64,000 nt of DNA from Streptomyces sp. 840.1. GTDB taxonomy: Bacteria; Actinomycetota; Actinomycetes; Streptomycetales; Streptomycetaceae. Positions 1 through 64,000 of the stretch are shown piece after piece. The position numbers were made by a program, and so were the translations under genes. The stretch spans positions 744,001-808,000 of the forward strand of contig NZ_RJUU01000002.1 in assembly GCF_003751445.1 (NCBI RefSeq), written 5' to 3'. The notes beneath the pieces were generated by a model. The model worked only from the letters and a program-made list of their open reading frames with translations. It was not told where the DNA came from and searched no databases. Positions within the stretch are counted from its first letter, which is position 1. Each line of letters begins with the position of its first letter.

Positions 1-126
1 CGGTACGCGGACGGGTTCCCCGCCGGCTCCCGTATCGCCGCCATCTCACCCGACCTGGGCGAGCGCTACCTCGGCACGGTCTACAACGACGCCTGGGTGA
101 AGGAACACCTCGGCGCCCTCGCGTGA
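1..126 (+). CDS. sbnA: SbnA-type 2,3-diaminopropionate synthase subunit, 3' end only
   Basis: Only the last 41 residues are in the window; the gene starts to the left. The tail contains SPDLGERYLGTVYNDAWV, which matches the C-terminus of the complete SbnA-type protein at 40346-41341 (APDLGERYLDTVYQDTWV). In this PLP-dependent family, O-phospho-L-serine and L-glutamate are joined to give N-(1-amino-1-carboxy-2-ethyl)glutamate. The SbnB-type gene that follows on the same strand then releases 2,3-diaminopropionate (Dap). The pairing with a downstream sbnB makes the assignment firm even though the catalytic part is outside the window. It probably feeds the NRPS genes that face it. Confidence 0.85.
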   Translation, partial: RYADGFPAGSRIAAISPDLGERYLGTVYNDAWVKEHLGALA

Positions 127-127
127 G

Positions 128-205
128 CACAGCCGCAGCCGCAACCGCATCCGTAGCCACAGCCACAGCCACAGCCACAGCCACAGCCTCAACCGCAGCC
201 ACCGC
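128..205. repeat. Hexanucleotide tandem array between sbnA and sbnB
   Basis: Thirteen consecutive 6-base units of the form CACAGC and close variants (CGCAGC, CGCAAC, CGTAGC, CTCAAC) fill most of the spacer between the two Dap genes; five units in a row at 158-187 are perfect. The array begins two bases after the sbnA stop codon. The unit length is a multiple of three, so changes in copy number would not shift a reading frame. I see no protein or RNA role for it; it may have grown by slippage. Confidence 0.9.
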
Positions 206-244
206 CCCGCGGGGCCCCGCGCCCGCCCGCGAAAGGGAACGCCC

Positions 245-1252
245 ATGCCCGCATTTCATGTGATTGACGGCGCCGTCGCCCGAGACGTCATCACTTCCGC
301 ACCGTCCGAGATCCTGGAGATCGTGCGGGACACCTACCTCCAGCACAGCCGAGGCGACACGGTGAACCCCGACAGCTACTTCCTCCGCTTCCCCGAGAAC
401 CCCGGCGCCCGCATCATCGCCCTCCCCGCCCACCTGGGCGGCGAGGCACCGGTCTCCGGCCTGAAGTGGATCGCCAGCTACCCGGAGAACGTGCGGCACA
501 ACCTGCCCCGCGCCTCGGCGGTCCTGCTCCTCAACGACGCCGAGACCGGCTACCCGTTCGCCTGCCTGGAGGCGTCCCGCATCAGCGCCGCCCGTACCGC
601 GGCCTCCGCCGCACTCGCCGTGGAGACCCTGGCCCCCGACGACGCGCCCCGCACCGTGCTCTTCGTCGGCGCCGGCGTCATCGGCCGTACGGTCTCCGAC
701 TTCCTCGCGGCCCGCGGACTCAACGTCCGCGAATGTCTCGTCCACGACCACGTGGACTCGTACGCCGAGAAGTTCGCCACCTACGCGGCCGAAGCCCATG
801 GGTGGCGGGCCAGAGCGGTCTCCGAGATCGACGCGGCCCTGGCCACCGCCGACCTGGTGGTCCTCGCGACCACGGCCCCGGCGCCGTGGCTTTCGGACGG
901 CCAGCCCCTGCTGCCGGACCAGCTCATCCTCAACCTGTCCCTGCGTGACATTCACCCGACGGTCATGATCAAGTGCCACAACGTTCTCGACGACATCGAC
1001 CACTGCCTCACCGCCCAGACCTCGCCCCACCTCACCGAGACGGAGTACGGCACCCGCGACTTCATCGACGGCACCCTCGCCGACGTCCTGCGAGGCAAGG
1101 TCATCCTCGACCGGGACCGCCCCACCGTCTTCTCCCCGTTCGGCCTCGGCGTCCTGGACCTGGCGGTCGGCTGCCACATCTACCGGACGGCCCTGGAGAG
1201 CGGCCGCGCCACCGAGGTGCCCAACTTCATCCCGGAGCTGACACGGTGGTGA
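245..1252 (+). CDS. sbnB: SbnB-type 2,3-diaminopropionate biosynthesis dehydrogenase
   Basis: This 335-residue protein belongs to the ornithine cyclodeaminase/mu-crystallin family and is the SbnB member. It oxidises N-(1-amino-1-carboxy-2-ethyl)glutamate with NAD+ to release 2,3-diaminopropionate and 2-oxoglutarate. The dinucleotide loop VGAGVIGRT is at residues 141-149, and the family signature ending FSPFGLGVLDLAVG is near the C-terminus. It is closely similar to the second SbnB at 41394-42464, which shares the stretches TGYPFACLE, SLRD and FSPFGLGVLDLAVG. The ATG is preceded by AAAGGGAA. The sbnA end lies 118 bases upstream, so both are likely on one transcript that ends at the hairpin at 1281-1335. 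Confidence 0.93.
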   Translation: MPAFHVIDGAVARDVITSAPSEILEIVRDTYLQHSRGDTVNPDSYFLRFPENPGARIIALPAHLGGEAPVSGLKWIASYPENVRHNLPRASAVLLLNDAETGYPFACLEASRISAARTAASAALAVETLAPDDAPRTVLFVGAGVIGRTVSDFLAARGLNVRECLVHDHVDSYAEKFATYAAEAHGWRARAVSEIDAALATADLVVLATTAPAPWLSDGQPLLPDQLILNLSLRDIHPTVMIKCHNVLDDIDHCLTAQTSPHLTETEYGTRDFIDGTLADVLRGKVILDRDRPTVFSPFGLGVLDLAVGCHIYRTALESGRATEVPNFIPELTRW

Positions 1253-1280
1253 GCTGACCGCTCCGCCACGGTCAACGACT

Positions 1281-1335
1281 CGCCCCGGCCCCGGCCTCCT
1301 CCCGCACGACGCGGAGGGAGCCCGGGGCCGGGGCG
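1281..1335. terminator. GC-rich hairpin after sbnB
   Basis: A long inverted repeat pairs CGCCCCGGCCCCGG at the left with CCGGGGCCGGGGCG at the right, and the inner CTCCTCC/GGAGG stretches also pair. It lies 28 bases after the sbnB stop and is a good candidate for the end of the sbnA-sbnB transcript. There is no T-run, which is usual for streptomycete terminators. Confidence 0.75.
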
Positions 1336-1524
1336 TTCGGCGCGACGCAGACGCGCGGGCCCGGCACCCTTGCCAGGGACGGCACGTTCAACTCGCCTGC
1401 ATGGGGGGCTATGTTCGACGTGTAGCTGCCCAACAGTGAGCCGAAGCTGCGGGCGGTCGTCGGGAGGCCGGCCACGAAGCCCGTTGTCGCCCCTGACCAG
1501 TTGAGCGCATGGAGTCGGACAGCC

Positions 1525-1860
1525 TCACAGGCAGCCGCAGCCCGTGGCATAGAGCAGCAGGAAGACGGCCGTCATGGCGATCAGGGTGAAGCCGGCAGTG
1601 GTCAGGACGGCGAGACCCCGGCGGCGGCCCTTCGCGGGAGTGCGGAAGGTCTGCCAGGCGCCGTGGGCGAGGAAGAGACTGAGCAGCCCGACCCCCGCAA
1701 TGGTCAGGCGGGGGCTGGAATGCCAGTTCAGGTAGCCGATCAGAGCCAGGCCGGCGAGCAGGCCGCAGGCAAGCAGACTGAGGATCACTTCGGCGACGGC
1801 ATCTCCCACTGTCCCGCTCAGGAAGTCGCCGACGCCCTTCGCTGTCCTGCGGACCCCCAC
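1525..1860 (-). CDS. Small membrane protein of unknown function
   Basis: A 111-residue protein read from a GTG codon, chosen because GGAGG lies six bases upstream; the longer in-frame ORF starting at 2028 would run through a non-coding region. It has about three hydrophobic segments: one from VAEVILSLLACGLLAG, one around LTIAGVGLLSLFLAHGAW, and a C-terminal one (GFTLIAMTAVFLLLY) that ends in the short cysteine-containing tail TGCGCL. A basic loop RTPAKGRRRG separates the last two. I do not recognise the family. It lies just beyond the terminator of the NRPS operon on the same strand, so a role in the peptide pathway is possible but not supported. Confidence 0.6.
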   Translation of the reverse strand: MGVRRTAKGVGDFLSGTVGDAVAEVILSLLACGLLAGLALIGYLNWHSSPRLTIAGVGLLSLFLAHGAWQTFRTPAKGRRRGLAVLTTAGFTLIAMTAVFLLLYATGCGCL

Positions 1861-2014
1861 GACGTTCCTCCACCCTCGCGTCCGATGGCCCCGAACGGGC
1901 CCGGTACGGAGGACCCCTGCCGAGCCGGATTGGTTGCCGTAGCCCTCAGGAGTGGCCAACTGGGGCCCATCGTCACACCTTGACGAAGGACCTGAAAGCC
2001 CCCGACGAAGGGAG

Positions 2015-2042
2015 GCCGCCCTCCGCATGGGCGGAGGGCGGC
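2015..2042 (-). terminator. Terminator of the NRPS operon
   Basis: A perfect 12-base stem (GCCGCCCTCCGC pairing with GCGGAGGGCGGC) with a four-base loop begins 20 bases beyond the stop codon of the last NRPS gene, where the long - strand operon would end. Confidence 0.8.
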
Positions 2043-2062
2043 TCGGGGCGGCGTGGTACCCG

Positions 2063-5000
2063 TCAGGCCGGCAGGAGCACCCCCGTCTCCCGGCCGAGGC
2101 CGTCCGTCACGGCCCCGCGTACCGTGGCGACCAGCAAGGACAGCTGCTCCGCACCCTTGACCATCTCCATGTGGCGACCCGGCATCGGACGGATGTCCAG
2201 GCCCACCGGGTAGAGCTCGCGCCAGTGCGCGACGTACCGCGCGTACGGAACCTCGTCGCCGCTGCCCTCGCGCACGGTGTCGCTGACGAACAGCGTGGCA
2301 GGGGCCGCCGACCCCACAGGCCGGTAGGCGGCGAGCGAGTCCACCTCGGCCTCCAGCACCGCGTAAGGCAGCCACTCGTCGAGCGTGACCGCGGCCTCCT
2401 CGATGTTCATCTCCGGGGCCAGGCGCTTCATCTCGCCTTCGGTGCGGGCGCGTTGCGCACCGGACTCGTCCTGTCCTCGCCGCCACAAGTCGTTCACCCG
2501 GCGGTACACCTCCGCGTGCCGCTCGAACCGCCCCTGCTGGTCGTCGCCGGTCACCGCCGGCTCCAGCAGAAGCAGCGCGGCCACCGCCTGCGGGTCCCGC
2601 GCCCCCATCGCGTGAGCGATGACGGCACCGGTCGACCAGCCCAGGATCGTGCACGGCCCCTCCGGCTGGACCTGGCGGATCTCCCGCCAGTAGCGGTCCG
2701 CGACGGCCTCGAAGCCGTGAAGCGGCGACTCGCCCGCCTCCAGCCCCGGCGCCTGAATGCCGTACACGGTGAACGCGCCGGCCAGGCGCTGCGCGAGCGC
2801 CTTGTACGGATGGGTGCTCCCGCCTCCCGGGTGTACGCAGAACAGCAGGGGAAGGGCGGGGTCGGCCGCGGCCGAGAGCAGTACGACCAGTCCGCCGTCG
2901 GGTCCGTCCTCCGGGCCGTCCACCACGGCGGCCAGCCCGGCCACCGTGGGATGCCGCATGATCTGCTGAAGGGTGATCGGCAGACCCGCCTCCCGGACCC
3001 GGGAGGCCACGCGCACCGCGCTGATGGACTGCCCGCCGAGATCGAAGAAGTTGTCGTGCACGCCGACCGTCTTGATGCCGAGGATCTCGGACCAGATGGT
3101 GGTGATGATGCGTTCGGTGTCGGTGCGGGGGGCGGTGTAGGCGTTGGCGAGGCTGGGGCGGTGGTGGTCGGGTGCGGGGAGGGCTTTGGTGTCGACCTTG
3201 CCGTTGGGGGTGAGGGGGAGTTCGTCGAGGGTGATGTAGGTGGCGGGGATCATGTAGTCGGGGAGTTGGTTGTGGAGGTGGGTGCGTAGTTGGTGTGTGG
3301 TGGGGGTGGTGGTTCCGGGGGTGGTGGTGGTGTAGGCGGTGAGTCGTTTGTCGCCGGGGGTGTCTTCGCGGAGGGTGATGGCTGTGGTGTGGATGTGGGG
3401 GTGGGTGGTGAGGGCGTTTTCGATTTCGCCGAGTTCGATGCGGTAGCCGCGGAGTTTGATTTGGTTGTCGATGCGGCCGATGAATTCGAGGGTGCCGTCG
3501 GGGCGCCAGGTGAGGAGGTCGCCGGTGTGGTAGGTGCGGGGGTCGTTGGGGGTGTGGAGGGGGTTGGGGGTGAAGCGTTGGGTGGTGAGGTTGGTGCGGT
3601 GGTGGTAGTTGCGGGCGAGGCAGATGCCGCCGAGGAGGGCGTGTCCGGGTATGCCGATGGGTGCGGGTTGGTTGTGGTGGTCGAGGACGTAGGTGGTGGT
3701 GTTGGTGATGGGGCGGCCGAGGGTGGTGGTGTGGCCGTTGGGGTCGGGTGTGGTGGTGAGGCTCATGACGTTGGCGACGGAGCCTTCGGTGGCGCCGTAT
3801 TCGTTGCTGATGGTGGTTGTGGTGGTGCTGTTGTTGAGGAGTTGGGTGACGAGGGCGGGTGTGAGGTTTTCGCCGCCGGCGACGATGGTGGTGATGTGGT
3901 GGGTGGCGTTTTGGGTGGTGAGGTGGGCGGCGAGGATTTCCAGGTGGGAGGGGGTCGCCTTGAGGAAGCTGATCGGAACGTCCGTAATGATCAGATCGAT
4001 CGCCGCGTCGAACGCGCTCTGACCGGGCTCTGTCTGGGGGATGGCGAGCTGGGTGCCCTGGATGAGGGGCAGGAACAGTGCCGTGATGGTGAGGTCGAAG
4101 GTGATCGAGGAGTAGAGGATGGTGCCGATGCTGCCGGGTTCGGTGACGGGGTAGTTCTGGTCGCACCAGTGCAGGTAGTTGACGACGCCTCGGTGTTCGA
4201 GGGCCACGCCCTTGGGCCTGCCGGTCGATCCCGAGGTGTAGATGATGTAGGCGAGATCGTCCGGCGTCGCGAGCGGTGCCGGATTCTCGTTGGGCCCGTC
4301 GGGCCATTCGGTGTCGACCAGGAGCTGCGGGGTGTCGGCAGGCAGCCGCGCACTGTGCTGCGTGCTGGTGATGATGAGCGGTGCTTGGGCGTCTTCGACC
4401 ATGTAGGTGATGCGGTCGGTGGGGTATTCGGGGTCCAGTGGTACGAAGGCTGCCCCGGCTTTAAGGATGCCGAGCAGTGTGGCGATGAGGTCCGGTGAGC
4501 GGTCGAGGCAGACGGCGATGAGGGTGTCGGGGGTGATGCCGGTGGTGCGTAGGTGGTGGGCGAGCTGGTTGGCGCGGGTGTTGAGCTGGGCGTAGGTCCA
4601 CTGGTCGGTGCCGTGGGTGAGGGCGACGGAGTGTGGGTCGGTGGCGGTCCGGTCCTCGATGAGTGAATGGATGGTCGCCGTGTCCGGATACGGGCCGGTC
4701 GCCCCGTTCCAGTCGACCAGGATCTGCTGCCGCTCCCGGGCGGTCAGCATGTTCAACTCGCCGATGCGCGCTTCGGGAGCCGCGACGACCGACTCCAGCA
4801 GGGTCCGCAGATGGCCGGCCATCCGCTCGATCGTCTCCGCGTCGAACCGGCTCCGGTCGTACACGAACCGGAACTCCAGTGCCCGGCCCGCCGACGCCAC
4901 CAGGGTGAGTGGATAGCCCGTGTGCTCCACGCAGTTGACCAGGCGCCGGGTCAGTCCCTCGGGGAAGTCCGACGGCTTCTGGACCACCGGGTAGTTCTCG

Positions 5001-6055
5001 AAGACCAGGATGGAACGGAACAGCGGCTCCCCTCGCGGAATGCTGCTGTGCTTCTGTACGTCGACCAAGTGGCAGTACTCCCACTGCCGCATCTCCAACT
5101 GCTCGTCCTGGAGATCCCGCAGCCAGTTCGCGACCGCCAGCTCACCTGTGAGCCGGCCGCGTACCGGAAGCGTGTTGATGAACAGGCCCATCATCGAGTC
5201 CACACCCGGCAGCGCGATCGAGCGGCCGGAGATGGTCGAGCCGAACAGCACCTCGTTGCGACGGCTGTACCGGGAGAGCAGGATCGACCACAGCCCCTGC
5301 ACCAGCGTGTTCATCGTGATCCGCTGGGACCGGGCGTAGTCGCGAGCCTGCGCGAACAGGTCGGGGGAGGCGTGCACCTCGAACTCACCGACGCCCGCGT
5401 CCCCGGTGTCCCGGTCCACGTGCAGGTCGGTCGGTTCGGTGATGCCCGCCAGATAGTCCGCCCAGAAGTCCGCCGAGACATCGCCCCGTTGGGCATTCAG
5501 CCATTCGATGTAGCGGCGGTACGGCACGGTGGGCGCAAGTGCGGCCGGCGTACCGTCGAGCAGCCTGCGGTAGAGGGCGAACAGCTCCTTCTGGAGGATC
5601 TGCACGCTCCATCCGTCCAGCAGGATGTGGTGGAACGACCAGACGACGAAACGCCGTTCCTCCGCCGTCCGCAGTACGGTCACCCGCACAAGCGGCGCCC
5701 GGGACAGATCGAACCCGCGGGTCCAGTCTTCCGCCAGGAAAGCGTCCAGCTGTCCTTCCTGGTCGGGCAGGCCGCGCAGGTCCCGTACCGCGAACGGCAA
5801 CGGAGCCTTGCGCTGCACAACCTGTACAGGCTCGGACACCCCCTCCCACACGAACGCGCTGCGCAGGATCGAGTGGCGGTCGATGAGTTGCTGCCAGGCC
5901 TGCGCGAACAGTGCGTCGTCGAAGGCGCCTTCGACCTCCTCCGTCATCTGCACCATGTACGGCCGGGTGTCGGACGTGTCCTCCAGGGAGTGGAAGAGCA
6001 TCCCGAACTGCAGGGGCGAGAGCCCGTAGACGTCTTCCACGTTGTGCGTGCTCAT
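2063..6055 (-). CDS. NRPS termination module, C-A-T-TE
   Basis: A 1330-residue single module. The condensation domain (about 5-440) begins YGLSPLQFGMLFHSL, a signature of D-C-L domains that accept a D-residue donor, and carries HHILLDG at 142-148. This fits the epimerase that ends the previous protein. The adenylation domain (about 450-955) has YTSGSTGRPKG near 605; the pocket residues I read are D-L-T-K-V-G-E-V-A, one or two changes from the known Asn code. The carrier domain has LGGQS near 1008. The type I thioesterase (about 1055-1310) has FCVHPGGG, the nucleophile motif GWSTG near 1140 and a candidate catalytic histidine in GRHMEM. The start overlaps the previous stop by four bases. The product is released here by hydrolysis or cyclisation. 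Because Dap genes adjoin the locus, Dap is an inferred alternative substrate to Asn. Confidence 0.93.
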   Translation of the reverse strand: MSTHNVEDVYGLSPLQFGMLFHSLEDTSDTRPYMVQMTEEVEGAFDDALFAQAWQQLIDRHSILRSAFVWEGVSEPVQVVQRKAPLPFAVRDLRGLPDQEGQLDAFLAEDWTRGFDLSRAPLVRVTVLRTAEERRFVVWSFHHILLDGWSVQILQKELFALYRRLLDGTPAALAPTVPYRRYIEWLNAQRGDVSADFWADYLAGITEPTDLHVDRDTGDAGVGEFEVHASPDLFAQARDYARSQRITMNTLVQGLWSILLSRYSRRNEVLFGSTISGRSIALPGVDSMMGLFINTLPVRGRLTGELAVANWLRDLQDEQLEMRQWEYCHLVDVQKHSSIPRGEPLFRSILVFENYPVVQKPSDFPEGLTRRLVNCVEHTGYPLTLVASAGRALEFRFVYDRSRFDAETIERMAGHLRTLLESVVAAPEARIGELNMLTARERQQILVDWNGATGPYPDTATIHSLIEDRTATDPHSVALTHGTDQWTYAQLNTRANQLAHHLRTTGITPDTLIAVCLDRSPDLIATLLGILKAGAAFVPLDPEYPTDRITYMVEDAQAPLIITSTQHSARLPADTPQLLVDTEWPDGPNENPAPLATPDDLAYIIYTSGSTGRPKGVALEHRGVVNYLHWCDQNYPVTEPGSIGTILYSSITFDLTITALFLPLIQGTQLAIPQTEPGQSAFDAAIDLIITDVPISFLKATPSHLEILAAHLTTQNATHHITTIVAGGENLTPALVTQLLNNSTTTTTISNEYGATEGSVANVMSLTTTPDPNGHTTTLGRPITNTTTYVLDHHNQPAPIGIPGHALLGGICLARNYHHRTNLTTQRFTPNPLHTPNDPRTYHTGDLLTWRPDGTLEFIGRIDNQIKLRGYRIELGEIENALTTHPHIHTTAITLREDTPGDKRLTAYTTTTPGTTTPTTHQLRTHLHNQLPDYMIPATYITLDELPLTPNGKVDTKALPAPDHHRPSLANAYTAPRTDTERIITTIWSEILGIKTVGVHDNFFDLGGQSISAVRVASRVREAGLPITLQQIMRHPTVAGLAAVVDGPEDGPDGGLVVLLSAAADPALPLLFCVHPGGGSTHPYKALAQRLAGAFTVYGIQAPGLEAGESPLHGFEAVADRYWREIRQVQPEGPCTILGWSTGAVIAHAMGARDPQAVAALLLLEPAVTGDDQQGRFERHAEVYRRVNDLWRRGQDESGAQRARTEGEMKRLAPEMNIEEAAVTLDEWLPYAVLEAEVDSLAAYRPVGSAAPATLFVSDTVREGSGDEVPYARYVAHWRELYPVGLDIRPMPGRHMEMVKGAEQLSLLVATVRGAVTDGLGRETGVLLPA
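3117..4323 (-). repeat. Near-identical adenylation-domain repeat, copy 1
   Basis: This part of the module 5 adenylation domain matches 7688-8894 base for base apart from scattered changes, and its central part also matches 11180-11993. It covers core motifs A3 to A10, including all of the specificity pocket. Its base composition is unlike the flanking DNA: the + strand is long runs of G and T and the coding strand is rich in ACC and CAC codons. Confidence 0.88.
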
Positions 6056-9000
6056 ATCGAGAACCTCTTCAGGATCGCGGCCATGTCGGTGTCACCGACG
6101 TCGGTGAGGGGGACGCCCGGTGTGGTCCGGGAGTCGGCGGGGCCTTCGGCGCTGCCGGCGATCAGCCCGCGGAGGTGGTCGATCATTGCGTCGGCCAGCC
6201 GTTCGACGGTCTGCCGGTCGTGCAGCGCGGCCGAATAGCCGATGTACACCCCGAACGTGTCGCCCTCGACGGCCGCCGTCACGTCGAGGACGTTCCAGCG
6301 GATGCCATCGGGGCTGATCGAATGCCCCTTGGGCTCGTTCGCGGCGGCGTAACGGCCGATGCCCGGAAGGTCTCGGGCGAACTGCCCCAGGTAGTTGAAG
6401 TTGACCTCGGGGACGGGCTGTTCACCCAGAACGGATGCCACTTCGGGCGCCCCGAGATAGCGCAGGATGCCGTAACCGACGCCGTTGTTCGGGACGCGGC
6501 CCAGCTGCTCCTTGACGGAGTCGAGCGAAGCCAGCGGCCCGGCGCCGGGCGTCAGCCGCAGCGCGACAGGGAACACGGACGTGAACCACCCGACCGTTCT
6601 CGACAGGTCCACGTCGGGGAAGAGGTCCTCGCGGCCGTGTCCCTCCAGACCGATCAGGGTCTCGTCGTCACCGGTCCAGTCCCGTAGCGCGTGGGCGAGA
6701 GCGGTCAGGAGCGCGTCGTTGATCCGCGTGTTGAAGACGCGCGGCACGTCGCGCAGCAGGGCGCGAGTCTCAAGGGCGGTGAGGGACGCGGCGACGGTGG
6801 ACGCCGAGCCCAGATCGTTGCGTCCGTCCCGGTCGCGCGGCACCCGTTTGCCGGGCTTCGCCTCCGCCCAGTACGCGAACTCGGCGCGTGCCGCGTCCGA
6901 CGTCGCGAACCCGCGAAGTCGCTCGGCCCAGGCCCGGAACGACGTCGTCTTCGCGGGAAGCTGCGGTGTCCCGCCCGCGGCGCGCTGTTCGTAGCAACTC
7001 CCCAGGTCCTCCAGGAGAATCCGCCAGGAGACCCCGTCGACCGCCAGATGGTGCACGGCGATGAGCAGCCGCTGCCCCCGCGTCGCTCCGAGCTCCAGCA
7101 GGGCGCACCGCATCAGCGGCCCCTTTGCCAGGTCGAGACCCTGCTGCGTCTCCTCCGCGATGCCGAGCGACACCGCGCCGAGGTCGCTGTCGGAGACATC
7201 GGACAGGTCGTGTACTTCGAGGATGCCCGTGTCCACCGACTCGTCCAGCTGCTGCCGCCAGCCGTCCTCACCGCTCTCGCACCGCAGGCGCAAGGCGTCG
7301 TGGTGCTCGATCAGGTCGGCCAGCGCCGGCCGGAGGACATCGGGGTCCAGGGCGTCGGTGGCCAGCAGCTCGGCCTGGTTGAAGTGGTCGAAGGCCGGCA
7401 GTTCCTTCTCGAAGAACCAGTGCTGGATCGGCGTCAGGGGTACGTCACCCATCACCCGCCCCTGTTCCGCGTCGACCAGCGTCGTCGCACCGGCGTGGAC
7501 AGCGATCTCGGCGATCGTCTGATGCTTGAAGATCATGCGGGGGGTGAGGTGCAGGCCGAACTTCTTCGCCCTGGCGATCATTTGGATACTGATGATCGAA
7601 TCGCCGCCGAGCTCGAAGAAGTTGTCGTGGATTCCGACGGTCTCGATCCCGAGGATGTCGCCCCATACCGAGGCGAGGGTGCGTTCGGTGTCGGTGCGGG
7701 GGGCGGTGTAGGCGTTGGCGAGGTCGGGGCGGTGGTGGTCGGGTGCGGGGAGGGCTTTGGTGTCGACCTTGCCGTTGGGGGTGAGGGGGAGTTCGTCGAG
7801 GGTGATGTAGGTGGCGGGGATCATGTAGTCGGGGAGTTGGTTGTGGAGGTGGGTGCGTAGTTGGTGTGTGGTGGGGGTGGTGGTTCCGGGGGTGGTGGTG
7901 GTGTAGGCGGTGAGTCGTTTGTCGCCGGGGGTGTCTTCGCGGAGGGTGATGGCTGTGGTGTGGATGTGGGGGTGGGTGGTGAGGGCGTTTTCGATTTCGC
8001 CGAGTTCGATGCGGTAGCCGCGGAGTTTGATTTGGTTGTCGATGCGGCCGATGAATTCGAGGGTGCCGTCGGGGCGCCAGGTGAGGAGGTCGCCGGTGTG
8101 GTAGGTGCGGGGGTCGTTGGGGGTGTGGAGGGGGTTGGGGGTGAAGCGTTGGGTGGTGAGGTTGGTGCGGTGGTGGTAGTTGCGGGCGAGGCAGATGCCG
8201 CCGAGGAGGGCGTGTCCGGGTATGCCGATGGGTGCGGGTTGGTTGTGGTGGTCGAGGACGTAGGTGGTGGTGTTGGTGATGGGGCGGCCGAGGGTGGTGG
8301 TGTGGCCGTTGGGGTCGGGTGTGGTGGTGAGGCTCATGACGTTGGCGACGGAGCCTTCGGTGGCGCCGTATTCGTTGCTGATGGTGGTTGTGGTGGTGCT
8401 GTTGTTGAGGAGTTGGGTGACGAGGGCGGGTGTGAGGTTTTCGCCGCCGGCGACGATGGTGGTGATGTGGTGGGTGGCGTTTTGGGTAGTGAGGTGGGCG
8501 GCGAGGATTTCCAGGTGGGAAGGGGTCGCCTTGAGGAAGCTGATCGGAACGTCCGTAATGATCAGATCGATCGCCGCGTCGAACGCGCTCTGACCGGGCT
8601 CTGTCTGGGGGATGGCGAGCTGGGTGCCCTGGATGAGGGGCAGGAACAGTGCCGTGATGGTGAGGTCGAAGGTGATCGAGGAGTAGAGGATCGTGCCGAT
8701 GCTGCCGGGTTCGGTGACGGGGTAGTTCTGGTCGCACCAGTGCAGGTAGTTGACGACGCCTCGGTGTTCAAGGGCCACGCCCTTGGGCCTGCCGGTGGAG
8801 CCTGAGGTGTAGATGATGTAGGCGAGGTCGTCCGGCGAGGCGAGCGGTGCCGGATTCTCGTTGGGCCCGTCGGGCCATTCGGTGTCGACCAGGAGGACCG
8901 GGGTGTTGGCAGGCAGCCGGTCGGTGTGGTTCGTGCTGGTGATGATCAGTGGTGCCTGGGCGTCTTCGACCATGTAGGTGATGCGGTCGGTCGGGTACTC

Positions 9001-12000
9001 CGGATCCAGCGGCACGAACGCCGCCCCTGCCTTCATGATGCCGAGGAGGGTCGCGATGAGCTGGGGGGACCGGTCGAGGCAGACCGCGATCAGGGTGTCC
9101 GGGATGACGCCCGTATCGCGTAGGTGGTGGGCGAGCTGGTTGGCGCGGGTGTTGAGCTGGGCGTAGGTCCATTGTTCGGTGCCGTGGGTGAGGGCGATGG
9201 AGTGCGGGTCGGTGGCGGTCCGGTCCTCGATGAGTGAGTGGATGGTCGCCGTGTCCGGGTAGGGGCCGGTCGCCCCGTTCCAGTCGACCAGGATCTCCTG
9301 CCGCTCCCGGGCGGTCAGCATGTTCAACTCGGAAAGTCGGGCGTCAGGGGTGGCGGCGACGGAGGCGGCGAGGGTGGCCAGGTGGCCGGCCATGCGCTCG
9401 ATCCTCGCCCGGTCGAACAGATCCGTCCGGTACTCCAGCGCCCCCAGCACCTCACCGCCCGACTCCGCCGCCGTCAGCTGAAGGTCGAACTTCGCGTCCT
9501 GGCCGCCCACGCCGACCTGCTCGACATCGAGACCGGGCAGGCTCCACGTGTCCCCGTCCGGAGTGTTCTGGAACACGAACAAGGTCTGGAACAGCGGGTT
9601 GCGGGACAGGTCACGGTTCGGGGCCAGCTCGTCGACGAGCCGCTCGAAGGGCAGGTCCTGGTGGTCGTACGCGCCCAGAGCCGTGTCCTTGACGCGGTCG
9701 ATCAGCTCGCCGAACGTCGGGTCCCCGGACAGGTCGGTCCGCATCACCAGTGTGTTGACGAAGAAGCCGATCAGATCTTCGGTCTCGGCCCGGTTGCGGC
9801 CCGCGATCGGCGTTCCCACCGCGATGTCGTCCTGGCGGCCGTAGCGGGCCAGCACGACCTGGAACAACGACAGCAGCGCCATGAACAGGCTCGCCCCCTG
9901 CCGCCCCGCCGCCTCCCGCAACCGCTCCGCCACCTCGGCCGGCACCGTGAAGTGCACGGTGTCCCCTGCGGCGCCTTCGCGCTCGGCAGGGCGTGGGTGA
10001 TCCGTGGGCAGCTCCAGCACCGGCACACCCGTCAGGCGCTCACGCCAGTACGCCAGCTGCTCGTCCAGGAAGTCGCCGGTGAGCCGGTCGCGCTGCCAGA
10101 CGGCGAAGTCCGCGTACTGCACGGGAAGGCCCGGGAGCGTCACGTCTCGACCGGTCAGGGCCGCCGCGTACAGGGCACGCAGTTCGCGGGCCAGGATGCC
10201 GGAGGACCAGCCGTCCGACACGATGTGGTGCAGCGTGATCAAGACGTACTGGTCGTCCTCCGCGACGCGCACCAGGTCCACACGCAGCAGCCGACCTCCG
10301 TCCAGATCGAACGGTCGACGCGCCTCGGCTCCCATGATCTCCTGTGCGGCGCGGTCCCTGTCATCGAGGGCGGCGACGGTCCGGACGTCGTGCACCACCG
10401 GAGTGACCGACCACGGCGCGTCGACGATCTGCGAAGGGCGCCCGGAATCGTCGGTGACGAACCGGGTCCGCAGGATTTCGTGCCGGGCCACCAGCGCCGT
10501 GAACGCCGCACCCAGGGCGTCCGCGTTCAGCTCGCCCCGGACACGCAGGCCGAAGGGCACCAGGTACTCGGCACTTCCAGGTGTCAACTGGTCTAGGAAC
10601 CAAAGACGTTGCTGGGCAAAGGACAGCGGGAGAGAGCCGTCGGCGCGGTCGACGGGTACGAGCGGTGCCTCGTCGGCCGCTGCCAGCTCACGTATGGCCG
10701 CGGCCAAGGTCGCCGGGGTGGGCGAGGTGAAGAGGGTGCGCACCGGAACGTCGATACCGAGCTGCTGCCGCAGCCGGGACGTCACTCGCGTCGCGAGCAG
10801 CGAATGCCCGCCGAGCGCGAAGAAGTTGTCGTGGATTCCGACGGTCTCGATAGCGAGGATCTCGGACCAGATGCTGGTGACTACGTGTTCGGTGCCGGTG
10901 CGCGGGGCGGTGTAGGCCGCATCGAGCTCGGGGCGGTGGTGGTCGGGCGCGGGCAGGGCTTTGGTGTCGACCTTGCCGTTGGGGGTGAGCGGTAGCTGAT
11001 CCAGCGTCACGTAAGTGGCGGGGATCATGTAGTCGGGGAGCTGGTTCCGGAGGTGGGCACGTAGGTCGTTGGCGTCTGGGCCGGCCTCGCGGGTGGTGGT
11101 GATGTAGGCGGTGAGCCGTTTGTCGCCGGGGGTGTCTTCGCGGAGGGCTATCGCTGTGGTGTGGACGTGAGGATGAGAGATGAGGGCGTTTTCGATTTCG
11201 CCGAGTTCGATGCGGTAGCCGCGGAGTTTGATTTGGTTGTCGATGCGGCCGATGAATTCGAGGGTGCCGTCGGGGCGCCAGGTGAGGAGGTCGCCGGTGT
11301 GGTAGGTGCGGGGGTCGTTGGGGGTGTGGAGGGGGTTGGGGGTGAAGCGTTGGGTGGTGAGGTTGGTGCGGTGGTGGTAGTTGCGGGCGAGGCAGATGCC
11401 GCCGAGGAGGGCGTGTCCGGGTATGCCGATGGGTGCGGGTTGGTTGTGGTGGTCGAGGACGTAGGTGGTGGTGTTGGTGATGGGGCGGCCGAGGGTGGTG
11501 GTGTGGCCGTTGGGGTCGGGTGTGGTGGTGAGGCTCATGACGTTGGCGACGGAGCCTTCGGTGGCGCCGTATTCGTTGCTGATGGTGGTTGTGGTGGTGC
11601 TGTTGTTGAGGAGTTGGGTGACGAGGGCGGGTGTGAGGTTTTCGCCGCCGGCGACGATGGTGGTGATGTGGTGGGTGGCGTTTTGGGTAGTGAGGTGGGC
11701 GGCGAGGATTTCCAGGTGGGAAGGGGTCGCCTTGAGGAAGCTGATCGGAACGTCCGTAATGATCAGATCGATCGCCGCGTCGAACGCGCTCTGACCGGGC
11801 TCTGTCTGAGGGATGGCGAGCTGGGTGCCCTGGATGAGGGGCAGGAACAGTGCCGTGATGGTGAGGTCGAAGGTGATCGAGGAGTAGAGGATCGTGCCGA
11901 TGCTGCCGGGTTCGGTGACGGGGTAGTTCTGGTCGCACCAGTGCAGGTAGTTGACGACGCCTCGGTGTTCGAGGGCCACGCCCTTGGGCCTGCCGGTCGA

Positions 12001-13932
12001 TCCCGAGGTGTAGATGATGTAGGCGAGATCGTCCGGCGAGGCGAGCGGCGGGGGGTTCTCGGTCGGTCCGTCGGGCCAATGGGTGTCGGCGAGGAGGACC
12101 GGGGTGTTGGCAGGCAGCCGGTCGGTGTGGTTCGTGCTGGTGATGATCAGTGGTGCCTGGGCGTCTTCGACCATGTAGGTGATGCGGTCGGTCGGGTACT
12201 CCGGATCCAGCGGCACGAAGGCTGCCCCTGCCTTCATGATGCCGAGGAGGGTCGCGATGAGCTGGGGGGACCGGTCGAGGCAGACCGCGATCAGGGTGTC
12301 CGGGATGACGCCCGTATCGCGTAGGTGGTGGGCGAGCTGGTTGGCGCGGGTGTTGAGCTGGGCGTAGGTCCATTGTTCGGTGCCGTGGGTGAGGGCGATG
12401 GAGTGCGGGTCGGTGGCGGTCCGGTCCTCGATGAGTGAGTGGATGGTCGCCGTGTCCGGGTAGGGGCCGGTCGCCCCGTTCCAGTCGACCAGGATCTCCT
12501 GCCGCTCCCGGGCGGTCAGCATGTTCAACTCGGAAAGTCGGGCGTCGGGGGTGGCGGCGACGGAGGCGGCCAGGGTGGCCAGGTGGCCGGCCATGCGCTC
12601 GATCCTCGCCCGGTCGAACAGATCCGTCCGGTACTCCAGCACAGCCCGGAGGCCGTCCGACGACTCGACCGCGGTCAGCGTCAGGTCGAACTTGGCCACA
12701 CCCCGTTCGATCTCGACCGGCTCGACGTCCGCGCCCGCCAGATCCCACGCCTCGCCGTCCGCGCTGCCCGGCGCCTGAAGGACGAACATGGTCTGGAACA
12801 ACGGGTTGCGCGACAGATCCCGTTCCGGCGCCAACTCCTCCACCAGCCGCTCGAAGGGCAGGTCCTGGTGGTCGTACGCGCCCAGAGCCGTGTCCTTGAC
12901 CCGGTCGATCAGCTCACCGAACGTCGGATCGCCGGACAGATCGGTCCGCATCACCAGTGTGTTGACGAAGAAGCCGACGACATCCTCGATCTCGGCCCGG
13001 TTGCGGCCCGCGATCGGCGTTCCCACCGCGATGTCGTCCTGCCGGCAGTAGCGGGCCAGCACGACCTGGAACAACGACAGCAGCGCCATGAACAGGCTCG
13101 CCCCCTGCCGCCCCGCCGCCTCCCGCAACCGCTCCGCCACCTCGGCCGGTATCTCGAAGGTGACCACGTCGCCGGCGCCGCTCGCGTGCGCCGGACGCTG
13201 ACGGTCCGTCGGGAGCTCCAGCGGGGTGGCACGGGCCAGGCGCTCGCGCCAGTACCCGAGCTGCCGCTCCAGCACCGGCCCCGTGAGCCGGTCACGCTGC
13301 CAGACGGCGAAGTCCGCGTACCGCACCGGCTGTTCGGGGAGCGACGCCTCGCACCCGGACAGGGCCGCCGCGTACAGCTCGCGGAGCTCGCGTGCCAGGA
13401 TGCCGGAGGACCAGCCGTCCGACACGATGTGATGTGCCGTCAGCAGCAGGTAGTGGTCGTCATCGGCGAGGCGTACGACGTCGGCCCGCAGCGGCCGGCC
13501 CGCCGTGAGGTCGAAGGGGCGCTTCGCCTCGGTGCGCAGCACCTCGCGGCCCTGCGCCTCGGCGTCCGCCCCGTCCCCGCCCCGCAGGTCGTGCACCGGC
13601 ACGGTCACCGGCCAGGGCGCGTTGATCTCCTGCTGCGGCGTGCCGTCGTCGCCCGCCGCGAATGTCGTCCGCAGTACCTCGTGCCGGGCCACCAGGCCGG
13701 ACAGCGCCTTTTCCAGCGCTGTGACGTCGAGGGAACCCCGTACCCGCAGTGCCGTGGGCACCAGGTAGTCGGCGCTGTCCGGAGCCAGGCGGTCCAGGAA
13801 CCAGAGCCGCTGCTGTGCGAACGACAGCGGCAGCGGTCCGGTGGCGCCTTCGTCGGCACGTACGATCCGGTCCGCGTCCGCACGGCGGCGCATCCGGGAC
13901 AGTAGCCGTGCCTCGATCGAGTTCTCGCCCAT
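6052..13932 (-). CDS. Two-module NRPS, C-A-T-C-A-T-E
   Basis: A 2626-residue protein with two elongation modules. C1 (about 32-450) has HHIVSDG near 166; A1 (about 470-985) has YTSGSTGRPKG near 640; T1 has LGGHS near 1040. C2 (about 1090-1520) repeats HHIVSDG near 1234; A2 follows with its A3 motif near 1705. T2 carries LGGDS near 2105, the variant typical before an epimerase. The last 450 residues are an epimerisation domain with HHLAVDGVSW near 2293. Both A domains have the same pocket, D-L-T-K-V-G-E-V-A, close to Asn. The module order predicts that the second residue added here becomes D-configured, which fits the D-C-L type condensation domain of the next protein. The stop overlaps the start of the termination module (ATGA), so the two are translationally coupled. 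Confidence 0.93.
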   Translation of the reverse strand: MGENSIEARLLSRMRRRADADRIVRADEGATGPLPLSFAQQRLWFLDRLAPDSADYLVPTALRVRGSLDVTALEKALSGLVARHEVLRTTFAAGDDGTPQQEINAPWPVTVPVHDLRGGDGADAEAQGREVLRTEAKRPFDLTAGRPLRADVVRLADDDHYLLLTAHHIVSDGWSSGILARELRELYAAALSGCEASLPEQPVRYADFAVWQRDRLTGPVLERQLGYWRERLARATPLELPTDRQRPAHASGAGDVVTFEIPAEVAERLREAAGRQGASLFMALLSLFQVVLARYCRQDDIAVGTPIAGRNRAEIEDVVGFFVNTLVMRTDLSGDPTFGELIDRVKDTALGAYDHQDLPFERLVEELAPERDLSRNPLFQTMFVLQAPGSADGEAWDLAGADVEPVEIERGVAKFDLTLTAVESSDGLRAVLEYRTDLFDRARIERMAGHLATLAASVAATPDARLSELNMLTARERQEILVDWNGATGPYPDTATIHSLIEDRTATDPHSIALTHGTEQWTYAQLNTRANQLAHHLRDTGVIPDTLIAVCLDRSPQLIATLLGIMKAGAAFVPLDPEYPTDRITYMVEDAQAPLIITSTNHTDRLPANTPVLLADTHWPDGPTENPPPLASPDDLAYIIYTSGSTGRPKGVALEHRGVVNYLHWCDQNYPVTEPGSIGTILYSSITFDLTITALFLPLIQGTQLAIPQTEPGQSAFDAAIDLIITDVPISFLKATPSHLEILAAHLTTQNATHHITTIVAGGENLTPALVTQLLNNSTTTTTISNEYGATEGSVANVMSLTTTPDPNGHTTTLGRPITNTTTYVLDHHNQPAPIGIPGHALLGGICLARNYHHRTNLTTQRFTPNPLHTPNDPRTYHTGDLLTWRPDGTLEFIGRIDNQIKLRGYRIELGEIENALISHPHVHTTAIALREDTPGDKRLTAYITTTREAGPDANDLRAHLRNQLPDYMIPATYVTLDQLPLTPNGKVDTKALPAPDHHRPELDAAYTAPRTGTEHVVTSIWSEILAIETVGIHDNFFALGGHSLLATRVTSRLRQQLGIDVPVRTLFTSPTPATLAAAIRELAAADEAPLVPVDRADGSLPLSFAQQRLWFLDQLTPGSAEYLVPFGLRVRGELNADALGAAFTALVARHEILRTRFVTDDSGRPSQIVDAPWSVTPVVHDVRTVAALDDRDRAAQEIMGAEARRPFDLDGGRLLRVDLVRVAEDDQYVLITLHHIVSDGWSSGILARELRALYAAALTGRDVTLPGLPVQYADFAVWQRDRLTGDFLDEQLAYWRERLTGVPVLELPTDHPRPAEREGAAGDTVHFTVPAEVAERLREAAGRQGASLFMALLSLFQVVLARYGRQDDIAVGTPIAGRNRAETEDLIGFFVNTLVMRTDLSGDPTFGELIDRVKDTALGAYDHQDLPFERLVDELAPNRDLSRNPLFQTLFVFQNTPDGDTWSLPGLDVEQVGVGGQDAKFDLQLTAAESGGEVLGALEYRTDLFDRARIERMAGHLATLAASVAATPDARLSELNMLTARERQEILVDWNGATGPYPDTATIHSLIEDRTATDPHSIALTHGTEQWTYAQLNTRANQLAHHLRDTGVIPDTLIAVCLDRSPQLIATLLGIMKAGAAFVPLDPEYPTDRITYMVEDAQAPLIITSTNHTDRLPANTPVLLVDTEWPDGPNENPAPLASPDDLAYIIYTSGSTGRPKGVALEHRGVVNYLHWCDQNYPVTEPGSIGTILYSSITFDLTITALFLPLIQGTQLAIPQTEPGQSAFDAAIDLIITDVPISFLKATPSHLEILAAHLTTQNATHHITTIVAGGENLTPALVTQLLNNSTTTTTISNEYGATEGSVANVMSLTTTPDPNGHTTTLGRPITNTTTYVLDHHNQPAPIGIPGHALLGGICLARNYHHRTNLTTQRFTPNPLHTPNDPRTYHTGDLLTWRPDGTLEFIGRIDNQIKLRGYRIELGEIENALTTHPHIHTTAITLREDTPGDKRLTAYTTTTPGTTTPTTHQLRTHLHNQLPDYMIPATYITLDELPLTPNGKVDTKALPAPDHHRPDLANAYTAPRTDTERTLASVWGDILGIETVGIHDNFFELGGDSIISIQMIARAKKFGLHLTPRMIFKHQTIAEIAVHAGATTLVDAEQGRVMGDVPLTPIQHWFFEKELPAFDHFNQAELLATDALDPDVLRPALADLIEHHDALRLRCESGEDGWRQQLDESVDTGILEVHDLSDVSDSDLGAVSLGIAEETQQGLDLAKGPLMRCALLELGATRGQRLLIAVHHLAVDGVSWRILLEDLGSCYEQRAAGGTPQLPAKTTSFRAWAERLRGFATSDAARAEFAYWAEAKPGKRVPRDRDGRNDLGSASTVAASLTALETRALLRDVPRVFNTRINDALLTALAHALRDWTGDDETLIGLEGHGREDLFPDVDLSRTVGWFTSVFPVALRLTPGAGPLASLDSVKEQLGRVPNNGVGYGILRYLGAPEVASVLGEQPVPEVNFNYLGQFARDLPGIGRYAAANEPKGHSISPDGIRWNVLDVTAAVEGDTFGVYIGYSAALHDRQTVERLADAMIDHLRGLIAGSAEGPADSRTTPGVPLTDVGDTDMAAILKRFSI
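7688..9439 (-). repeat. Near-identical adenylation-domain repeat, copy 2
   Basis: From about 7979 to 9439 this stretch matches copy 3 (11180-12640) nearly perfectly over roughly 1.46 kb, and from 7688 it matches copy 1. It spans essentially the whole adenylation domain of module 4. The start of the identity block with copy 3 lies inside the A domain, downstream of which the two copies differ. Confidence 0.88.
11180..12640 (-). repeat. Near-identical adenylation-domain repeat, copy 3
   Basis: The adenylation domain of module 3. Identity to copy 2 stops sharply at about 12640, at the C-A junction, where the two modules diverge in the end of their condensation domains. The shared pocket and shared unusual base skew point to recent duplication or gene conversion. 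Confidence 0.88.
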
Positions 13933-14022
13933 GATGATGTCTGTCCTCTGCTTTTCGGGTGGGCAACGGGTCTCTGCGCGGGGACAACGGGGCCCTGCGT
14001 GAGGGGCAGGGGGCCGCTGGGT

Positions 14023-17000
14023 TCAGGACGCCTGTTCCTGTGCGTCGAACAATTCGATGAGCTGCTCCTTGACGCCGGTGACCGTCGGCGCCTGGAAGAG
14101 GCGGCGCAGACCGATCCGGACCCCGGTCACCGCCTCGATGCGGTTGACGAGCTGGATGGCGAGGAGGGAATGCCCGCCGATGTCGAAGAAGCGGTCGTGG
14201 ATTCCGACCTTCTCGCGGCCGAGCACTCCGGCCATGATGTCGGCGAGTTCCGCCTCGATGTCGTCGCGGGGCGCCACGAACTCCGCCGCGGTGTCGGCCT
14301 CCTCGGGGGCGGGCAGAGCGGCGTGGTCGACCTTGCCGTTCCGGTTGAGGGGGAGTTCCGGCAGTTCCACGAACGAGGACGGCATCATGGCCCGGGGCAG
14401 TCGCTCGGCCGCCCACGCGCGCAGCGACCCGGCGTCCATGTCCGCCGTGCCGGAGCCCGGCGCGGGTACGTGATAGGCGACGAGCCGTTTGTCGCCCGGG
14501 GTGTCCTCGCGGACGGTCACCGCGCACACCCCGACTGCCTCATGGGCGAGCAGGGCCGCCTCGATCTCGCCGAGCTCGACCCGGACGCCGCGCAGTTTCA
14601 CCTGCCGGTCGAGCCGTCCGAGCAGGTCGAGTTCGCCGTCGGGGGTGAAGCGGCCGACGTCACCGGTGCGGTACAGGCGGCCGCCCGTGAACGGGTCCGG
14701 TACGAAGCGTTCCTCCGTCAGTTCGGGTCGCTGGTGGTAGCCGCGGCCCACGCTGTCGCCGCCGAGGTACACCTCGCCCAGCACCCCGGCCGGTACGGGC
14801 CGGCGGTCCGCGTCGAGCACGTACACGCTCTGGTTCACCATGGGCCGCCCCGCGAGCACCGGGCCCCGGGGGTCGGTGCGCGAGGCCCGCCAGTACGTGG
14901 TGTCGACGGAGACCTCCGTCGCCCCGTACAGGTTGATCAGGTCGCCGGGGAAGCGGTCGAGGAATCGGGCCACCAAGGTCGGCTGGAGGGGTTCGCCGCT
15001 CGCGAAGGCGTAACGCAGGTGTGCGCAATCCTCCGGCGCCGCCTGTCCGACGAACATGTCCAGGAGACTCGGCACGAAGTGCAGGCCGACCACACCGTGG
15101 GTGCGCATCAGGCGGGACACCTCGGCCATGTCCAGCCGGTCGGAGCCGGGGACCAGGACGACCTTCGCCCCCTGCCACAGCGGCCAGAAGATCTCGTACG
15201 CCGACACGTCGAAGGACAGGGGCGTCGCCTGGAGGAAGCCCTCGCCCGGCTCGATCGGGAACGCGTCCTGCATCCCGGCCAGGTAGTTGACGACCCCCCG
15301 GTGCTCGATGCGGACCCCCTTCGGCCGCCCCGTCGAGCCGCTGGTGTAGATCAGGTAGGACAGGTCGCCCGGTCCCGCGACGGGTTCGGGTGCGGTGACC
15401 GGGAGGGAGTCCGGCAGGTCCGGGGCGCGGTCGACGGCCAGCAAGGCCGGGCCCCCGGACAGCAGACCGGCATGTGCGGTGTCGGTCACGACCAGGGGCG
15501 CGCCGGAGTCCTCCACCAGGTAGGCCAGCCGCTCCGCCGGATGCTCCGGGTCGAGCGGAACGTAGGCGGCGCCGGCCTTCAGGATGCCGAGCAGCGTCCA
15601 CACCAGGGCGGGCGAGCGCTCCAGGCAGACGCCCACCGGGACGTCCGGTCCTATCCCCGGCTCGGCGCGCAGCCGGTGCGCCAACTGGTTGGCCCGTTCG
15701 TCGAGTTCGCGGTACGTCAGCTCATCGGCGCCGCATACGACGGCGACGGCGTCCGGGGTGAGCGCCGCGCGGGTCTCGAACAGTCCGTGCAGGGTGGCCC
15801 CGGCCGGGACGGGCGCCGAGGTGGCGTTCCACTCGGACACGATCCGGTGGCGCTCGTCCGCACCGAGCATCTCCAGTTCCGAGAGCGCGCTGCACGGAGT
15901 CGCCGTCGCCGCTGCCAGCAGGTGGGTGAAGTGGTCCACGAGACCTCGCGCCGTGGCCTCGGTGAAGAGGTCGCCGGCGTAGACGACGGCGCCGTCCAGG
16001 GTCCCGTCGGCCGCCTCGGCGAGGTACATCGACAGGTCGAACTTCGCGTCGCGGACCGGCGATTCCATGGGCTCCGCCGTCAGGCCGGGCAGGCTCCACG
16101 CGTCCGCTCCGGGAGTGTTCTGGAGCGCGAACAGCGTCTGGAACAGCGGATTGCGGGACAGGTCACGGTCGGGGGCCAGCTCCTCGACGAGGCGCTCGAA
16201 GGGCAGGTCCTGGTGGTCGTACGCGCCCAGCGCCGTGTCCTTGACGCGGGCCAGCAGTTCGGTGAACGCCGGATCGCCGGAGAGGTCGGTCCGCAGGACG
16301 AGCGTGTTGACGAAGAAGCCGATCAGGTCCTCGGTCTCGGCCCTGTTGCGGCCGGCGATGGGGGTACCCACCGCGATGTCCCGCTGTCCGCTGTAGCGGG
16401 CCAGCAGCAGTTGGAACACCGACAGCAGGGTCATGAACAGGCTCGCGCCGCCGTCGGCGGCCACCGCCCTGGCACGTGCGGCGACATCGGCGGGCACCGA
16501 GAACCGGACGACCTCGCCCTTGCCCGTCCGCTGCGCGGGGCGTGCGTAGTCCGTCGGCAGCTCCAGCGGCTCCAGGCCCGCCAGGCTGTCCCGCCAGTAT
16601 CCGAGCTGGCGTTCCAGCGGTTCGCCGGTCAGCCAGCCGCGCTGCCACAACGCGTAGTCGGCGTACTGCACCGGCTGCGGCGGCGGGACCGGGCCCGTGC
16701 CCAGGGCCGCGGCGTACAGCGCCGACAGATCACGCACCAGCACGCCCACCGACCAGCCGTCGAAGGCGATGTGGTGCACGGTGATCGCCAGGACCGACTC
16801 CTCGTCGGCCAGCCGGACCAGCACCGCGCGCAGCATCGGGCCGGCGGTGAGGTCCACCGGGCGCAGCGCGTCCTCGGCCAGGACCGCCGCGCAGGCGTCC
16901 TCCCGCGCCCGGTCGTCGGCGACGGCGCGCAGATCCCGTAGCAGCACGGTCACCGGCCCCTCGGTGGCAACGGACTGGACCGGGGAGCCCGCATCGTCCG

Positions 17001-18153
17001 TGCCGAACCGGGTGCGCAGGATTTCGTGGCGGGCGACCAGCGCGGTCAAGGCGGTGTCGAGGGCGGCCACATCGACCGCTCCGTGGACGCGGAAGGCGAA
17101 CGGCAGCAGGTACTCGGCCCGGTCCGGCTCCAACTGGTCCAGGAACCATAGGCGTTGCTGAGCGAAGCTCAGGGGCAGCGGGGCGCCGTCGCGCGGCACG
17201 GCGGGGATGCGGGAGATCCCGACGTCATCGAGGTCCGCCACCGCGGCGGCCAGCAGCGCCGGGGTCGGCGCGCTGAACAGGGCCCGTACGGGGACGTCCA
17301 CGCCCAGCCGCCGGCGCAGCCGTGACACGACCCGCGTCGCCAGCAGCGAGTGGCCGCCCAGCGCGAAGAAGTCGTCGTCCATGCCGACGGTGTCGATGCC
17401 GAGCACCTCCGCCCACACCTCGGCCACCGTCCGCTCGGTCCCCGTGCGCGGGGCGGTGTACGCGGCGCCCAGTTCGGGCCGGTCGGAGGCGGGCGCGGGC
17501 AGGGCGCGGCGGTCCGTCTTGCCGTTCGGGGTGAGCGGGATGCGGTCCAGGGGTACGAACGCGGCGGGGATCATGTAGTCCGGCAGGTCGCGACGGAGGT
17601 GGGCACGCAGGGCGTCCGTCCCGACGGGCGGGTCCGCGACGAGGTACGCCACCAGCCGCGGGTCGCCCGGCAGGTCCTCGCGCAGTACGACGGTGGCGAG
17701 CGCGACCGACGGGTGGGTGAGCAGCGCCGCCTCGATCTCGCCGGGTTCGATGCGGTAGCCGCGCAGCTTGACCTGGTTGTCGCCCCGGCCGACGAACTCC
17801 AGATGCCCGTCCGGGTGCCACTTCGCCAGGTCACCGGTGCGGTACACGCGCCGTGGTGTGCCGTCCAGCGTGACGACCGTGAACTTCTCGGCGGTCAGGT
17901 CGGGCCTGCCCAGATACCCCCGGGCCAGGCCGGGGCAGCTGATCCACATCTCGCCCGGGACGCCCACCGGGACGGGCCGGCCGTGGCGGTCCACCACGAA
18001 GACCTTCGTGTTGGCGACCGGGCGCCCGATCGGCACATGGTCGCCGGGGCCGGTGATCCGGGCCGTCGCCGCCTCCTGCGCCGCCTCCGTCGGCCCGTAT
18101 CCGTTGACCAGCGGCACCGAAGTGTGGCGGAACCACTGGCGTACCTGCTCGCG
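14023..18153 (-). CDS. NRPS first protein, 3' part after a frameshift (end of A1, T, C, A2, T)
   Basis: In-frame coding resumes at about 18153 with REQVRQWFRHTS and the A5 motif NGYGPTE, continuing the adenylation domain left unfinished by the upstream ORF. Then come a carrier domain (LGGHS, DNA about 17340-17370), a condensation domain (HHIAFDGWS, about 16755-16785), a second adenylation domain (YTSGSTGRPKG, about 15318-15357) and a final carrier (IGGHS, about 14165-14190). The second A domain reads D-V-Y-H-F-S-L-V-D, one change from the known serine code D-V-W-H-F-S-L-V-D, so serine is likely. The ORF can be opened as far as 18312, but that N-terminal stretch is out of frame with the domain. 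The gap to the next NRPS gene is 90 bases. Confidence 0.85.
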   Translation of the reverse strand, partial: REQVRQWFRHTSVPLVNGYGPTEAAQEAATARITGPGDHVPIGRPVANTKVFVVDRHGRPVPVGVPGEMWISCPGLARGYLGRPDLTAEKFTVVTLDGTPRRVYRTGDLAKWHPDGHLEFVGRGDNQVKLRGYRIEPGEIEAALLTHPSVALATVVLREDLPGDPRLVAYLVADPPVGTDALRAHLRRDLPDYMIPAAFVPLDRIPLTPNGKTDRRALPAPASDRPELGAAYTAPRTGTERTVAEVWAEVLGIDTVGMDDDFFALGGHSLLATRVVSRLRRRLGVDVPVRALFSAPTPALLAAAVADLDDVGISRIPAVPRDGAPLPLSFAQQRLWFLDQLEPDRAEYLLPFAFRVHGAVDVAALDTALTALVARHEILRTRFGTDDAGSPVQSVATEGPVTVLLRDLRAVADDRAREDACAAVLAEDALRPVDLTAGPMLRAVLVRLADEESVLAITVHHIAFDGWSVGVLVRDLSALYAAALGTGPVPPPQPVQYADYALWQRGWLTGEPLERQLGYWRDSLAGLEPLELPTDYARPAQRTGKGEVVRFSVPADVAARARAVAADGGASLFMTLLSVFQLLLARYSGQRDIAVGTPIAGRNRAETEDLIGFFVNTLVLRTDLSGDPAFTELLARVKDTALGAYDHQDLPFERLVEELAPDRDLSRNPLFQTLFALQNTPGADAWSLPGLTAEPMESPVRDAKFDLSMYLAEAADGTLDGAVVYAGDLFTEATARGLVDHFTHLLAAATATPCSALSELEMLGADERHRIVSEWNATSAPVPAGATLHGLFETRAALTPDAVAVVCGADELTYRELDERANQLAHRLRAEPGIGPDVPVGVCLERSPALVWTLLGILKAGAAYVPLDPEHPAERLAYLVEDSGAPLVVTDTAHAGLLSGGPALLAVDRAPDLPDSLPVTAPEPVAGPGDLSYLIYTSGSTGRPKGVRIEHRGVVNYLAGMQDAFPIEPGEGFLQATPLSFDVSAYEIFWPLWQGAKVVLVPGSDRLDMAEVSRLMRTHGVVGLHFVPSLLDMFVGQAAPEDCAHLRYAFASGEPLQPTLVARFLDRFPGDLINLYGATEVSVDTTYWRASRTDPRGPVLAGRPMVNQSVYVLDADRRPVPAGVLGEVYLGGDSVGRGYHQRPELTEERFVPDPFTGGRLYRTGDVGRFTPDGELDLLGRLDRQVKLRGVRVELGEIEAALLAHEAVGVCAVTVREDTPGDKRLVAYHVPAPGSGTADMDAGSLRAWAAERLPRAMMPSSFVELPELPLNRNGKVDHAALPAPEEADTAAEFVAPRDDIEAELADIMAGVLGREKVGIHDRFFDIGGHSLLAIQLVNRIEAVTGVRIGLRRLFQAPTVTGVKEQLIELFDAQEQAS

Positions 18154-20756
18154 CGGAGCGCCTCGCCGCCGAGCCGCACCAGCCGCAGCTCCGGGCCGAG
18201 GGAGTCCGGCCCGTCGAGCTGGGCGGCGAGCGCACCGAACGCCGACGGGGTCAGCCAGGCCACTGTCACCTCGTTGGTGCGCAGCGCCTGCCCCAGCATC
18301 CCCGGGTCCCACGCGTCGTCGCGCAGCACCAGGGAGGCACCGGCGGTGAGCGGCGCGAACAGCTGCCCGACCGAGGAGTCGAAGGAGATCGACGCGAACT
18401 GCAGCACCCGGTCCTCGCAGGTGAGGTCGAGCCGGCGCCGGGTCTCCCGCATCCGTGCGCGCAGGGCGCCGTGGGTGATCTGGACGCCCTTCGGACGGCC
18501 CGTCGAACCGCTGGTGTAGATGACGTACGCGAGATCGTCCGGCCCTGCCCCGGGCGCGGCGGCGTCACCGGGGCGGGCGGGCGGTTCCGGCGGCCAGGAG
18601 TCCCCCAGCAGCAGGAGCGGTGTGGCGGCGGGCAGCCGCTCGGCGTGCGAGGACCGGGTGACGATCAGCGGGGCCCCGCTGTCCTCGACCATGTAGGCGA
18701 GCCGATCGCTCGGATACGCCGGGTCCAACGGCACATACGCGGCACCCGATTTGAGGATGCCGAGCAGCGTGCTCACCATGTCGGTGCCCCGGTCGAGGCA
18801 GACGGCGACCAGCGTGCCGGGACCGGCACCGCGCTCGCGCAGCAGGGCGGCGATCCACTCGGCCCGCTCGTCCAGCTCGCGGTAGGTCAGGTGCTCCGAA
18901 CCGCAGCTGACCGCAGGGGAGTCCGGGCGTTCGGCGGCCCGGTCCTCGAAGAGCCGGTGCACGGTGACGGCGTCGGGGGCGTCGGTGTCCGCCCCGTTCC
19001 ACGCGGTGAGGATCTGCCGCCGCTCCGAGGCCGTGAGCATCTCCAGGGCGGACAGCCGGGCCGTGGGGTCGTGGACGGCCGCGCCGAGCAGGGTCTCGAA
19101 GTGCCCGGCGAGCCGCACCATCGTGGCCTCGTCGAAGAGGTCGGTGGAGTAGACGATGGTGCCGTCGAGGCAGCCGTCCTCGGCCTCCGTCGCGTAGAAC
19201 GTGAAGTCGAACTTCGACTCCTGCGCGGACACGTCCAGCTGGCGGATGCTGAGGCCGGGCAGCTCCCAGGATCGGCCGGCGGGGGTGTTCTGGAGGACGA
19301 ACATGGTCTGGAACAGCGGGTTCCTGGAGAGGTCCCGCTGCGGCGCCAGTTCCTCCACCAGCCGCTCGAAGGGCAGGTCCTGGTGGTCGTAGGCGCCGAG
19401 TGCGGTGTCCTTGACGCGGTCGACGAGTTCGGTGAACGTCGGGTCGCCCGACAGGTCGGTGCGCATGACGAGCGTGTTGACGAAGAAGCCGACCATGTCC
19501 TCGATCTCGGCCCGGTTGCGGCCCGCGATCGGCGTTCCCACCGCGATGTCCTCCTGGCCGCTGTAGCGGGACAGGACGGCCTGGAACACCGCGAGCAGCG
19601 TCATGAACAGGCTTGCGCCCGTGTCGTGCGCCAGTCTGCGGGCCCCGTCGGCGGTCGCGGCGGGGATGCTGAAGGTGAGCATTGCCCCGTTGCCGCTGCG
19701 CCGCGCCGGGCGCCTGCGGTCGGTGGGCAGCTCCAGCGGTGCGGTGCCCGCCAAGGCGTCACGCCAGTAGCCGAGTTGGGAGGACAGCTCGTCGCCGGTG
19801 AGCCACTGGCGCTGCCAGACAGCGAAATCGGCGTACTGCAGCGGAGGTTCGGGAAGGCCGGCGGCGATGCCCGTGACCCGCGCCGTGTACAGGGTCGTGA
19901 GCTCGCGCGAGACCACCCCCACCGACCAGCCGTCGAATGCTATGTGATGAATGGTCAGGTTGAGTAGGTGTTCCTCCTCGCCCAGCCGGATCAGCAGCGC
20001 GCGGACCATCGGACCGGTGGCGAGATCCACCGGACGGAAGCCCTCGGTGGCCACGAGCGCGACGGCGGCCTCTTCCCGGGCCCCGTCATCCGCGACGGAG
20101 CGCAGGTCGTGTACGTCCAGCGGCAGCGCCCGGGGCGTGTCGATGATCTGGCCGGGGGTGCCGTCCCCGTCGGTGACGAAGCGGGTCCGCAACACCTCGT
20201 GCCGCGCCACCAGTTCCGACAGCGACGCCTCCAGAGCGGTCACGTCCAGCGGGCCGCTGATGCGCAGCCCCATCGGGATGAGGTATTCGGCCCGGCCCGG
20301 CTCCAGCTGATCCAGGAACCAGAGGCGGCGTTGCGCGAACGACAGCGGCAGCGGCCGCCCGCCACGGACGGCGGCGGGGATCGCGGTGGCGTCCTCGGGG
20401 TCCGGCGGTGCGGCCAGGGTGCCCTCGTCCGCGCCCTCGTCGATGGATTCGAACAGCCGAAGGGCCCGCTGCATGGCCTCATCGGCGAGGAACGACGCCA
20501 CGCTCCCTACGGTCAGGGGACCCGGAGCCGAAGGGGCCCGGAACTCCGAGCCGAACTCCACCGCCACCCGGCGGGCCATCTCCGCCGCCTGCTCCCCGGT
20601 GCCGCCCAGCAGGAAGAAATCGGACTCCGCCGTCTCCACCCCGGTGCCGAGAACGGACCGCCAAACGGCGGCGACCCGGGCCTCGGCGGGCGAGAACTCA
20701 CGCCCCGCGTCCCGACCGGGGGCCGACACCGGCGGCACCATCGGATTCGTAGTCAT
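17895..20756 (-). CDS. NRPS first protein, 5' part up to a frameshift (degenerate T, C, most of A1)
   Basis: The N-terminus (about 20-95) looks like a carrier domain, but the attachment motif reads LLGGTGE with glycine at 54 where the phosphopantetheine serine should be, so it is probably inactive. A condensation domain follows (HHIAFDG near 268), then an adenylation domain with YTSGSTGRPKG near 745. Sense ends at RLVRLGGEALR, about residue 868; the last 85 or so residues are a basic out-of-frame tail. Adding one base near 18153 joins it to the 14023-18153 part and restores a normal A domain. Its pocket reads about D-S-G-W-R-G-G-Q-E, which I cannot assign. The intact gene would encode about 2244 residues. 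An MFS exporter gene lies 200 bases upstream on the same strand. Confidence 0.85.
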   Translation of the reverse strand: MTTNPMVPPVSAPGRDAGREFSPAEARVAAVWRSVLGTGVETAESDFFLLGGTGEQAAEMARRVAVEFGSEFRAPSAPGPLTVGSVASFLADEAMQRALRLFESIDEGADEGTLAAPPDPEDATAIPAAVRGGRPLPLSFAQRRLWFLDQLEPGRAEYLIPMGLRISGPLDVTALEASLSELVARHEVLRTRFVTDGDGTPGQIIDTPRALPLDVHDLRSVADDGAREEAAVALVATEGFRPVDLATGPMVRALLIRLGEEEHLLNLTIHHIAFDGWSVGVVSRELTTLYTARVTGIAAGLPEPPLQYADFAVWQRQWLTGDELSSQLGYWRDALAGTAPLELPTDRRRPARRSGNGAMLTFSIPAATADGARRLAHDTGASLFMTLLAVFQAVLSRYSGQEDIAVGTPIAGRNRAEIEDMVGFFVNTLVMRTDLSGDPTFTELVDRVKDTALGAYDHQDLPFERLVEELAPQRDLSRNPLFQTMFVLQNTPAGRSWELPGLSIRQLDVSAQESKFDFTFYATEAEDGCLDGTIVYSTDLFDEATMVRLAGHFETLLGAAVHDPTARLSALEMLTASERRQILTAWNGADTDAPDAVTVHRLFEDRAAERPDSPAVSCGSEHLTYRELDERAEWIAALLRERGAGPGTLVAVCLDRGTDMVSTLLGILKSGAAYVPLDPAYPSDRLAYMVEDSGAPLIVTRSSHAERLPAATPLLLLGDSWPPEPPARPGDAAAPGAGPDDLAYVIYTSGSTGRPKGVQITHGALRARMRETRRRLDLTCEDRVLQFASISFDSSVGQLFAPLTAGASLVLRDDAWDPGMLGQALRTNEVTVAWLTPSAFGALAAQLDGPDSLGPELRLVRLGGEALRASRYASGSATLRCRWSTDTGRRRRRRRRRRPGSPAPATMCRSGARSPTRRSSWWTATAGPSRWASRARCGSAAPAWPGGIWAGPT

Positions 20757-20956
20757 GCGTCCACCAGTTCCTCGTCGTCGACCCGTAACGGAAGGCCCTC
20801 GGATGCTCAGCCGATTTCGATGCTGGCAGAGCGATCTTGACGAGATAACTGGTTACTTCTGCCCGCAGGGCGTGGCCACTTCTGCCCGTACGCGCTGTGG
20901 CCGCCGGGGCGCAGTGCCCCGGCGGCCGCGCTCGTGCCTGCCGTTTCCCTGCCGGT

Positions 20957-22360
20957 TCAGGCCCTGGCCGGGACCGGGGTCTCCTCCTGCGGCACCGTCT
21001 GCGCCGACGCGCTCGCGGGGCCCGCCCCGATGACGTCCTCCGGGGCGTCGGCGGCGGCGTGTTCGGCTGCCGTCCGCTTGCGCATTCCGTTCCATTCCCG
21101 GCTCATGCCGGGCACAGCGATGGCGACCAGGTACAGCCCGCCCACGATCCACAGCGCCGTCGACGTGCCGGTCAGGGTCACGAGACCCGCCCCCAGCAGT
21201 CCGCCGAAGGGGATGCCCGCCCAGGTGACCGCCTGCGCCAGCGTCTTGACCCGGCCCAGCAGCGGGGTCGGGATCAGCTCGTACGTCACCGCGCCGACGA
21301 TCGGGTTGACGAACCCCGAACCCAGACCGCCCACCGCGAGCACCGTCAGCACCAGCCACAGCGGCGCCCCCGTCGCCATCGCGGCGAACCGGGGCAGGCC
21401 GCCCAGCGAGAAGCCGATCAGGTAGACGGTGCGGCGCGGCAGCCGTTCGGCCACTCCGGCGGCCACCAGTGCGGCGATGATCGAGGTCGCGGCGAAGACG
21501 CTCACCACCAGGCCGATGGCCTCCGCACCGTTCCCCGACTCCTTCGCCCACACCGGCAGCAGCACCGACATGAACGCCTGGTCCAGGAGGTTCGTCACCG
21601 CCAGCATGCCCACGATGGACCGCAGCAGCTTCGCGTCCCGCAGGAAGGTGGCGCCCTGACGCAGTTGCGAGAGGTAGCCGCCGTCCTCCTCGACCGGGCT
21701 CTCGTGCGGCTCGGGCACCGGGTCGGTGAGGGTCGTCGAGACGATCAGCGCCGACACCGCGAACAGCGCGGCGGTGATCCACAGTGCGTACAGGCTTCCG
21801 AACGCGGTGACGACCACGCCCGCGAGGGCCGGTCCGACGGTGGTCGCGGTCCGTTCGACGGCGGCCGAGAGGCCGGTGCCCCGCTCGATGGGTACGCGGG
21901 CGGCGCGGGTGGCCGACGGCACGAAGAGCCCCTTGGCGCCGTTGGCCGGCCCGTCGGCCGCGCCGACGACCGCGAGCAGGCCGAGCAGCAGGCCGAAGGG
22001 CAGACTGCCCGTCAGGTAGAGCAACGGGGCGGTGGCCATCGCGACCGTGGAGAGGAGGTCGCCCGCCACACTGATCCGCTTCGGGCCGATGCGGTCGATG
22101 AGCGGGCCCGCCAGCGCCTGCGAGATCACGTACGGGACGATCTGGCAGAAGGCCACCAGACCGGTCTTGCCCACGCTGCCCGTGGTCGTCAGGACGAACC
22201 AGGGCAGGGCGATCGACAGCACGCGGTTCGCCGACAGCGCCGCCGCGTTGGCCGACAGCATGCCGACCAGGCCGCGCAGGACCCTGGGGCCCGGGTCCGG
22301 CGCCGGTATGCATAAGCCGTTGTCCGCCGCCGTCCCGGCGGCTGTGTGCTGAGTGGACAT
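20957..22360 (-). CDS. MFS exporter linked to the NRPS locus
   Basis: A 467-residue major facilitator with about twelve membrane segments. The DRIGPKR sequence between the second and third segments is the usual loop 2-3 signature (DRxGRR type), and the mid-protein cytoplasmic loop is acidic and serine-poor (PVPEPHESPVEEDG). The C-terminal 40 residues are hydrophilic. It lies directly downstream of an ArsR-type regulator with a four-base gap and upstream of the first NRPS gene, so export of the peptide product, hence self-protection, is the likely job. Substrate assignment is from position only. Confidence 0.85.
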   Translation of the reverse strand: MSTQHTAAGTAADNGLCIPAPDPGPRVLRGLVGMLSANAAALSANRVLSIALPWFVLTTTGSVGKTGLVAFCQIVPYVISQALAGPLIDRIGPKRISVAGDLLSTVAMATAPLLYLTGSLPFGLLLGLLAVVGAADGPANGAKGLFVPSATRAARVPIERGTGLSAAVERTATTVGPALAGVVVTAFGSLYALWITAALFAVSALIVSTTLTDPVPEPHESPVEEDGGYLSQLRQGATFLRDAKLLRSIVGMLAVTNLLDQAFMSVLLPVWAKESGNGAEAIGLVVSVFAATSIIAALVAAGVAERLPRRTVYLIGFSLGGLPRFAAMATGAPLWLVLTVLAVGGLGSGFVNPIVGAVTYELIPTPLLGRVKTLAQAVTWAGIPFGGLLGAGLVTLTGTSTALWIVGGLYLVAIAVPGMSREWNGMRKRTAAEHAAADAPEDVIGAGPASASAQTVPQEETPVPARA

Positions 22361-22364
22361 CGCT

Positions 22365-22967
22365 CTACTCCATGTCTGTGCGCTGGGTGACGTGCCGGTC
22401 CTCGCTGGTCGGGAACAACTGGAACTGGAAGGTGACCCGCGCCGCGTCCTGCGGCGCGTCCGCTGCGGCTGCCGTGCGCCGGCGGAGCAGGGCGTGGATC
22501 TCCGCCGTCAGCTCCTTGGCGTCGGCGGGGGTGAGGGCAAGCGCGTAGTCACCGAAGTCCTGCGCGTCGTGCCACTCGGGCGTGAGGGAGGGGGTCGCCT
22601 CGATCGCGGCCGTCAGGGCGTCCGACCAGACCCGGCCGAGCGCCTGGAGGTAGGCGATGCCGAGTCCCTCGCTGCCGTCCAGCGCCTCGCTGTCGGGCGC
22701 GACGGTGTTCGCGTGCGCCGCCTGCCACCAGCGCTCACGCCGCCCGCCCTGTGACGGTGCCTCAGTGATGAAGCCGTACTCCGCGAGCTGACGCAGGTGG
22801 TAGCTGGTCGCCCCGGTGTTCAGATCGAGCCGGCGGGCCACCGTGGTGGCCGTGGCCGGCCCCTCTGTCCGCAGGCTGGTGAGGATCTGGACCCGTAGAG
22901 GGTGGGCGATGCCACGCAGGTTACGGGCCGTCAGATGTACCTGGGAGGGCTGCTGCGGAAGTTCCAT
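22365..22967 (-). CDS. ArsR-type winged-helix regulator
   Basis: A 200-residue regulator whose N-terminal 85 residues carry an ArsR-like winged helix (NLRGIAHPLRVQILTSL, then ATTVARRLDLNTGATSYHL). I chose the ATG at 22967 (MELPQQPSQ) because the upstream extension runs through two palindromic operator-like sites. There is no obvious metal-binding cysteine cluster. It is co-transcribed with the exporter, and this regulator-exporter pairing is common in actinomycetes. It probably represses its own promoter at the palindromes at 22983-23028 until a ligand, perhaps the peptide, relieves it. Confidence 0.8.
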   Translation of the reverse strand: MELPQQPSQVHLTARNLRGIAHPLRVQILTSLRTEGPATATTVARRLDLNTGATSYHLRQLAEYGFITEAPSQGGRRERWWQAAHANTVAPDSEALDGSEGLGIAYLQALGRVWSDALTAAIEATPSLTPEWHDAQDFGDYALALTPADAKELTAEIHALLRRRTAAAADAPQDAARVTFQFQLFPTSEDRHVTQRTDME

Positions 22968-22982
22968 GCACTCAAGGTAGAC

Positions 22983-23028
22983 CACACAGGAGTCTGTGCA
23001 TAGGAAGTTGTGCACAGGAGTCTGTGCA
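22983..23028. promoter_or_regulatory. Paired palindromes in the ArsR-exporter promoter
   Basis: The second site, TGCACAGGAGTCTGTGCA at 23011-23028, is a perfect palindrome with 7-base arms. The first, at 22983-23000, differs only in its first two bases. Their centres are 28 bases apart, close to three helical turns, 16 to 61 bases upstream of the regulator start. They are probably the regulator's own operators. Confidence 0.7.
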
Positions 23029-23119
23029 ATCAGGGCCGGGTCTGAGAGTCGCAGGCCCGAGCAATCACTGTCGCGACGGACCGCCACGGTCCGGATGGAC
23101 CTTGCATAGGCTGGGGGAC

Positions 23120-23404
23120 ATGGCCTACGAGATTCCGGTGACGCAAGCCCGAGCTGAGCTCGCCGAACTGATCAACCGCGTCGTCTACGGCGGTGAGCGA
23201 GTGGTCGTGACGCGGCACGGCAAGCCGCTCGTGGCGTTCGTGTCGGCCGCTGATCTGGAGAGACTCGAGGGTGAGGAGGCGGCGGAGCGGGAGCAGGTGA
23301 TCAGCTCGGTCTCCTCGATCGGCTCCTCCCCGTCCGCTCCCGCCGAACGGCACCGCTTCGGGATCGCGGCGGAACACCGGGGACAGCAGGGCCCCGGCAA
23401 CTGA
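23120..23404 (+). CDS. Phd/YefM-type antitoxin without a visible toxin
   Basis: A 94-residue protein with the Phd/YefM N-terminal fold: MAYEIPVTQARAELAELINR, then GGERVVVTRHGKPLVAFVS, the usual DNA-binding and dimer region. In this family the antitoxin neutralises a RelE, YoeB or Doc toxin through its C-terminal tail and represses the operon. No toxin gene follows; a strong hairpin does, so this is either an orphan or acts in trans. ATG was chosen after GGGGGAC; the longer ORF from 23024 runs into the neighbouring operators. Confidence 0.8.
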   Translation: MAYEIPVTQARAELAELINRVVYGGERVVVTRHGKPLVAFVSAADLERLEGEEAAEREQVISSVSSIGSSPSAPAERHRFGIAAEHRGQQGPGN

Positions 23405-23411
23405 TACGGGC

Positions 23412-23456
23412 ATGCCGTGCACCCCCTGCCCGCGCAGGGCATGGGGTGCACGGCAT
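23412..23456. terminator. Bidirectional terminator between convergent genes
   Basis: A 14-base stem (ATGCCGTGCACCCC with GGGGTGCACGGCAT) encloses a second small stem. It sits between the convergent antitoxin gene and the membrane protein gene at 23470, and can serve both. Confidence 0.8.
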
Positions 23457-23469
23457 CGCGCGGGGCGGG

Positions 23470-24462
23470 TCAGCCGACCGGTGCGGGCCGGCGCCCGGGT
23501 GCGGCGGCGGACTCGGCGGTCCGGGTCCTGCGGCGGCGGCCGCCGGCCAGTACCGCGATCAGTCCCAGTACGGTCCACAGGCTGAGGGCCAGGAGCGGCC
23601 CGGCCGCCGCGTTGCCGTCGAAGAACGCGACGGACCGCAGCAGCGATCCGCCCGCGCCCGGCGCCAGCCACTGGCCGATCGCGCCGACCGGCCGGGGCAG
23701 CAGTTCGGGTGCGCTGGTGACACCCGAGAAGGGGTTGCCCACCAGCACCATCACCAGGGACCCGAGGCCGATGCCCGCCGTGCCGATCAGCGCGGCGAGT
23801 CCGGCCACCGTCGCGCCGATCGCGAGCACGGTGAGCCCGAACGCGCCCGCCTCGCTCCACCAATCGCCGGTCAGGACCCCGAGCCAGCTGTCCGTGAGCG
23901 CGGCGGCCACCATCCCCACCAGGGCGGCGACCCCGAGCAGCGCCCCCGCCGCCCGGCGGCCGCGCAGCCCCAGCAGGGTCACCACGGCGCCCGTGGCCAC
24001 GCCCGCGATGGCCAGGGGCAGGATGCTCGACCCGAGGACACTGCCGCGCGGATCCGCGGCCGGGGCCGCCACCACGTCCGTGACCCGGGCCGCGGCGCCG
24101 TCCGGGGCCTGGGCGGCGACCGCGTCGTGCAGCAGCTGGGCCACCACCGGGCCCGCCGCGGTCGCGGTCAGCAGCTCGGGGCCCTGCGCGGTGACCGTGA
24201 TCGCCCCGTATACGGCCCGGTGCTCGATGGCGGTACGGGCGGCGGCCTCGGAGTCGTAGCGGTGGATCTCGAAGGCGCCGTCGCGCGCCTCCAGCTGTTC
24301 CTGGAGCCGGTCGGCGGCGGGCCCCGTGCCGACGACGCCGACGGGCAGGTCGCGCGGGGCCATCCGGGCGGCCGGCCAGGCGAAGGCCCACAGGACGAGG
24401 GCCACCACGATGGGGATCAGGAGGACGACCGCCACCAGGCGACGGTTGGGGGCAGCGGACAT
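23470..24462 (-). CDS. YhgE/Pip-like (ABC-2 type) membrane protein
   Basis: A 330-residue protein with one N-terminal membrane segment, a soluble extracytoplasmic domain of about 120 residues (PVGVVGTGPAADRLQEQL onwards) and a cluster of five or six membrane segments at the C-terminus. This is the layout of the YhgE/Pip and ABC-2 permease-like proteins. No ATPase gene is adjacent. ATG at 24462 is used because GAGG lies eight bases upstream. The divergent TetR gene and the repeats between them indicate that it is the regulated target. Confidence 0.65.
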   Translation of the reverse strand: MSAAPNRRLVAVVLLIPIVVALVLWAFAWPAARMAPRDLPVGVVGTGPAADRLQEQLEARDGAFEIHRYDSEAAARTAIEHRAVYGAITVTAQGPELLTATAAGPVVAQLLHDAVAAQAPDGAAARVTDVVAAPAADPRGSVLGSSILPLAIAGVATGAVVTLLGLRGRRAAGALLGVAALVGMVAAALTDSWLGVLTGDWWSEAGAFGLTVLAIGATVAGLAALIGTAGIGLGSLVMVLVGNPFSGVTSAPELLPRPVGAIGQWLAPGAGGSLLRSVAFFDGNAAAGPLLALSLWTVLGLIAVLAGGRRRRTRTAESAAAPGRRPAPVG

Positions 24463-24490
24463 GCCGCGCACCTCGATTCACATCAAAGAG

Positions 24491-24570
24491 AATGATCGTT
24501 CGTTTTATCTGGTGGGGCCACTGTCCCGCCGTCGCCGGACCTTGTCAAGAAGGAACGTTCGTTTTAAGGT
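24491..24570. promoter_or_regulatory. Two TetR operator-like repeats
   Basis: The sequence CGTTCGTTTTA occurs at 24497-24507 and again at 24556-24566, with similar flanks (AATGAT and AGGAA). The second includes the palindrome GAACGTTC. They sit in the spacer between divergent genes, one near each start, and are probable binding sites for the TetR regulator. Confidence 0.7.
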
Positions 24571-24575
24571 GAGGT

Positions 24576-25205
24576 ATGGCTCGTGTATCCCAGGAACACC
24601 TCGATGCCCGCCGCCGGCAGATCCTCGACGGCGCCGCGCGCTGCTTCGCCCGCGACGGCTTCCACGGAACCTCGATGCAGGACGTGCTCAAGGAGGTCGG
24701 ACTGTCGGCGGGAGCCGTCTACCGCTACTTCACCGGCAAGGACGATCTGATCGCGGCCATCGCGGGGGAGGCGGTCGCCGGCGTCAGGCAGGCGTTCGAG
24801 CGGGCATCCCAGGTCGAGCCCCCGCCCACGCCCGACGTCCTGATCGGCCGCGTGGTGCGCACCCTGTTCGCGGAAGGGGTGGATGGGGGGCGGGGGCTGG
24901 ACCGGCGGGCGTACGCCGGGCTGATCGTGCAGGTGTGGTCCGAGGCCCTGCGCAGCGACAGGCTGGCGGCCACGCTCATCGAGGCCTACGAGGGGTTGCG
25001 GACGTCCTGGTCCGAGCTGGTCAGGGTGTACCGGGAGCGGGGTGTGCTCACGGCCGACGTGCCGGACGAGCGGGTCGCCCGCACGCTCATCGCCGCCGCC
25101 CAGGGATTCATCATCCAGATGGCCATGTTCGGCGACCCCGGACCGGAGACCATGGAGGACGGTCTGCGGGGGCTGATGTCCATGAACATGCAAAAGATCA
25201 GTTAA
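24576..25205 (+). CDS. TetR-family regulator
   Basis: A 209-residue TetR protein. The helix-turn-helix is at about 30-60 (GTSMQDVLKEVGLSAGAVYRYFTGKDDL), followed by an all-helical ligand domain. It is transcribed away from the YhgE-like membrane protein gene, and probably controls it and itself through the repeats at 24491-24570. The inducing ligand cannot be predicted. Confidence 0.9.
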   Translation: MARVSQEHLDARRRQILDGAARCFARDGFHGTSMQDVLKEVGLSAGAVYRYFTGKDDLIAAIAGEAVAGVRQAFERASQVEPPPTPDVLIGRVVRTLFAEGVDGGRGLDRRAYAGLIVQVWSEALRSDRLAATLIEAYEGLRTSWSELVRVYRERGVLTADVPDERVARTLIAAAQGFIIQMAMFGDPGPETMEDGLRGLMSMNMQKIS

Positions 25206-25343
25206 CGCGCCGGAAAAACTTGGGCTCTAACGTGCAATACCTCGCCGCGCGGCACCGGTTCGGCATTCAACAGTCTGTTGAGCAGGGCTAGTGTCACGCT
25301 GCGCCCAGGGCCGGTACTGGGCGGACGACTGTGAGGTGGACAC

Positions 25344-25646
25344 GTGCAACTGACCCCGCACGAGCAGGAACGTCTGCTCATTCACGTAGCCGCGGATGTG
25401 GCGGACAAGCGCCTCGCCCGCGGACTGCGGCTCAACCACCCCGAGGCGATTGCCCTCATCAGCTCCCACCTGATGGAGGGCGCCCGCGACGGCCGTACGG
25501 TCACCGAACTGATGGCGTCCGGGCGCAAGGTGCTCAGCCGCGACGACGTCATGGACGGCATCGCCGAGATGATCCACGACGTGCAGGTCGAGGCGACCTT
25601 CCCGGACGGCACCAAGCTCGTCACCGTCCACGATCCGATCGTCTGA
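25344..25646 (+). CDS. ureA: Urease subunit gamma
   Basis: A 100-residue protein that matches urease gamma throughout, including [18 protein letters not shown] and the C-terminal [18 protein letters not shown]. It starts at GTG behind GAGGTGG. It assembles with UreB and UreC into the nickel enzyme that splits urea into ammonia and carbamate. First gene of the ureABCFGD operon. Nothing recognisable is present in the 138 bases between it and the TetR gene. Confidence 0.97.
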
Positions 25647-25656
25647 CGGGCCGCCG

Positions 25657-25968
25657 ATGACTCCGGGCGAGATCCTCCACGCCGACGGACCGGTGCCGCT
25701 CAACGCGGGCCGGACCGTCACCCGTCTCACAGTCCTCAACGCCGCCGACCGGCCGGTCCAGGTCGGCTCGCACTACCACTTCTCCGAGGCCAACCCAGGT
25801 CTGGAGTTCGACCGGGCGGCAGCCCGCGGCCTGCGGCTGAACATCGCCGCCGGAACCGCGGTCCGCTTCGAGCCCGGCATACCCGTCGACATCGAACTCG
25901 TCCCCCTGGCCGGACGGCGGATCGTCCCCGGCCTGCGCGGCGAGACCGGAGGTGCTCTCGATGGCTGA
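25657..25968 (+). CDS. ureB: Urease subunit beta
   Basis: A 103-residue urease beta subunit. Typical elements are [15 protein letters not shown] at the start, [19 protein letters not shown] in the middle and [12 protein letters not shown] at the end. It lies ten bases after ureA and overlaps the start of ureC by eight bases, so translation of the three structural subunits is coupled. Confidence 0.97.
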
Positions 25969-27682
25969 ACTCCATCGCGCCGTGTACGCCGACCTGTTCG
26001 GTCCCACCACCGGCGACCGGATCCGCCTCGCGGACACCGATCTGCTCGTCGAGATCGAGGAGGACCGCTGCGGCGGACCCGGACTCGCCGGCGACGAGGC
26101 GGTGTTCGGGGGCGGCAAGGTGATCCGCGAGTCCATGGGGCAGGCGCGCACCACCCGCGCCGAGGGCGCCCCCGACACGGTCGTCACCGGTGCCGTCATC
26201 ATCGACCACTGGGGCATCGTCAAGGCGGACATCGGTATCCGCGACGGCCGGATCACCGGGATCGGCAAGGCCGGCAACCCGGACACCATGGACGGCGTCC
26301 ATCCCGAGCTGGTCATCGGCCCGGAGACCGAGATCATCGCGGGCAACGGGAAGTTCATCACCGCCGGTGCCATCGACGCGCACGTGCACTTCATCTCGCC
26401 CACCCTCATGGACCAGGCGCTCTCCAGCGGCATCACCACGCTCGTGGGCGGCGGCACCGGGCCTGCCGAGGGCAGCAAGGCCACCACCATCACCCCCGGC
26501 CCCTGGCACCTCGCCCGGATGTTCGCGGCGCTGGAGGCCTACCCCGTCAACATCGGGCTGCTCGGCAAGGGCAACACGATGTCCCGCGACGCCATGCACT
26601 CCCAGCTGCGGGCCGGAGCACTCGGGTTCAAGATCCACGAGGACTGGGGGGCGACCCCGGCCGTCATCGACGCCTGCCTGGGCGTCTGCGAGGAGACCGG
26701 CGCCCAGCTGGCCATCCACACGGACACCCTCAACGAGGCCGGGTTCGTCGCCGACACCCTGGCCGCCATCGCCGGACGCTCCATCCACGCCTACCACACC
26801 GAGGGGGCGGGCGGCGGGCACGCACCCGACATCATCAGCGTCGTCTCGGAGCCGTACGTCCTGCCCAGCTCCACCAACCCGACCCGGCCGCACACCGTCA
26901 ACACCATCGAGGAACACCTCGACATGCTGATGGTCTGCCACCACCTCAACCCCGCGGTACCGGAGGATCTGGCCTTCGCGGAATCACGGATCCGGCCCTC
27001 CACCATCGCGGCGGAGGACATCCTCCACGACCTCGGTGCCATCTCGATCATCTCCTCCGACTCCCAGGCCATGGGACGCATCGGTGAGGTCGTCCTGCGC
27101 ACCTGGCAGACCGCGCACGTGATGAAGAGGCGACGCGGCGCACTGCCGGGCGACGGGCGCGCCGACAACCGCCGGGTCCGTCGCTATGTCGCCAAATACA
27201 CCATCAACCCGGCGGTCGCGCAGGGCCTCGACCAGGAGATCGGCTCCGTCGAGAGCGGCAAACTCGCCGATCTGGTGCTCTGGGAACCGGCGTTCTTCGG
27301 AGTGAAACCGCAGACCGTCATCAAGGGCGGCCAGATCGCCTACGCGCAGATGGGCGACGCCAACGCCTCCATCCCCACCCCGCAGCCCGTACTGCCCCGG
27401 CCCATGTTCGGCGCCGTCGGCCGGGCCCCGGCCGCCAACTCCTTCAACTTCGTGGCCCAGGCCGCGATCGAGGACGGGCTTCCCGAGCGGCTCGCACTCG
27501 GGAAGCGGTTCGTCCCGATCACCAGCACCCGGGGGGTCGGCAAGGCCGACATGCGGGAGAACGACGCGCTGCCACGGGTCGACGTCGACCCCGACAGCTT
27601 CGCCGTCACCATCGACGGCGAACCGGTCGAACCGGCACCCGCCGCCGAACTCCCCATGGCCCAGCGCTACTTCCTCTTCTGA
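25961..27682 (+). CDS. ureC: Urease subunit alpha, catalytic
   Basis: A 573-residue catalytic subunit. The bi-nickel site is complete: the HxH pair in DAHVHFISP, the carbamylated lysine in GFKIHEDWG, histidines in [11 protein letters not shown] and [12 protein letters not shown], and the aspartate in [12 protein letters not shown]. The ATG at 25961 follows GGAGG inside the end of ureB; an ORF open from 25952 adds three residues without support. Length is normal for the family. Confidence 0.97.
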
Positions 27683-27695
27683 GAGCGGTCCATCG

Positions 27696-28358
27696 ATGAG
27701 CCGTGCAGCCCTGCTCGTCCTGGCCGACGGCCGGTTCCCCGCCGGCGGCCACGCCCACTCGGGCGGCGCCGAGCCTGCCGTCGAGGCCGGACGCGTCCGC
27801 GACGCGGCGGACCTCGCGGCGTTCTGCCGGGGCCGCCTCCACACCACCGGGCTGACCGCCGCGGCACTCGCCGCGGCGGCCGCCCACGGGCACGACCCGC
27901 TCGCCCTCGACGAGGCCGCCGACGCGCGCACCCCCTCACCCGCCCTGCGCGCGGTCGCCCGCAGGCTCGGCCGCCAGCTGATGCGGGCGGCGCGCGCGAC
28001 CTGGCCCAGCGGCGAACTCGAAGCGCTCGCACGGGCCAGGCCGCGCGGCGCCCATCAGCCCGTCGTGCTGGGACTCACCGCCCGCGCGGCAGGGCTCGGC
28101 CCCGAGGACGCCGCGTACTGCGTCGCCTACGAAGCGGTGAGCGGACCGGCCACGGCAGTGGTCCGGCTGCTCTCCCTCGACCCCTTCGACGCCACCGCCG
28201 TCCTCGCCCGGCTCGCCCCCGAACTCGACCATGTCGCCGGGCTGGCGGCCGCCGCCGCTCGCGGGAGCATCGACGAGCTGCCCGCCGCGTCGGCCCCGCT
28301 GCTCGACATCGCCGCCGAGGCCCACGCCGCCCGACCGGTCCGGCTGTTCGCCTCGTAA
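27696..28358 (+). CDS. ureF: Urease accessory protein UreF
   Basis: A 220-residue, alanine-rich helical protein with UreF features: [19 protein letters not shown] at the start and repeated helices in the middle. UreF bridges UreD and UreG during loading of nickel and CO2 into the urease active site. It starts 13 bases after ureC. No ureE nickel chaperone gene is present in the operon. Confidence 0.93.
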
Positions 28359-28408
28359 CCCCGCCCGCACTCCCGCTCGCCGCACCGACACAGCACAGGA
28401 GCCGCACC

Positions 28409-29082
<674 letters not shown>

Positions 29083-29086
<4 letters not shown>

Positions 29087-29856
29087 GCGTCCGGGCCACC
29101 GCCCGCGTCACCGCCGTACGCGACGCCCGGGGCGGCACCTCGCTGCCCGTCCTGGAGAGCGAGGGGCCCCTCGCCCCGCGGCGGACCAGGTCCCTGCACC
29201 CGGGCTCGGCCCGCGTCACCGTCGTCGGCGCGATGAGCGGGCCCCTCGGCGGTGACCGGCTCGCCATCGAGGTCAGGGCCGAGCCGGGGGCCCGGCTCAC
29301 CGTCGACTCGGCAGCGGCCACCGTCGCCCTGCCCGGCCCGGGACCGGGCGACGGACCCGCCCACTACGAGGTACGGCTCACGGCGGGGGAGGAGGCCGCT
29401 CTCGACTGGCTGCCGGAACAGCTCATCTGCGCGCACGGAAGCGAACTGGTCATGCGGACCACCGCCGAACTCGACCCCACCGCACGCCTGGTGCTGCGTG
29501 AGGAACAGATACTCGGCCGGCACGGCGAGACCACCGGCACCCTGTTCAGCAGACTCACCGTCCGCCGCGCCGGGCGCCCGCTCCTCGACCAGCAGACGGC
29601 CCACGGACCCGGTGCCCCCGGCGGCTGGAACGGTCCGGCCGTGCTCGGCGGCCACCGCGCCGTCGGACAACTGCTCGTCGTGGATCCGTCGTTCGGGGAC
29701 CGCGGACCGGAGAGCAGACTGCTGGGGCCGACCGCCGTGCTCACCCGGCTCGCCGGCCCGGCCGTGCTGGTGACCGCGGTGGCCGCCGACGCGAGGGCGC
29801 TGCGTGCCGTGCTGGACCAGGCGCGGGAGGAGCTGAAGACCGGCGAACCCGCTTGA
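29083..29856 (+). CDS. ureD: Urease accessory protein UreD
   Basis: A 257-residue UreD/UreH protein, the scaffold that binds apo-urease and recruits UreF and UreG. Recognisable stretches are [22 protein letters not shown] and the [10 protein letters not shown] region. Its ATG overlaps the ureG stop by four bases. An ORF in the same frame opens far upstream at 28231, but that part lies over ureF and ureG and is not coding. Last gene of the urease operon. Confidence 0.92.
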
Positions 29857-29869
29857 TTCCACGGGCCGT

Positions 29870-30919
29870 TCACCCCGTATGGTCGTGCTGCTCCAGCCAG
29901 GCGTCCTCCGCCGCGTAGTCGAAGAGTCCCGTCCCGTAGGCCCGGACCATGGCGGGGTAGGCCTCCGTCCAGTCACGCCCGGCCAGTTGCGCGGTGATCC
30001 ATTCGACGGTCTCCGGGAGCGACTCGGCATAGCCCGTCACCGGCCGGTAGCCGAGCTCCCGTTCGGCGGCCGTCATGTCGTACACGATGGGATGCGGGGC
30101 GCCCCAGGGCGAGAGCCCGACACCCTCGGGCGAGGCGGCGCCCGCGATCAGCACCGTCTCGGTCTCCCGCCCCATCACCGCGTCGACCGCCTCCCCGATC
30201 TCCGCGACCGTCGGCGCCTGCGGGTCGGCGGCGTTGAGCACCCGGGAGCCGGGCCGCAGGGCGGCCAGCCGGATCAGCTCGGCGGCGTTGGAGGCGTGCA
30301 GCGGGTGGAAGCGCGAGGTTCCGCCGTACGCCAGCACGCGCCGGGTGCGGCCGTCCAGAGCGCGTTTGACGAAGTAGAGCTCGCGCGGCGAGCGGCAGTA
30401 GGGACCGTGCACCGCGCCCGCCCGCAGGAGTGTGACGGGCAGCGCGTCCCCCGCCGCGAGGAGATCGTGCTCCAGCAGGATCTTGCGCGTCCCGTACGTG
30501 GCCTCGCCCGGCGGGACCGTGGGCTGCGACTCGGGGATCGGCACCGGGTAGCACGGCGAACCGTCGGGTTCGCCCTGGGTGTCGAAACTGCGGCCGCGCT
30601 CGTCCTCGTACACCGCGCCGCTGGAGACGACGACGGCCGAACCGATCCGGCCCGCGAGATCCGTCAGCTGCCGGGCGTGCTGTCCGCCGTAGGCGACCAT
30701 GTCGACCAGTACGTCGCAGCCGTCACCGAGCGCCGCCGCGAGCGCGCCCTCCTCCTCGCGGTCGAGCGCGACCGTGCGCGCCCCCGCGTCCCAGCGGTCG
30801 TCACGGCCGCCGCCGCGCGAGGCGGCCGTCACCGTCCAGCCGTCCTCGACGAGCGAGCGCACCGCCGCCCGCCCGATCTGGCCGGTCGCTCCCAGCACCC
30901 ATGCGTGTCCCTTGGTCAT
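29870..30919 (-). CDS. NAD-dependent epimerase/dehydratase family protein
   Basis: A 349-residue extended short-chain dehydrogenase with the nucleotide loop VLGATGQIGRA at about 8-18. The usual YxxxK appears as YGTRK, close to a TVPPGEA stretch, with a serine in VVVSSGAVY. Substrate is unknown; the family acts on nucleotide sugars and related compounds. ATG at 30919 (MTKGHAW) is preferred over the in-frame start nine bases upstream. It is convergent with ureD, with only 13 bases between the stops. Confidence 0.8.
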   Translation of the reverse strand: MTKGHAWVLGATGQIGRAAVRSLVEDGWTVTAASRGGGRDDRWDAGARTVALDREEEGALAAALGDGCDVLVDMVAYGGQHARQLTDLAGRIGSAVVVSSGAVYEDERGRSFDTQGEPDGSPCYPVPIPESQPTVPPGEATYGTRKILLEHDLLAAGDALPVTLLRAGAVHGPYCRSPRELYFVKRALDGRTRRVLAYGGTSRFHPLHASNAAELIRLAALRPGSRVLNAADPQAPTVAEIGEAVDAVMGRETETVLIAGAASPEGVGLSPWGAPHPIVYDMTAAERELGYRPVTGYAESLPETVEWITAQLAGRDWTEAYPAMVRAYGTGLFDYAAEDAWLEQHDHTG

Positions 30920-30983
30920 GCACCGCACGCTATGGGGGATGCGCGGCCCCGACCAGCGGGGTTCACCGACCGCGAATCCGCCG

Positions 30984-31697
30984 TCAGCGTCGGAGTTTCG
31001 GGAACTTTCCCGGGCGTTCGCCCTGTTCGGCGGCCTTCACCTTGGCCGCGTACTCGTCGACGTACTCCTGTCCGGAGAGGCCGAGGATCGCGTACATGAT
31101 CTCGTCGGTGACCGCCCGGATCGCCGCCTTCTCGTCCTCGAGGCCGGCGTAGCGGGAGAAGTCCAGCGGCGCTCCGAAGCGGATGGTGACCTGCTTGAGG
31201 CGCGGCACTACCTTGCCGGGAGGCTGGATCTCGAACGTGCCGACCATGGCGCAGGGCACCACCGGCACCTGCCCCCTGATGGCCATCACCGCGACCCCGA
31301 CCTTGCCCTTGTAGAGCCGGCCGTCGTGCGAACGGGTGCCTTCCGGATAGATGCCCAGCAGCTCACCCCTGCTCAGCACCCCGAGCCCCTCACGGATCGC
31401 GGCCTGCCCCGCCTCCTTCCCCGACCGGTCCACCGGGATCTGACCGGCGCTCCGGAAGAACGCGGCGGTCAGCCGGCCCTTCACACCGGGGCCGGTGAAG
31501 TACTCTGCCTTCGCCAGGAAGGTGATGCGGCGCTTGATGATCGCGGGCATCAGGAAGTGGTCGGAGAACGACAGGTGATTGCCGGCGATGATCGCGGCCC
31601 CGTCCGCCGGGATGTGCTCCGTGCCCTCGATGACGGGGCGGAAGAACAGCCGCAGCAGCGGCCCCAGGACGACGTACTTGAGCAGGTAATAGAACAC
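30984..31697 (-). CDS. 1-acylglycerol-3-phosphate O-acyltransferase (PlsC type)
   Basis: A 237-residue PlsC-family acyltransferase. The catalytic NHLSFSDH (NHx4D) block is at about 40-47 and the substrate block YPEGTRS is near 116. A hydrophobic N-terminal segment (YLLKYVVLGPLLRLFF) anchors it to the membrane. It would place the second acyl chain in phosphatidic acid synthesis, though the family includes related acyltransferases. It starts at GTG. The 206 bases upstream to the cellulase gene contain no gene I can see. Confidence 0.88.
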   Translation of the reverse strand: MFYYLLKYVVLGPLLRLFFRPVIEGTEHIPADGAAIIAGNHLSFSDHFLMPAIIKRRITFLAKAEYFTGPGVKGRLTAAFFRSAGQIPVDRSGKEAGQAAIREGLGVLSRGELLGIYPEGTRSHDGRLYKGKVGVAVMAIRGQVPVVPCAMVGTFEIQPPGKVVPRLKQVTIRFGAPLDFSRYAGLEDEKAAIRAVTDEIMYAILGLSGQEYVDEYAAKVKAAEQGERPGKFPKLRR

Positions 31698-31903
31698 GGG
31701 GCGGCTCCCAGTTCGACTCCGCAGCTGCGTTTCGGCAGGTCAGTGGAGTTCTCGGCAGAGGACACCATATGTGCAGCTGTCGTCGCGTCTACCCGCCCCC
31801 GGGCGAGTCGATGCCGGCGCCTCGGCAACGGCTCCGGCGGGCCGAGCACGGCACCGCCCCCCGCCGGACATCCGACGGGAGGCGGTGGAGCGGACAGGGA
31901 GGG

Positions 31904-34024
31904 TCAGGGCGCGGTACCCCAGGAGAGCGCGCCGGTCACGTACACGCCGATCTTCGGTGCGTCGGCGTAGCTCGTGGCCGTCGAACGGCTGTAGTCGTCC
32001 GCCTCGTTGAAGCTGGACCAGTCGCTCTTGTTCAGCCGGAGCTGCATCTCACCCGTGGAGGCGCCCGCGGCGAGCGTTCCGCTGCCGAAGCCGACCTCCA
32101 GGTAGTGGCTGGCACCGGCCGCCGTGCTGCCCGAGGACTGCACACCGTGGGTCAGGTTGCCGCAGCCGATCACCGCGTAGTCGCAGGCGGTGCCGAAGGT
32201 GGAGGCCCCGGCCTCGGGAGTGAACCAGTACCGCACCTTCACCGTGGAGAGGTTCACCGCGGTGCTGCCGGTGTTGACCAGTTGCAGGCCCATCCGGATC
32301 TGGTTGTCGGTGGCGGAGGAGTCGGTGTTCTTGTACTGGACCTTGAGCGTGCCCGTCCCGGTGCCGCCGCCGGCGGACGTCGTGGCGGAGATCGCGCCGG
32401 AGGCCGCCGACACGTTGCCGGCCGCGTCCTTGGCCTTGACGGTGTAGCTGTAGGCGGTCGAGGCCGTCAGGCCGGTGTCCGTGTACGAGGTGGTCGTGGT
32501 GGAGCCCACCTTCGTTCCGCCGCGGAACACGTCGTACCCGGTCACCCCGGTGTCATCGGTCGACGCGGTCCAGGACAGCGAGACGCTGCCGCTGGTCTTC
32601 GCCGTGACGGTCACCGAGGTGGGCGCGGTCGGCGCCTGGGTGTCGTCGCCGCCACCGCCGGGCGTGCCGTCGAGCGGGGGGTAGGCGTTGCGGACGAGCT
32701 CCTGGAACTGCGCGGAGAACCAGTGACCGGCCAGCGGGGAGTTCGGCAGGGCACCGGTCAGGTTGTTGCCGTTGCGGCCGTTACCGGTGTACGTGGGGTC
32801 GCACATCCGGTCGAAGCCCTTGCCCTCGTCGTTGTCGATGGGGGCGCTGTTGCCGTCCGACTCGCCCGGCGGCTTGGCCCAGACGTACGCGTCGATGCCG
32901 GGCTCCGGGGCGCTGGTGGGGCGCTCCCCGACGCCGGCGCCGTTCTGGTTGCACCAGTTGCCCGCGTGGATGCGCCGGTCGACCCGGCCGCCGTCGACAT
33001 AGGCGTCCACACTCGTCTGCGGCCCGGGGCCGGCAGGCCGGTGGCTGCCGCCCCAGCCGTTGCGGGCCGTGTCGATCAGCATGCCGATGTTCGAGGCGAA
33101 GCCCTGGCTCACCAGCTCGGTACGCAGTGCCTGGGCGAACGACAGCTCATCGGTGTAGTAGTTCCAGTCGATCCACTTGGACTGACGGACCTGAGCGCCG
33201 TTGACCGTGTCGGTGATCTTGAAGTTGGGCTCCTTGAGAGCCGAGTAGTTGGCCGTGTTCACGATGAAGCCCGTGACGTCGGAGACCGTGGCCCCCTCCG
33301 AGGTGGCGGCCTTCTTGAACTCCTGAGCGGCCGGGACGAAGTTGGAGTCCCAGCCCAGCCAGCCGTGGTGCGCGGCGTCGATGTAGTTGTACACGTTGGG
33401 AATGGCGCCGAGGGTGTGCAGGGCGTAGCCGACACCCTTCTCGTAGTTGCCGTTCGCCTTCATCGTCGCGCAGGCCTCGGTGGAACCGGCCGAACCGCCC
33501 GCGTTGGTGACGATGTTGGGCAGCGAGTCGGGCTCGATGATCGTGACGATGCGCAGGTTCGCGTACGCCGGGTCGGCGAGGATCTCGGAGATCGGGTCGA
33601 TGTACTCGTCCTTGTACCGGTCCAGTTCGGTCGGTCCGAGCTCGCCGTTGGACGCCAGTGCGGCACAGTCCCGTCCCGGCAGGTCGTAGATGACGACCTG
33701 GAACAGGTTGGCCCCCTGGTCCAGAGCCGTGTCGAGGTGCTCGCGCAGGCTCATCGCCTGGGCCGAACCCTCGATGGCCGCGATGCGGTCCATCCAGACG
33801 AAGCCCGGTTCGTCGGCGATGGCAGTGCCACCCGGCTCGGCCGCCGCCTTGGCGGACCAGTCGGGGTTCACGTATGCCGTGGCGCCGGCATAGGGGTTGT
33901 CGACCCGGGCCGCCGCCGAGGCGGGGGCGGGGACGGCGACCGCCAGTGCCGCGCCCATGGCCAGGGCGGAGAGCGCGGCCAGTCTTCGGCGTAGCCCGTG
34001 CGTGATGGTGCCTCTGGTTCTCAT
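31904..34024 (-). CDS. Secreted GH6 cellulase with FN3 and CBM3 domains
   Basis: A 706-residue exported glycoside hydrolase. The signal peptide is RRRLAALSALAMGAALAVAV followed by a PASA-type cleavage region near 40. The GH6 catalytic domain (about 45-470) shows VIYDLPGRDCAALASNGE with its catalytic-site aspartate, the IIEPDSLPNI block and NIGMLIDTARNGWGG. A fibronectin type III domain (about 475-555) starts TAPTSVTVTAKTSGSVSLSW, and a C-terminal CBM3 (about 560-706) starts LKVQYKN. GH6 enzymes with this size and these loops are mostly cellobiohydrolases. ATG at 34024 gives the signal peptide; the ORF to 34381 is upstream DNA. Regulated by cellobiose through the CebR-type site upstream. Confidence 0.94.
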   Translation of the reverse strand: MRTRGTITHGLRRRLAALSALAMGAALAVAVPAPASAAARVDNPYAGATAYVNPDWSAKAAAEPGGTAIADEPGFVWMDRIAAIEGSAQAMSLREHLDTALDQGANLFQVVIYDLPGRDCAALASNGELGPTELDRYKDEYIDPISEILADPAYANLRIVTIIEPDSLPNIVTNAGGSAGSTEACATMKANGNYEKGVGYALHTLGAIPNVYNYIDAAHHGWLGWDSNFVPAAQEFKKAATSEGATVSDVTGFIVNTANYSALKEPNFKITDTVNGAQVRQSKWIDWNYYTDELSFAQALRTELVSQGFASNIGMLIDTARNGWGGSHRPAGPGPQTSVDAYVDGGRVDRRIHAGNWCNQNGAGVGERPTSAPEPGIDAYVWAKPPGESDGNSAPIDNDEGKGFDRMCDPTYTGNGRNGNNLTGALPNSPLAGHWFSAQFQELVRNAYPPLDGTPGGGGDDTQAPTAPTSVTVTAKTSGSVSLSWTASTDDTGVTGYDVFRGGTKVGSTTTTSYTDTGLTASTAYSYTVKAKDAAGNVSAASGAISATTSAGGGTGTGTLKVQYKNTDSSATDNQIRMGLQLVNTGSTAVNLSTVKVRYWFTPEAGASTFGTACDYAVIGCGNLTHGVQSSGSTAAGASHYLEVGFGSGTLAAGASTGEMQLRLNKSDWSSFNEADDYSRSTATSYADAPKIGVYVTGALSWGTAP

Positions 34025-34339
34025 TGCGGCTCCGTGCTCCTCTCGTGCGTCCGGGGAGGTTCCCCGCAGACGGTTCGTGGGGGTGTTGCAGGGGCCGGCC
34101 CGGTGGTCGGGGCGCGGCTTCCCGTCGGTGGTGAGCGGTGGTGCCCCGATGGCGGGTACGGCGGGGCGGATGGGCGACCCGCCATCGGGAGTCGGGGAGT
34201 GGCGGGGCTCGGTCGGCTGCGCATTCCGCTGCCGGGCGGCGCGGAACGGGCCGGGGGCGCGGCTGCGCCCCGAAGGGCCCGTCCCGTCACCCGGTATCGG
34301 GGGGAGAAGGGAGGGGGTGGAGTGTGCAAGTCTTGATTG

Positions 34340-34353
34340 TGGGAGCGCTCCCA
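34340..34353. promoter_or_regulatory. CebR-type operator
   Basis: TGGGAGCGCTCCCA is a perfect 14-base palindrome and matches the site bound by the LacI-family repressor CebR in streptomycetes, which is released by cello-oligosaccharides. It lies 316 bases upstream of the cellulase start, implying a long 5' leader or a promoter well upstream. Confidence 0.9.
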
Positions 34354-35063
34354 AAGTGGCGTGGTGATACGCACCTGTCAAGACTTAAATCGCAACTGCC
34401 TTACGGGTGCGTCAACTCGGCCACACGTTGAACGGGCCCTGTACGAAGCCGTGTTGGCGATCTCCGGACAGGGCCGCCGGGCCCGGCGGCCGGTGTTCGC
34501 ACACGCGTCGGGACGGCTTCGCGGAGCCTCCGGTGGGGCGGGTGCGGTGACGTGCAGGGCGGATGCGTTCCGTGACGGGGCGGGCACCTGGCGTTGGATG
34601 CGCGCCCGTGCTTAGGCGCCCCGGATCGCGCCGCCGGACGGCGGTCTGCCGGGCGCGGGGCGGCGCCGCACGGTCATCGGGCGGCGGGGGAGTAGTGCCA
34701 GCCCGGAGGCCTGAGGGAGGCGGGGTGACGGTGGGGGATCGCGGGGCGGGCGGGCCCCGCATCTCGCGGTACGGAAGGGCTCGGGTCCCGCCGGCTGAGG
34801 CCCGCGTGCGCGTCGGCCGAGTGCGCACGGAGCGCGACGCAGAGTGACGGGATTCCGCCCGGTGCCCGAGGGGCGAGCGCCGGCGAAGTGTCCTCGCACG
34901 GGCCGGTCCGCGTACGCGATGGCGTACACGGCGCGGCTGCTTGTCATGGCGGCGGCGCCGGGATGGGCTGGCCCCGCAGCCACGGGTCACTGGTCCGCCC
35001 CGCAGTCGCGGGCGACTGATCCGCCCCCCCGCAGCCACGAGTCACTCATCCCCGGAGCCCGAC
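34354..35063. other. Gene-free stretch before the subtilisin inhibitor
   Basis: About 700 bases with several open frames but none with recognisable protein sequence. It holds the divergent control regions of the cellulase and inhibitor genes. At its end are three imperfect direct repeats starting with GCAG at 34976, 35002 and 35031 (consensus GCAGYCRCGRGYSACTSRTCC, wobble positions included), ending 12 bases before the inhibitor start. Confidence 0.65.
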
Positions 35064-35477
35064 ATGCGCGTGCGCGCCGCCCTTGCCACCGCCGTCCCCG
35101 TCGCCGCCCTTGCTGCGGCCCTGCTGTCCCCCGGTGCGACCGTGCCCGCCGCGGCCGCACATTCCACGGCGCAGGACCCGGGGATCCTCCTGACCGTCTC
35201 CGGCAGCGAGAACACCTGGATCCGGGGGGTCGTCCTGCACTGTCCGCCCGGCCCCGAGGACCGGCACCCCGACGCGGCCGGCGCCTGCGCGGCCCTCGAC
35301 GAGGCCGCAGGGGACTTCGACGCGCTCGCCGGCGAGCCGCGTCCGTGCCCCTACGCGTACGACCCCGTGACCGTCACCGCCGAGGGCACCGGGCCGGACG
35401 GGGCCGTCGACTGGCGGCACACGTACCCCAGCGCATGCGACATGGACGCGGCCACCGGCCCGGTGTTCCGCTTCTGA
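35064..35477 (+). CDS. Subtilisin inhibitor-like secreted protein (SSI family)
   Basis: A 137-residue secreted protease inhibitor. The signal peptide is RAALATAVPVAALAAALL followed by AAAAH near 33. The mature part carries SSI features: ILLTVSGSEN, TVLHC-type first disulphide (VVLHCPPG), a second region RPCPYAYDPVTVTAEG, and CDMDAATGPVF at the end. It would inhibit subtilisin- and trypsin-like proteases outside the cell and is typical of Streptomyces. The four cysteines expected for two disulphides are present. ATG follows GGAG. Confidence 0.93.
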   Translation: MRVRAALATAVPVAALAAALLSPGATVPAAAAHSTAQDPGILLTVSGSENTWIRGVVLHCPPGPEDRHPDAAGACAALDEAAGDFDALAGEPRPCPYAYDPVTVTAEGTGPDGAVDWRHTYPSACDMDAATGPVFRF

Positions 35478-35511
35478 GCCTCTCGGCAGGGGCGGCGTCG
35501 CTCCGCCCGCC

Positions 35512-35670
35512 TCAGGTCTCGCGGGTGGCGACCATTCCGATCGTGGTCAGCCCCAGCACCACCCAGCCGAACCAGAGCCAGCCGTTGCTTCCCATCGCCG
35601 CCGTGTACCCGGTCACCGCCACCAGGGCCCCCACGGTGAGCACTCCCATGGTCTTCGTCGATCCGGACAT
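35512..35670 (-). CDS. Small membrane protein next to ctaG-like gene
   Basis: A 52-residue ORF, MSGSTKTMGVLT to MVATRET, with two hydrophobic stretches (VLTVGALVAVTGYTAA and LWFGWVVLGLTTIGMV) around a short SNGW turn. It lies 66 bases after the ctaG-like gene on the same strand and is the only sensible coding frame in this interval. I know no function; cotranscription with the CtaG-like protein suggests a link to respiratory-chain membranes, which is inference only. Confidence 0.6.
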   Translation of the reverse strand: MSGSTKTMGVLTVGALVAVTGYTAAMGSNGWLWFGWVVLGLTTIGMVATRET

Positions 35671-35736
35671 GCGCGCACGCTCCTCGTCGGCCGCGCGGCC
35701 GTTGCCCCCATCGTCCCCCGGAAGGCGTGTCCGCCG

Positions 35737-36687
35737 CTACTGTCCGCGCGCCTGCAACGAGGCGAGATACGCGTTGTAGGCGTGGAGCTCCTGGTCGCCG
35801 TCGCGGTCCGCCGCCCGGTCCGAGCGCTTCGCCGTCCGCTGATCGGAGCGGTACCACTGGAAGACCAGGGCGAGCAGCACCAGCACCGACGGGATCTCGC
35901 TGAACGCCCAGGCGATGCCGCCCGCCGCGTTCTGGTCGGACAGGGCGTCGATGCCCAGGGAGGCCGACGGGTTCTTGTACACCTCGACCATGGGCTGGGA
36001 GGCCATCATCAGCGCGATGCCGAAGAACGCGTGGAACGGCATCCCGGCGAACAGCTCCAGCATCCGCAGCAGATAACCGGGGCGGTGCGGGCCCGGGTCG
36101 ATGCCCATGATCGGCCAGAAGAAGACCAGGCCGACACCGAGGAAGTGGACCATCATCGCGAGGTGCCCGGCCGTCGAACCCATCAGGAAGTCGAACAGCG
36201 GCGTGAAGTACAGGCCGTACAGGCTGGCGATGAAGAGCGGGATGGTGAACACCGGATGCGTGATGACCTTCATGTACCGGCTGTGCAGCAGCATCAGGAG
36301 CAGCTCGCGCGGCCCCTTCCTGCCACGCGCCGCGACCGGCAGTGCACGCAGCGCGAGCGTCACGGGCGCGCCCAGCAGCAGCAGGATCGGCGACAGCATG
36401 CTGATCACCATGTGCTGCACCATGTGCACGCTGAACATGACCATGCCGTAGTCGTTGAGCTTGGTGCACATCACCAGGGCGATGCTCAGCACCCCGATGA
36501 CGAAGAAGACGATCCGGTTGACCGGCCACCCGTCCCCGCGCCTGCGCAGCCGCGCCACCGCGCATCCGTACAGGAGCACGGCGAGCACGCAGCCGATCAG
36601 GAAGATCGGGTCCGCGGAGAACTGGAGCCCGCGTCCCAGCGTGAACGGCGGCAGATCCATGTTCATGCCGTGCCCGCTGTGATCCAT
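35737..36687 (-). CDS. CtaG-like cytochrome c oxidase assembly protein
   Basis: A 316-residue integral membrane protein of the caa3_CtaG family, with about seven membrane segments. Conserved histidines fall in HMVQHMVISMLSP, GHLAMMVHFLGVG and MPFHAFFGIALM. The N-terminus MDHSGHGMNMDLPP is rich in His and Met, as in copper-handling proteins. In Bacillus the family is needed for assembly of cytochrome caa3 oxidase. Stands alone except for the small ORF downstream. Confidence 0.88.
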   Translation of the reverse strand: MDHSGHGMNMDLPPFTLGRGLQFSADPIFLIGCVLAVLLYGCAVARLRRRGDGWPVNRIVFFVIGVLSIALVMCTKLNDYGMVMFSVHMVQHMVISMLSPILLLLGAPVTLALRALPVAARGRKGPRELLLMLLHSRYMKVITHPVFTIPLFIASLYGLYFTPLFDFLMGSTAGHLAMMVHFLGVGLVFFWPIMGIDPGPHRPGYLLRMLELFAGMPFHAFFGIALMMASQPMVEVYKNPSASLGIDALSDQNAAGGIAWAFSEIPSVLVLLALVFQWYRSDQRTAKRSDRAADRDGDQELHAYNAYLASLQARGQ

Positions 36688-36754
36688 CTGTTCACTCCTG
36701 ATGGGGGCGCCGGGACGTCCCCGTTTCGTGCCGGTTGTCCCGACCAGAGTAGAA

Positions 36755-36786
36755 CTGCCCCCGGCCGCGGTTGCGGCCGGGGGCAG
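36755..36786 (-). terminator. Terminator of the phosphofructokinase gene
   Basis: A perfect 14-base stem (CTGCCCCCGGCCGC with GCGGCCGGGGGCAG) and a four-base loop, 20 bases beyond the pfkA stop. Confidence 0.85.
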
Positions 36787-36806
36787 TCCTCAGACGGTGG
36801 TGTCGC

Positions 36807-37832
36807 TCAGAGCACGCACTCGGCCTCGGCGTACCGCTCGGCCGGGACCGTCTTCAGGGTCTCCACGGCCTCAGCGAGCGGGACCATCGTGATGTCCGTG
36901 CCGCGCAGCGCCGTCATCATGCCGAACTCGCCGCGGTGCGCCGCCTCCACCGCGTGCCAGCCGAAGCGGGTCGCCAGGACCCGGTCGTACGCGGTCGGCG
37001 TCCCGCCGCGCTGGACGTGGCCGAGGATGACCGGGCGGGCCTCCTTGCCCAGACGCTGCTCCAGCTCGATGGAGAGCTGGGTCGCCACGCCCGCGAAGCG
37101 CTCGTGCCCGTAGATGTCCTTGACGCCGGACTGGAACTCCATGGAGCCCTCGCGCGGCTTCGCGCCCTCGGCGACCACGACGATCGCGAACTTCTTGCCG
37201 GCCGAGAAGCGCCGGCCGACCAGCTCGGTCAGCTCGTCGATGTCGAAGGGGCGCTCGGGGACGACGACGGCGTGCGCACCGGCGGCCATGCCCGAGTGCA
37301 GGGCGATCCAGCCGGTGTGACGGCCCATGACCTCGACGATCATGACCCGCTGGTGGGACTCGGCGGTGGTCTTCAGCCGGTCGAGGGCCTCGGTGGCCAC
37401 GCCGACGGCGGTGTCGAAACCGAAGGTCACGTCGGTGGAGGCGATGTCGTTGTCGATCGTCTTCGGTACGCCGACGATCGGCAGCCCCGCCTCGGACAGC
37501 AGGTTCGCCGCCTTGAGGGTGCCCTCGCCGCCGATCGGGATGATCGCGTCGAGACCGAGGTCCCTGACGTGGCCCCTGGCCTGCTCCACGCCACCGCGCA
37601 GGTGCGCAGGCTGCACCCGGGAGGAGCCGAGGATCGTGCCGCCGCGGGCGAGGATGCCGCCGACGGCGTCGAGGTCGAGCTTGCGGTAGTCGCACTCCAG
37701 GAGGCCCCGCCACCCGTCGTGGAAGCCGATGACCTCGTCACCGTGGTCGACCACCGCGCGGTGGACGACGGAACGGATGACCGCATTGAGGCCGGGGCAG
37801 TCGCCGCCGGAGGTGAGCACACCAATTCGCAT
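36807..37832 (-). CDS. pfkA: 6-phosphofructokinase
   Basis: A 341-residue PfkA-family enzyme. It starts MRIGVLTSGGDCPGLNAVIR; the phosphate-donor loop reads GGEGTLKAA near 104 and the substrate motif TIDNDI with MGRHTGWIA follows. The glycine after the acidic residue in GGEGT is what ATP-using enzymes have, so ATP is the likely phosphoryl donor rather than pyrophosphate. It converts fructose 6-phosphate to the 1,6-bisphosphate. The ATG at 37832 is the family start; the ORF opens 66 bases earlier without support. Confidence 0.95.
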   Translation of the reverse strand: MRIGVLTSGGDCPGLNAVIRSVVHRAVVDHGDEVIGFHDGWRGLLECDYRKLDLDAVGGILARGGTILGSSRVQPAHLRGGVEQARGHVRDLGLDAIIPIGGEGTLKAANLLSEAGLPIVGVPKTIDNDIASTDVTFGFDTAVGVATEALDRLKTTAESHQRVMIVEVMGRHTGWIALHSGMAAGAHAVVVPERPFDIDELTELVGRRFSAGKKFAIVVVAEGAKPREGSMEFQSGVKDIYGHERFAGVATQLSIELEQRLGKEARPVILGHVQRGGTPTAYDRVLATRFGWHAVEAAHRGEFGMMTALRGTDITMVPLAEAVETLKTVPAERYAEAECVL

Positions 37833-37890
37833 TGCCCGGGAAACCTTTGCAACGTGGACCGACGACCGGACCACGTCGTCCGGCTGGAAT

Positions 37891-37920
37891 CCCGCCACCC
37901 TACCGGCGCAGGGTGGCGGG
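37891..37920 (-). terminator. Terminator after gatD
   Basis: An 11-base stem (CCCGCCACCCT with AGGGTGGCGGG) 55 bases beyond the gatD stop and upstream of the pfkA start. Confidence 0.75.
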
Positions 37921-37975
37921 ACCGAACCGGGCGTCCGCCTGCTGGACTCCGCTCAGCTGAGCGAATTTCGCCTCA

Positions 37976-38704
37976 TCAGACGGGCTGTGTCGCGGACGCG
38001 ATCCGTTCGGCGCGCAGCGCCTCGTACCAGCGGTCGTCGGTCGGCGGCAGCGCGTTCACATCGAGCGCCAGCTTCAGCAGCAGGTCCGCGATCAGCGGGT
38101 TGCGCGCCATCACGGGCCCGTGCATGTACGTGCCGAACACGGTGTCGTTGTACGCGCCCTCGGTGCCGTCCCCGGTGCCGTTGCCCCGGCCGAACTGCAC
38201 CCGGGCGAACGGGCGTGCCGTCGGGCCGAGATGGGTGACGCCCTGGTGGTTCTCGAAGCCGGTCAGCGGCGGCAGCCCGAGGTGCGGGTCGATGTCCGCG
38301 AGCACATCGCCCACGCACCGGTCGCCCTCGCCGCGGGTGGAGACCACGTCGAGGAGCCCGAGGCCCTGCTCGCGCTCACCGAGGTCGTTGACGAACTCGT
38401 GGCCGAGGATCTGGTAGCCGGCGCAGACCGAGAAGATGATCGCGCCGTTGGACGCGGCCCGGCTGAGACCCCCGTCACGGCGCAGCCGCTCCGCGGCGAG
38501 CCGCTGCGGCCGGTCCTCACCGCCGCCGATCAGGTAGATGTCGCCGGACGTGGGAACGGGCTGGTCGCTGCGCACGTCGACGCGCGACACGTCCAGGCCG
38601 CGCTGGCGGGCCCGGCGCTCCACCACCAGGGCGTTGCCCTGGTCGCCGTAGGTGCTCAGCAGGTCCGGGTAGACCCACACCAGCCGCAGGCTGTTGTTGC
38701 TCAT
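37976..38704 (-). CDS. gatD: Lipid II isoglutaminyl synthase, glutamine amidotransferase subunit
   Basis: A 242-residue class I amidotransferase of the GatD/CobQ-like type. The nucleophile lies in FSVCAGYQILGHE near 95 and the catalytic histidine in TYMHGPVMARNP near 190. It releases ammonia from glutamine for MurT, which amidates the D-Glu carboxylate of lipid II to D-isoglutamine. It starts 34 bases after murT. The ATG at 38704 (MSNNSLRLVW) is used; the ORF extends 48 bases further into the murT end. Confidence 0.93.
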   Translation of the reverse strand: MSNNSLRLVWVYPDLLSTYGDQGNALVVERRARQRGLDVSRVDVRSDQPVPTSGDIYLIGGGEDRPQRLAAERLRRDGGLSRAASNGAIIFSVCAGYQILGHEFVNDLGEREQGLGLLDVVSTRGEGDRCVGDVLADIDPHLGLPPLTGFENHQGVTHLGPTARPFARVQFGRGNGTGDGTEGAYNDTVFGTYMHGPVMARNPLIADLLLKLALDVNALPPTDDRWYEALRAERIASATQPV

Positions 38705-38738
38705 GCTTCGTCCTCTCCGGAGGGGGCCGGGGCCGGGG

Positions 38739-39977
38739 TCAGTTGCCGACACGACGGCGCAGATCCTGGAAGGCGGTGTAGTTGGCGATGACCTCGATGC
38801 GGCCGGGCGGTGCCTGCTGCACGGCCTCGTCGAGGTTCTCGCAGACCCGGAAGTCGAGACCGGCCACTTCGAGCCGGACCGCGAGGTCGAGCTTGCGGTC
38901 GCCGAGCACGAAGATCGGGTGACCAGCGAGCTGGGTGTAGTCCACGTCCCACAGCCAGGAGGTGTCCGTGCCGTCGGCGCCGCGCGCGTTGACGGAGAGG
39001 ATCACGGGGGTGGGCGGCGGGTCGATCAGCGAGAACGTCTCCAGCCAGCCGGCCGGGTTCTTCGCCAGCAGGAGCCGCAGCTCGCGGTTGAGGAAGGTGA
39101 CGACGTCGTAGCGGCCCGCGACGGCCTGTACGTGGTACATCCGCTCCAGCGCGACCTGCGGCGGCACGCCGAAGACGGCGGCCACGGCGGCCGAGCTGGT
39201 GGCGTTGGCCTTGTTGGCGCGGCCGGGCAGCTGGAGGTGGATCGGCCAGGCCGAACCGTGCGGGTCCAGGACGTAGTCGCCGTGCAGCACCCAGCTGGGG
39301 GGCGGACGGCGGAAACCGCACTCGCCGCAGAACCAGTCGTCGCCGGGGCGCTGCATCACACCGCCGCAGGACGGGCAGGACCAGGCGTCGTCCTTCCACG
39401 CCTGTCCGGCCGCGACCCACACCACGTTGGGGGAGGAGGAGGCCGCCCAGACGATCAGCGGGTCGTCGGCGTTGGCGATGATCACGGCCTTCGAGCCGGA
39501 CAGTCCCTCGCGCCACTTCTCGGCGAGCATCCGGGTCTCCGCGGCCCGGTCCAGCTGGTCGCGGGAGAGGTTCAGCAGCGCGATCACCTTGGGTGTGGTG
39601 TCGCGTGCGACGCCTGCGAGGTACTTCTCGTCCACCTCGATCACGCCGTACTGCGCGTCCGAGCCGCCGGCCAGGGCCGAGGTGATGCCCGCGGGCATGT
39701 TGGCGCCGAGCGCGTTCGACACGACCGGGCCCGCGGCCCGCAGTGCCTCGGCGATCAGCCGGGTCGTGGTCGTCTTGCCGTTGGTCGCCGACACCAGGAT
39801 CACGTCCAGGTGCTGTGCCAGCCGCCCGAGCAGGTCGGGGTCGAGCCTGAGCGCCACCCGGCCGCCGATCACCGATCCGCTGCCCCGCCCGGCTGCCCGC
39901 GACACCGCCGCAGCGGCCTTGCCCGCCGTCACGGCCAGCTTGGCCCGCGGCGACAACGGCTCCGTGTTGCCTGCCAT
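38739..39977 (-). CDS. murT: Lipid II isoglutaminyl synthase, Mur ligase-like subunit
   Basis: A 412-residue Mur-ligase homologue with ATP loop SATNGKTTTTRL near 65 and the family zinc ribbon of four cysteines (CPSCGG and CGECGF) near 205-227. The C-terminal DUF1727 region interacts with GatD. Together they use ATP and glutamine to amidate lipid II. ATG at 39977 is preferred because AGGAGG lies upstream; the earlier in-frame ATG at 39998 would place that sequence inside the gene. Confidence 0.94.
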   Translation of the reverse strand: MAGNTEPLSPRAKLAVTAGKAAAAVSRAAGRGSGSVIGGRVALRLDPDLLGRLAQHLDVILVSATNGKTTTTRLIAEALRAAGPVVSNALGANMPAGITSALAGGSDAQYGVIEVDEKYLAGVARDTTPKVIALLNLSRDQLDRAAETRMLAEKWREGLSGSKAVIIANADDPLIVWAASSSPNVVWVAAGQAWKDDAWSCPSCGGVMQRPGDDWFCGECGFRRPPPSWVLHGDYVLDPHGSAWPIHLQLPGRANKANATSSAAVAAVFGVPPQVALERMYHVQAVAGRYDVVTFLNRELRLLLAKNPAGWLETFSLIDPPPTPVILSVNARGADGTDTSWLWDVDYTQLAGHPIFVLGDRKLDLAVRLEVAGLDFRVCENLDEAVQQAPPGRIEVIANYTAFQDLRRRVGN

Positions 39978-40345
39978 CGTCCTAGATCCTCCTTGCATCG
40001 GTCCGCGCCCAGCCTATCGATGTCCGGCGCGGCGGAGGCACGGCGGCACCGCTCGGGGCGTGGAGTTCCGGTGGAATGTGGGGCGCGTGGCGTACCACCG
40101 GCGCGAAATTCCCGTGGGCGGGCGGCCCGGGAGGGGGCGGGCGCCCCGCGGCCGGGGCCTTCGTCCGGTCCGGTGGCGGCGTGCTGCCGCACGGAGCGGG
40201 GCGAGACAGGCCGGTGCCGGACCGTGCGATCCGGACAGTGCCGCACCGGACGGGGCCCACCTGACGTGGCGTCATGCCGCACGGCCCGTGCCCTCCCCCC
40301 GCGGCACGGGAGGGCGACGCCGCGCGTGACCGAGGTCACGCCGTT
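39978..40345. other. Gene-free boundary with a hairpin after the Dap operon
   Basis: A 368-base GC-rich interval with no convincing coding frame. It holds the promoter side of murT and, at 40290-40315, an inverted repeat (GCCCTCCC with GGGAGGGC) that starts 30 bases beyond the stop of the second sbnA gene and may end that operon. Confidence 0.55.
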
Positions 40346-41341
40346 TCAGGCAGTGGGCGCCCCGGGGGACGCCGGGACGGGCCCGACGGCGTCGAGCGGG
40401 CCCCGGCCGTACAGGTCCCGCACCCAGGTGTCCTGGTACACGGTGTCGAGATAGCGCTCGCCCAGGTCGGGTGCCACGGCGACCGCGGTGAGCTCCCGCG
40501 CCCCCTGCCCGTTCAGCCAGCCGACCGCGCCGCTCACCACCGTGCCCGTCGAGCCGCCGAAGAGGAATCCCCGCCCTGCCAGCCGGCGGCAGGCACGGAT
40601 CGTGTCCGCCTCCTCGACCCGGACCACCTCGTCCACGTACGACTCGTCCAGCAGCGGCGGGCGCATGCTCATGCCCAGCCCCGGGATCATCCTGCGGCCG
40701 GGTGCGCCGCCGAACGCCATCGAGCCGACGGTGTCCACCGCGACGATCCGCACCGGCAGGCGCAGGTCCCGGAAATAGCGTGCGCAGCCCATCAGGGTTC
40801 CGGTCGTCCCCGCGCCGACGAACAGGACGTCCAGGTCCGGGAACGAGCGGGCGATCTCCGGCGCCGTCGTCAGGTAGTGCGCCCGCCAGTTGGCCGGGTT
40901 GGAGTACTGGCTCAGCCACACGCACCGTTCGTCGGCGGCGCAGAGACTGCGGACGTAGTCGAGGCGGGCTCCGAGGAAGCCGCCGTTGGCCTCCTCACCG
41001 GCCACGCTGCGCACCTCGCTGCCCAGCGCCTCCATCAGCAGCCGCGTCGTGAGGTTGCAGCGCGAGTCCGTCACGCAGATGAACCGGTATCCCTTGCTCG
41101 CCGCGATCATGCTCAGCGCGACGCCGAGGTTCCCGGACGAGGACTCGACCAGTACGGAACCGGCTTTCAGTGAGCCGCCGCGCTCGGCGGCCGCCACCAT
41201 CTCGGCGGCCGCCTTGAGCTTGATCGAGCCGGCGAAGTTGAAACCCTCGCACTTGAGGAGCAGCGAGTGTCCGAAGACCGGCTCCACATCGACGTAGAGA
41301 TCCTCCTCGTTGAAGTCCTGGGGAACGGATATGACCGACAC
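40346..41341 (-). CDS. sbnA: SbnA-type 2,3-diaminopropionate synthase, second copy
   Basis: A 331-residue PLP enzyme of the cysteine synthase fold. The PLP lysine is probably K41 in FAGSIKLKAA; the asparagine loop SSSGNLG and phosphate loop GAGTTGTLMG are present. It joins O-phosphoserine and glutamate, the first step to Dap. I start it at GTG 41341 because GGAGGAG lies six bases upstream, rather than the ORF limit at 41473, which overlaps sbnB. The C-terminus matches the partial SbnA at 1-126 but extends about 15 residues further. Last gene of the five-gene operon. Confidence 0.93.
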   Translation of the reverse strand: MSVISVPQDFNEEDLYVDVEPVFGHSLLLKCEGFNFAGSIKLKAAAEMVAAAERGGSLKAGSVLVESSSGNLGVALSMIAASKGYRFICVTDSRCNLTTRLLMEALGSEVRSVAGEEANGGFLGARLDYVRSLCAADERCVWLSQYSNPANWRAHYLTTAPEIARSFPDLDVLFVGAGTTGTLMGCARYFRDLRLPVRIVAVDTVGSMAFGGAPGRRMIPGLGMSMRPPLLDESYVDEVVRVEEADTIRACRRLAGRGFLFGGSTGTVVSGAVGWLNGQGARELTAVAVAPDLGERYLDTVYQDTWVRDLYGRGPLDAVGPVPASPGAPTA

Positions 41342-41393
41342 GACTAACTCCTCCTCCGGGCGGTGTGCTGTCCGTGCTGCGGGGGCGCCTCCG

Positions 41394-42464
41394 TCACCCG
41401 TACCGGCGGCGTTCGTGGAAAAAGTCGTCCACGGTCCGAAGCTCGCCCGAGCGGTCCACCTCGTCGTAGACATGGGCGCCGACCGCGAGGTCGAGCACGC
41501 CGAGACCGAAGGGCGAGAACACCGCGGGCCGGTCCGCCGGGACGTCTACCCGCCCGGCCATGACGTCGTCGAGCGTGCCGTCGACGAAGTTCCGGTTGCC
41601 CGTGAGCTGTTCGGTCAGATGGGGCGAGGTGCCGGCCCTGAGGCAGTGCTCGATGTCGTCCACGACGTTGGTCGAGGCCAGCAGGACGGACGGGGCGAGG
41701 TCCCGCAGCGACACGTGGAGCACCACCGGGTTGTGGTCGAACCACGCCGGGTCGCTGACGTGCGGGGATCCCGCCACGGTCGCGAAGACGACGAGATCGC
41801 TCGTACGGATGAGTTCTTGCGGGTCCTGGTGCACGGTGACGGCCGCGGCGCTGCCGGACTGCTCCACGTACACGCGGAATCCGGCCGCGCTCTCCGCGGA
41901 CACGTCGTACACCCCGATGTCGTCGAACGACCAGCCGGAGCCTTCGAGGTAGGTGTGGATGTACCGGGCGATCAGGCCGGTTCCGAAGAACCCGACGCGG
42001 GTCGGCCGGGGGCGGCCCCGGCTGAGCCGGTCGGCGGCCGACGCCGCAGATGCCGCCGTCCTCGTCGCGCTGATGATCGAGCTCTCCAGGCAGGCGAACG
42101 GGTATCCGGTGTCAGGGTCGTTGAGGATCAGGACGGCCGAGGCCCGGGGCACGCCCGCGGCCACGTTGCCGGGGAAGCTGGCGATCCACTTCAGCCCGTC
42201 CACCCTCGCCTCGCCGCCCAGCGAGGCGGGCAGCGCGATCATCCTGGCGGTCGGGCGGTCCGGGAAGCGCAGGAACGAGGAGGGCGGGTTCACCGTCCGG
42301 CCCGATCCGTGCAGCCGGTAGGCCGCCTCGACCACGTCCACGATGTCCTTCTCGCGCCCCTCCAGGGCGCGCCGGACCTGGCCGCCGGGGATCACCGCGA
42401 ACGAGGGCACGGGGATCTCGCCGGTCGGGGTGTGACCGCTCGTGCGGTCTCGGTCGGTGTTCAT
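41394..42464 (-). CDS. sbnB: SbnB-type 2,3-diaminopropionate biosynthesis dehydrogenase, second copy
   Basis: A 356-residue SbnB family protein with nucleotide loop GFFGTGLIARY near 157 and the C-terminal FSPFGLGVLDLAVGAHVYDE. It is clearly related to the copy at 245-1252 but diverged outside motifs, so the two pairs were not duplicated recently. It completes Dap formation for this operon. Its start overlaps the oxygenase stop by four bases (ATGA), so synthesis of Dap and of the oxygenase are coupled. Confidence 0.93.
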   Translation of the reverse strand: MNTDRDRTSGHTPTGEIPVPSFAVIPGGQVRRALEGREKDIVDVVEAAYRLHGSGRTVNPPSSFLRFPDRPTARMIALPASLGGEARVDGLKWIASFPGNVAAGVPRASAVLILNDPDTGYPFACLESSIISATRTAASAASAADRLSRGRPRPTRVGFFGTGLIARYIHTYLEGSGWSFDDIGVYDVSAESAAGFRVYVEQSGSAAAVTVHQDPQELIRTSDLVVFATVAGSPHVSDPAWFDHNPVVLHVSLRDLAPSVLLASTNVVDDIEHCLRAGTSPHLTEQLTGNRNFVDGTLDDVMAGRVDVPADRPAVFSPFGLGVLDLAVGAHVYDEVDRSGELRTVDDFFHERRRYG

Positions 42465-43495
42465 CGCTGCCCCGCCCCGGCCGTCGGCGGGCAGGTGTCC
42501 AGCCGGGTGGGCGAGGCCATCGCGACGACCACGTCGCGCGGTCCCTCGTAGGCCTCCCGGCTGTGCGCGGTGCGGATGTTGTCGACGAGCAGCAGATCAC
42601 CCGCCTGCCACGGCAGACGCACGGTGTGGTCCGCGTAGACGGAGCCGATGAGCCGGACGGCCTCCTCGTCGAGCGGCTCGCCGTCGCCGTACCGGGTGTT
42701 GAACGGCAGTCCGGCGGGCCCGTACTCGTCGATCAGGTACTCCCGCACCTCGGGCGCGAGCGTCCATTCGTTGAGGAAGGCGATCTGGTTGAACCAGCAG
42801 CGCTGTCCGCCGGCCGGGTGGCGCACCACCGCGCTGCGGCGCTGCGTGGTGCGCAGTGCGCCGTCGGGCTGCCAGTCCCAGTCGATGGCGTGGGCGCGGC
42901 AGTAGCTCTCCACGGCATCGCGGTCGGCGGTGCCGAACGCCTCGGACACGGTGGCCCCGATCTCGTCGTTGTAGCTGCGGTCCAGCAGCCAGCCCTCCCG
43001 CTCGAACCGCTCGGCGAGGTGGCGGGGCAGGGCGTCGAGTACGGTCGCCGCGTCGGCCAGGCAGATGGCTCCGCCGCTGGTGGGCCCGGTGAGACAGGCG
43101 AAGAGCAGCAGTCCGGGGAAGCCGAGCGTGTAGCTCAGCTCATGGTGCATGCACATCGGCTGGTTCGGGGGCCAGGGAGACGCGGAGTGCACTCCGGGGG
43201 CGTAGGTCTCCCTGGGCGCGAAGGCCTCCCGCTCCGTCACCGGTTCGAGGGCCAGGTGGGCCAGGACCGCCGCGACGTCCGCCGTGTCGCGGAGCCCCAG
43301 TCCGCGGATCAGGACCGCGCCGTGCGCGAGGAGTTCGGCGCGCAGCCGTTCGCGGGCACCGTCGGCCCAGCGGGCCGGGTCCTGGGCGTCCGGGACCCGC
43401 AGCACCGGGGGGCGGCCGGGGTGGCCGGACTCCGTTCGCGGGCCGAGCGGTGAGGTTGTCGTTTCGGGTGCGGTGGTTGTTTCGATGGAGGTCAT
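42461..43495 (-). CDS. TauD/TfdA-type Fe(II)/2-oxoglutarate oxygenase
   Basis: A 344-residue oxygenase. The iron triad is probably His-x-Glu in MCMHHELSYT near 115-120 and the distal histidine in DNIRTAHSREAYEG near 310; an arginine in GPRDVVVAMA suits 2-oxoglutarate binding. The HxE form and the MHHELSYT context are typical of the SyrP and related members that hydroxylate amino acids attached to NRPS carrier proteins. Between an adenylation-carrier protein and Dap synthesis genes, oxidation of carrier-bound Dap is the most likely role; this resembles DdaC in dapdiamide biosynthesis, which epoxidises an acyl-Dap held on an NRPS. That comparison rests on gene content, not on a search. Confidence 0.87.
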   Translation of the reverse strand: MTSIETTTAPETTTSPLGPRTESGHPGRPPVLRVPDAQDPARWADGARERLRAELLAHGAVLIRGLGLRDTADVAAVLAHLALEPVTEREAFAPRETYAPGVHSASPWPPNQPMCMHHELSYTLGFPGLLLFACLTGPTSGGAICLADAATVLDALPRHLAERFEREGWLLDRSYNDEIGATVSEAFGTADRDAVESYCRAHAIDWDWQPDGALRTTQRRSAVVRHPAGGQRCWFNQIAFLNEWTLAPEVREYLIDEYGPAGLPFNTRYGDGEPLDEEAVRLIGSVYADHTVRLPWQAGDLLLVDNIRTAHSREAYEGPRDVVVAMASPTRLDTCPPTAGAGQR

Positions 43496-43522
43496 GTCAC
43501 TCTCCTCGAGGTGGTGATCGGT

Positions 43523-46024
43523 TCACCGGGCAGCGCGTTCGTCCACGAGCGCGGCCAGATCGGTCAGTACGGGGTGGCGGACGAGGTCCTTGAGCGAGAC
43601 CTCCCGGTCCAGGGAGATCACGACGCCGACCGCCGACAGCGAGGTGCCGCCCCGGTCGAAGAAGTTGTCCCGCCGTCCCAGCCGGTCCTGCGGTACCCCG
43701 AGCGCCCGGGACCAGGCCGCTGCCAGCCGCCGCTCGGTGCGCGTGCGGGGGAGGGCCTCGCTCCCGGGGTCGCCGGGTGCTCCGGACTCCGCCGCGAGGC
43801 GGGTCAGTTCGGCCCGGTCGATCTTTCCGTTCGCGGTCAGTGGCAGGGCCTCCCGCCAGTGGACGGCGGCCGGAACCATGTACGCGGGCAGCGTCTCGGC
43901 GAGGCGTTCGGCGACGGAGCCGTCCGGCGGCGGCTGTGTGCCGCTGCAGAAGGCGATCAGCCGCCTCGCCCGGCCTGCCGCCTCTCCGGTCACCACGACG
44001 GCGCCGTCGCGCACGCCCGGGACCGCCAGCAGCGCGTTCTCTATCTCGCCGGTCTCGACGCGGAAGCCGCGGATTTTCACCTGGTTGTCGCGGCGGCCGA
44101 GGAATTCCAGCTGTCCGTCGGGGAGCCAGCGGCCGTAGTCCCCGCTCAGGTGCATCCGCTCCCCGGGGCGGTGCGGATCGGGCAGGAAGGCGGCCCGGGT
44201 CCGCTCGGGGTCGTTGATGTATCCGCGGCCCACGCAGATCCCGGAGAAGGCGATCGCGCCGGTGGCGCCCAGCGGCACCGGGTTCCGGTGCTGGTCCAGG
44301 AGGTACATGCGTGCGTTGCCGACCGGGCGCCCGATCGGCACCCCGTCGGTATCCGGCAGCCGGTGCATGAGCGCGTGGGTGGTGTCGTCGGACGTCTCGG
44401 TCAGCCCGTAGGCGTTGACGAGCACTGTTCCGGGGCGGGCCCTGAACCAGCGCCGGACCAGGTCCTTCTTCAGCGCCTCGCCGGTGACTGAGAGACAGCG
44501 CAGGTCGGGTAGTTCGCGTGGGTGCCGTTCCAGGAGGGCCAGGACGGCATCGAGGTAGGACGGCACCACCTGGACCACGCCCGCCCGGCCATCGGCCAGC
44601 GTGTCGAGGAAGCGCCGGACGTCCAGGACGTCCTCCTGGCCGACCAGCAGGGTGGTTCCGCCGGTGAGCAGGGGGCAGAGCAGCTGCCACAGCGAGATGT
44701 CGAAGCACTGCGGGGCGGTCTGGGCGACCACGTCCGACCCGCCGATCCCCAGGTCGTCGATCTTGGCGAGGAGGTGGTTGAGCAGGCCGCCGTGCTCCAC
44801 CATCGCGCCCTTCGGCTCGCCGGTGGAACCGGAGGTGAAGAAGACGTAGGCCAGATCGCCGGCGCCGACCGGGACTCCGGGATCGGCGTCGGTGCCGGAT
44901 CCGGTGCCTCCGGGGCGGGGCGCGCAGAGCGGGCCGATGAGCAACGTCCGTACGTCCGGCAGGGAGTTCAGGGCGCGGTCGAGGGTCGCGGTGCTGCCGG
45001 ACTCGGTGAGCACGAGACCGCAGCCGGCGCGGGTGAGCACGGCGGCGATGCGTCCGGCGGGGAAGTGGGGATCGACGGGGAGGTAGACGCCGCCGGACTT
45101 GAGGATCGCGAGGACGCCGGCCATCCATTCCAGGCTCCGTCCGGCCACCAGGGCGACGACCCCCTCCCTGGTCAGCCCCGCGTCCAGCAGGGCGTGTGCC
45201 AGCCGGTTGGCACGGGTGTTGAGCTCGCGGTACGTCCACCGCCGGTCGCCGTGGACGGCCGCGACGCTGTCCGGATGAGCGCGGACCCGCTGTTCGAACA
45301 GCTCGTGGAAGCGGAGACCGGGCAGCTCGCGGTACGGCCCCGCGAGCCCGTCGAGCTGCAGGCGGAGTTCGCCGGGCGACAGCAGACTCTGCCGGCCGTG
45401 CTCCGCCTCGGGGCCGGCGGCGATCAGCCGCAGCGCGGCGAGGTGGTAGCCGGCGATGCGGGTGGCGGCCTCCTCGTCGAGCGCCTCGGTCCGGTAGCGC
45501 AGCCGCAGTACGGTCCGGCCGTCGCGGCGCGGGAACCCGACGCTGAAGACGGTGTCCGGCGCCGGTTCGCCGCCGCCGGCCGGATCGAAGACCGCCTCCG
45601 GTACCGCCGTGGGGAGCCGCAGTCGCCGGCCGAGCGCCTCCACCGGGAACCGCCGGTGGGCCAGCAGCTCCGCCTCGGTGCGATCCGCGTGGCGCAGGAG
45701 CGCCCGCCAGGACACGCAAGCGGTCGTCAGCCGGCAGGGCAACGGCCCGACGCCCGAGGCGGGGACGTACCCCGTCGTGACACCGGGTTCGCCGGACAGC
45801 GCGGCGAGGACCTTGGCGTGGGCGGCCAGGAGCGGCGCGGTGGGTGAGAGGCCCATCGACCGGGCCAGCGCGTCCAACTCCGTGACCAGGGCGTCCGGGA
45901 CGGCTTCCTCGACCGCCGCGGTGCCCGCCGCCGGGCTGCGCGTCCACCTCGGGACGGCGGTGGACCCGCCGGCGGTCAGCACCTCGCGCCAGTACTCGGC
46001 ACCGGTGCGTGCGGTCGTGTTCAT
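43523..46024 (-). CDS. NRPS with half condensation domain, adenylation and carrier domains
   Basis: An 833-residue protein. Residues 1 to about 225 look like the C-terminal half of a condensation domain: it starts at YWREVL and contains LAALSGEPGVTTGYVPASG, but there is no HHxxxDG motif, so it cannot be a normal catalyst. The adenylation domain (about 265-745) has FFTSGSTGEPKGAMV near 405 and NAYGLTE near 545; I read the pocket as D-I-W-Q-S-T-A-D-D, which I cannot assign, though two acidic residues would suit an amine-bearing side chain such as Dap. The carrier has RGGTSL near 795. The ATG overlaps the stop of the upstream gene by four bases. Confidence 0.9.
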   Translation of the reverse strand: MNTTARTGAEYWREVLTAGGSTAVPRWTRSPAAGTAAVEEAVPDALVTELDALARSMGLSPTAPLLAAHAKVLAALSGEPGVTTGYVPASGVGPLPCRLTTACVSWRALLRHADRTEAELLAHRRFPVEALGRRLRLPTAVPEAVFDPAGGGEPAPDTVFSVGFPRRDGRTVLRLRYRTEALDEEAATRIAGYHLAALRLIAAGPEAEHGRQSLLSPGELRLQLDGLAGPYRELPGLRFHELFEQRVRAHPDSVAAVHGDRRWTYRELNTRANRLAHALLDAGLTREGVVALVAGRSLEWMAGVLAILKSGGVYLPVDPHFPAGRIAAVLTRAGCGLVLTESGSTATLDRALNSLPDVRTLLIGPLCAPRPGGTGSGTDADPGVPVGAGDLAYVFFTSGSTGEPKGAMVEHGGLLNHLLAKIDDLGIGGSDVVAQTAPQCFDISLWQLLCPLLTGGTTLLVGQEDVLDVRRFLDTLADGRAGVVQVVPSYLDAVLALLERHPRELPDLRCLSVTGEALKKDLVRRWFRARPGTVLVNAYGLTETSDDTTHALMHRLPDTDGVPIGRPVGNARMYLLDQHRNPVPLGATGAIAFSGICVGRGYINDPERTRAAFLPDPHRPGERMHLSGDYGRWLPDGQLEFLGRRDNQVKIRGFRVETGEIENALLAVPGVRDGAVVVTGEAAGRARRLIAFCSGTQPPPDGSVAERLAETLPAYMVPAAVHWREALPLTANGKIDRAELTRLAAESGAPGDPGSEALPRTRTERRLAAAWSRALGVPQDRLGRRDNFFDRGGTSLSAVGVVISLDREVSLKDLVRHPVLTDLAALVDERAAR

Positions 46025-48594
46025 CGTGCCGCCTCCTCGCTCCGGGCGCTGCCCGGCCGGATCTGGCGTGCGGGGTTTCCGCCCCACAGCGCGTTGCGGG
46101 GGACCGACTCGCCCTTCATCAGGAAGGAGTCCGGAGCGAGGGCGGCCCCGTCGTCGATCGTCACGCCGTAGTGCACGAAGGCGCCGACGCCGAGGGTGCA
46201 GTGCGAGCCGATCGTGGTGGTGGCGGACTTGAAGGTGCCGTCCTCCTGCGAGTGGCACTGGACGACGCTGCCGGCGTTGAGCGTGGCGTGGTCCCCGATG
46301 GTGACCATCGTGCGTTCCGTCAGGTAGCAGCCGTCGTCGAAGACCTCGCGCCCGATCCGGACGCCGAGCGACCGCCAGACGAGACTCTTGAACGGTGTCC
46401 CGTTGAAGATCTGGAGGTACGTCTCGGACGGCACCTTCCAGAAGCGTTCGCGCCGCCAGAAGCGCGGGTCGTAGATCGAGCAGAACAGCGGGCCCGGCGC
46501 GTGGAACACCGTGACGAGGCGTTCGACGAGAACGAAGTACCCGGCGCTGACGACGACGAGGAGCACATTGCCCAGCGCGACGGCCGAGGCGCCCACCGAG
46601 GTGTAGAGCTCCGCGGCACCCGACATCACCAGGGTGACCACGAAGGCGTAGAACCACCGAACCAGCAGGTACAGCCCCATGGAGGCGGCGTTGTGCCTGT
46701 TCTTGGCCGCCAGGCCGCTGCGCAGGGTCTCGCCGCTCTTCATACGGTCGAAGCTGCTGTCGCGCCGGACCGACCGGGGGATCTCGAAGCTGGGTGAGCC
46801 GAGGAGACCGACGCCCTCCCGCGTCCGCCCGTCGACCGGGACCATGACCTTGGTCGCCAGCAGACAGTTGTCCCCGACCCTGCTCCGCGCGGGGAAGGCG
46901 ATCCTGTTGCCGAGGAAGCTGTGCGCCCCGATGGCGGCCCGGGACACCCGGAACGAGGTGCTGGAGAACTCGGCGTTGTTGATCGACAGCCCGTCGGCCA
47001 CCATCGTGCCCGTTCCGACCAAGCTCAGGTACGGCGTCTCGTGCTTGACCTCGGTACCGAAGTTCGAACCGGTCTGCTCGACCCGGGAGAGGTCGTAGCC
47101 GAGCAGGCGCAGGTAGGGGACGATGCCGGAGCTGTCACCGAACAGGCGGGTGAGGAAGCGCCGGTTGGTCAGCAGGGTGATCGCGCGGTGCACCCCGTAG
47201 TGGAAGCCGTAGAGCGGATAGACCTTGTCCGGTCGGATGGTGCGGCTGAGCAGCCGGGGCACGGTGGCGAGCAGCAGGAAGGCGAGCGGCACGATCACGA
47301 AGAGCAGTACGAACGAGGCCGCCAGGGTGTCGCGGTAGAAGGCCCAGGTGGTGAGGACGCTGGGCCCCGGGTCCAGCACCGCCGAGAGCTGCGGCGCCCC
47401 GGCGAGCAGCATGCCGAGGCCGCCGACGGCCAGCGGCAGGTACACCAGGAGCGCGCTCAGCAGCTGGGTGCCGCTGTGGACCGCACGGCGCAGGGTGCCG
47501 CAGACCACAGCTCCCACCACCTGGTACTCCGCCCCGGCGGGCTCCGCCGGCGAACCGTGCCAGTGCTCGCCCGCGGGCACGGACTGGCCCCGGTGCAGGG
47601 CGGAGGCGTGGGCCAGGCGGGCGCCGTCGCCCATGGATGTCCCGATGTCGAGCACCGAGGCCTCGGCGACGACCACGTCCCTGCCGAGGGTCACGGTGCC
47701 GGTCTGGATCAGCCCGTCATGGGCGCGGTAGCAGGAGAGGAACGAGTCCTTGCGGACGACGGAGGAGTCCCCGACGGTCAGCAGGTCGGTGCAGAGGGGG
47801 ACGTTGCGGGAGAAGATCACCACGCCCTTCCCGATCCTCGCGCCCAGCGCCCTGAGGTAGAGCGTGTACAGCGGCGACCCGGCGAACAGGACGAGCGGGT
47901 CGGCGCGGACGAGTGTCCGGACGATCCAGAACCGGACGTACGCCAGGCTCCAGATCCGGATCTCCTGGGGCCTCCAGCGCCCGACGAGTACCCACTTCGT
48001 GGCGATCGGCAGCACCGAGAGCCCCAGCAGGGCCCCGGCGCCGAACACGACCGAGCGGAGGTAGCCCGAGAGCACGCCGGACCCGGCGGATATCCACTCG
48101 TAGCCCCGGACGGTGATGGACGCGATGAGGCACGAGTAGGCGACGAAGGACAGGAGCTGCAGCGCCCCGCACACCCGGTACCGGGCCCGGCCCGTGGGGG
48201 CCGGCGGCGCGGGAGCGGAGTCCCTGCCCGCCGAAGGCGCGGCGACGGGCAGGGACTTTGCCGGCGAAGGGTCCGCGGTGGGGGAGGAGGGCGCGGGGGG
48301 AGCCAGCGCGGACGCCAGTGCGCCGGCCGTGGGGTGTGCGTAGACGTCCCGCATCGAGACCGCCGGCAGGTCCGCGCGCTTGCGCACCCGTGCGCAGAAG
48401 TGGGCCATCATCAAGGAGTCGGCGCCCAGGTCGTCGAAGAAGTGACTGTCCGCCGCCACCCGGTCGAGGTGCAGTACATCCGCGAGAACGTCCGCGAACT
48501 CCGCTTCGGCACTCCGGGGGACGACAGCGGCGCCGTCGTGGGGCGCGGCCTCCCGGAGGTCCGGTGGCAGTGTGGCGACTCGCTTTCCTGACAT
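46021..48594 (-). CDS. Carrier domain fused to a Pls/PosA-type NRPS terminal membrane domain
   Basis: An 857-residue protein. Residues 25-105 are a carrier domain with DDLGADSLMMAHFCARVRKR, including the attachment serine, followed by a proline-rich linker to about 150. The rest is the terminal domain of the Pls/PosA family: about six membrane segments in pairs (SFVAYSCLIASITV, LSALLVYLPLAVGG, ASFVLLFVIVPLAFLLL, LYLLVRWFYAFVVTLV) alternating with left-handed beta-helix-like repeats rich in GD, IG and V steps. In Pls, the epsilon-poly-L-lysine synthetase, domains of this type join free amino acids into short peptides. Unlike Pls it lacks an adenylation domain, which its neighbour supplies. First gene of the operon. 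Confidence 0.87.
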   Translation of the reverse strand: MSGKRVATLPPDLREAAPHDGAAVVPRSAEAEFADVLADVLHLDRVAADSHFFDDLGADSLMMAHFCARVRKRADLPAVSMRDVYAHPTAGALASALAPPAPSSPTADPSPAKSLPVAAPSAGRDSAPAPPAPTGRARYRVCGALQLLSFVAYSCLIASITVRGYEWISAGSGVLSGYLRSVVFGAGALLGLSVLPIATKWVLVGRWRPQEIRIWSLAYVRFWIVRTLVRADPLVLFAGSPLYTLYLRALGARIGKGVVIFSRNVPLCTDLLTVGDSSVVRKDSFLSCYRAHDGLIQTGTVTLGRDVVVAEASVLDIGTSMGDGARLAHASALHRGQSVPAGEHWHGSPAEPAGAEYQVVGAVVCGTLRRAVHSGTQLLSALLVYLPLAVGGLGMLLAGAPQLSAVLDPGPSVLTTWAFYRDTLAASFVLLFVIVPLAFLLLATVPRLLSRTIRPDKVYPLYGFHYGVHRAITLLTNRRFLTRLFGDSSGIVPYLRLLGYDLSRVEQTGSNFGTEVKHETPYLSLVGTGTMVADGLSINNAEFSSTSFRVSRAAIGAHSFLGNRIAFPARSRVGDNCLLATKVMVPVDGRTREGVGLLGSPSFEIPRSVRRDSSFDRMKSGETLRSGLAAKNRHNAASMGLYLLVRWFYAFVVTLVMSGAAELYTSVGASAVALGNVLLVVVSAGYFVLVERLVTVFHAPGPLFCSIYDPRFWRRERFWKVPSETYLQIFNGTPFKSLVWRSLGVRIGREVFDDGCYLTERTMVTIGDHATLNAGSVVQCHSQEDGTFKSATTTIGSHCTLGVGAFVHYGVTIDDGAALAPDSFLMKGESVPRNALWGGNPARQIRPGSARSEEAAR

Positions 48595-48839
48595 GGGGGC
48601 TCCCTGCGCGGCGATGGCTCACCGGTGACGCACGGTGACGCGACCCGTGGCGGGCTGCTCTCGGTGCCGAATGGGCCCGATGCGAGCGGCGCTCGGTGGC
48701 TCTATGAGGAATTCGAGGCCAACGAGGGGGAGGATTGCCCTATTTAGAAGAAATCTCATATTTCGCCCATGGCTGCGCAAGCGTGGTCGCTTCCGTACCG
48801 GGTGTCGGCTGTGTGTTCGACGCTTCTCCGGACCGTACG
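48595..48839. promoter_or_regulatory. Divergent control region with an AT-rich patch
   Basis: The 245 bases between the divergent Pls-like and deformylase genes contain an unusually AT-rich patch at about 48738-48768 (TATTTAGAAGAAATCTCAT), the least GC-rich sequence seen nearby. It is a likely promoter for one or both genes. I found no iron-box or other recognised operator. Confidence 0.45.
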
Positions 48840-49394
48840 ATGGCCGCCATGCGAAACCGCCCGATCCCCGGCAGTTCCGGACTCGTCCGGCCCATGGGCC
48901 TGCTCGGTGACCCCGTGCTGCACGGGGCCTGTGAGCCCGTCACGGACTTCGGGCCCTCACTTGCCCGGCTGGTCGAGGACATGTACGCCACGATGTACGC
49001 GGCGAACGGTGTCGGGCTCGCGGCCAACCAGATCGGCGTCGCACTGAGGGTGTTCGTCTATGACTGTCCCGACGACGAGGACGTCCGGAACCTGGGGCAC
49101 CTCGTCAACCCCGTGCTCGTCGAGGCCGACGGGATCACCGTGCGGGGCCCGGAGGGCTGCCTCTCGCTGCCGGGCATCGAGGCCGGCACGCCCCGGTTCG
49201 ACCACGCGGTCGTCGAGGGGGTCACGATCGGGGGCGAGCCGGTGCGGGTCAGCGGCACCGGCTTCTTCGCCCGCTGCCTCCAGCACGAGTGCGACCACCT
49301 CGACGGCACCGTCTACACCGACCGGCTGACCGGCCTGCGACGGACCCGGGCGCTGCGCGCGGCCCGCCGGGCGCCCTGGGGGCGGACCGGCTGA
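48840..49394 (+). CDS. def: Peptide deformylase
   Basis: A 184-residue peptide deformylase with all three metal-site motifs: GVGLAANQIG, EGCLSLPG with the metal cysteine, and QHECDHLDG with the two histidines and catalytic glutamate. It removes the formyl group from new proteins. ATG at 48840 or nine bases later at 48849 are both possible; the ORF opens at 48735 in the AT-rich patch and that part is unlikely. Streptomycetes usually carry several deformylase genes, so its place beside a biosynthetic operon may be chance, or it may be a spare copy giving resistance to a deformylase inhibitor. Confidence 0.93.
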   Translation: MAAMRNRPIPGSSGLVRPMGLLGDPVLHGACEPVTDFGPSLARLVEDMYATMYAANGVGLAANQIGVALRVFVYDCPDDEDVRNLGHLVNPVLVEADGITVRGPEGCLSLPGIEAGTPRFDHAVVEGVTIGGEPVRVSGTGFFARCLQHECDHLDGTVYTDRLTGLRRTRALRAARRAPWGRTG

Positions 49395-49416
49395 CCGGGC
49401 GGCGCCGTTCGCGGCC

Positions 49417-50067
49417 TCAGAACCCGGGGCCGCCGGGGCGGTCGCCCGCCGCGGCGAGCCGGCCCCACAGGAGATCGGCCAGGCTGCTCACCAACTGGGC
49501 GCGCGAGCAGGGGCGTTCACCCAGCCACCAGTCACCCGCCGCGTGCATCATGCCGACGATGCCGTGACCCCAGATCCGGGCCATGACCTGGCTGTCCGGA
49601 CCGAGGTCCACCCGCTCGGCGATGACCGCGGCGAGCTCTTCGCCCAGCCGGCGCAGCAGCGGGGCCGAGTGGCGTCCCACGTCGAAGCCCTGCTCGGACG
49701 AGGGCGCCGCGTCGTCGGACGGATGCATCAGGAAGCGGTAGACCTGCGGGCGGGCCTCGATCGCGGCCAGATAGGTGTCGAGCGTCGCCTCGACCCGGGC
49801 GCGCCGGTCGGCGGGGGCGTCGAGTGCGGCGCGCAGGGCGCTGAGCAGTGCGTCGGTGTGCCGTTTCGCGAGGGCGCGGTAGAGGCCGCCCTTGTCGCCG
49901 AAGTGCCGGTAGAGGATGGGCTTGGTGATGCCTGCCTCGGCCGCGATGGCGTTCATCGAGGCCCCGGGGCCGTCCCTGAGCACCACGCGGTCGGCGGCCT
50001 CGAGCAACTCGCGGCGGCGGCGCTCGGCCGCGGTCCGCTGTCGCTCGGCCTGTCGTGTGGTCTCCAT
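49417..50067 (-). CDS. TetR-family regulator
   Basis: A 216-residue TetR protein. The helix-turn-helix at about 35-60 contains ASMNAIAAEAGITKPILYRHF. The ATG at 50067 (METTRQAERQ) gives a standard N-terminal arm; the ORF extends 200 bases into the operator region. It is divergent from the acyl-CoA dehydrogenase and likely represses it through the inverted repeat at 50171-50201. Ligand probably an acyl-CoA or fatty acid, by analogy with similarly placed regulators. Confidence 0.9.
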   Translation of the reverse strand: METTRQAERQRTAAERRRRELLEAADRVVLRDGPGASMNAIAAEAGITKPILYRHFGDKGGLYRALAKRHTDALLSALRAALDAPADRRARVEATLDTYLAAIEARPQVYRFLMHPSDDAAPSSEQGFDVGRHSAPLLRRLGEELAAVIAERVDLGPDSQVMARIWGHGIVGMMHAAGDWWLGERPCSRAQLVSSLADLLWGRLAAAGDRPGGPGF

Positions 50068-50157
50068 GCTGTTTCTCCCACCCCTGGCCGTGCTTTTCCG
50101 TCCTGCCTGCGCAACGTAACACCCTGCCCAGCGGTGCGCGGATCTGCGGCTGACCGG

Positions 50158-50201
50158 TTGACAGAGGCTACTTGCCGGTAACAGACTGTTGTTACCGCAA
50201 G
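50158..50201. promoter_or_regulatory. TetR operator and promoter of the acyl-CoA dehydrogenase
   Basis: A near-perfect inverted repeat at 50171-50201 pairs CTTGCCGGTAACA with TGTTACCGCAAG, leaving one unpaired base. A TTGACA hexamer at 50158-50163 just precedes it. Both lie within 82 bases of the dehydrogenase start. Confidence 0.78.
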
Positions 50202-50239
50202 TAACGAATGGTTTTTGACAGCAGTACGTGGAGGGGAAA

Positions 50240-51469
50240 ATGGCCGAGTTCACGCTCGAGCTCAACGACGACCAGAAGCAGGTCCGTGACTGGCTTCACG
50301 GCTTCGCCGCGGATGTTATCCGTCCGGCCGCTTCGGAGTGGGACGAGCGTGAGGAAACGCCCTGGCCCGTCATTCAGGAGGCGGCCAAGGTCGGCATCTA
50401 CTCCCTGGACTTCTACGCCCAGCAGTTCTTCGACCCGACCGGCCTCGGCATCCCGATGGCGATGGAGGAGCTGTTCTGGGGGGACGCGGGCATCGCCCTG
50501 TCCATCGTCGGTACGGGCCTGGCGGCCGTCGGCGTCCTCGCCAACGGCACCGAGGAGCAGATAGGCACCTGGATCCCGCAGATGTACGGCGACGCGAACG
50601 ATGTGAAGGTCGCCGCCTTCTGCTCCTCCGAGCCCGACGCCGGCTCCGACGTCGCCTCGATGCGCACCCGTGCGGTGTACGACGGGGCGAAGGACGAGTG
50701 GGTGCTCAACGGCACCAAGACCTGGGCGACCAACGGCGGCATCGCCAACGTCCATGTCGTGGTCGCGGTCGTGGACGCGGAGCTGGGTTCCAAGGGGCAC
50801 GCATCCTTCATCGTGCCGCCGGGTACCCCCGGGCTCTCCCAGGGCCAGAAGTTCAAGAAGCACGGCATCAGGGCCTCGCACACCGCCGAGGTCGTCCTGG
50901 AGGACGTCCGTGTGCCGGGCCACTGCCTGCTCGGCGGCAAGGAGAAGCTCGACCAGCGCATCGCGCGGGCCCGCGAGCGCGCCGCCTCCGGTGGCGGCGA
51001 GCGGGTGAAGAACGCGGCGATGGCCACGTTCGAGGCCTCCCGCCCGGCCGTCGGCGCGATGGCGGTCGGCACCGCCCGTGCCGCGTACGAGGTCGCGCTC
51101 GACTACGCGAAGACCCGGACCCAGTTCGGCCGCCCGATCATCGACAACCAGGGCATCGCCTTCCAGCTTGCCGACATGCGCACGCGCATCGACGCGGCCC
51201 GGCTGCTGGTCTGGCGCGCGTCCTGGATGGCGGCCGCCGGCAAGCCGTTCGAGTCGGCCGAGGGCTCCATGTCCAAGCTGTACGCGAGCGAGACCGCCAA
51301 GGAGGTCACCGCCCAGGCCGTCCAGATCCTCGGCGGCAACGGCTTCACCCGTGAGTACCCGGTGGAGCGGATGCACCGGGACGCCGCGATCTACACGATC
51401 TTCGAGGGCACCAGCGAGATCCAGCGCCTCGTGATCGCCCGCACGCTGTCGGGGATGCCCATCCGCTGA
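50240..51469 (+). CDS. Acyl-CoA dehydrogenase
   Basis: A 409-residue FAD-dependent acyl-CoA dehydrogenase. Family motifs are FCSSEPDAGSDVASMRTRA (FAD/substrate binding), KTRTQFGRPIIDNQGIAFQLADM, the QILGGNGFTREYPVERMHRDA block, and the catalytic glutamate in YTIFEGTSEIQR near 390. It introduces a double bond alpha-beta to the thioester. ATG at 50240 follows GGAGGGG at the right distance. Its transcript ends at a strong hairpin. Confidence 0.93.
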   Translation: MAEFTLELNDDQKQVRDWLHGFAADVIRPAASEWDEREETPWPVIQEAAKVGIYSLDFYAQQFFDPTGLGIPMAMEELFWGDAGIALSIVGTGLAAVGVLANGTEEQIGTWIPQMYGDANDVKVAAFCSSEPDAGSDVASMRTRAVYDGAKDEWVLNGTKTWATNGGIANVHVVVAVVDAELGSKGHASFIVPPGTPGLSQGQKFKKHGIRASHTAEVVLEDVRVPGHCLLGGKEKLDQRIARARERAASGGGERVKNAAMATFEASRPAVGAMAVGTARAAYEVALDYAKTRTQFGRPIIDNQGIAFQLADMRTRIDAARLLVWRASWMAAAGKPFESAEGSMSKLYASETAKEVTAQAVQILGGNGFTREYPVERMHRDAAIYTIFEGTSEIQRLVIARTLSGMPIR

Positions 51470-51488
51470 CACCCGGACCGGCCGGCGC

Positions 51489-51535
51489 GACCGGCCCCCG
51501 TCCCCCGGCGCACCGGTGGGGGACGGGGGCCGGTC
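51489..51535 (+). terminator. Strong terminator after the acyl-CoA dehydrogenase
   Basis: A perfect 18-base stem starting GACCGGCCCCCG and ending CGGGGGCCGGTC, with an 11-base loop, 19 bases after the stop codon. Confidence 0.88.
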
Positions 51536-51637
51536 GTCTGTGCTGTGCTCCTCCGTGCTGGGCGGATGGTGTGCACCTGCCATGCCCCTGTAGATTCCCG
51601 GTGAAGATCGTGCCTGGCCGATGGAGGGGAACGCACC

Positions 51638-52036
51638 ATGCTGAAATCCACCGGAGGGCGGGTCCTGGCCGCCGCCGTCGCGGCGTTCGGCCTCGTCGTG
51701 GCCGCGCAGGGCACGGCCGCGGCCGCGCCGAAGTCGGTCGGGGCGAGCTTCGGCGGGTACGGCGAGTGGAACCCCGACCCCTCCGGCGGCATCCCCGGCG
51801 ACTCGATCCGTGCCTGCGACACGAGCGCGGACGGCTGGGGCATCGAGGTGAAGCTCGACATCGGCCGCAACGGGACCTGGGACCGGGTCGCGAGCACCCG
51901 CGGTCACAACTCCCCCTACTGCAGCCCGTGGAAGAGCGGCGACATCAAGGAGGGCACGCCCGTGAGCGTCCAGGTGACGAACGTGGACGGCGGCGTCACC
52001 TACCCCAAGGGCTCGCTCCTGCTCAGCCACGCCTGA
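51638..52036 (+). CDS. Small secreted protein of unknown function
   Basis: A 132-residue protein with a clear signal peptide (GGRVLAAAVAAFGLVVAAQG, cleavage after AAAA near 30). The mature 100 residues carry only two cysteines (ACDTSADGW and SPYCSPW), which could form one disulphide. Acidic and glycine-rich, with alternating hydrophobic residues suggesting a beta-sandwich (WGIEVKLDIGRNGTWDRVAS). The start follows GGAGGGG. I do not recognise the family. Confidence 0.78.
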   Translation: MLKSTGGRVLAAAVAAFGLVVAAQGTAAAAPKSVGASFGGYGEWNPDPSGGIPGDSIRACDTSADGWGIEVKLDIGRNGTWDRVASTRGHNSPYCSPWKSGDIKEGTPVSVQVTNVDGGVTYPKGSLLLSHA

Positions 52037-52154
52037 GCCGTCCTCGCGCTGCTTCGGAACCCCGTCGGAACAACCGGCGGACCCCGTCGGAGCCACGCCC
52101 GCGCCGCCGGGCGGCCGGTGGCGATCCGGCCGCAGGCCACCCGGCGGCTTCGCC

Positions 52155-52643
52155 TCAGGCGGGCAGCTGGGCCTCGATGGCCGCGACGAGCTCCGGGGCC
52201 TCCGGCTCGGTGGCGGGACGGAGCCGGGCGACCGGCTCGCCCGCAGGGGAGAGCAGGAACTTCTCGAAGTTCCACTTCACGTCACCGGCTTCGCCGTCGG
52301 CGTCCGCGAGCTTCGTCAGCTCCGTGTAGAGAGGGTGCCGGCCCGCGCCGTTGACGTCCGTCTTGGCGAGCAGCGGGAAGCTCACCCCGTACGTCGCGGA
52401 GCAGAACGCCTGGATCTCCTCGGAGCTGCCGGGCTCCTGGCCGGCGAACTGGTTGCACGGCACGCCGAGCACGGTGAAGCCCCGGTCCCCGTAAGTCTTC
52501 TGCAGCCGCTCCAGGCCGGCGTACTGAGGGGTCAGCCCGCACTTGGAGGCGACGTTCACCAGCAGGACGGCCTGGCCACGGTAGGCGCCGAGGGTGGTCG
52601 GCTCGCCGGTCAGGGTGTGGAGGGGAATGTCGTACAGCGTCAT
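52155..52643 (-). CDS. Glutathione peroxidase-like thiol peroxidase
   Basis: A 162-residue glutathione peroxidase family enzyme. The reactive cysteine is in NVASKCGLTPQY near 36, the partner glutamine in VPCNQFAGQEPG and the tryptophan in KWNFEKFL near 125. With cysteine rather than selenocysteine and a second cysteine in the middle helix region, it is more likely thioredoxin-dependent. Stands alone, with a good AGGAGA site. Confidence 0.93.
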   Translation of the reverse strand: MTLYDIPLHTLTGEPTTLGAYRGQAVLLVNVASKCGLTPQYAGLERLQKTYGDRGFTVLGVPCNQFAGQEPGSSEEIQAFCSATYGVSFPLLAKTDVNGAGRHPLYTELTKLADADGEAGDVKWNFEKFLLSPAGEPVARLRPATEPEAPELVAAIEAQLPA

Positions 52644-52813
52644 GAGGGTCTCCTAGTAAATGGCTTTCACAGCCATTCTTACGCCGACAGGTCCCCACTT
52701 ATACCCACAGGGCCATCGGGCTTGTGCCCACAGGTTCATCGGGACGAAGCCGCTCGCACGGCCGTCCGGATCGAGCAGCCTGCCCAGGTTCTCGCCGATC
52801 GCCGTGACAGGCC

Positions 52814-53047
52814 CTAGGACAGGTGCTGGGAGCCGCCCAGCGCGGAGCGCCGGGACGCCGACGGCGCCTCCTGCCGCGAGCGGTTCAGGCTCGTCAGCCG
52901 CCAGACGCTGCCCTCCGTGTGACTGCGGGTGACCAGATGGGCCCGGGTCGCCGTGATGCCGGGGATCGTGCCGAGCCGGTCCACGATGCAGCGCGAGAGC
53001 GCCCCGAAGCCGGTGGCCATGGCCGAGATCCGCAGGTCCCGGCCGCC
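52814..53047 (-). pseudogene. Remnant of an Lrp/AsnC-family regulator (C-terminal ligand domain only)
   Basis: About 75 codons match the end of an Lrp/AsnC effector domain: DLRISAMATGFGALSRCIVD, then RLGTIPGITATRAHLVTRS and EGSVWRLTSL, followed by a stop. Upstream of 53047 the sequence stops resembling the family, and no helix-turn-helix portion is present. It therefore looks like a 5'-deleted gene. It abuts the fragment at 53051-53125 on the other strand. Confidence 0.5.
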
Positions 53048-53050
53048 TGC

Positions 53051-53125
53051 GGTGTGCTTCACGGCATCCTGGTGGTGATGAAGGACGGCGTCGTCTACAG
53101 GGACGTCGACGGGTTCGCCGCCTGA
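53051..53125 (+). pseudogene. Remnant of an amidohydrolase-family gene (last 24 codons)
   Basis: The reading frame GVLHGILVVMKDGVVYRDV and its stop resemble the usual C-terminal strand pair of metal-dependent amidohydrolases. Nothing upstream on this strand fits that family, because the Lrp-like remnant begins within five bases. It also overlaps the end of the acetyltransferase gene by 31 bases. Short, so only moderately supported. Confidence 0.35.
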
Positions 53126-53667
53126 GCCTGGGCCTGAGCGGCGCCGGCCGGGCCGACCGCCTTGTAGTAGTACGTGGTGGCCCTGAGGACGCCCGCCGGG
53201 TCGGCGGCGTAGCCGGGGACGGAGCCGCACGCGGTCCAGCCCGCCGAGCGGTAGAGCCGCTCGGCGGCGCTGCCGCTCTCGGTGTCCAGGACGAGCAGGG
53301 TGACGCCGTCCCCGGCCGAGGTCCGTTCGACCGCGTCCAGCAGCCACCGGCCCAGGCCCCGGCCCTGCGCGGACGGACGGACCATCAGCTTGGTGACCTC
53401 CGCGCGATGGCGGGCGTTGGGCAGCGGTGCCCGCACCAGGCCGATGGTCCCGGCGATCCGCTCACCGTCCCGGGCGATCCAGACCTGAAGGCGCCCCGCC
53501 GACACGGACGCGGCCTGCTCCCGCCACCAGTCGGCCGACGCGCCCCGGTCCAGTGGCGCGAGGAATCCCACGGAGGACCCGCCGTCCACGATCTCCACCA
53601 GGAGGGCGGCCAGCTCATCGGCGTACGTGACCAGTTCGGGTCCGGACACCTGGACGATCTCGGTCAT
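53095..53667 (-). CDS. GNAT-family N-acetyltransferase
   Basis: A 190-residue acetyltransferase. Acetyl-CoA binding motif A is VTKLMVRPSAQGRGLGRWLL (residues about 92-111), with motif B LVLDTESGSAAERLYRSAGW following. Substrate unknown. The last 15 residues are low-complexity (AGAAQAQAQA) and run into the gene-remnant scar, so the original C-terminus may have been replaced. Translated 13 bases after the XRE-cupin regulator, likely its partner in one operon. Confidence 0.85.
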   Translation of the reverse strand: MTEIVQVSGPELVTYADELAALLVEIVDGGSSVGFLAPLDRGASADWWREQAASVSAGRLQVWIARDGERIAGTIGLVRAPLPNARHRAEVTKLMVRPSAQGRGLGRWLLDAVERTSAGDGVTLLVLDTESGSAAERLYRSAGWTACGSVPGYAADPAGVLRATTYYYKAVGPAGAAQAQAQAANPSTSL

Positions 53668-53680
53668 GCGACAGGTCCTT

Positions 53681-54274
53681 TCAGGGCAGAACGATCATCA
53701 GTGCGTAACGGACCCCCGCCGGGCCCGGACAGTGGAAACGTGAAGGGCCGCGGAGCCGGAAGCGCAGACAGTCGCCGGTGCGCACGGTGTGCACGGTCTC
53801 GTCCACGGTGATCTCGACCGTCCCTTCCAGGACCCAGATGTGCTGCTCCAGGCCGGCAACGGGCGGGTTCTCGTACGCGATCGACGCACCCGCACCGAGC
53901 ACTCCCTCGACGAGCTCCGCACGCAGCCCGGGGTGCGGAGGCGAAACGGACCGGCGTACGAAACCGGACTCCTCGTCGCGCCAGACCGTCTGGCGCCCGG
54001 CGGGCACCAGGTGCACGGGCTCCGCCTCCACCTCCAGCAGCAGCCGGGACATGGTCCGCCCGTGGACCGTGCACAGCCGCCCGAGCAGGGCCGCGGTCGG
54101 GCTCAGCTCGCCGCGCTCCAGCCGCGAGAGCGTCGAGCGGCTCACCCCCGTACGGTGCGCCAGCTCCTCCAGGGACCAGCCGCGCCCGGCACGGAGTTCG
54201 GCCAGCCGTGCCGCGAGCCGGGCGTCCACGGTGTCCGGCCCGACGCTCTCCATCTCTCTCACAGGAGAGACCAT
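53681..54274 (-). CDS. XRE-family regulator with cupin domain
   Basis: A 197-residue regulator: an N-terminal XRE helix-turn-helix (about 20-75, WSLEELAHRTGVSRSTLSRLE) and a C-terminal cupin (about 95-197, AGLEQHIWVLEGTVEITVD, RTGDCLRFRLRGPSRFHC). Such proteins sense small molecules and commonly regulate adjacent metabolism genes. A second start seven codons in (MESVGPDT) is also possible. Between the antiporter and acetyltransferase genes on the same strand, with gaps of 23 and 13 bases. Confidence 0.88.
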   Translation of the reverse strand: MVSPVREMESVGPDTVDARLAARLAELRAGRGWSLEELAHRTGVSRSTLSRLERGELSPTAALLGRLCTVHGRTMSRLLLEVEAEPVHLVPAGRQTVWRDEESGFVRRSVSPPHPGLRAELVEGVLGAGASIAYENPPVAGLEQHIWVLEGTVEITVDETVHTVRTGDCLRFRLRGPSRFHCPGPAGVRYALMIVLP

Positions 54275-54297
54275 ATCTCTGATCCGGGATGCGCTGT

Positions 54298-56058
54298 TTA
54301 GGTCCGCGACGGCGGGCTCAGCAGGACGAGGGTGTCGCCCCGGACCGGCTCGGCCGTGCCTGGGCCGGTCACCGGTGTGAGCCGGCCGGCCGCACTCACC
54401 ACGAAGAGCAGCTCGTGCCCGGCCGGCACCCCGCCGTCGAAGGGCCGGTTCACCACCCGCGCCCCGGCCTCGTACCTGCGGGTCAGTTCGGGGCCGGTGA
54501 GCCCCGGTCCGAACAGCGCCTCACCACCCGTGTACGGGGCCACCACGCCGTGGCTCGCCGACGGGGGACGGAGCCGGTGGACCGGGCCCTCCACGGTCTC
54601 GCGGAGCGTCATCGAGGCGAGCGCGTTGAAATCGTCCTCACCGGTCAGCAGCAGTACACCGCTGATCCCCTCGAGCTCCGCTCCGGCGCCGGTGGCCGAC
54701 GCCAGCAGCTCACCGGGAGCCAGTTTCAGTCCCGCCTCCTCGATCCGCGCCCGCTCGGGAGCGGCGCCCGCCCACATCAGGACGTCCGGCCCCGCCGAGC
54801 GCAGCGCACACGCCAGGTCGACCGTCCACGGAGCGCCGCCCACCAGCAGCGGCCTCGACCTCGCGGGGCGCAGCACCCCCAGCCTCCGGGCCACCGGGAA
54901 CGCCGTCAGGCCGTAGAGCGTGACCGTGGCGACGATCACCACGAAGGTGGCCGGGAGGATGCGCTCGGCGCCGCCGACGCCCCTGTCGACCAGGGTGGCG
55001 GAGAACGTGGAGGCGGTGGCCGCGGCGACGATGCCCCGGGGGGCCATCCAGCCGGTGAACCACCTTTCCCCGCGCGGCACATCGGTCCCGAGCGTCGCGA
55101 GGTGCGCCACCGCGGGCCTGGTCACCAGGACGAGCAGCGCGACCAGCGCCAGCGAGGGCAGCACCACGTGCCGCAGCGAGGCGGGAGTGACCGTGGCCGA
55201 GATGGAGATGAAGAGCAGACCGATGGTGAGCGAGACCAGCGTGTCGAAGAAGGGCCGCCGCGCCGGGACGTCCGGGCCGGGCAGATTGGCGACGGCCATC
55301 CCCATCACGACGGCGGAGATCAGCCCGGTGTCGTCGCGCAGCGCGTCGCACGCCGCCGCAACGCCGATCACGGCGGCGAACTGCACCGACGTACCCAGCT
55401 CCTCGCTCAGCCGCACCCGGCTCAGCAGCAGCCACAGCAGACACGCCCCGACCGCACCGCCGGCCACGCCCACTGCGGCGCTGGCGGCGAACCCCGCCAC
55501 CTGATGCCCGAACCCCGGCCGGCCGCCCGCGAGTACACCGTGGAAGACCAGCGCCCCCAGGATCCCGCCGACCGGGTCGATCAGGGAGCCCTCCCAGATC
55601 AGAATGCGCCGCAACCGCTCGCTGGGGCGGACGAAATTGAGCAGCGGCCCGACGACCGTCGGACCGGAGACAACCAGGATCGACGCGAGCATCACGGCCG
55701 CGGGCCTCGACATGTCCAGTACCGGCATGGCGAACAGGGCGGCGGACACCACCGTCAGCAGCGTCCCGATCCAGAGCAGCCTGATCACGACACGGCGGTT
55801 GTGCCCCTTGAGCCTGCTGATGTCCAGCCCCAGCCCGGCGTCGTAGAGGATCACCGCCACCGCCAGCGACACCAGCGGGGAGAACGCGGAGCCCAGCAGC
55901 CGCGCCGGATCGACGTCGTCTGTCAGCGCGCCGGCGGCGAACCCCACCGGCAGCAGGACGAGCAGCGCCGGCACCCGCAGCCGGCCGGCCAGCAGCTGTG
56001 AACCGACCGCCAGCACCACAATCAGTCCCAGGCCGAGGAACACCTGATCGTCCGTCAT
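54298..56058 (-). CDS. Cation/proton antiporter (CPA1/NhaP type)
   Basis: A 586-residue monovalent cation:proton antiporter. About twelve membrane segments fill residues 1-400, including the family ND-like element ILIWEGSLIDPVGGILGALVF (glutamate and aspartate in the ion path) and GWMAPRGIVAAATAS near 345. The C-terminal 170 residues are a soluble regulatory region with TrkA-like features (a Rossmann-like DVLMWAGAAPERARIEE and a TrkA-C-like end). Likely exchanges Na+ or K+ for H+ for pH and salt control. First gene of a three-gene operon with the XRE-cupin and GNAT genes. Confidence 0.87.
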   Translation of the reverse strand: MTDDQVFLGLGLIVVLAVGSQLLAGRLRVPALLVLLPVGFAAGALTDDVDPARLLGSAFSPLVSLAVAVILYDAGLGLDISRLKGHNRRVVIRLLWIGTLLTVVSAALFAMPVLDMSRPAAVMLASILVVSGPTVVGPLLNFVRPSERLRRILIWEGSLIDPVGGILGALVFHGVLAGGRPGFGHQVAGFAASAAVGVAGGAVGACLLWLLLSRVRLSEELGTSVQFAAVIGVAAACDALRDDTGLISAVVMGMAVANLPGPDVPARRPFFDTLVSLTIGLLFISISATVTPASLRHVVLPSLALVALLVLVTRPAVAHLATLGTDVPRGERWFTGWMAPRGIVAAATASTFSATLVDRGVGGAERILPATFVVIVATVTLYGLTAFPVARRLGVLRPARSRPLLVGGAPWTVDLACALRSAGPDVLMWAGAAPERARIEEAGLKLAPGELLASATGAGAELEGISGVLLLTGEDDFNALASMTLRETVEGPVHRLRPPSASHGVVAPYTGGEALFGPGLTGPELTRRYEAGARVVNRPFDGGVPAGHELLFVVSAAGRLTPVTGPGTAEPVRGDTLVLLSPPSRT

Positions 56059-56258
56059 GACCGCGCCTCCTGCGGTGGGAGCGCCGGGCCGGCGCTTCCG
56101 CCCCGTGGATCACCCCGCGCGACCACCCTCCGTGGCGGCGAACGGCAGAGGGGGAAGGGCTCGCACCGGGGAGCGGCCGAGTCCGCCGCTGTCCGCCGGA
56201 CGGGCTAACGGGGTGCTGCCTCCGGACGGCGCCGGCGCCCGCGCTCCTCCCGCGACGG

Positions 56259-56948
56259 TCACGAGCGGCTGTCGTCCCAGGGCGTGCCCATCCAGCTGTC
56301 GAAGGAGCGGATCAACGCCGCCAGGGCGGCCGCCAGCCGCCAGTCGACCCACGGCGCGTGCACATGGATCTCGTCGTCGTCCGACCGGAACTCCAGCGGG
56401 ACCTCCTCGCCCGCCCGCCAGATGACGCGCCGGGGCCCACGGGCCACATCGCCGCCGCCGGACAGGACGCTGCCCACTGCGATGGCCACCTGGACGGGGA
56501 ACAGCAGCCACCACACGTACCACCAGAAGATCCGGCCCTTGTATCCGACAGCTTCGGGGCAGCCGGTCTGGGTGACCGTCCAGCGGGTCCGCAGCCCCCG
56601 GCCGTACATCGCCCTCTCACGGAGGATCGTTCCGATGGGCCCGCCCTGCCCGTCCAGCACCTGGTACATGGACACGCCCTCGGCCGAGGAGGCGGTGACG
56701 AGTGCGGCGAGCCGGGAGCGGCGCTCGGGATCGGCCCACAGAACGAAGGAGCGGACACCCTCCTTCCGGGCCGCGAGGTACGCCGGTATCCCGCCCGGCG
56801 GCAGTTCGCGCTCCACGTGCGCGACCGGCCGTCCGACGCCTTCCGGCGTGTCGGCGAAGGAGACGAAATGCCCGACGGGGCGGACCGTTCCCGGCGCGGC
56901 CGCCTTCTTGTCCCGGGGGACGGACTGCAATGTCAGGACGCTGGTCAC
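56259..56948 (-). CDS. Conserved hypothetical protein with one membrane segment
   Basis: A 229-residue protein started at GTG 56948, following GGAGGAG. One strongly aromatic membrane segment (IFWWYVWWLLFPVQVAIAVG) lies near 140-160. The N-terminal half resembles a small beta-rich domain (RSFVLWADPERRSRLAALVT, MYQVLDGQGGPIGTILRE) and the C-terminal end is predicted helical (RLAAALAALIRSFDSWMG). The longer ORF from 57476 is out of family and overlaps neighbours. No function recognised. Confidence 0.7.
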   Translation of the reverse strand: MTSVLTLQSVPRDKKAAAPGTVRPVGHFVSFADTPEGVGRPVAHVERELPPGGIPAYLAARKEGVRSFVLWADPERRSRLAALVTASSAEGVSMYQVLDGQGGPIGTILRERAMYGRGLRTRWTVTQTGCPEAVGYKGRIFWWYVWWLLFPVQVAIAVGSVLSGGGDVARGPRRVIWRAGEEVPLEFRSDDDEIHVHAPWVDWRLAAALAALIRSFDSWMGTPWDDSRS

Positions 56949-57015
56949 CTGCGGACTCCTCCGGATACGGGGCGGGAAGTCGCAGAGTAGTCCGGGGGCT
57001 TGAGAAGATCGACGG

Positions 57016-57246
57016 GTGGAGTCTCCCGAACCCTTCCCCGGATCCGGTCCCGAACCGCTGCCCGAGGCCGAGCGGGCGGCGGCCCGTCGCACCGTGCGCT
57101 GCCGGCTGTGCGGACGCCCCCTCACCGGCACGGCCTCACGCCGCACCGGCCTCGGCCCCGCCTGCGACGCCAAACTCCACCCGGCTCCGCCCGACATCCG
57201 TACCCGCCGCCACGAGGTCGAACAGGACCCGCTGCCCGGCACCTGA
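57016..57246 (+). CDS. Small zinc-ribbon protein (DUF6011-like)
   Basis: A 76-residue protein with a CxxC...C pattern: CRLCGRPLTGTASRRTGLGP followed by ACD. The CRLCGRPL, SRRTGLGPAC sequence is typical of small actinobacterial proteins annotated as DUF6011. Starts at GTG. Divergent from the gene at 56259-56948. Function unknown; zinc binding is inferred from the cysteines. Confidence 0.72.
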   Translation: MESPEPFPGSGPEPLPEAERAAARRTVRCRLCGRPLTGTASRRTGLGPACDAKLHPAPPDIRTRRHEVEQDPLPGT

Positions 57247-57256
57247 CCCCGGCCCG

Positions 57257-58138
57257 TCAGGAGGGCTGCTCGTCCAGCCGCCGGAACAGCCCCTCCTGCA
57301 CCACCGACACCAGCAGATTCCCGCCTCGGTCGTAGATCCGGCCGCGTGCCAGACCGCGCCCGCCCGTCGCCACCGGTGACTCCTGGTCGTACAGGAACCA
57401 CTCGTCCGCCCGGAACGGACGGTGGAACCACATGGCGTGGTCCAGGCTCGCCATGTCGAAGCCCCGCGGCCCCCACAGCGGTTCGACCGGGATGCGCACC
57501 GCGTCCAGCAGCGTCATGTCACTCGCGTACGTCAGCGCGCAGGTGTGCACGAGCGGGTCGTCGCCGAGCGGGCCGACCGCACGCATCCAGACCGCGCTGC
57601 GCGGCTCCGCATCCGTGATCTCCTCCCGCGTCCAGCGCAGCCGGTCGACATAGCGGATGTCGAAGGGCTGGCGCCGCGCCATCCGCTCCAGCGCCTCGGG
57701 CAGCGAGCCCAGATGGTCGCGCACCTCCTCGGCGACGGTCGGCAGCTCCTCCGGATCCGGCACCACCCGCGCCGGGGGCAGCTGGTGCTCGATGCCCGCC
57801 TCCTCGGGGCGGTGGAAGGACGCCGTCAGGTTGAAGATGGTCCGCCCCTGCTGGACGGCCGTCACCCGGCGGGTGGTGAAGGACCGGCCGTCCCTGACCC
57901 GCTCGACGTCGTAGACGATCGGGACTCCCGGCCGGCCGGGGCGCAGGAAGTAGGCGTGCAGCGAATGGACCGGCCGGTCGCCGTCGGTGGTGCGGCCGGC
58001 CGCCACCAGGGCCTGCCCGGCCACCTGCCCGCCGAAGACCCGTTGCAGGGACTCGTGCGGGCTGCGGCCTCGGAAGATGTTGACCTCGATCCGCTCCAGA
58101 TCGAGCAGGTCCACCAGGCGTTCGGCGGGGTTCGTCAT
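57257..58138 (-). CDS. tesB: Acyl-CoA thioesterase II (TesB type)
   Basis: A 293-residue double-hotdog thioesterase. First half: IFRGRSPHESLQRVFGGQVAGQAL and VHSLHAYFLRPGRP; second half: TYASDMTLLDAVRIP and LDHAMWFHRPFRADEWFLY, with the catalytic aspartate in SLDHAMWFH. It hydrolyses medium- to long-chain acyl-CoA. ATG at 58138 (MTNPAERLVD) is chosen over the GTG at 58153, since GGAG lies ten bases upstream. It is 46 bases downstream of the helicase gene on the same strand. Confidence 0.94.
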   Translation of the reverse strand: MTNPAERLVDLLDLERIEVNIFRGRSPHESLQRVFGGQVAGQALVAAGRTTDGDRPVHSLHAYFLRPGRPGVPIVYDVERVRDGRSFTTRRVTAVQQGRTIFNLTASFHRPEEAGIEHQLPPARVVPDPEELPTVAEEVRDHLGSLPEALERMARRQPFDIRYVDRLRWTREEITDAEPRSAVWMRAVGPLGDDPLVHTCALTYASDMTLLDAVRIPVEPLWGPRGFDMASLDHAMWFHRPFRADEWFLYDQESPVATGGRGLARGRIYDRGGNLLVSVVQEGLFRRLDEQPS

Positions 58139-58184
58139 GCTGTTCGTCTCCACTCTCGCTGCTGCGCCGCCACTGCGGACGTGC

Positions 58185-60698
58185 TCACAACTGGCCCACG
58201 GAGGTGACCCGGAGCACCGCCCGGCCCTCCTCGTCGGACGCGGCCAGGTCGACCTCGGCGCTGATGCCCCAGTCGTGGTCGCCGCTCGGGTCGGCGAACG
58301 TCTGACGGACCCGCCACAGGCCGTGCTCGGCGTCCTCGTCGATCTTCAGCAGCTTCGGGCCCCGGGCGTCCGGACCGGTGCCCAGCTCCTCGTGCTCGTC
58401 CCAGTACGCGTCCATCGCCTCGCCCCACGCGTCCTCGTCCCAGCCCGCGTCGCCGTCCAGCTCACCGAGATCGCGGACCCGGTCCAGCGCGGCCAGCTCG
58501 ACCCGGCGGAACATCGCGTTGCGCACCAGCACCCGGAAGGCGCGGGCGTTCGCCGTGACCGGCTTGACCTCGTCGGCCCGCTCCTGCGCCTGCTCGGCCG
58601 TCTCCACCTCGGGATTGGCGAGCTGTTCCCACTCGTCGAGCAGACTGGAGTCCACTTGGCGGACCATCTCGCCGAGCCAGGCGATCAGGTCCTCCAGGTC
58701 CTCGGACTTGATGTCGTCCGGGATGGTGTGTTCCAGCGCCTTGTACGCGCCCGCGAGATACCGCAGTACGATGCCCTCGGTCCGGGCCAGCTCGTAGTTC
58801 GAGGTGAACTCCGTGAACGTCATGGCGCGTTCGTACATGTCGCGCACCACCGTCTTGGGCGAGACCGGGTGGTCGCCCACCCACGGGTGGCTCTGCCGGT
58901 AGACGTCGTACGCGTGCCACAGCAGTTCGCTCAGCGGCTTCGGGTACGTGACGTCCTGGAGGAGCTCCATCCGCTCCTCGTACTCGATGCCGTCGGCCTT
59001 CATCTGCCCGACCGCCTCGCCGCGCGCCTTGTTCTGCTGGGCGGCGAGGATCTGCCGGGGGTCGTCGAGCGTCGACTCCACCACCGAGACCATGTCCAGC
59101 GCGTACGAGGGGGAGTCGGCGTCCAGCAGCTCGAACGCGGCGAGCGCGAACGTGGACAGCGGCTGGTTCAGCGCGAAGTTCTGCTGGAGGTCGACGGTCA
59201 GCCGCACGATGCGGCCCTCCGCGTCCGGGGTTTCGAGCCGCTCCACCACGCCGCCGTCCAGCAGCGAACGGTAGATGGCGATCGCCCGGCGGATGTGGCG
59301 CAGCTGGGCCCGGCGCGGCTCGTGGTTGTCCTCCAGCAGGTGGCGCATCGCCTCGAAGGCGTTGCCGGGACGCGCGATGACCGACAGCAGCATGGTGTGC
59401 GTGACCCGGAAGCGCGAGGTCAGCGGCTCCGGGTCGGACTGGATCAGCTTGTCGAACGTGCTCTCCGACCAGGACACGAAGCCCTCGGGCGCCTTCTTGC
59501 GGACGACCTTGCGCTTCTTCTTCGGGTCGTCGCCGGCCTTCTTGACCGCCTTCTCGTTCTCCACGACGTGCTCGGGGGCCTGCGCGACGACGAACCCCGC
59601 CGTGTCGAAGCCGGCCCGGCCGGCGCGGCCGGCGATCTGGTGGAACTCGCGGGCGCGCAGCGTGCGTACCCGGGTGCCGTCGTACTTGGTGAGCGCGGTG
59701 AACAGCACTGTGCGGATGGGGACGTTGACACCCACGCCGAGCGTGTCCGTACCGCAGATGACCTTGAGCAGGCCCGCCTGCGCGAGCTTCTCCACGAGCC
59801 GTCGGTACTTCGGCAGCATGCCCGCGTGGTGCACCCCGATGCCGTGGCGTACGTAACGGGAGAGGTTCTGGCCGAACTTGGTGGTGAAGCGGAAGTTGCC
59901 GATGAGATCGGCGATCTTCTCCTTCTCCTCCTTGGTGCACATGTTGATGCTCATCAGCGACTGCGCCCGCTCGACGGCCGCCGCCTGCGTGAAGTGCACG
60001 ATGTAGACCGGCGACTGCCGGGTGTCCAGGAGCTCGGTGATCGTCTCGGTGATCGGCGTCAGCCGGTACTCGTAACTGAGCGGGACCGGGCGCGTCGCCG
60101 AGCGCACCACGGAGGTGGGCCGGCCGGTGCGGCGGGTCAGGTCCTCCTCGAACATCCTGACGTCACCGAGGGTGGCGGACATCAGGACGAACTGGGCCTG
60201 CGGCAGCTCCAGGATCGGGATCTGCCAGGCCCAGCCCCGGTCCTGCTCCGCGTAGAAGTGGAACTCGTCCATCACGACCTGGCCGATGTCCGCGTACTTC
60301 CCGTCACGCAGGGCGATGGAGGCCAGTACCTCGGCCGTGCAGCAGATCACCGGGGCGTCGGCGTTGACCGAGGCGTCGCCGGTGAGCATCCCGACGTTCT
60401 CCGTGCCGAACAGCTTGCACAGGTCGAAGAACTTCTCCGAGACCAGCGCCTTGATCGGCGCGGTGTAGAACGTGACCTTGTCCTGGGCCAGGGCTGTGAA
60501 GTGCGCACCGGCCGCGACGAGGCTCTTCCCGGAGCCGGTGGGGGTGGAAAGGATCACGTTGGCCCCGGAGACCACCTCGATCAGCGCCTCCTCCTGAGCC
60601 GGATAGAGGGTGATGCCCTGCGTCTCGGTCCATGACGAGAATGCCTCGAAGAGGGCGTCGGGGTCGTCGGTCGGGGGCAGCTGATCGATTAGGGTCAC
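58185..60698 (-). CDS. DEAD-type RNA helicase of the Ski2/Dob10-like group
   Basis: An 837-residue superfamily 2 helicase. The Walker A motif is STPTGSGKSLVA near 52, DExH box VMDEFHFY near 145, SAT motif VLMSATLG, and motif VI QIAGRAGRAGFDTAGF near 350. The C-terminal 400 residues match the actinobacterial DUF3516 helicase extension (RVTHTMLLSVIARPGNAFEA onwards). The GTG at 60698 (VTLIDQLPP) is preferred; the ORF extends 20 codons upstream. Function probably in RNA processing; unproven. Confidence 0.93.
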   Translation of the reverse strand: MTLIDQLPPTDDPDALFEAFSSWTETQGITLYPAQEEALIEVVSGANVILSTPTGSGKSLVAAGAHFTALAQDKVTFYTAPIKALVSEKFFDLCKLFGTENVGMLTGDASVNADAPVICCTAEVLASIALRDGKYADIGQVVMDEFHFYAEQDRGWAWQIPILELPQAQFVLMSATLGDVRMFEEDLTRRTGRPTSVVRSATRPVPLSYEYRLTPITETITELLDTRQSPVYIVHFTQAAAVERAQSLMSINMCTKEEKEKIADLIGNFRFTTKFGQNLSRYVRHGIGVHHAGMLPKYRRLVEKLAQAGLLKVICGTDTLGVGVNVPIRTVLFTALTKYDGTRVRTLRAREFHQIAGRAGRAGFDTAGFVVAQAPEHVVENEKAVKKAGDDPKKKRKVVRKKAPEGFVSWSESTFDKLIQSDPEPLTSRFRVTHTMLLSVIARPGNAFEAMRHLLEDNHEPRRAQLRHIRRAIAIYRSLLDGGVVERLETPDAEGRIVRLTVDLQQNFALNQPLSTFALAAFELLDADSPSYALDMVSVVESTLDDPRQILAAQQNKARGEAVGQMKADGIEYEERMELLQDVTYPKPLSELLWHAYDVYRQSHPWVGDHPVSPKTVVRDMYERAMTFTEFTSNYELARTEGIVLRYLAGAYKALEHTIPDDIKSEDLEDLIAWLGEMVRQVDSSLLDEWEQLANPEVETAEQAQERADEVKPVTANARAFRVLVRNAMFRRVELAALDRVRDLGELDGDAGWDEDAWGEAMDAYWDEHEELGTGPDARGPKLLKIDEDAEHGLWRVRQTFADPSGDHDWGISAEVDLAASDEEGRAVLRVTSVGQL

Positions 60699-60906
60699 GC
60701 CCCCATCTTGCCTGCCTTCCGCCCGGATGAGGGAACCGGACGACAGCACGAAGATCACGGACGATACGCTTCCCCCTCAACTCGACGACAGCGCAACGAC
60801 GGTGGCCCGAGCACGGGCGGGGTGACATCTGTCGGGGCGTTTGCCGGGTCACCGGGCGATACCCGGACCAGTACCTGGATCAATACCTACGGGGGCGGAA
60901 ACAGCC

Positions 60907-61698
60907 ATGATGGGACCGGCACACTCTCTGTCAGGGGCGGCGGCCTGGCTGGGGGTGGGCGCGGCTGCGGCAGCTGCGGGACACACCATGCCGTGGCCCG
61001 TCCTGGTCGTCGGCGCGCTGATCACCGCCGGCGCCGCACTGGCACCGGATCTCGACCACAAGTCCGCGACCATCTCGCGCGCCTTCGGACCGGTCTCCAA
61101 GGGCCTGTGCGAAATAGTCGACACGCTCTCGCACGCCGTCTACAAGGCGACCAAGCTGCGGGGCGACTCCAACCGCAACGGCGGCCACCGGACCCTGACC
61201 CACACCTGGCTCTGGGCGGTCCTGATCGGCGCCGGAGCCTCCGCCGCTGCGATCACCGGTGGCCGGTGGGCGGTACTGGCGATCCTCTTCGTCCACCTGG
61301 TGCTCGCCGTCGAGGGGCTGCTCTGGCGGGCCGCCCGGGTCTCCAGCGACGTGCTCGTCTGGCTGCTGGGCGCGACCAGCGCGTGGATCCTCGCCGGCGT
61401 CCTGGACAAGCCGGGCAACGGCTCGGACTGGCTCTTCAGCGCCCCCGGCCAGGAGTACCTCTGGCTCGGCCTGCCGATCGTGCTGGGCGCCCTCGTCCAC
61501 GACATCGGGGACGCGCTGACCGTCTCGGGCTGCCCGATCCTCTGGCCGATCCCGGTGGGCCGCAAGCGGTGGTACCCGATAGGCCCGCCGAAGGCCATGC
61601 GGTTCCGGGCCGGCAGCTGGGTGGAACTGAAGATCCTGATGCCGGTGTTCATGGTGCTCGGGGGAGTGGGCGCGGCGGCCGCGATGAACATCATCTGA
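60907..61698 (+). CDS. YdjM-like membrane-bound metal-dependent hydrolase
   Basis: A 263-residue membrane protein of the YdjM/DUF457 type. Metal-binding elements are the SLSGAAAWLGVG lead, PDLDHKSATISR near 58, and GHRTLTHTWL near 95 with two histidines; a later histidine follows in HDIGDALTVSGC. About five membrane segments. Divergent from the helicase gene with 208 bases between. Two ATGs in a row start it. No natural substrate is known to me. Confidence 0.82.
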   Translation: MMGPAHSLSGAAAWLGVGAAAAAAGHTMPWPVLVVGALITAGAALAPDLDHKSATISRAFGPVSKGLCEIVDTLSHAVYKATKLRGDSNRNGGHRTLTHTWLWAVLIGAGASAAAITGGRWAVLAILFVHLVLAVEGLLWRAARVSSDVLVWLLGATSAWILAGVLDKPGNGSDWLFSAPGQEYLWLGLPIVLGALVHDIGDALTVSGCPILWPIPVGRKRWYPIGPPKAMRFRAGSWVELKILMPVFMVLGGVGAAAAMNII

Positions 61699-61724
61699 CG
61701 CCCGGCCGCGGCCGGCTTCCCGCC

Positions 61725-62720
61725 CTACCCGGGTCCGGGACGCACCAGGCGGCCGTGGGCGATCAGGGACGCGGCCTGCTTGAGGCGGCGGACCCGGATG
61801 CTGACCCCGTAGGCGTCGACCCCCGGCACGGTCGCGAGACGGGTGGTCAGATAGCGGTAGAAGTCCTCCGCGTCCCGGCAGGTGACGATGGCCATCACGT
61901 TGTGGTCGCCGCTGGTGGCCCCGGCGAACGCGACCTCCTCGTGTCCGGCGATCTCGTGCCCGGCGCGTTCCAGGATGGCGGGCGCGACGCGCAGCCAGAG
62001 AGTCGCGTTGAGGTGGTAGCCGAGGCGCTCGGGCAGCAGATCGATGTCGTACGAGAGCGCGCCGGAGGACTCCAGTGACTCCAGGCGGCGCGCGACGCGC
62101 CCCTTGGACCAGCCGGTGACCTCGGCCAGCCGCGTGTGCGAGGTCCGGCCGTCCTCGGCGAGCGCGTCGAGGAGCGGGGCATCCTTGTCGTCCGGGGGTA
62201 CGTGCGGGCCGGCCGGGGCGGGGGGCGGGGCGCCCGCCAGCCGCTGCTCCTGCTCGGGCGTGAGATGTCCGCCGTAGCCGGTCCAGCCGGACGTGCCCCG
62301 GTCCTCGAAGGGGTGGATGAGCAGGTCGATGCTCATGTCGAGCACGGCGGCGGACCTGGGCAGCTGCTGGAGCAGCATGTCCTCGCGCCGGGCGTCCAGC
62401 GGCGAATGGATGACGCAGATGATCTCCGAGCCGCCCGAGGCGATGCTCGCGTAGGCGATGTCGGGGCGCCGGGTGAGCGAGTCGGCCAGCGGGCCGACCC
62501 GGTCGGGGCGGCAGCGGATGCGCGCGACCCACCGCGCCTCCCCGTACACCGCCGGATCGACCAGGCCCACCACGCGCATCACCCCGCTGCGGCGCAGGGC
62601 GTGGTATCGGCGGGCCGCGGTCTGCTCGGAGACCCCGTTCACCTCACCGATGAGCCGGAACGGGGCGCGCGGCGCGAACTGGAGCGAACGGAGGATCTGC
62701 ATGTCTACGGCGTCGATCAC
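61725..62720 (-). CDS. Lrp/AsnC-family regulator with two repeated units
   Basis: A 331-residue protein made of two Lrp/AsnC units. The first helix-turn-helix (IGEVNGVSEQTAARRYHALRR) is at about 23-45 and is followed by a ligand domain; the second (LAEVTGWSKGRVARRLESLE) is at about 200-220, with the second ligand domain to the end. It starts at GTG 62720. Divergent from an MFS transporter gene; it probably controls it, and may respond to an amino acid. Confidence 0.88.
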   Translation of the reverse strand: MIDAVDMQILRSLQFAPRAPFRLIGEVNGVSEQTAARRYHALRRSGVMRVVGLVDPAVYGEARWVARIRCRPDRVGPLADSLTRRPDIAYASIASGGSEIICVIHSPLDARREDMLLQQLPRSAAVLDMSIDLLIHPFEDRGTSGWTGYGGHLTPEQEQRLAGAPPPAPAGPHVPPDDKDAPLLDALAEDGRTSHTRLAEVTGWSKGRVARRLESLESSGALSYDIDLLPERLGYHLNATLWLRVAPAILERAGHEIAGHEEVAFAGATSGDHNVMAIVTCRDAEDFYRYLTTRLATVPGVDAYGVSIRVRRLKQAASLIAHGRLVRPGPG

Positions 62721-62880
62721 GGTGGAAGTGTGCCATGTCGCACGAAGGCCATGGAGGTTTCTTCCTGGTTCGGGCAGCTGCTTCGTTGATTCCGGCTGAC
62801 GTCACCGATGCTGGCGACCGGGGCCGACGGGCCCCCGCTGGACATCGACCGCGGCGCCCGCGCCGCAAAGGAGTGCATCC

Positions 62881-64000
62881 GTGAACGTCACACCCTCGGC
62901 GAGCGGGCCGGCCGACCGGCGGGCGGCCACGCTCGCCATGGCCTGCCTGGGCGTATTCGTCGCCTACTTGCCGGTGACCACCGTCTCCGTGAGCCTGCCC
63001 GCCATCCAGGCGGCCCTGGGCGCCTCCACGGCCCAGCTGGCATGGGTCCAGGACGCCTTCGTCCTGCCCATGGCGGCGTTCATCCTCACCGCCGGAGTGT
63101 TCGGAGAGGTCCACGGGCGCAAGAAGGTGTTCCAGGCGGGACTGCTGTTCTCCGCCGCCGGCGCCGCCGTCGCCCTGACCGCCCAGTCGATCCAGGTGCT
63201 GTGGGCCGGCCAGGCCCTCGCCGGACTCGGTGCGGCCGCGCTGCTTCCCACGACACTGGCCCTGATCAGCCACGCGGTGCCCGATCACCGGGAGCGCGGC
63301 AAGTTCATCGGTCTCTGGGCCACCTCACTGCTGCTGGCACTGGCCGTGGGCCCGCTGATCGCCGGAGTCATCCTGGAACACGCCGCCTGGCGGTGGATCT
63401 ATCTCCTGGTCATACCCGTCTCGCTCATCGCGATGGCGGTCGCCGCACGGCTGCTGACCGATTCGCGCGCCCCGCACGGCCGGCGCCTGGACTGGCCGGG
63501 CCAGCTCACCGCCGCGGCCGCGATCACCGCGCTGGTGTACGGCGTGATCGAGGGCGGCGCCGGATCGTTCACCGACACCCGGGTCCTGGTGGCGCTGTTC
63601 GTCGCGGTGGCCGGTGGCGTCGCCTTCGTCCTGGCCGAGCGGCGCAGCGACAGCCCGATGCTGGACCTGGCGCTGTTCCGCAGCCCCGCGTTCACCGCCA
63701 CCACACTCGTCGCGATGATCACCTTCCTGGCGCTGATCGGCTTCTTCTTCCTCCTGAGCCTCTACTTCGGCCTGGTGCAGCAGCTCGACACCCTCCAGGC
63801 GGGCTGGCGGCTCCTCATGGTCACCGGTGCCGCCATCGTCGCCGGCGCCCCCGTCGGGCGTCTGATGCACCGGGTGCCGGCCCGCGTCCTGATCACCGCC
63901 GGACTGCTCGTCGTCACCGGCTCACTGCTCTCGCTGACCACCGTCGGCGCGGATACCTCGTTCGCCTCCATCGCGTGGCGGCTGGCGCTGCTGGGCCTGG
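62881..64000 (+). CDS. DHA2-type MFS drug exporter, 5' part (runs off the window)
   Basis: 373 codons before the window ends, with no stop. I start it at GTG 62881, seven bases after AAAGGAG. The N-terminal domain shows MACLGVFVAYLPVTTVSVSL, loop 2-3 GEVHGRKKVFQAG, and motif C-type GLWATSLLLALAVGPLIAGV, signatures of the DHA2 (14-segment) drug:proton antiporters. About twelve segments are seen before the cut. It is divergent from the two-unit Lrp regulator, which probably controls it. The gene was recognised by reading the frame directly. Confidence 0.9.
   Translation, partial: MNVTPSASGPADRRAATLAMACLGVFVAYLPVTTVSVSLPAIQAALGASTAQLAWVQDAFVLPMAAFILTAGVFGEVHGRKKVFQAGLLFSAAGAAVALTAQSIQVLWAGQALAGLGAAALLPTTLALISHAVPDHRERGKFIGLWATSLLLALAVGPLIAGVILEHAAWRWIYLLVIPVSLIAMAVAARLLTDSRAPHGRRLDWPGQLTAAAAITALVYGVIEGGAGSFTDTRVLVALFVAVAGGVAFVLAERRSDSPMLDLALFRSPAFTATTLVAMITFLALIGFFFLLSLYFGLVQQLDTLQAGWRLLMVTGAAIVAGAPVGRLMHRVPARVLITAGLLVVTGSLLSLTTVGADTSFASIAWRLALLGL

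Follow-up and report, generated by a model that had tools for sequence, protein, structure and literature searches.

A five-gene Streptomyces operon combining a split Pls/PosA-type synthetase with diaminopropionate genes and a TauD-type oxygenase

Gene and domain content of the operon

The window analysed here is a 64,000-nucleotide stretch of DNA from Streptomyces sp. 840.1. On its minus strand, positions 40346-48594 hold a five-gene operon that encodes, in order, a carrier plus terminal-domain (T-TD) membrane protein, a half-condensation-adenylation-carrier (half-C-A-T) protein, a TauD-type oxygenase, SbnB and SbnA (Table 1). The earlier note had described five genes on one strand with two four-base overlaps; all five are present at the coordinates in Table 1, and both overlaps, at 46021-46024 and 42461-42464, read ATGA in the sequence. 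Its domain assignments hold in profile matches, and its proposal that the operon contains its own supply of 2,3-diaminopropionate (Dap) is borne out by SbnA and SbnB, which both score above their family cut-offs. Among the close neighbours of the operon, MurT, a GATase_3 amidotransferase and a peptide deformylase were tested.

Table 1. Features of the operon, with positions in the window
Feature	Coordinates	Strand	Basis
Carrier + Pls/PosA-type membrane terminal protein (TD), 857 aa, without A domain	46021..48594	-	TIGR02353, PF00550, hydropathy
Carrier domain T1, residues 34-97, motif GADSL	48304..48495	-	PF00550, E 2e-10
Terminal polymerising/exporting domain (by homology), residues 141-842	46069..48174	-	TIGR02353 full-length, 1-695/695
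Half-C-A-T synthetase, 833 aa	43523..46024	-	Profile matches; ATGA overlap with preceding gene
C-terminal lobe of condensation domain, residues 1-235, probable docking part	45320..46024	-	Profile, AlphaFold, Foldseek
Adenylation domain, residues 243-734, code DIWQSTADDK	43823..45298	-	PF00501, E 2.9e-81
Carrier domain T2, residues 766-827, FFDRGGTSL	43544..43729	-	PF00550
TauD-type Fe(II)/2-oxoglutarate oxygenase, 344 aa	42461..43495	-	PF02668, E 5.2e-40; TauD fold
SbnB (2,3-diaminopropionate biosynthesis)	41394..42464	-	TIGR03944, 405.9 bits (cut-off 326.9)
SbnA (2,3-diaminopropionate biosynthesis), from its likely GTG start	40346..41341	-	TIGR03945, 373.8 bits (cut-off 349.95)

The first protein matches TIGR02353 at 732.9 bits (E 3.7e-220, cut-off 423.1), which upholds its earlier identification as a Pls/PosA terminal domain. 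Hydropathy predicts six putative membrane segments in three pairs, with peaks near residues 144-162, 174-204, 378-406, 424-442, 639-657 and 672-690; Pls (epsilon-polylysine) and PosA (delta-polyornithine) likewise have a TD with three membrane-helix pairs behind a carrier. A profile search found no AMP-binding match in this protein, and A, T and TD are not combined in one chain here.

In the second protein, AMP-binding (residues 243-602), AMP-binding_C (660-734) and PP-binding (766-827) domains accompany a condensation lobe, whose best profile matches to C domains run from about residue 190-230 onward. The AlphaFold model of this lobe (pLDDT 88.8) resembles Txo1 in Foldseek (E 3.9e-13, query TM 0.77), and the HHxxxDG motif is absent from the first 235 residues. 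What adjoins A-T is a lobe that is catalytically dead by motif, and it is on this footing, subtype membership aside, that we compare it with SyrP-type systems and their interface domains. Matches of the A domain to PDB structures (LgrA, Txo2 and others) were rejected as a guide to its substrate, which such matches do not tell.

The oxygenase has the iron facial triad (H117, E119 and H311), and Foldseek matches it to 1y0z (E 1.3e-23). The H117-x-E119 ... H311 residues and R320 are conserved in 52 sequences and in a set of 34 drawn partly from the same loci. The open frame of SbnA extends to an ATG at 41473, but in that longer frame the TIGR03945 match does not set in before residue 53. Very likely, SbnA instead starts at a GTG at 41341, preceded by a GGAGG-like site, and so follows SbnB after about 50 bases.

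Relatives of the operon and the linkage of its parts

The earlier note had implied that the arrangement is singular. It belongs instead to a widespread family: of 382 genomes sampled from the genus, 141, its own among them, carry a TD from this lineage. Partners were counted in loci with at least 19 kb of sequence, shorter loci being counted apart, and two loci (L073 and L074) were left out of the TD counts because their TD match is too short. All four partners lie beside the TD in 27 of 30 genes of one set and 14 of 16 of another, and the operon, being kept in many relatives, is not a chance assembly. The TD loci opened are usually split and have their own Dap genes. Among the exceptions, L053 and L058 contain TD, A and SbnA, with the oxygenase and SbnB not nearby; the A-T gene is missing from L072 and L080; L090 has the TD alone; and L159 has half-C-A-T without the oxygenase. 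By eye, L122 contains a TD, an oxygenase, a decayed half-C and an acyl-CoA-ligase-like gene, and looks like a case of decay.

In L055 and L059, an A domain is still fused to the TD protein, with its A3 core broken and its C-terminal subdomain missing, and a half-C-A-T gene lies downstream. Judged from their motifs only, these fused A domains are degraded and have lost their function; PF00501 still matches the one in L055 at 209.6 bits. It seems that, in a Pls-like synthetase, a separate enzyme acting in trans took over the loading. Tandem T1-type carriers are found on the TD protein in eight loci, by Pfam in five (three carriers in L052 and L062, two in L051, L055 and L059) and by motif only in the others (three in L056, two in L057 and L058). 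The nearest fused sequences to the split family (L063, L065, L066 and L069) are 45-54% identical to it and have A codes DFECLSVVT or DFEALGTVT, while Pls-type sequences from Streptomyces and Kitasatospora are 26-30% identical. A TD tree, from which a single origin of the split form was sought, was indecisive: the split form is not one clade, and the tree has three changes, with long branches meeting.

Of 20 loci chosen by half-C, 18 have the oxygenase no more than about 2.1 kb from half-C-A-T (14 on the same strand, 4 on the opposite one), and only 7 loci of that set have a TD. The pair is also found without a TD in other cluster types, including L134, which has an ATP-grasp ligase, and L130 and L142, which have KS and SDR/KR-type genes; this makes the half-C-A-T protein the probable partner of the oxygenase. 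The alternative that the oxygenase serves the terminal domain was rejected, as it stays with half-C-A-T where the TD is absent.

The adenylation code and comparison with known systems

Of the 54 split-type A domains that could be read, 49 have DIWQSTADD and the remaining five have close variants; the tenth position is K in 53 of 55 matches. The same code occurs in all 20 loci chosen by half-C. It is identical across every cluster type opened and mostly lies alongside Dap-synthase genes, with SbnB-SbnA pairs beside it in 7 of 11 TD-less clusters. In L133-L135, L149, L152, L154, L156 and L157, the code is present and SbnB was not found; the only PALP relative there is 30-33% identical to SbnA, and contig ends truncate L134 and L156. 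The code may resemble a Dab code, a likeness that plays no part in the substrate assignment made here. It matched no characterised Dap A domain, and searching the open-access literature for the code strings gave no paper; an A-domain review contains none of the terms diaminoprop, diaminobut, Dap and Dab, and the accessible part of the SulM paper does not print its Dap code. Homopolymer synthetases conserve Asp at code position 1 and Glu at position 3, and poly-Dap and poly-Dab synthetases reportedly have F at the second (PMC10522769, in its accessible text). The trans A domain has the Asp and lacks the Glu, so its substrate assignment rests on gene neighbourhood, from which we infer that it activates Dap. 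Together, the near-invariant code and the oxygenase that travels with half-C-A-T suggest that several kinds of cluster share one building block derived from Dap and so far undescribed.

The dapdiamide pathway (DdaA-D) combines Dap synthesis, an A-T carrier protein and an Fe/2OG oxygenase, all of which the window shares. The analogy drawn earlier is nevertheless weak: a profile search found no ATP-grasp ligase among the five operon genes, where a membrane terminal domain takes its place, and of the TD-less relatives one (L134) has such a ligase. In SyrP-type hydroxylation, a catalytically dead C-type domain, the interface domain, stands beside the substrate carrier. Like the window, the SyrP-type on-carrier beta-hydroxylation of beta-hydroxyaspartate siderophores places a TauD-family HxE...H enzyme beside A-T, but the partner A domain there is for Asp, whereas the window has a Dap-associated code and only the C-terminal lobe of the C part (PMC8949500, in the accessible portion). 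The co-travel of the oxygenase with half-C-A-T fits on-carrier oxidation.

The poly(L-diaminopropionic acid) synthetase of Streptomyces albulus PD-1 resembles the window in having A-T and a Pls-like terminal domain, in its Dap monomer and in a Dap source made up of a cysteine-synthase-like and an ornithine-cyclodeaminase-like pair. It is, however, a single A-T-TD chain of 4,338 bp, whereas the window has separate A-T and T-TD proteins; its Dap genes are stated not to be close to pdaps, while those of the window lie inside the operon; and the window adds half-C and an oxygenase, the words oxygenase and hydroxyl occurring nowhere in the paper (PMC4668381, available in part, for all of these points). 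Pls and PosA differ from the window in having an A domain fused in cis and Glu at code position 3, and PosA forms a single-gene operon, compared with five genes here (PMC10522769, same portion). As the family network in that portion covers lengths of 1100-1800 residues, it leaves out chains of about 850 residues, among them the first protein of this operon. A 2026 paper on manikomycin proved unrelated.

Proposed function

Our leading interpretation, to which we give about an even chance, is that the operon encodes a split synthetase, loaded in trans and related to those of the cationic homopoly(amino acids) (Pls, PosA and poly-Dap synthetase), that makes a short oxidised-Dap oligomer. L-Dap would come from SbnA and SbnB, as established for these families. 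The DIWQSTADDK A domain would activate it and load it onto its own T2, and also in trans onto T1 of the membrane protein, replacing the ancestral cis A domain. Given the linkage, the half-C lobe may serve for docking, guiding the Fe/2OG oxygenase to Dap-S-T2 so that Dap would be oxidised on the carrier. In Pls-type amide bond formation, a free acceptor receives the carrier-bound monomer; by homology, the membrane domain would join carrier-bound Dap to such an acceptor and export the product, as proposed for Pls. What results would be a short Dap oligomer of the isopeptide type in which one or more Dap residues are oxidised, perhaps as its end group. In favour of this interpretation we counted the TD, SbnA and SbnB scores above cut-off, the linkage, the near-invariant code, the fused remnants, the nearest fused sequences with F at the second code position and the tandem carriers; against it, the loci without partners, L159, the PF00501 score of L055, the Glu-less code and the tree. 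Two further points against it are that T2-to-T1 transfer has no visible catalyst and that, with a nitrogen on each side carbon of Dap, simple hydroxylation at carbon would yield an unstable hemiaminal.

A plain poly-Dap or a comb-like Dap-on-Dap polymer, with one carrier serving the backbone, the other the branches, and the oxygenase adding a cap or minor variant, is unlikely. Two carriers with one A domain would suit two roles for Dap, and the oxygenase is missing from L053 and L058, but its presence in most TD loci opened and its retention with half-C-A-T where there is no TD argue that it is not a minor extra. The comb polymer, moreover, is known here from a citation only, in a source available in part, and is set beside the operon without its genes.

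We assign a similarly low probability to a small molecule, in which the TD would join oxidised Dap once to an amine or amino acid and would release and export a dipeptide-like product. Characterised TIGR02353-type enzymes make polymers (PMC10522769 and PMC4668381, in their accessible parts), and tandem carriers on the TD suit repeated loading. The TD-less relatives L134, L130 and L142 do suggest small Dap-containing products, and a gap of about 1-1.3 kb after T2 in 23 of 48 TD operons leaves room for a thioesterase (matched by Pfam in L044 and seen by eye in L043, L045 and L046) that could release a free modified amino acid; a profile search, however, found no thioesterase in the window's own half-C-A-T protein. 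That some other amino acid is the substrate of the A domain, with Dap as free acceptor or side product only, is quite improbable: the code is unlike the DFE and DxE codes seen in homopolymer synthetases and occurs in the loci listed above without SbnB, but the operon has a single A domain, the same code accompanies SbnB-SbnA in TD-less clusters too, and two acidic pocket residues (code positions 8 and 9) suit a second amine.

The split, trans-loaded synthetase would be a natural example of a polymerising synthetase whose loading enzyme seemingly moved from cis to trans and left remnants behind; with the proteins separate, carrier recognition by Pls-type domains becomes testable. The earlier note knew of no described pathway with exactly this gene set, and none was found in open-access full texts. 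That literature also yielded no description of the product or arrangement of a split T-TD/half-C-A-T operon, and no joint occurrence of NAPAA and diaminopropion, for a TD lineage present in more than a third of the sampled genus genomes.

More tentatively, and with some doubt, half-C-A-T and the oxygenase, often with SbnB-SbnA, may act as a portable module supplying a single special building block of oxidised Dap, likely reactive or cyclised, to at least four assembly systems: the Pls-type membrane polymerase, KS/KR-type clusters, an MxcG/EntF-like NRPS and an ATP-grasp ligase cluster. As a hydroxylated Dap side carbon is unstable, this building block would likely be an aldehyde, an enamine/imine or an aziridine. 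If so, the polymerase version would make cationic oligomers of a new class, with a reactive residue built in.

The operon and its surroundings

The first protein of the operon (TD; a carrier, T1, followed by a terminal domain) is matched over its full length by the TIGR02353 profile at 732.9 bits (cut-off, 423.1); a TIGRFAM and Pfam profile search found no A domain in it. The earlier note had described a Pls/PosA-type terminal domain without an A domain, and both parts of that description are borne out. Hydropathy indicates three pairs of membrane segments, six in all, the layout that passages of PMC10522769 give for Pls and PosA. A genome-wide profile search found no second TD above the TIGR02353 cut-off in this genome. 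The tested genes flanking the operon, encoding peptide deformylase (48735, plus strand), MurT, a GATase_3 amidotransferase, phosphofructokinase and CtaG, look like housekeeping genes.

Genes of the operon and of a second Dap-synthase pair in the window
Feature	Position	Strand	Remark
TD	46021-48594	minus	first gene of five
half-C-A-T	43523-46024	minus	second gene
Oxygenase	42461-43495	minus	third gene
SbnB	41394-42464	minus	fourth gene
SbnA	40346 to about 41341	minus	fifth gene
SbnA-like frame, its end only	40-114		64% over 25 residues
SbnB-like gene	227-1249		49% over 343 residues

The second protein (half-C-A-T, with carrier T2) had been proposed to begin with half a condensation domain, a reading that our data uphold. 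Its residues 1-235 align to C domains from about residue 190-230 onward (best hits McyA, AmbE, Txo2 and Txo1), and Foldseek with an AlphaFold model of this lobe (33 sequences; mean pLDDT, 88.8) returned C domains with E values down to 3.9e-13 and a query TM of 0.77. The HHxxxDG motif was absent from the first 300 residues in all 64 A-T rows examined. Matching C domains only in this way and lacking the motif, the half-C cannot be a normal condensation catalyst. The oxygenase belongs to the TauD family by Pfam; conservation of its iron ligands (H117-x-E119 and H311) and of R320 extends over 52 sequences and a second set of 34, with loci partly common to both, and its predicted model (mean pLDDT, 79.4) has the TauD fold, with 1y0z as best match.

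The second Dap-synthase pair lies at the left edge of the window (1-1252), beside a large NRPS. The minus strand at 2063-20756 encodes a multimodular NRPS whose last module is C-A-T-TE. Three of its A domains read DLTKVGEVAK and one reads DVYHFSLVDK, while another (18959-17482) is broken across two frames near 18150, by a frameshift or a sequence error.

Distribution of the operon and probable history of its A domain

Scanning genome contigs with the TD protein yielded 46 loci, including Streptomyces, Actinomadura, Pseudonocardia, Actinoplanes, Amycolatopsis, Geodermatophilus, Blastococcus, Arthrobacter, Microtetraspora, a Citricoccus MAG and an Acidobacteria MAG. In 36 of them, L055 and L059 with their degraded A parts counted in, TD has no recognizable in-frame upstream A3 core; eight are fused A-T-TD enzymes (L063, L065, L066, L069 and L076-L079); and two, L073 and L074, were left unscored for shortness. 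All four partners of TD, sought anywhere in the locus at thresholds of at least 50% identity for A, 50% for the oxygenase, 60% for SbnB and 55% for SbnA, were present in 30 of the 36 split loci (27/30 with at least 19 kb of sequence). A second set of 20 shorter TIGR02353 frames (845-1106 residues), hand-picked from a longer list, gave complete partners in 17 (14/16 with at least 19 kb). The exceptions were short or cut loci (L037, L064, L067, L099), loci without oxygenase and SbnB (L053, L058) or without A-T (L072, L080), and one TD alone (L090). When the oxygenase was used to choose 20 loci, with second copies counted, TD and all partners were present in 17 (not in L122, L124 or L126).

A TD of this lineage (query, its last 375 residues; E ≤1e-90) occurs in 141 of 382 sampled Streptomyces genomes, own included, and a related half-C in 143 of the 382 (E ≤1e-12). 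Since an even draw across the phylum found the oxygenase at E ≤1e-110 in only 6 of 396 genomes (2/236 genera), own included, the system is concentrated in the genus and patchy elsewhere. One sampled Streptomyces genome (G215) holds five TD copies of this lineage, and several hold two or three. Four Streptomyces relatives (L036, L038, L039, L040) share a related gene downstream of the operon, which in L036 encodes a sigma-70-family factor of ECF size. Four relatives outside Streptomyces (L047, L049, L052, L067) have an extra PLP-dependent gene after SbnB or SbnA, of the PALP family by Pfam in L049 and threonine-synthase-like by eye.

Two loci, L055 (Pseudonocardia humida) and L059 (Actinomycetospora), carry an in-frame A part upstream on the TD protein and a half-C-A-T downstream. 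Their A3 cores are broken (SAGADGRPTG and HAQDTGGGRSAD versus TSGSTGRPKG), and the C-terminal subdomain with its catalytic Lys is replaced by a Pro-rich stretch. L055 retains FDFSVEE, the DFE start common to the fused Georgenia and Planctomonas enzymes. AMP-binding is still matched by Pfam in each (209.6 and 107.8 bits), AMP-binding_C in neither; judged by their motifs, these degraded parts have probably lost activity. In the simplest account, a poly-Dap/Dab-type synthetase came to be served by a separate A domain and then lost its own. In a quick IQ-TREE tree of TD (94 rows), long-branched fused Georgenia, Planctomonas and Mesorhizobium rows intermingle with the split rows, and Streptomyces and Kitasatospora Pls rows lie far off. 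The tree does not unite the split form in one clade; a single origin of that form is no more than likely.

Linkage of the oxygenase to half-C-A-T

We opened 20 loci with more distant oxygenases (43-61% identity, plus one 70% fragment). TD was seen in none of them, but L136 runs out with its contig and probably completes a TD operon of the same genome (L160). Eleven (L128-L135, L142, L146, L147) have a half-C-A-T with the same code, accompanied by SbnB and SbnA in seven (L129-L132, L142, L146, L147), by an SbnB fragment only in L128 and by a PALP relative (30-32%) in L133-L135. Neighbors vary among the scanned loci: KS, SDR/KR-type and D-3-phosphoglycerate-dehydrogenase-like genes in L130; KS, SDR and MMPL in L142; an A-KR-T protein and ABC transporters in L146; an MxcG/EntF-like NRPS part in L131; ATP-grasp ligase and PALP in L134. 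The remaining eight (L137-L141, L143-L145; 43-50%) adjoin unrelated A domains, in NRPS clusters with codes such as DAWDFGLVDK and DAQDFGLVDK.

Because these loci had been picked by oxygenase, the test was repeated with 20 chosen through half-C, most of them taken from the more divergent part of the genus list (one, L162, coincides with L126). An oxygenase lies within about 2.1 kb in 18 (14 same strand, 4 opposite; a partial gene at a contig end in L160), L156 being cut by a contig end and L159 lacking one, and TD is present in seven. The oxygenase therefore belongs with half-C-A-T, the linkage expected if oxidation takes place on the carrier and the half-C lobe serves for docking.

Adenylation code and predicted pathway

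The A code, read at motif positions, is DIWQSTADDK. Of the 54 split-type rows that could be read, this operon's among them, 49 have DIWQSTADD (two rows without coverage of the region left out); the others read DIWQSTTDD (two), DIWQCTTDD (two) and DIWQATADD (one). Among 55 A hits at 50% identity or higher from L080-L147 (some loci overlapping), 53 show the complete ten-letter code and the other two are incomplete; nine letters are identical in all 20 half-C-picked loci. No characterized A domain with this code was found to confirm Dap. The operon holds one A domain only, and the code is mostly accompanied by SbnB-SbnA genes; we take the substrate to be Dap.

The genes, their domains, conservation and linkage, and the degraded fused A domains are direct observations. 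In the predicted pathway the A domain would activate Dap and load T1 in trans from its separate protein, oxidation would take place on T2, and polymerization and export would follow. Hydroxylation at either side carbon would place the new group next to nitrogen and give an unstable compound, so general chemistry favors an aldehyde, an imine/enamine or a ring-closed structure. A comb-like Dap polymer is reportedly known. The known poly-Dap synthetase differs in being a single chain, and its Dap genes do not lie near it (PMC4668381). In searches of an open-access library with few subscription journals we recognized no description of the split form with an oxygenase, a result short of proof of absence.

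Eight loci carry T1 in tandem on the TD protein. Pfam shows three copies each in L052 and L062, against two each in L051, L055 and L059; motifs show three in L056, with two each in L057 and L058. This arrangement suits repeated loading of the membrane enzyme. After T2, thioesterase-sized room is left in about half of the operons (about 1-1.3 kb in 23/48; 0.3-0.6 kb in 24/48; 2.8 kb in L059). Pfam found no thioesterase in the window's A-T protein; one follows T2 in L044, confirmed by Pfam, and in L043, L045 and L046 by eye.
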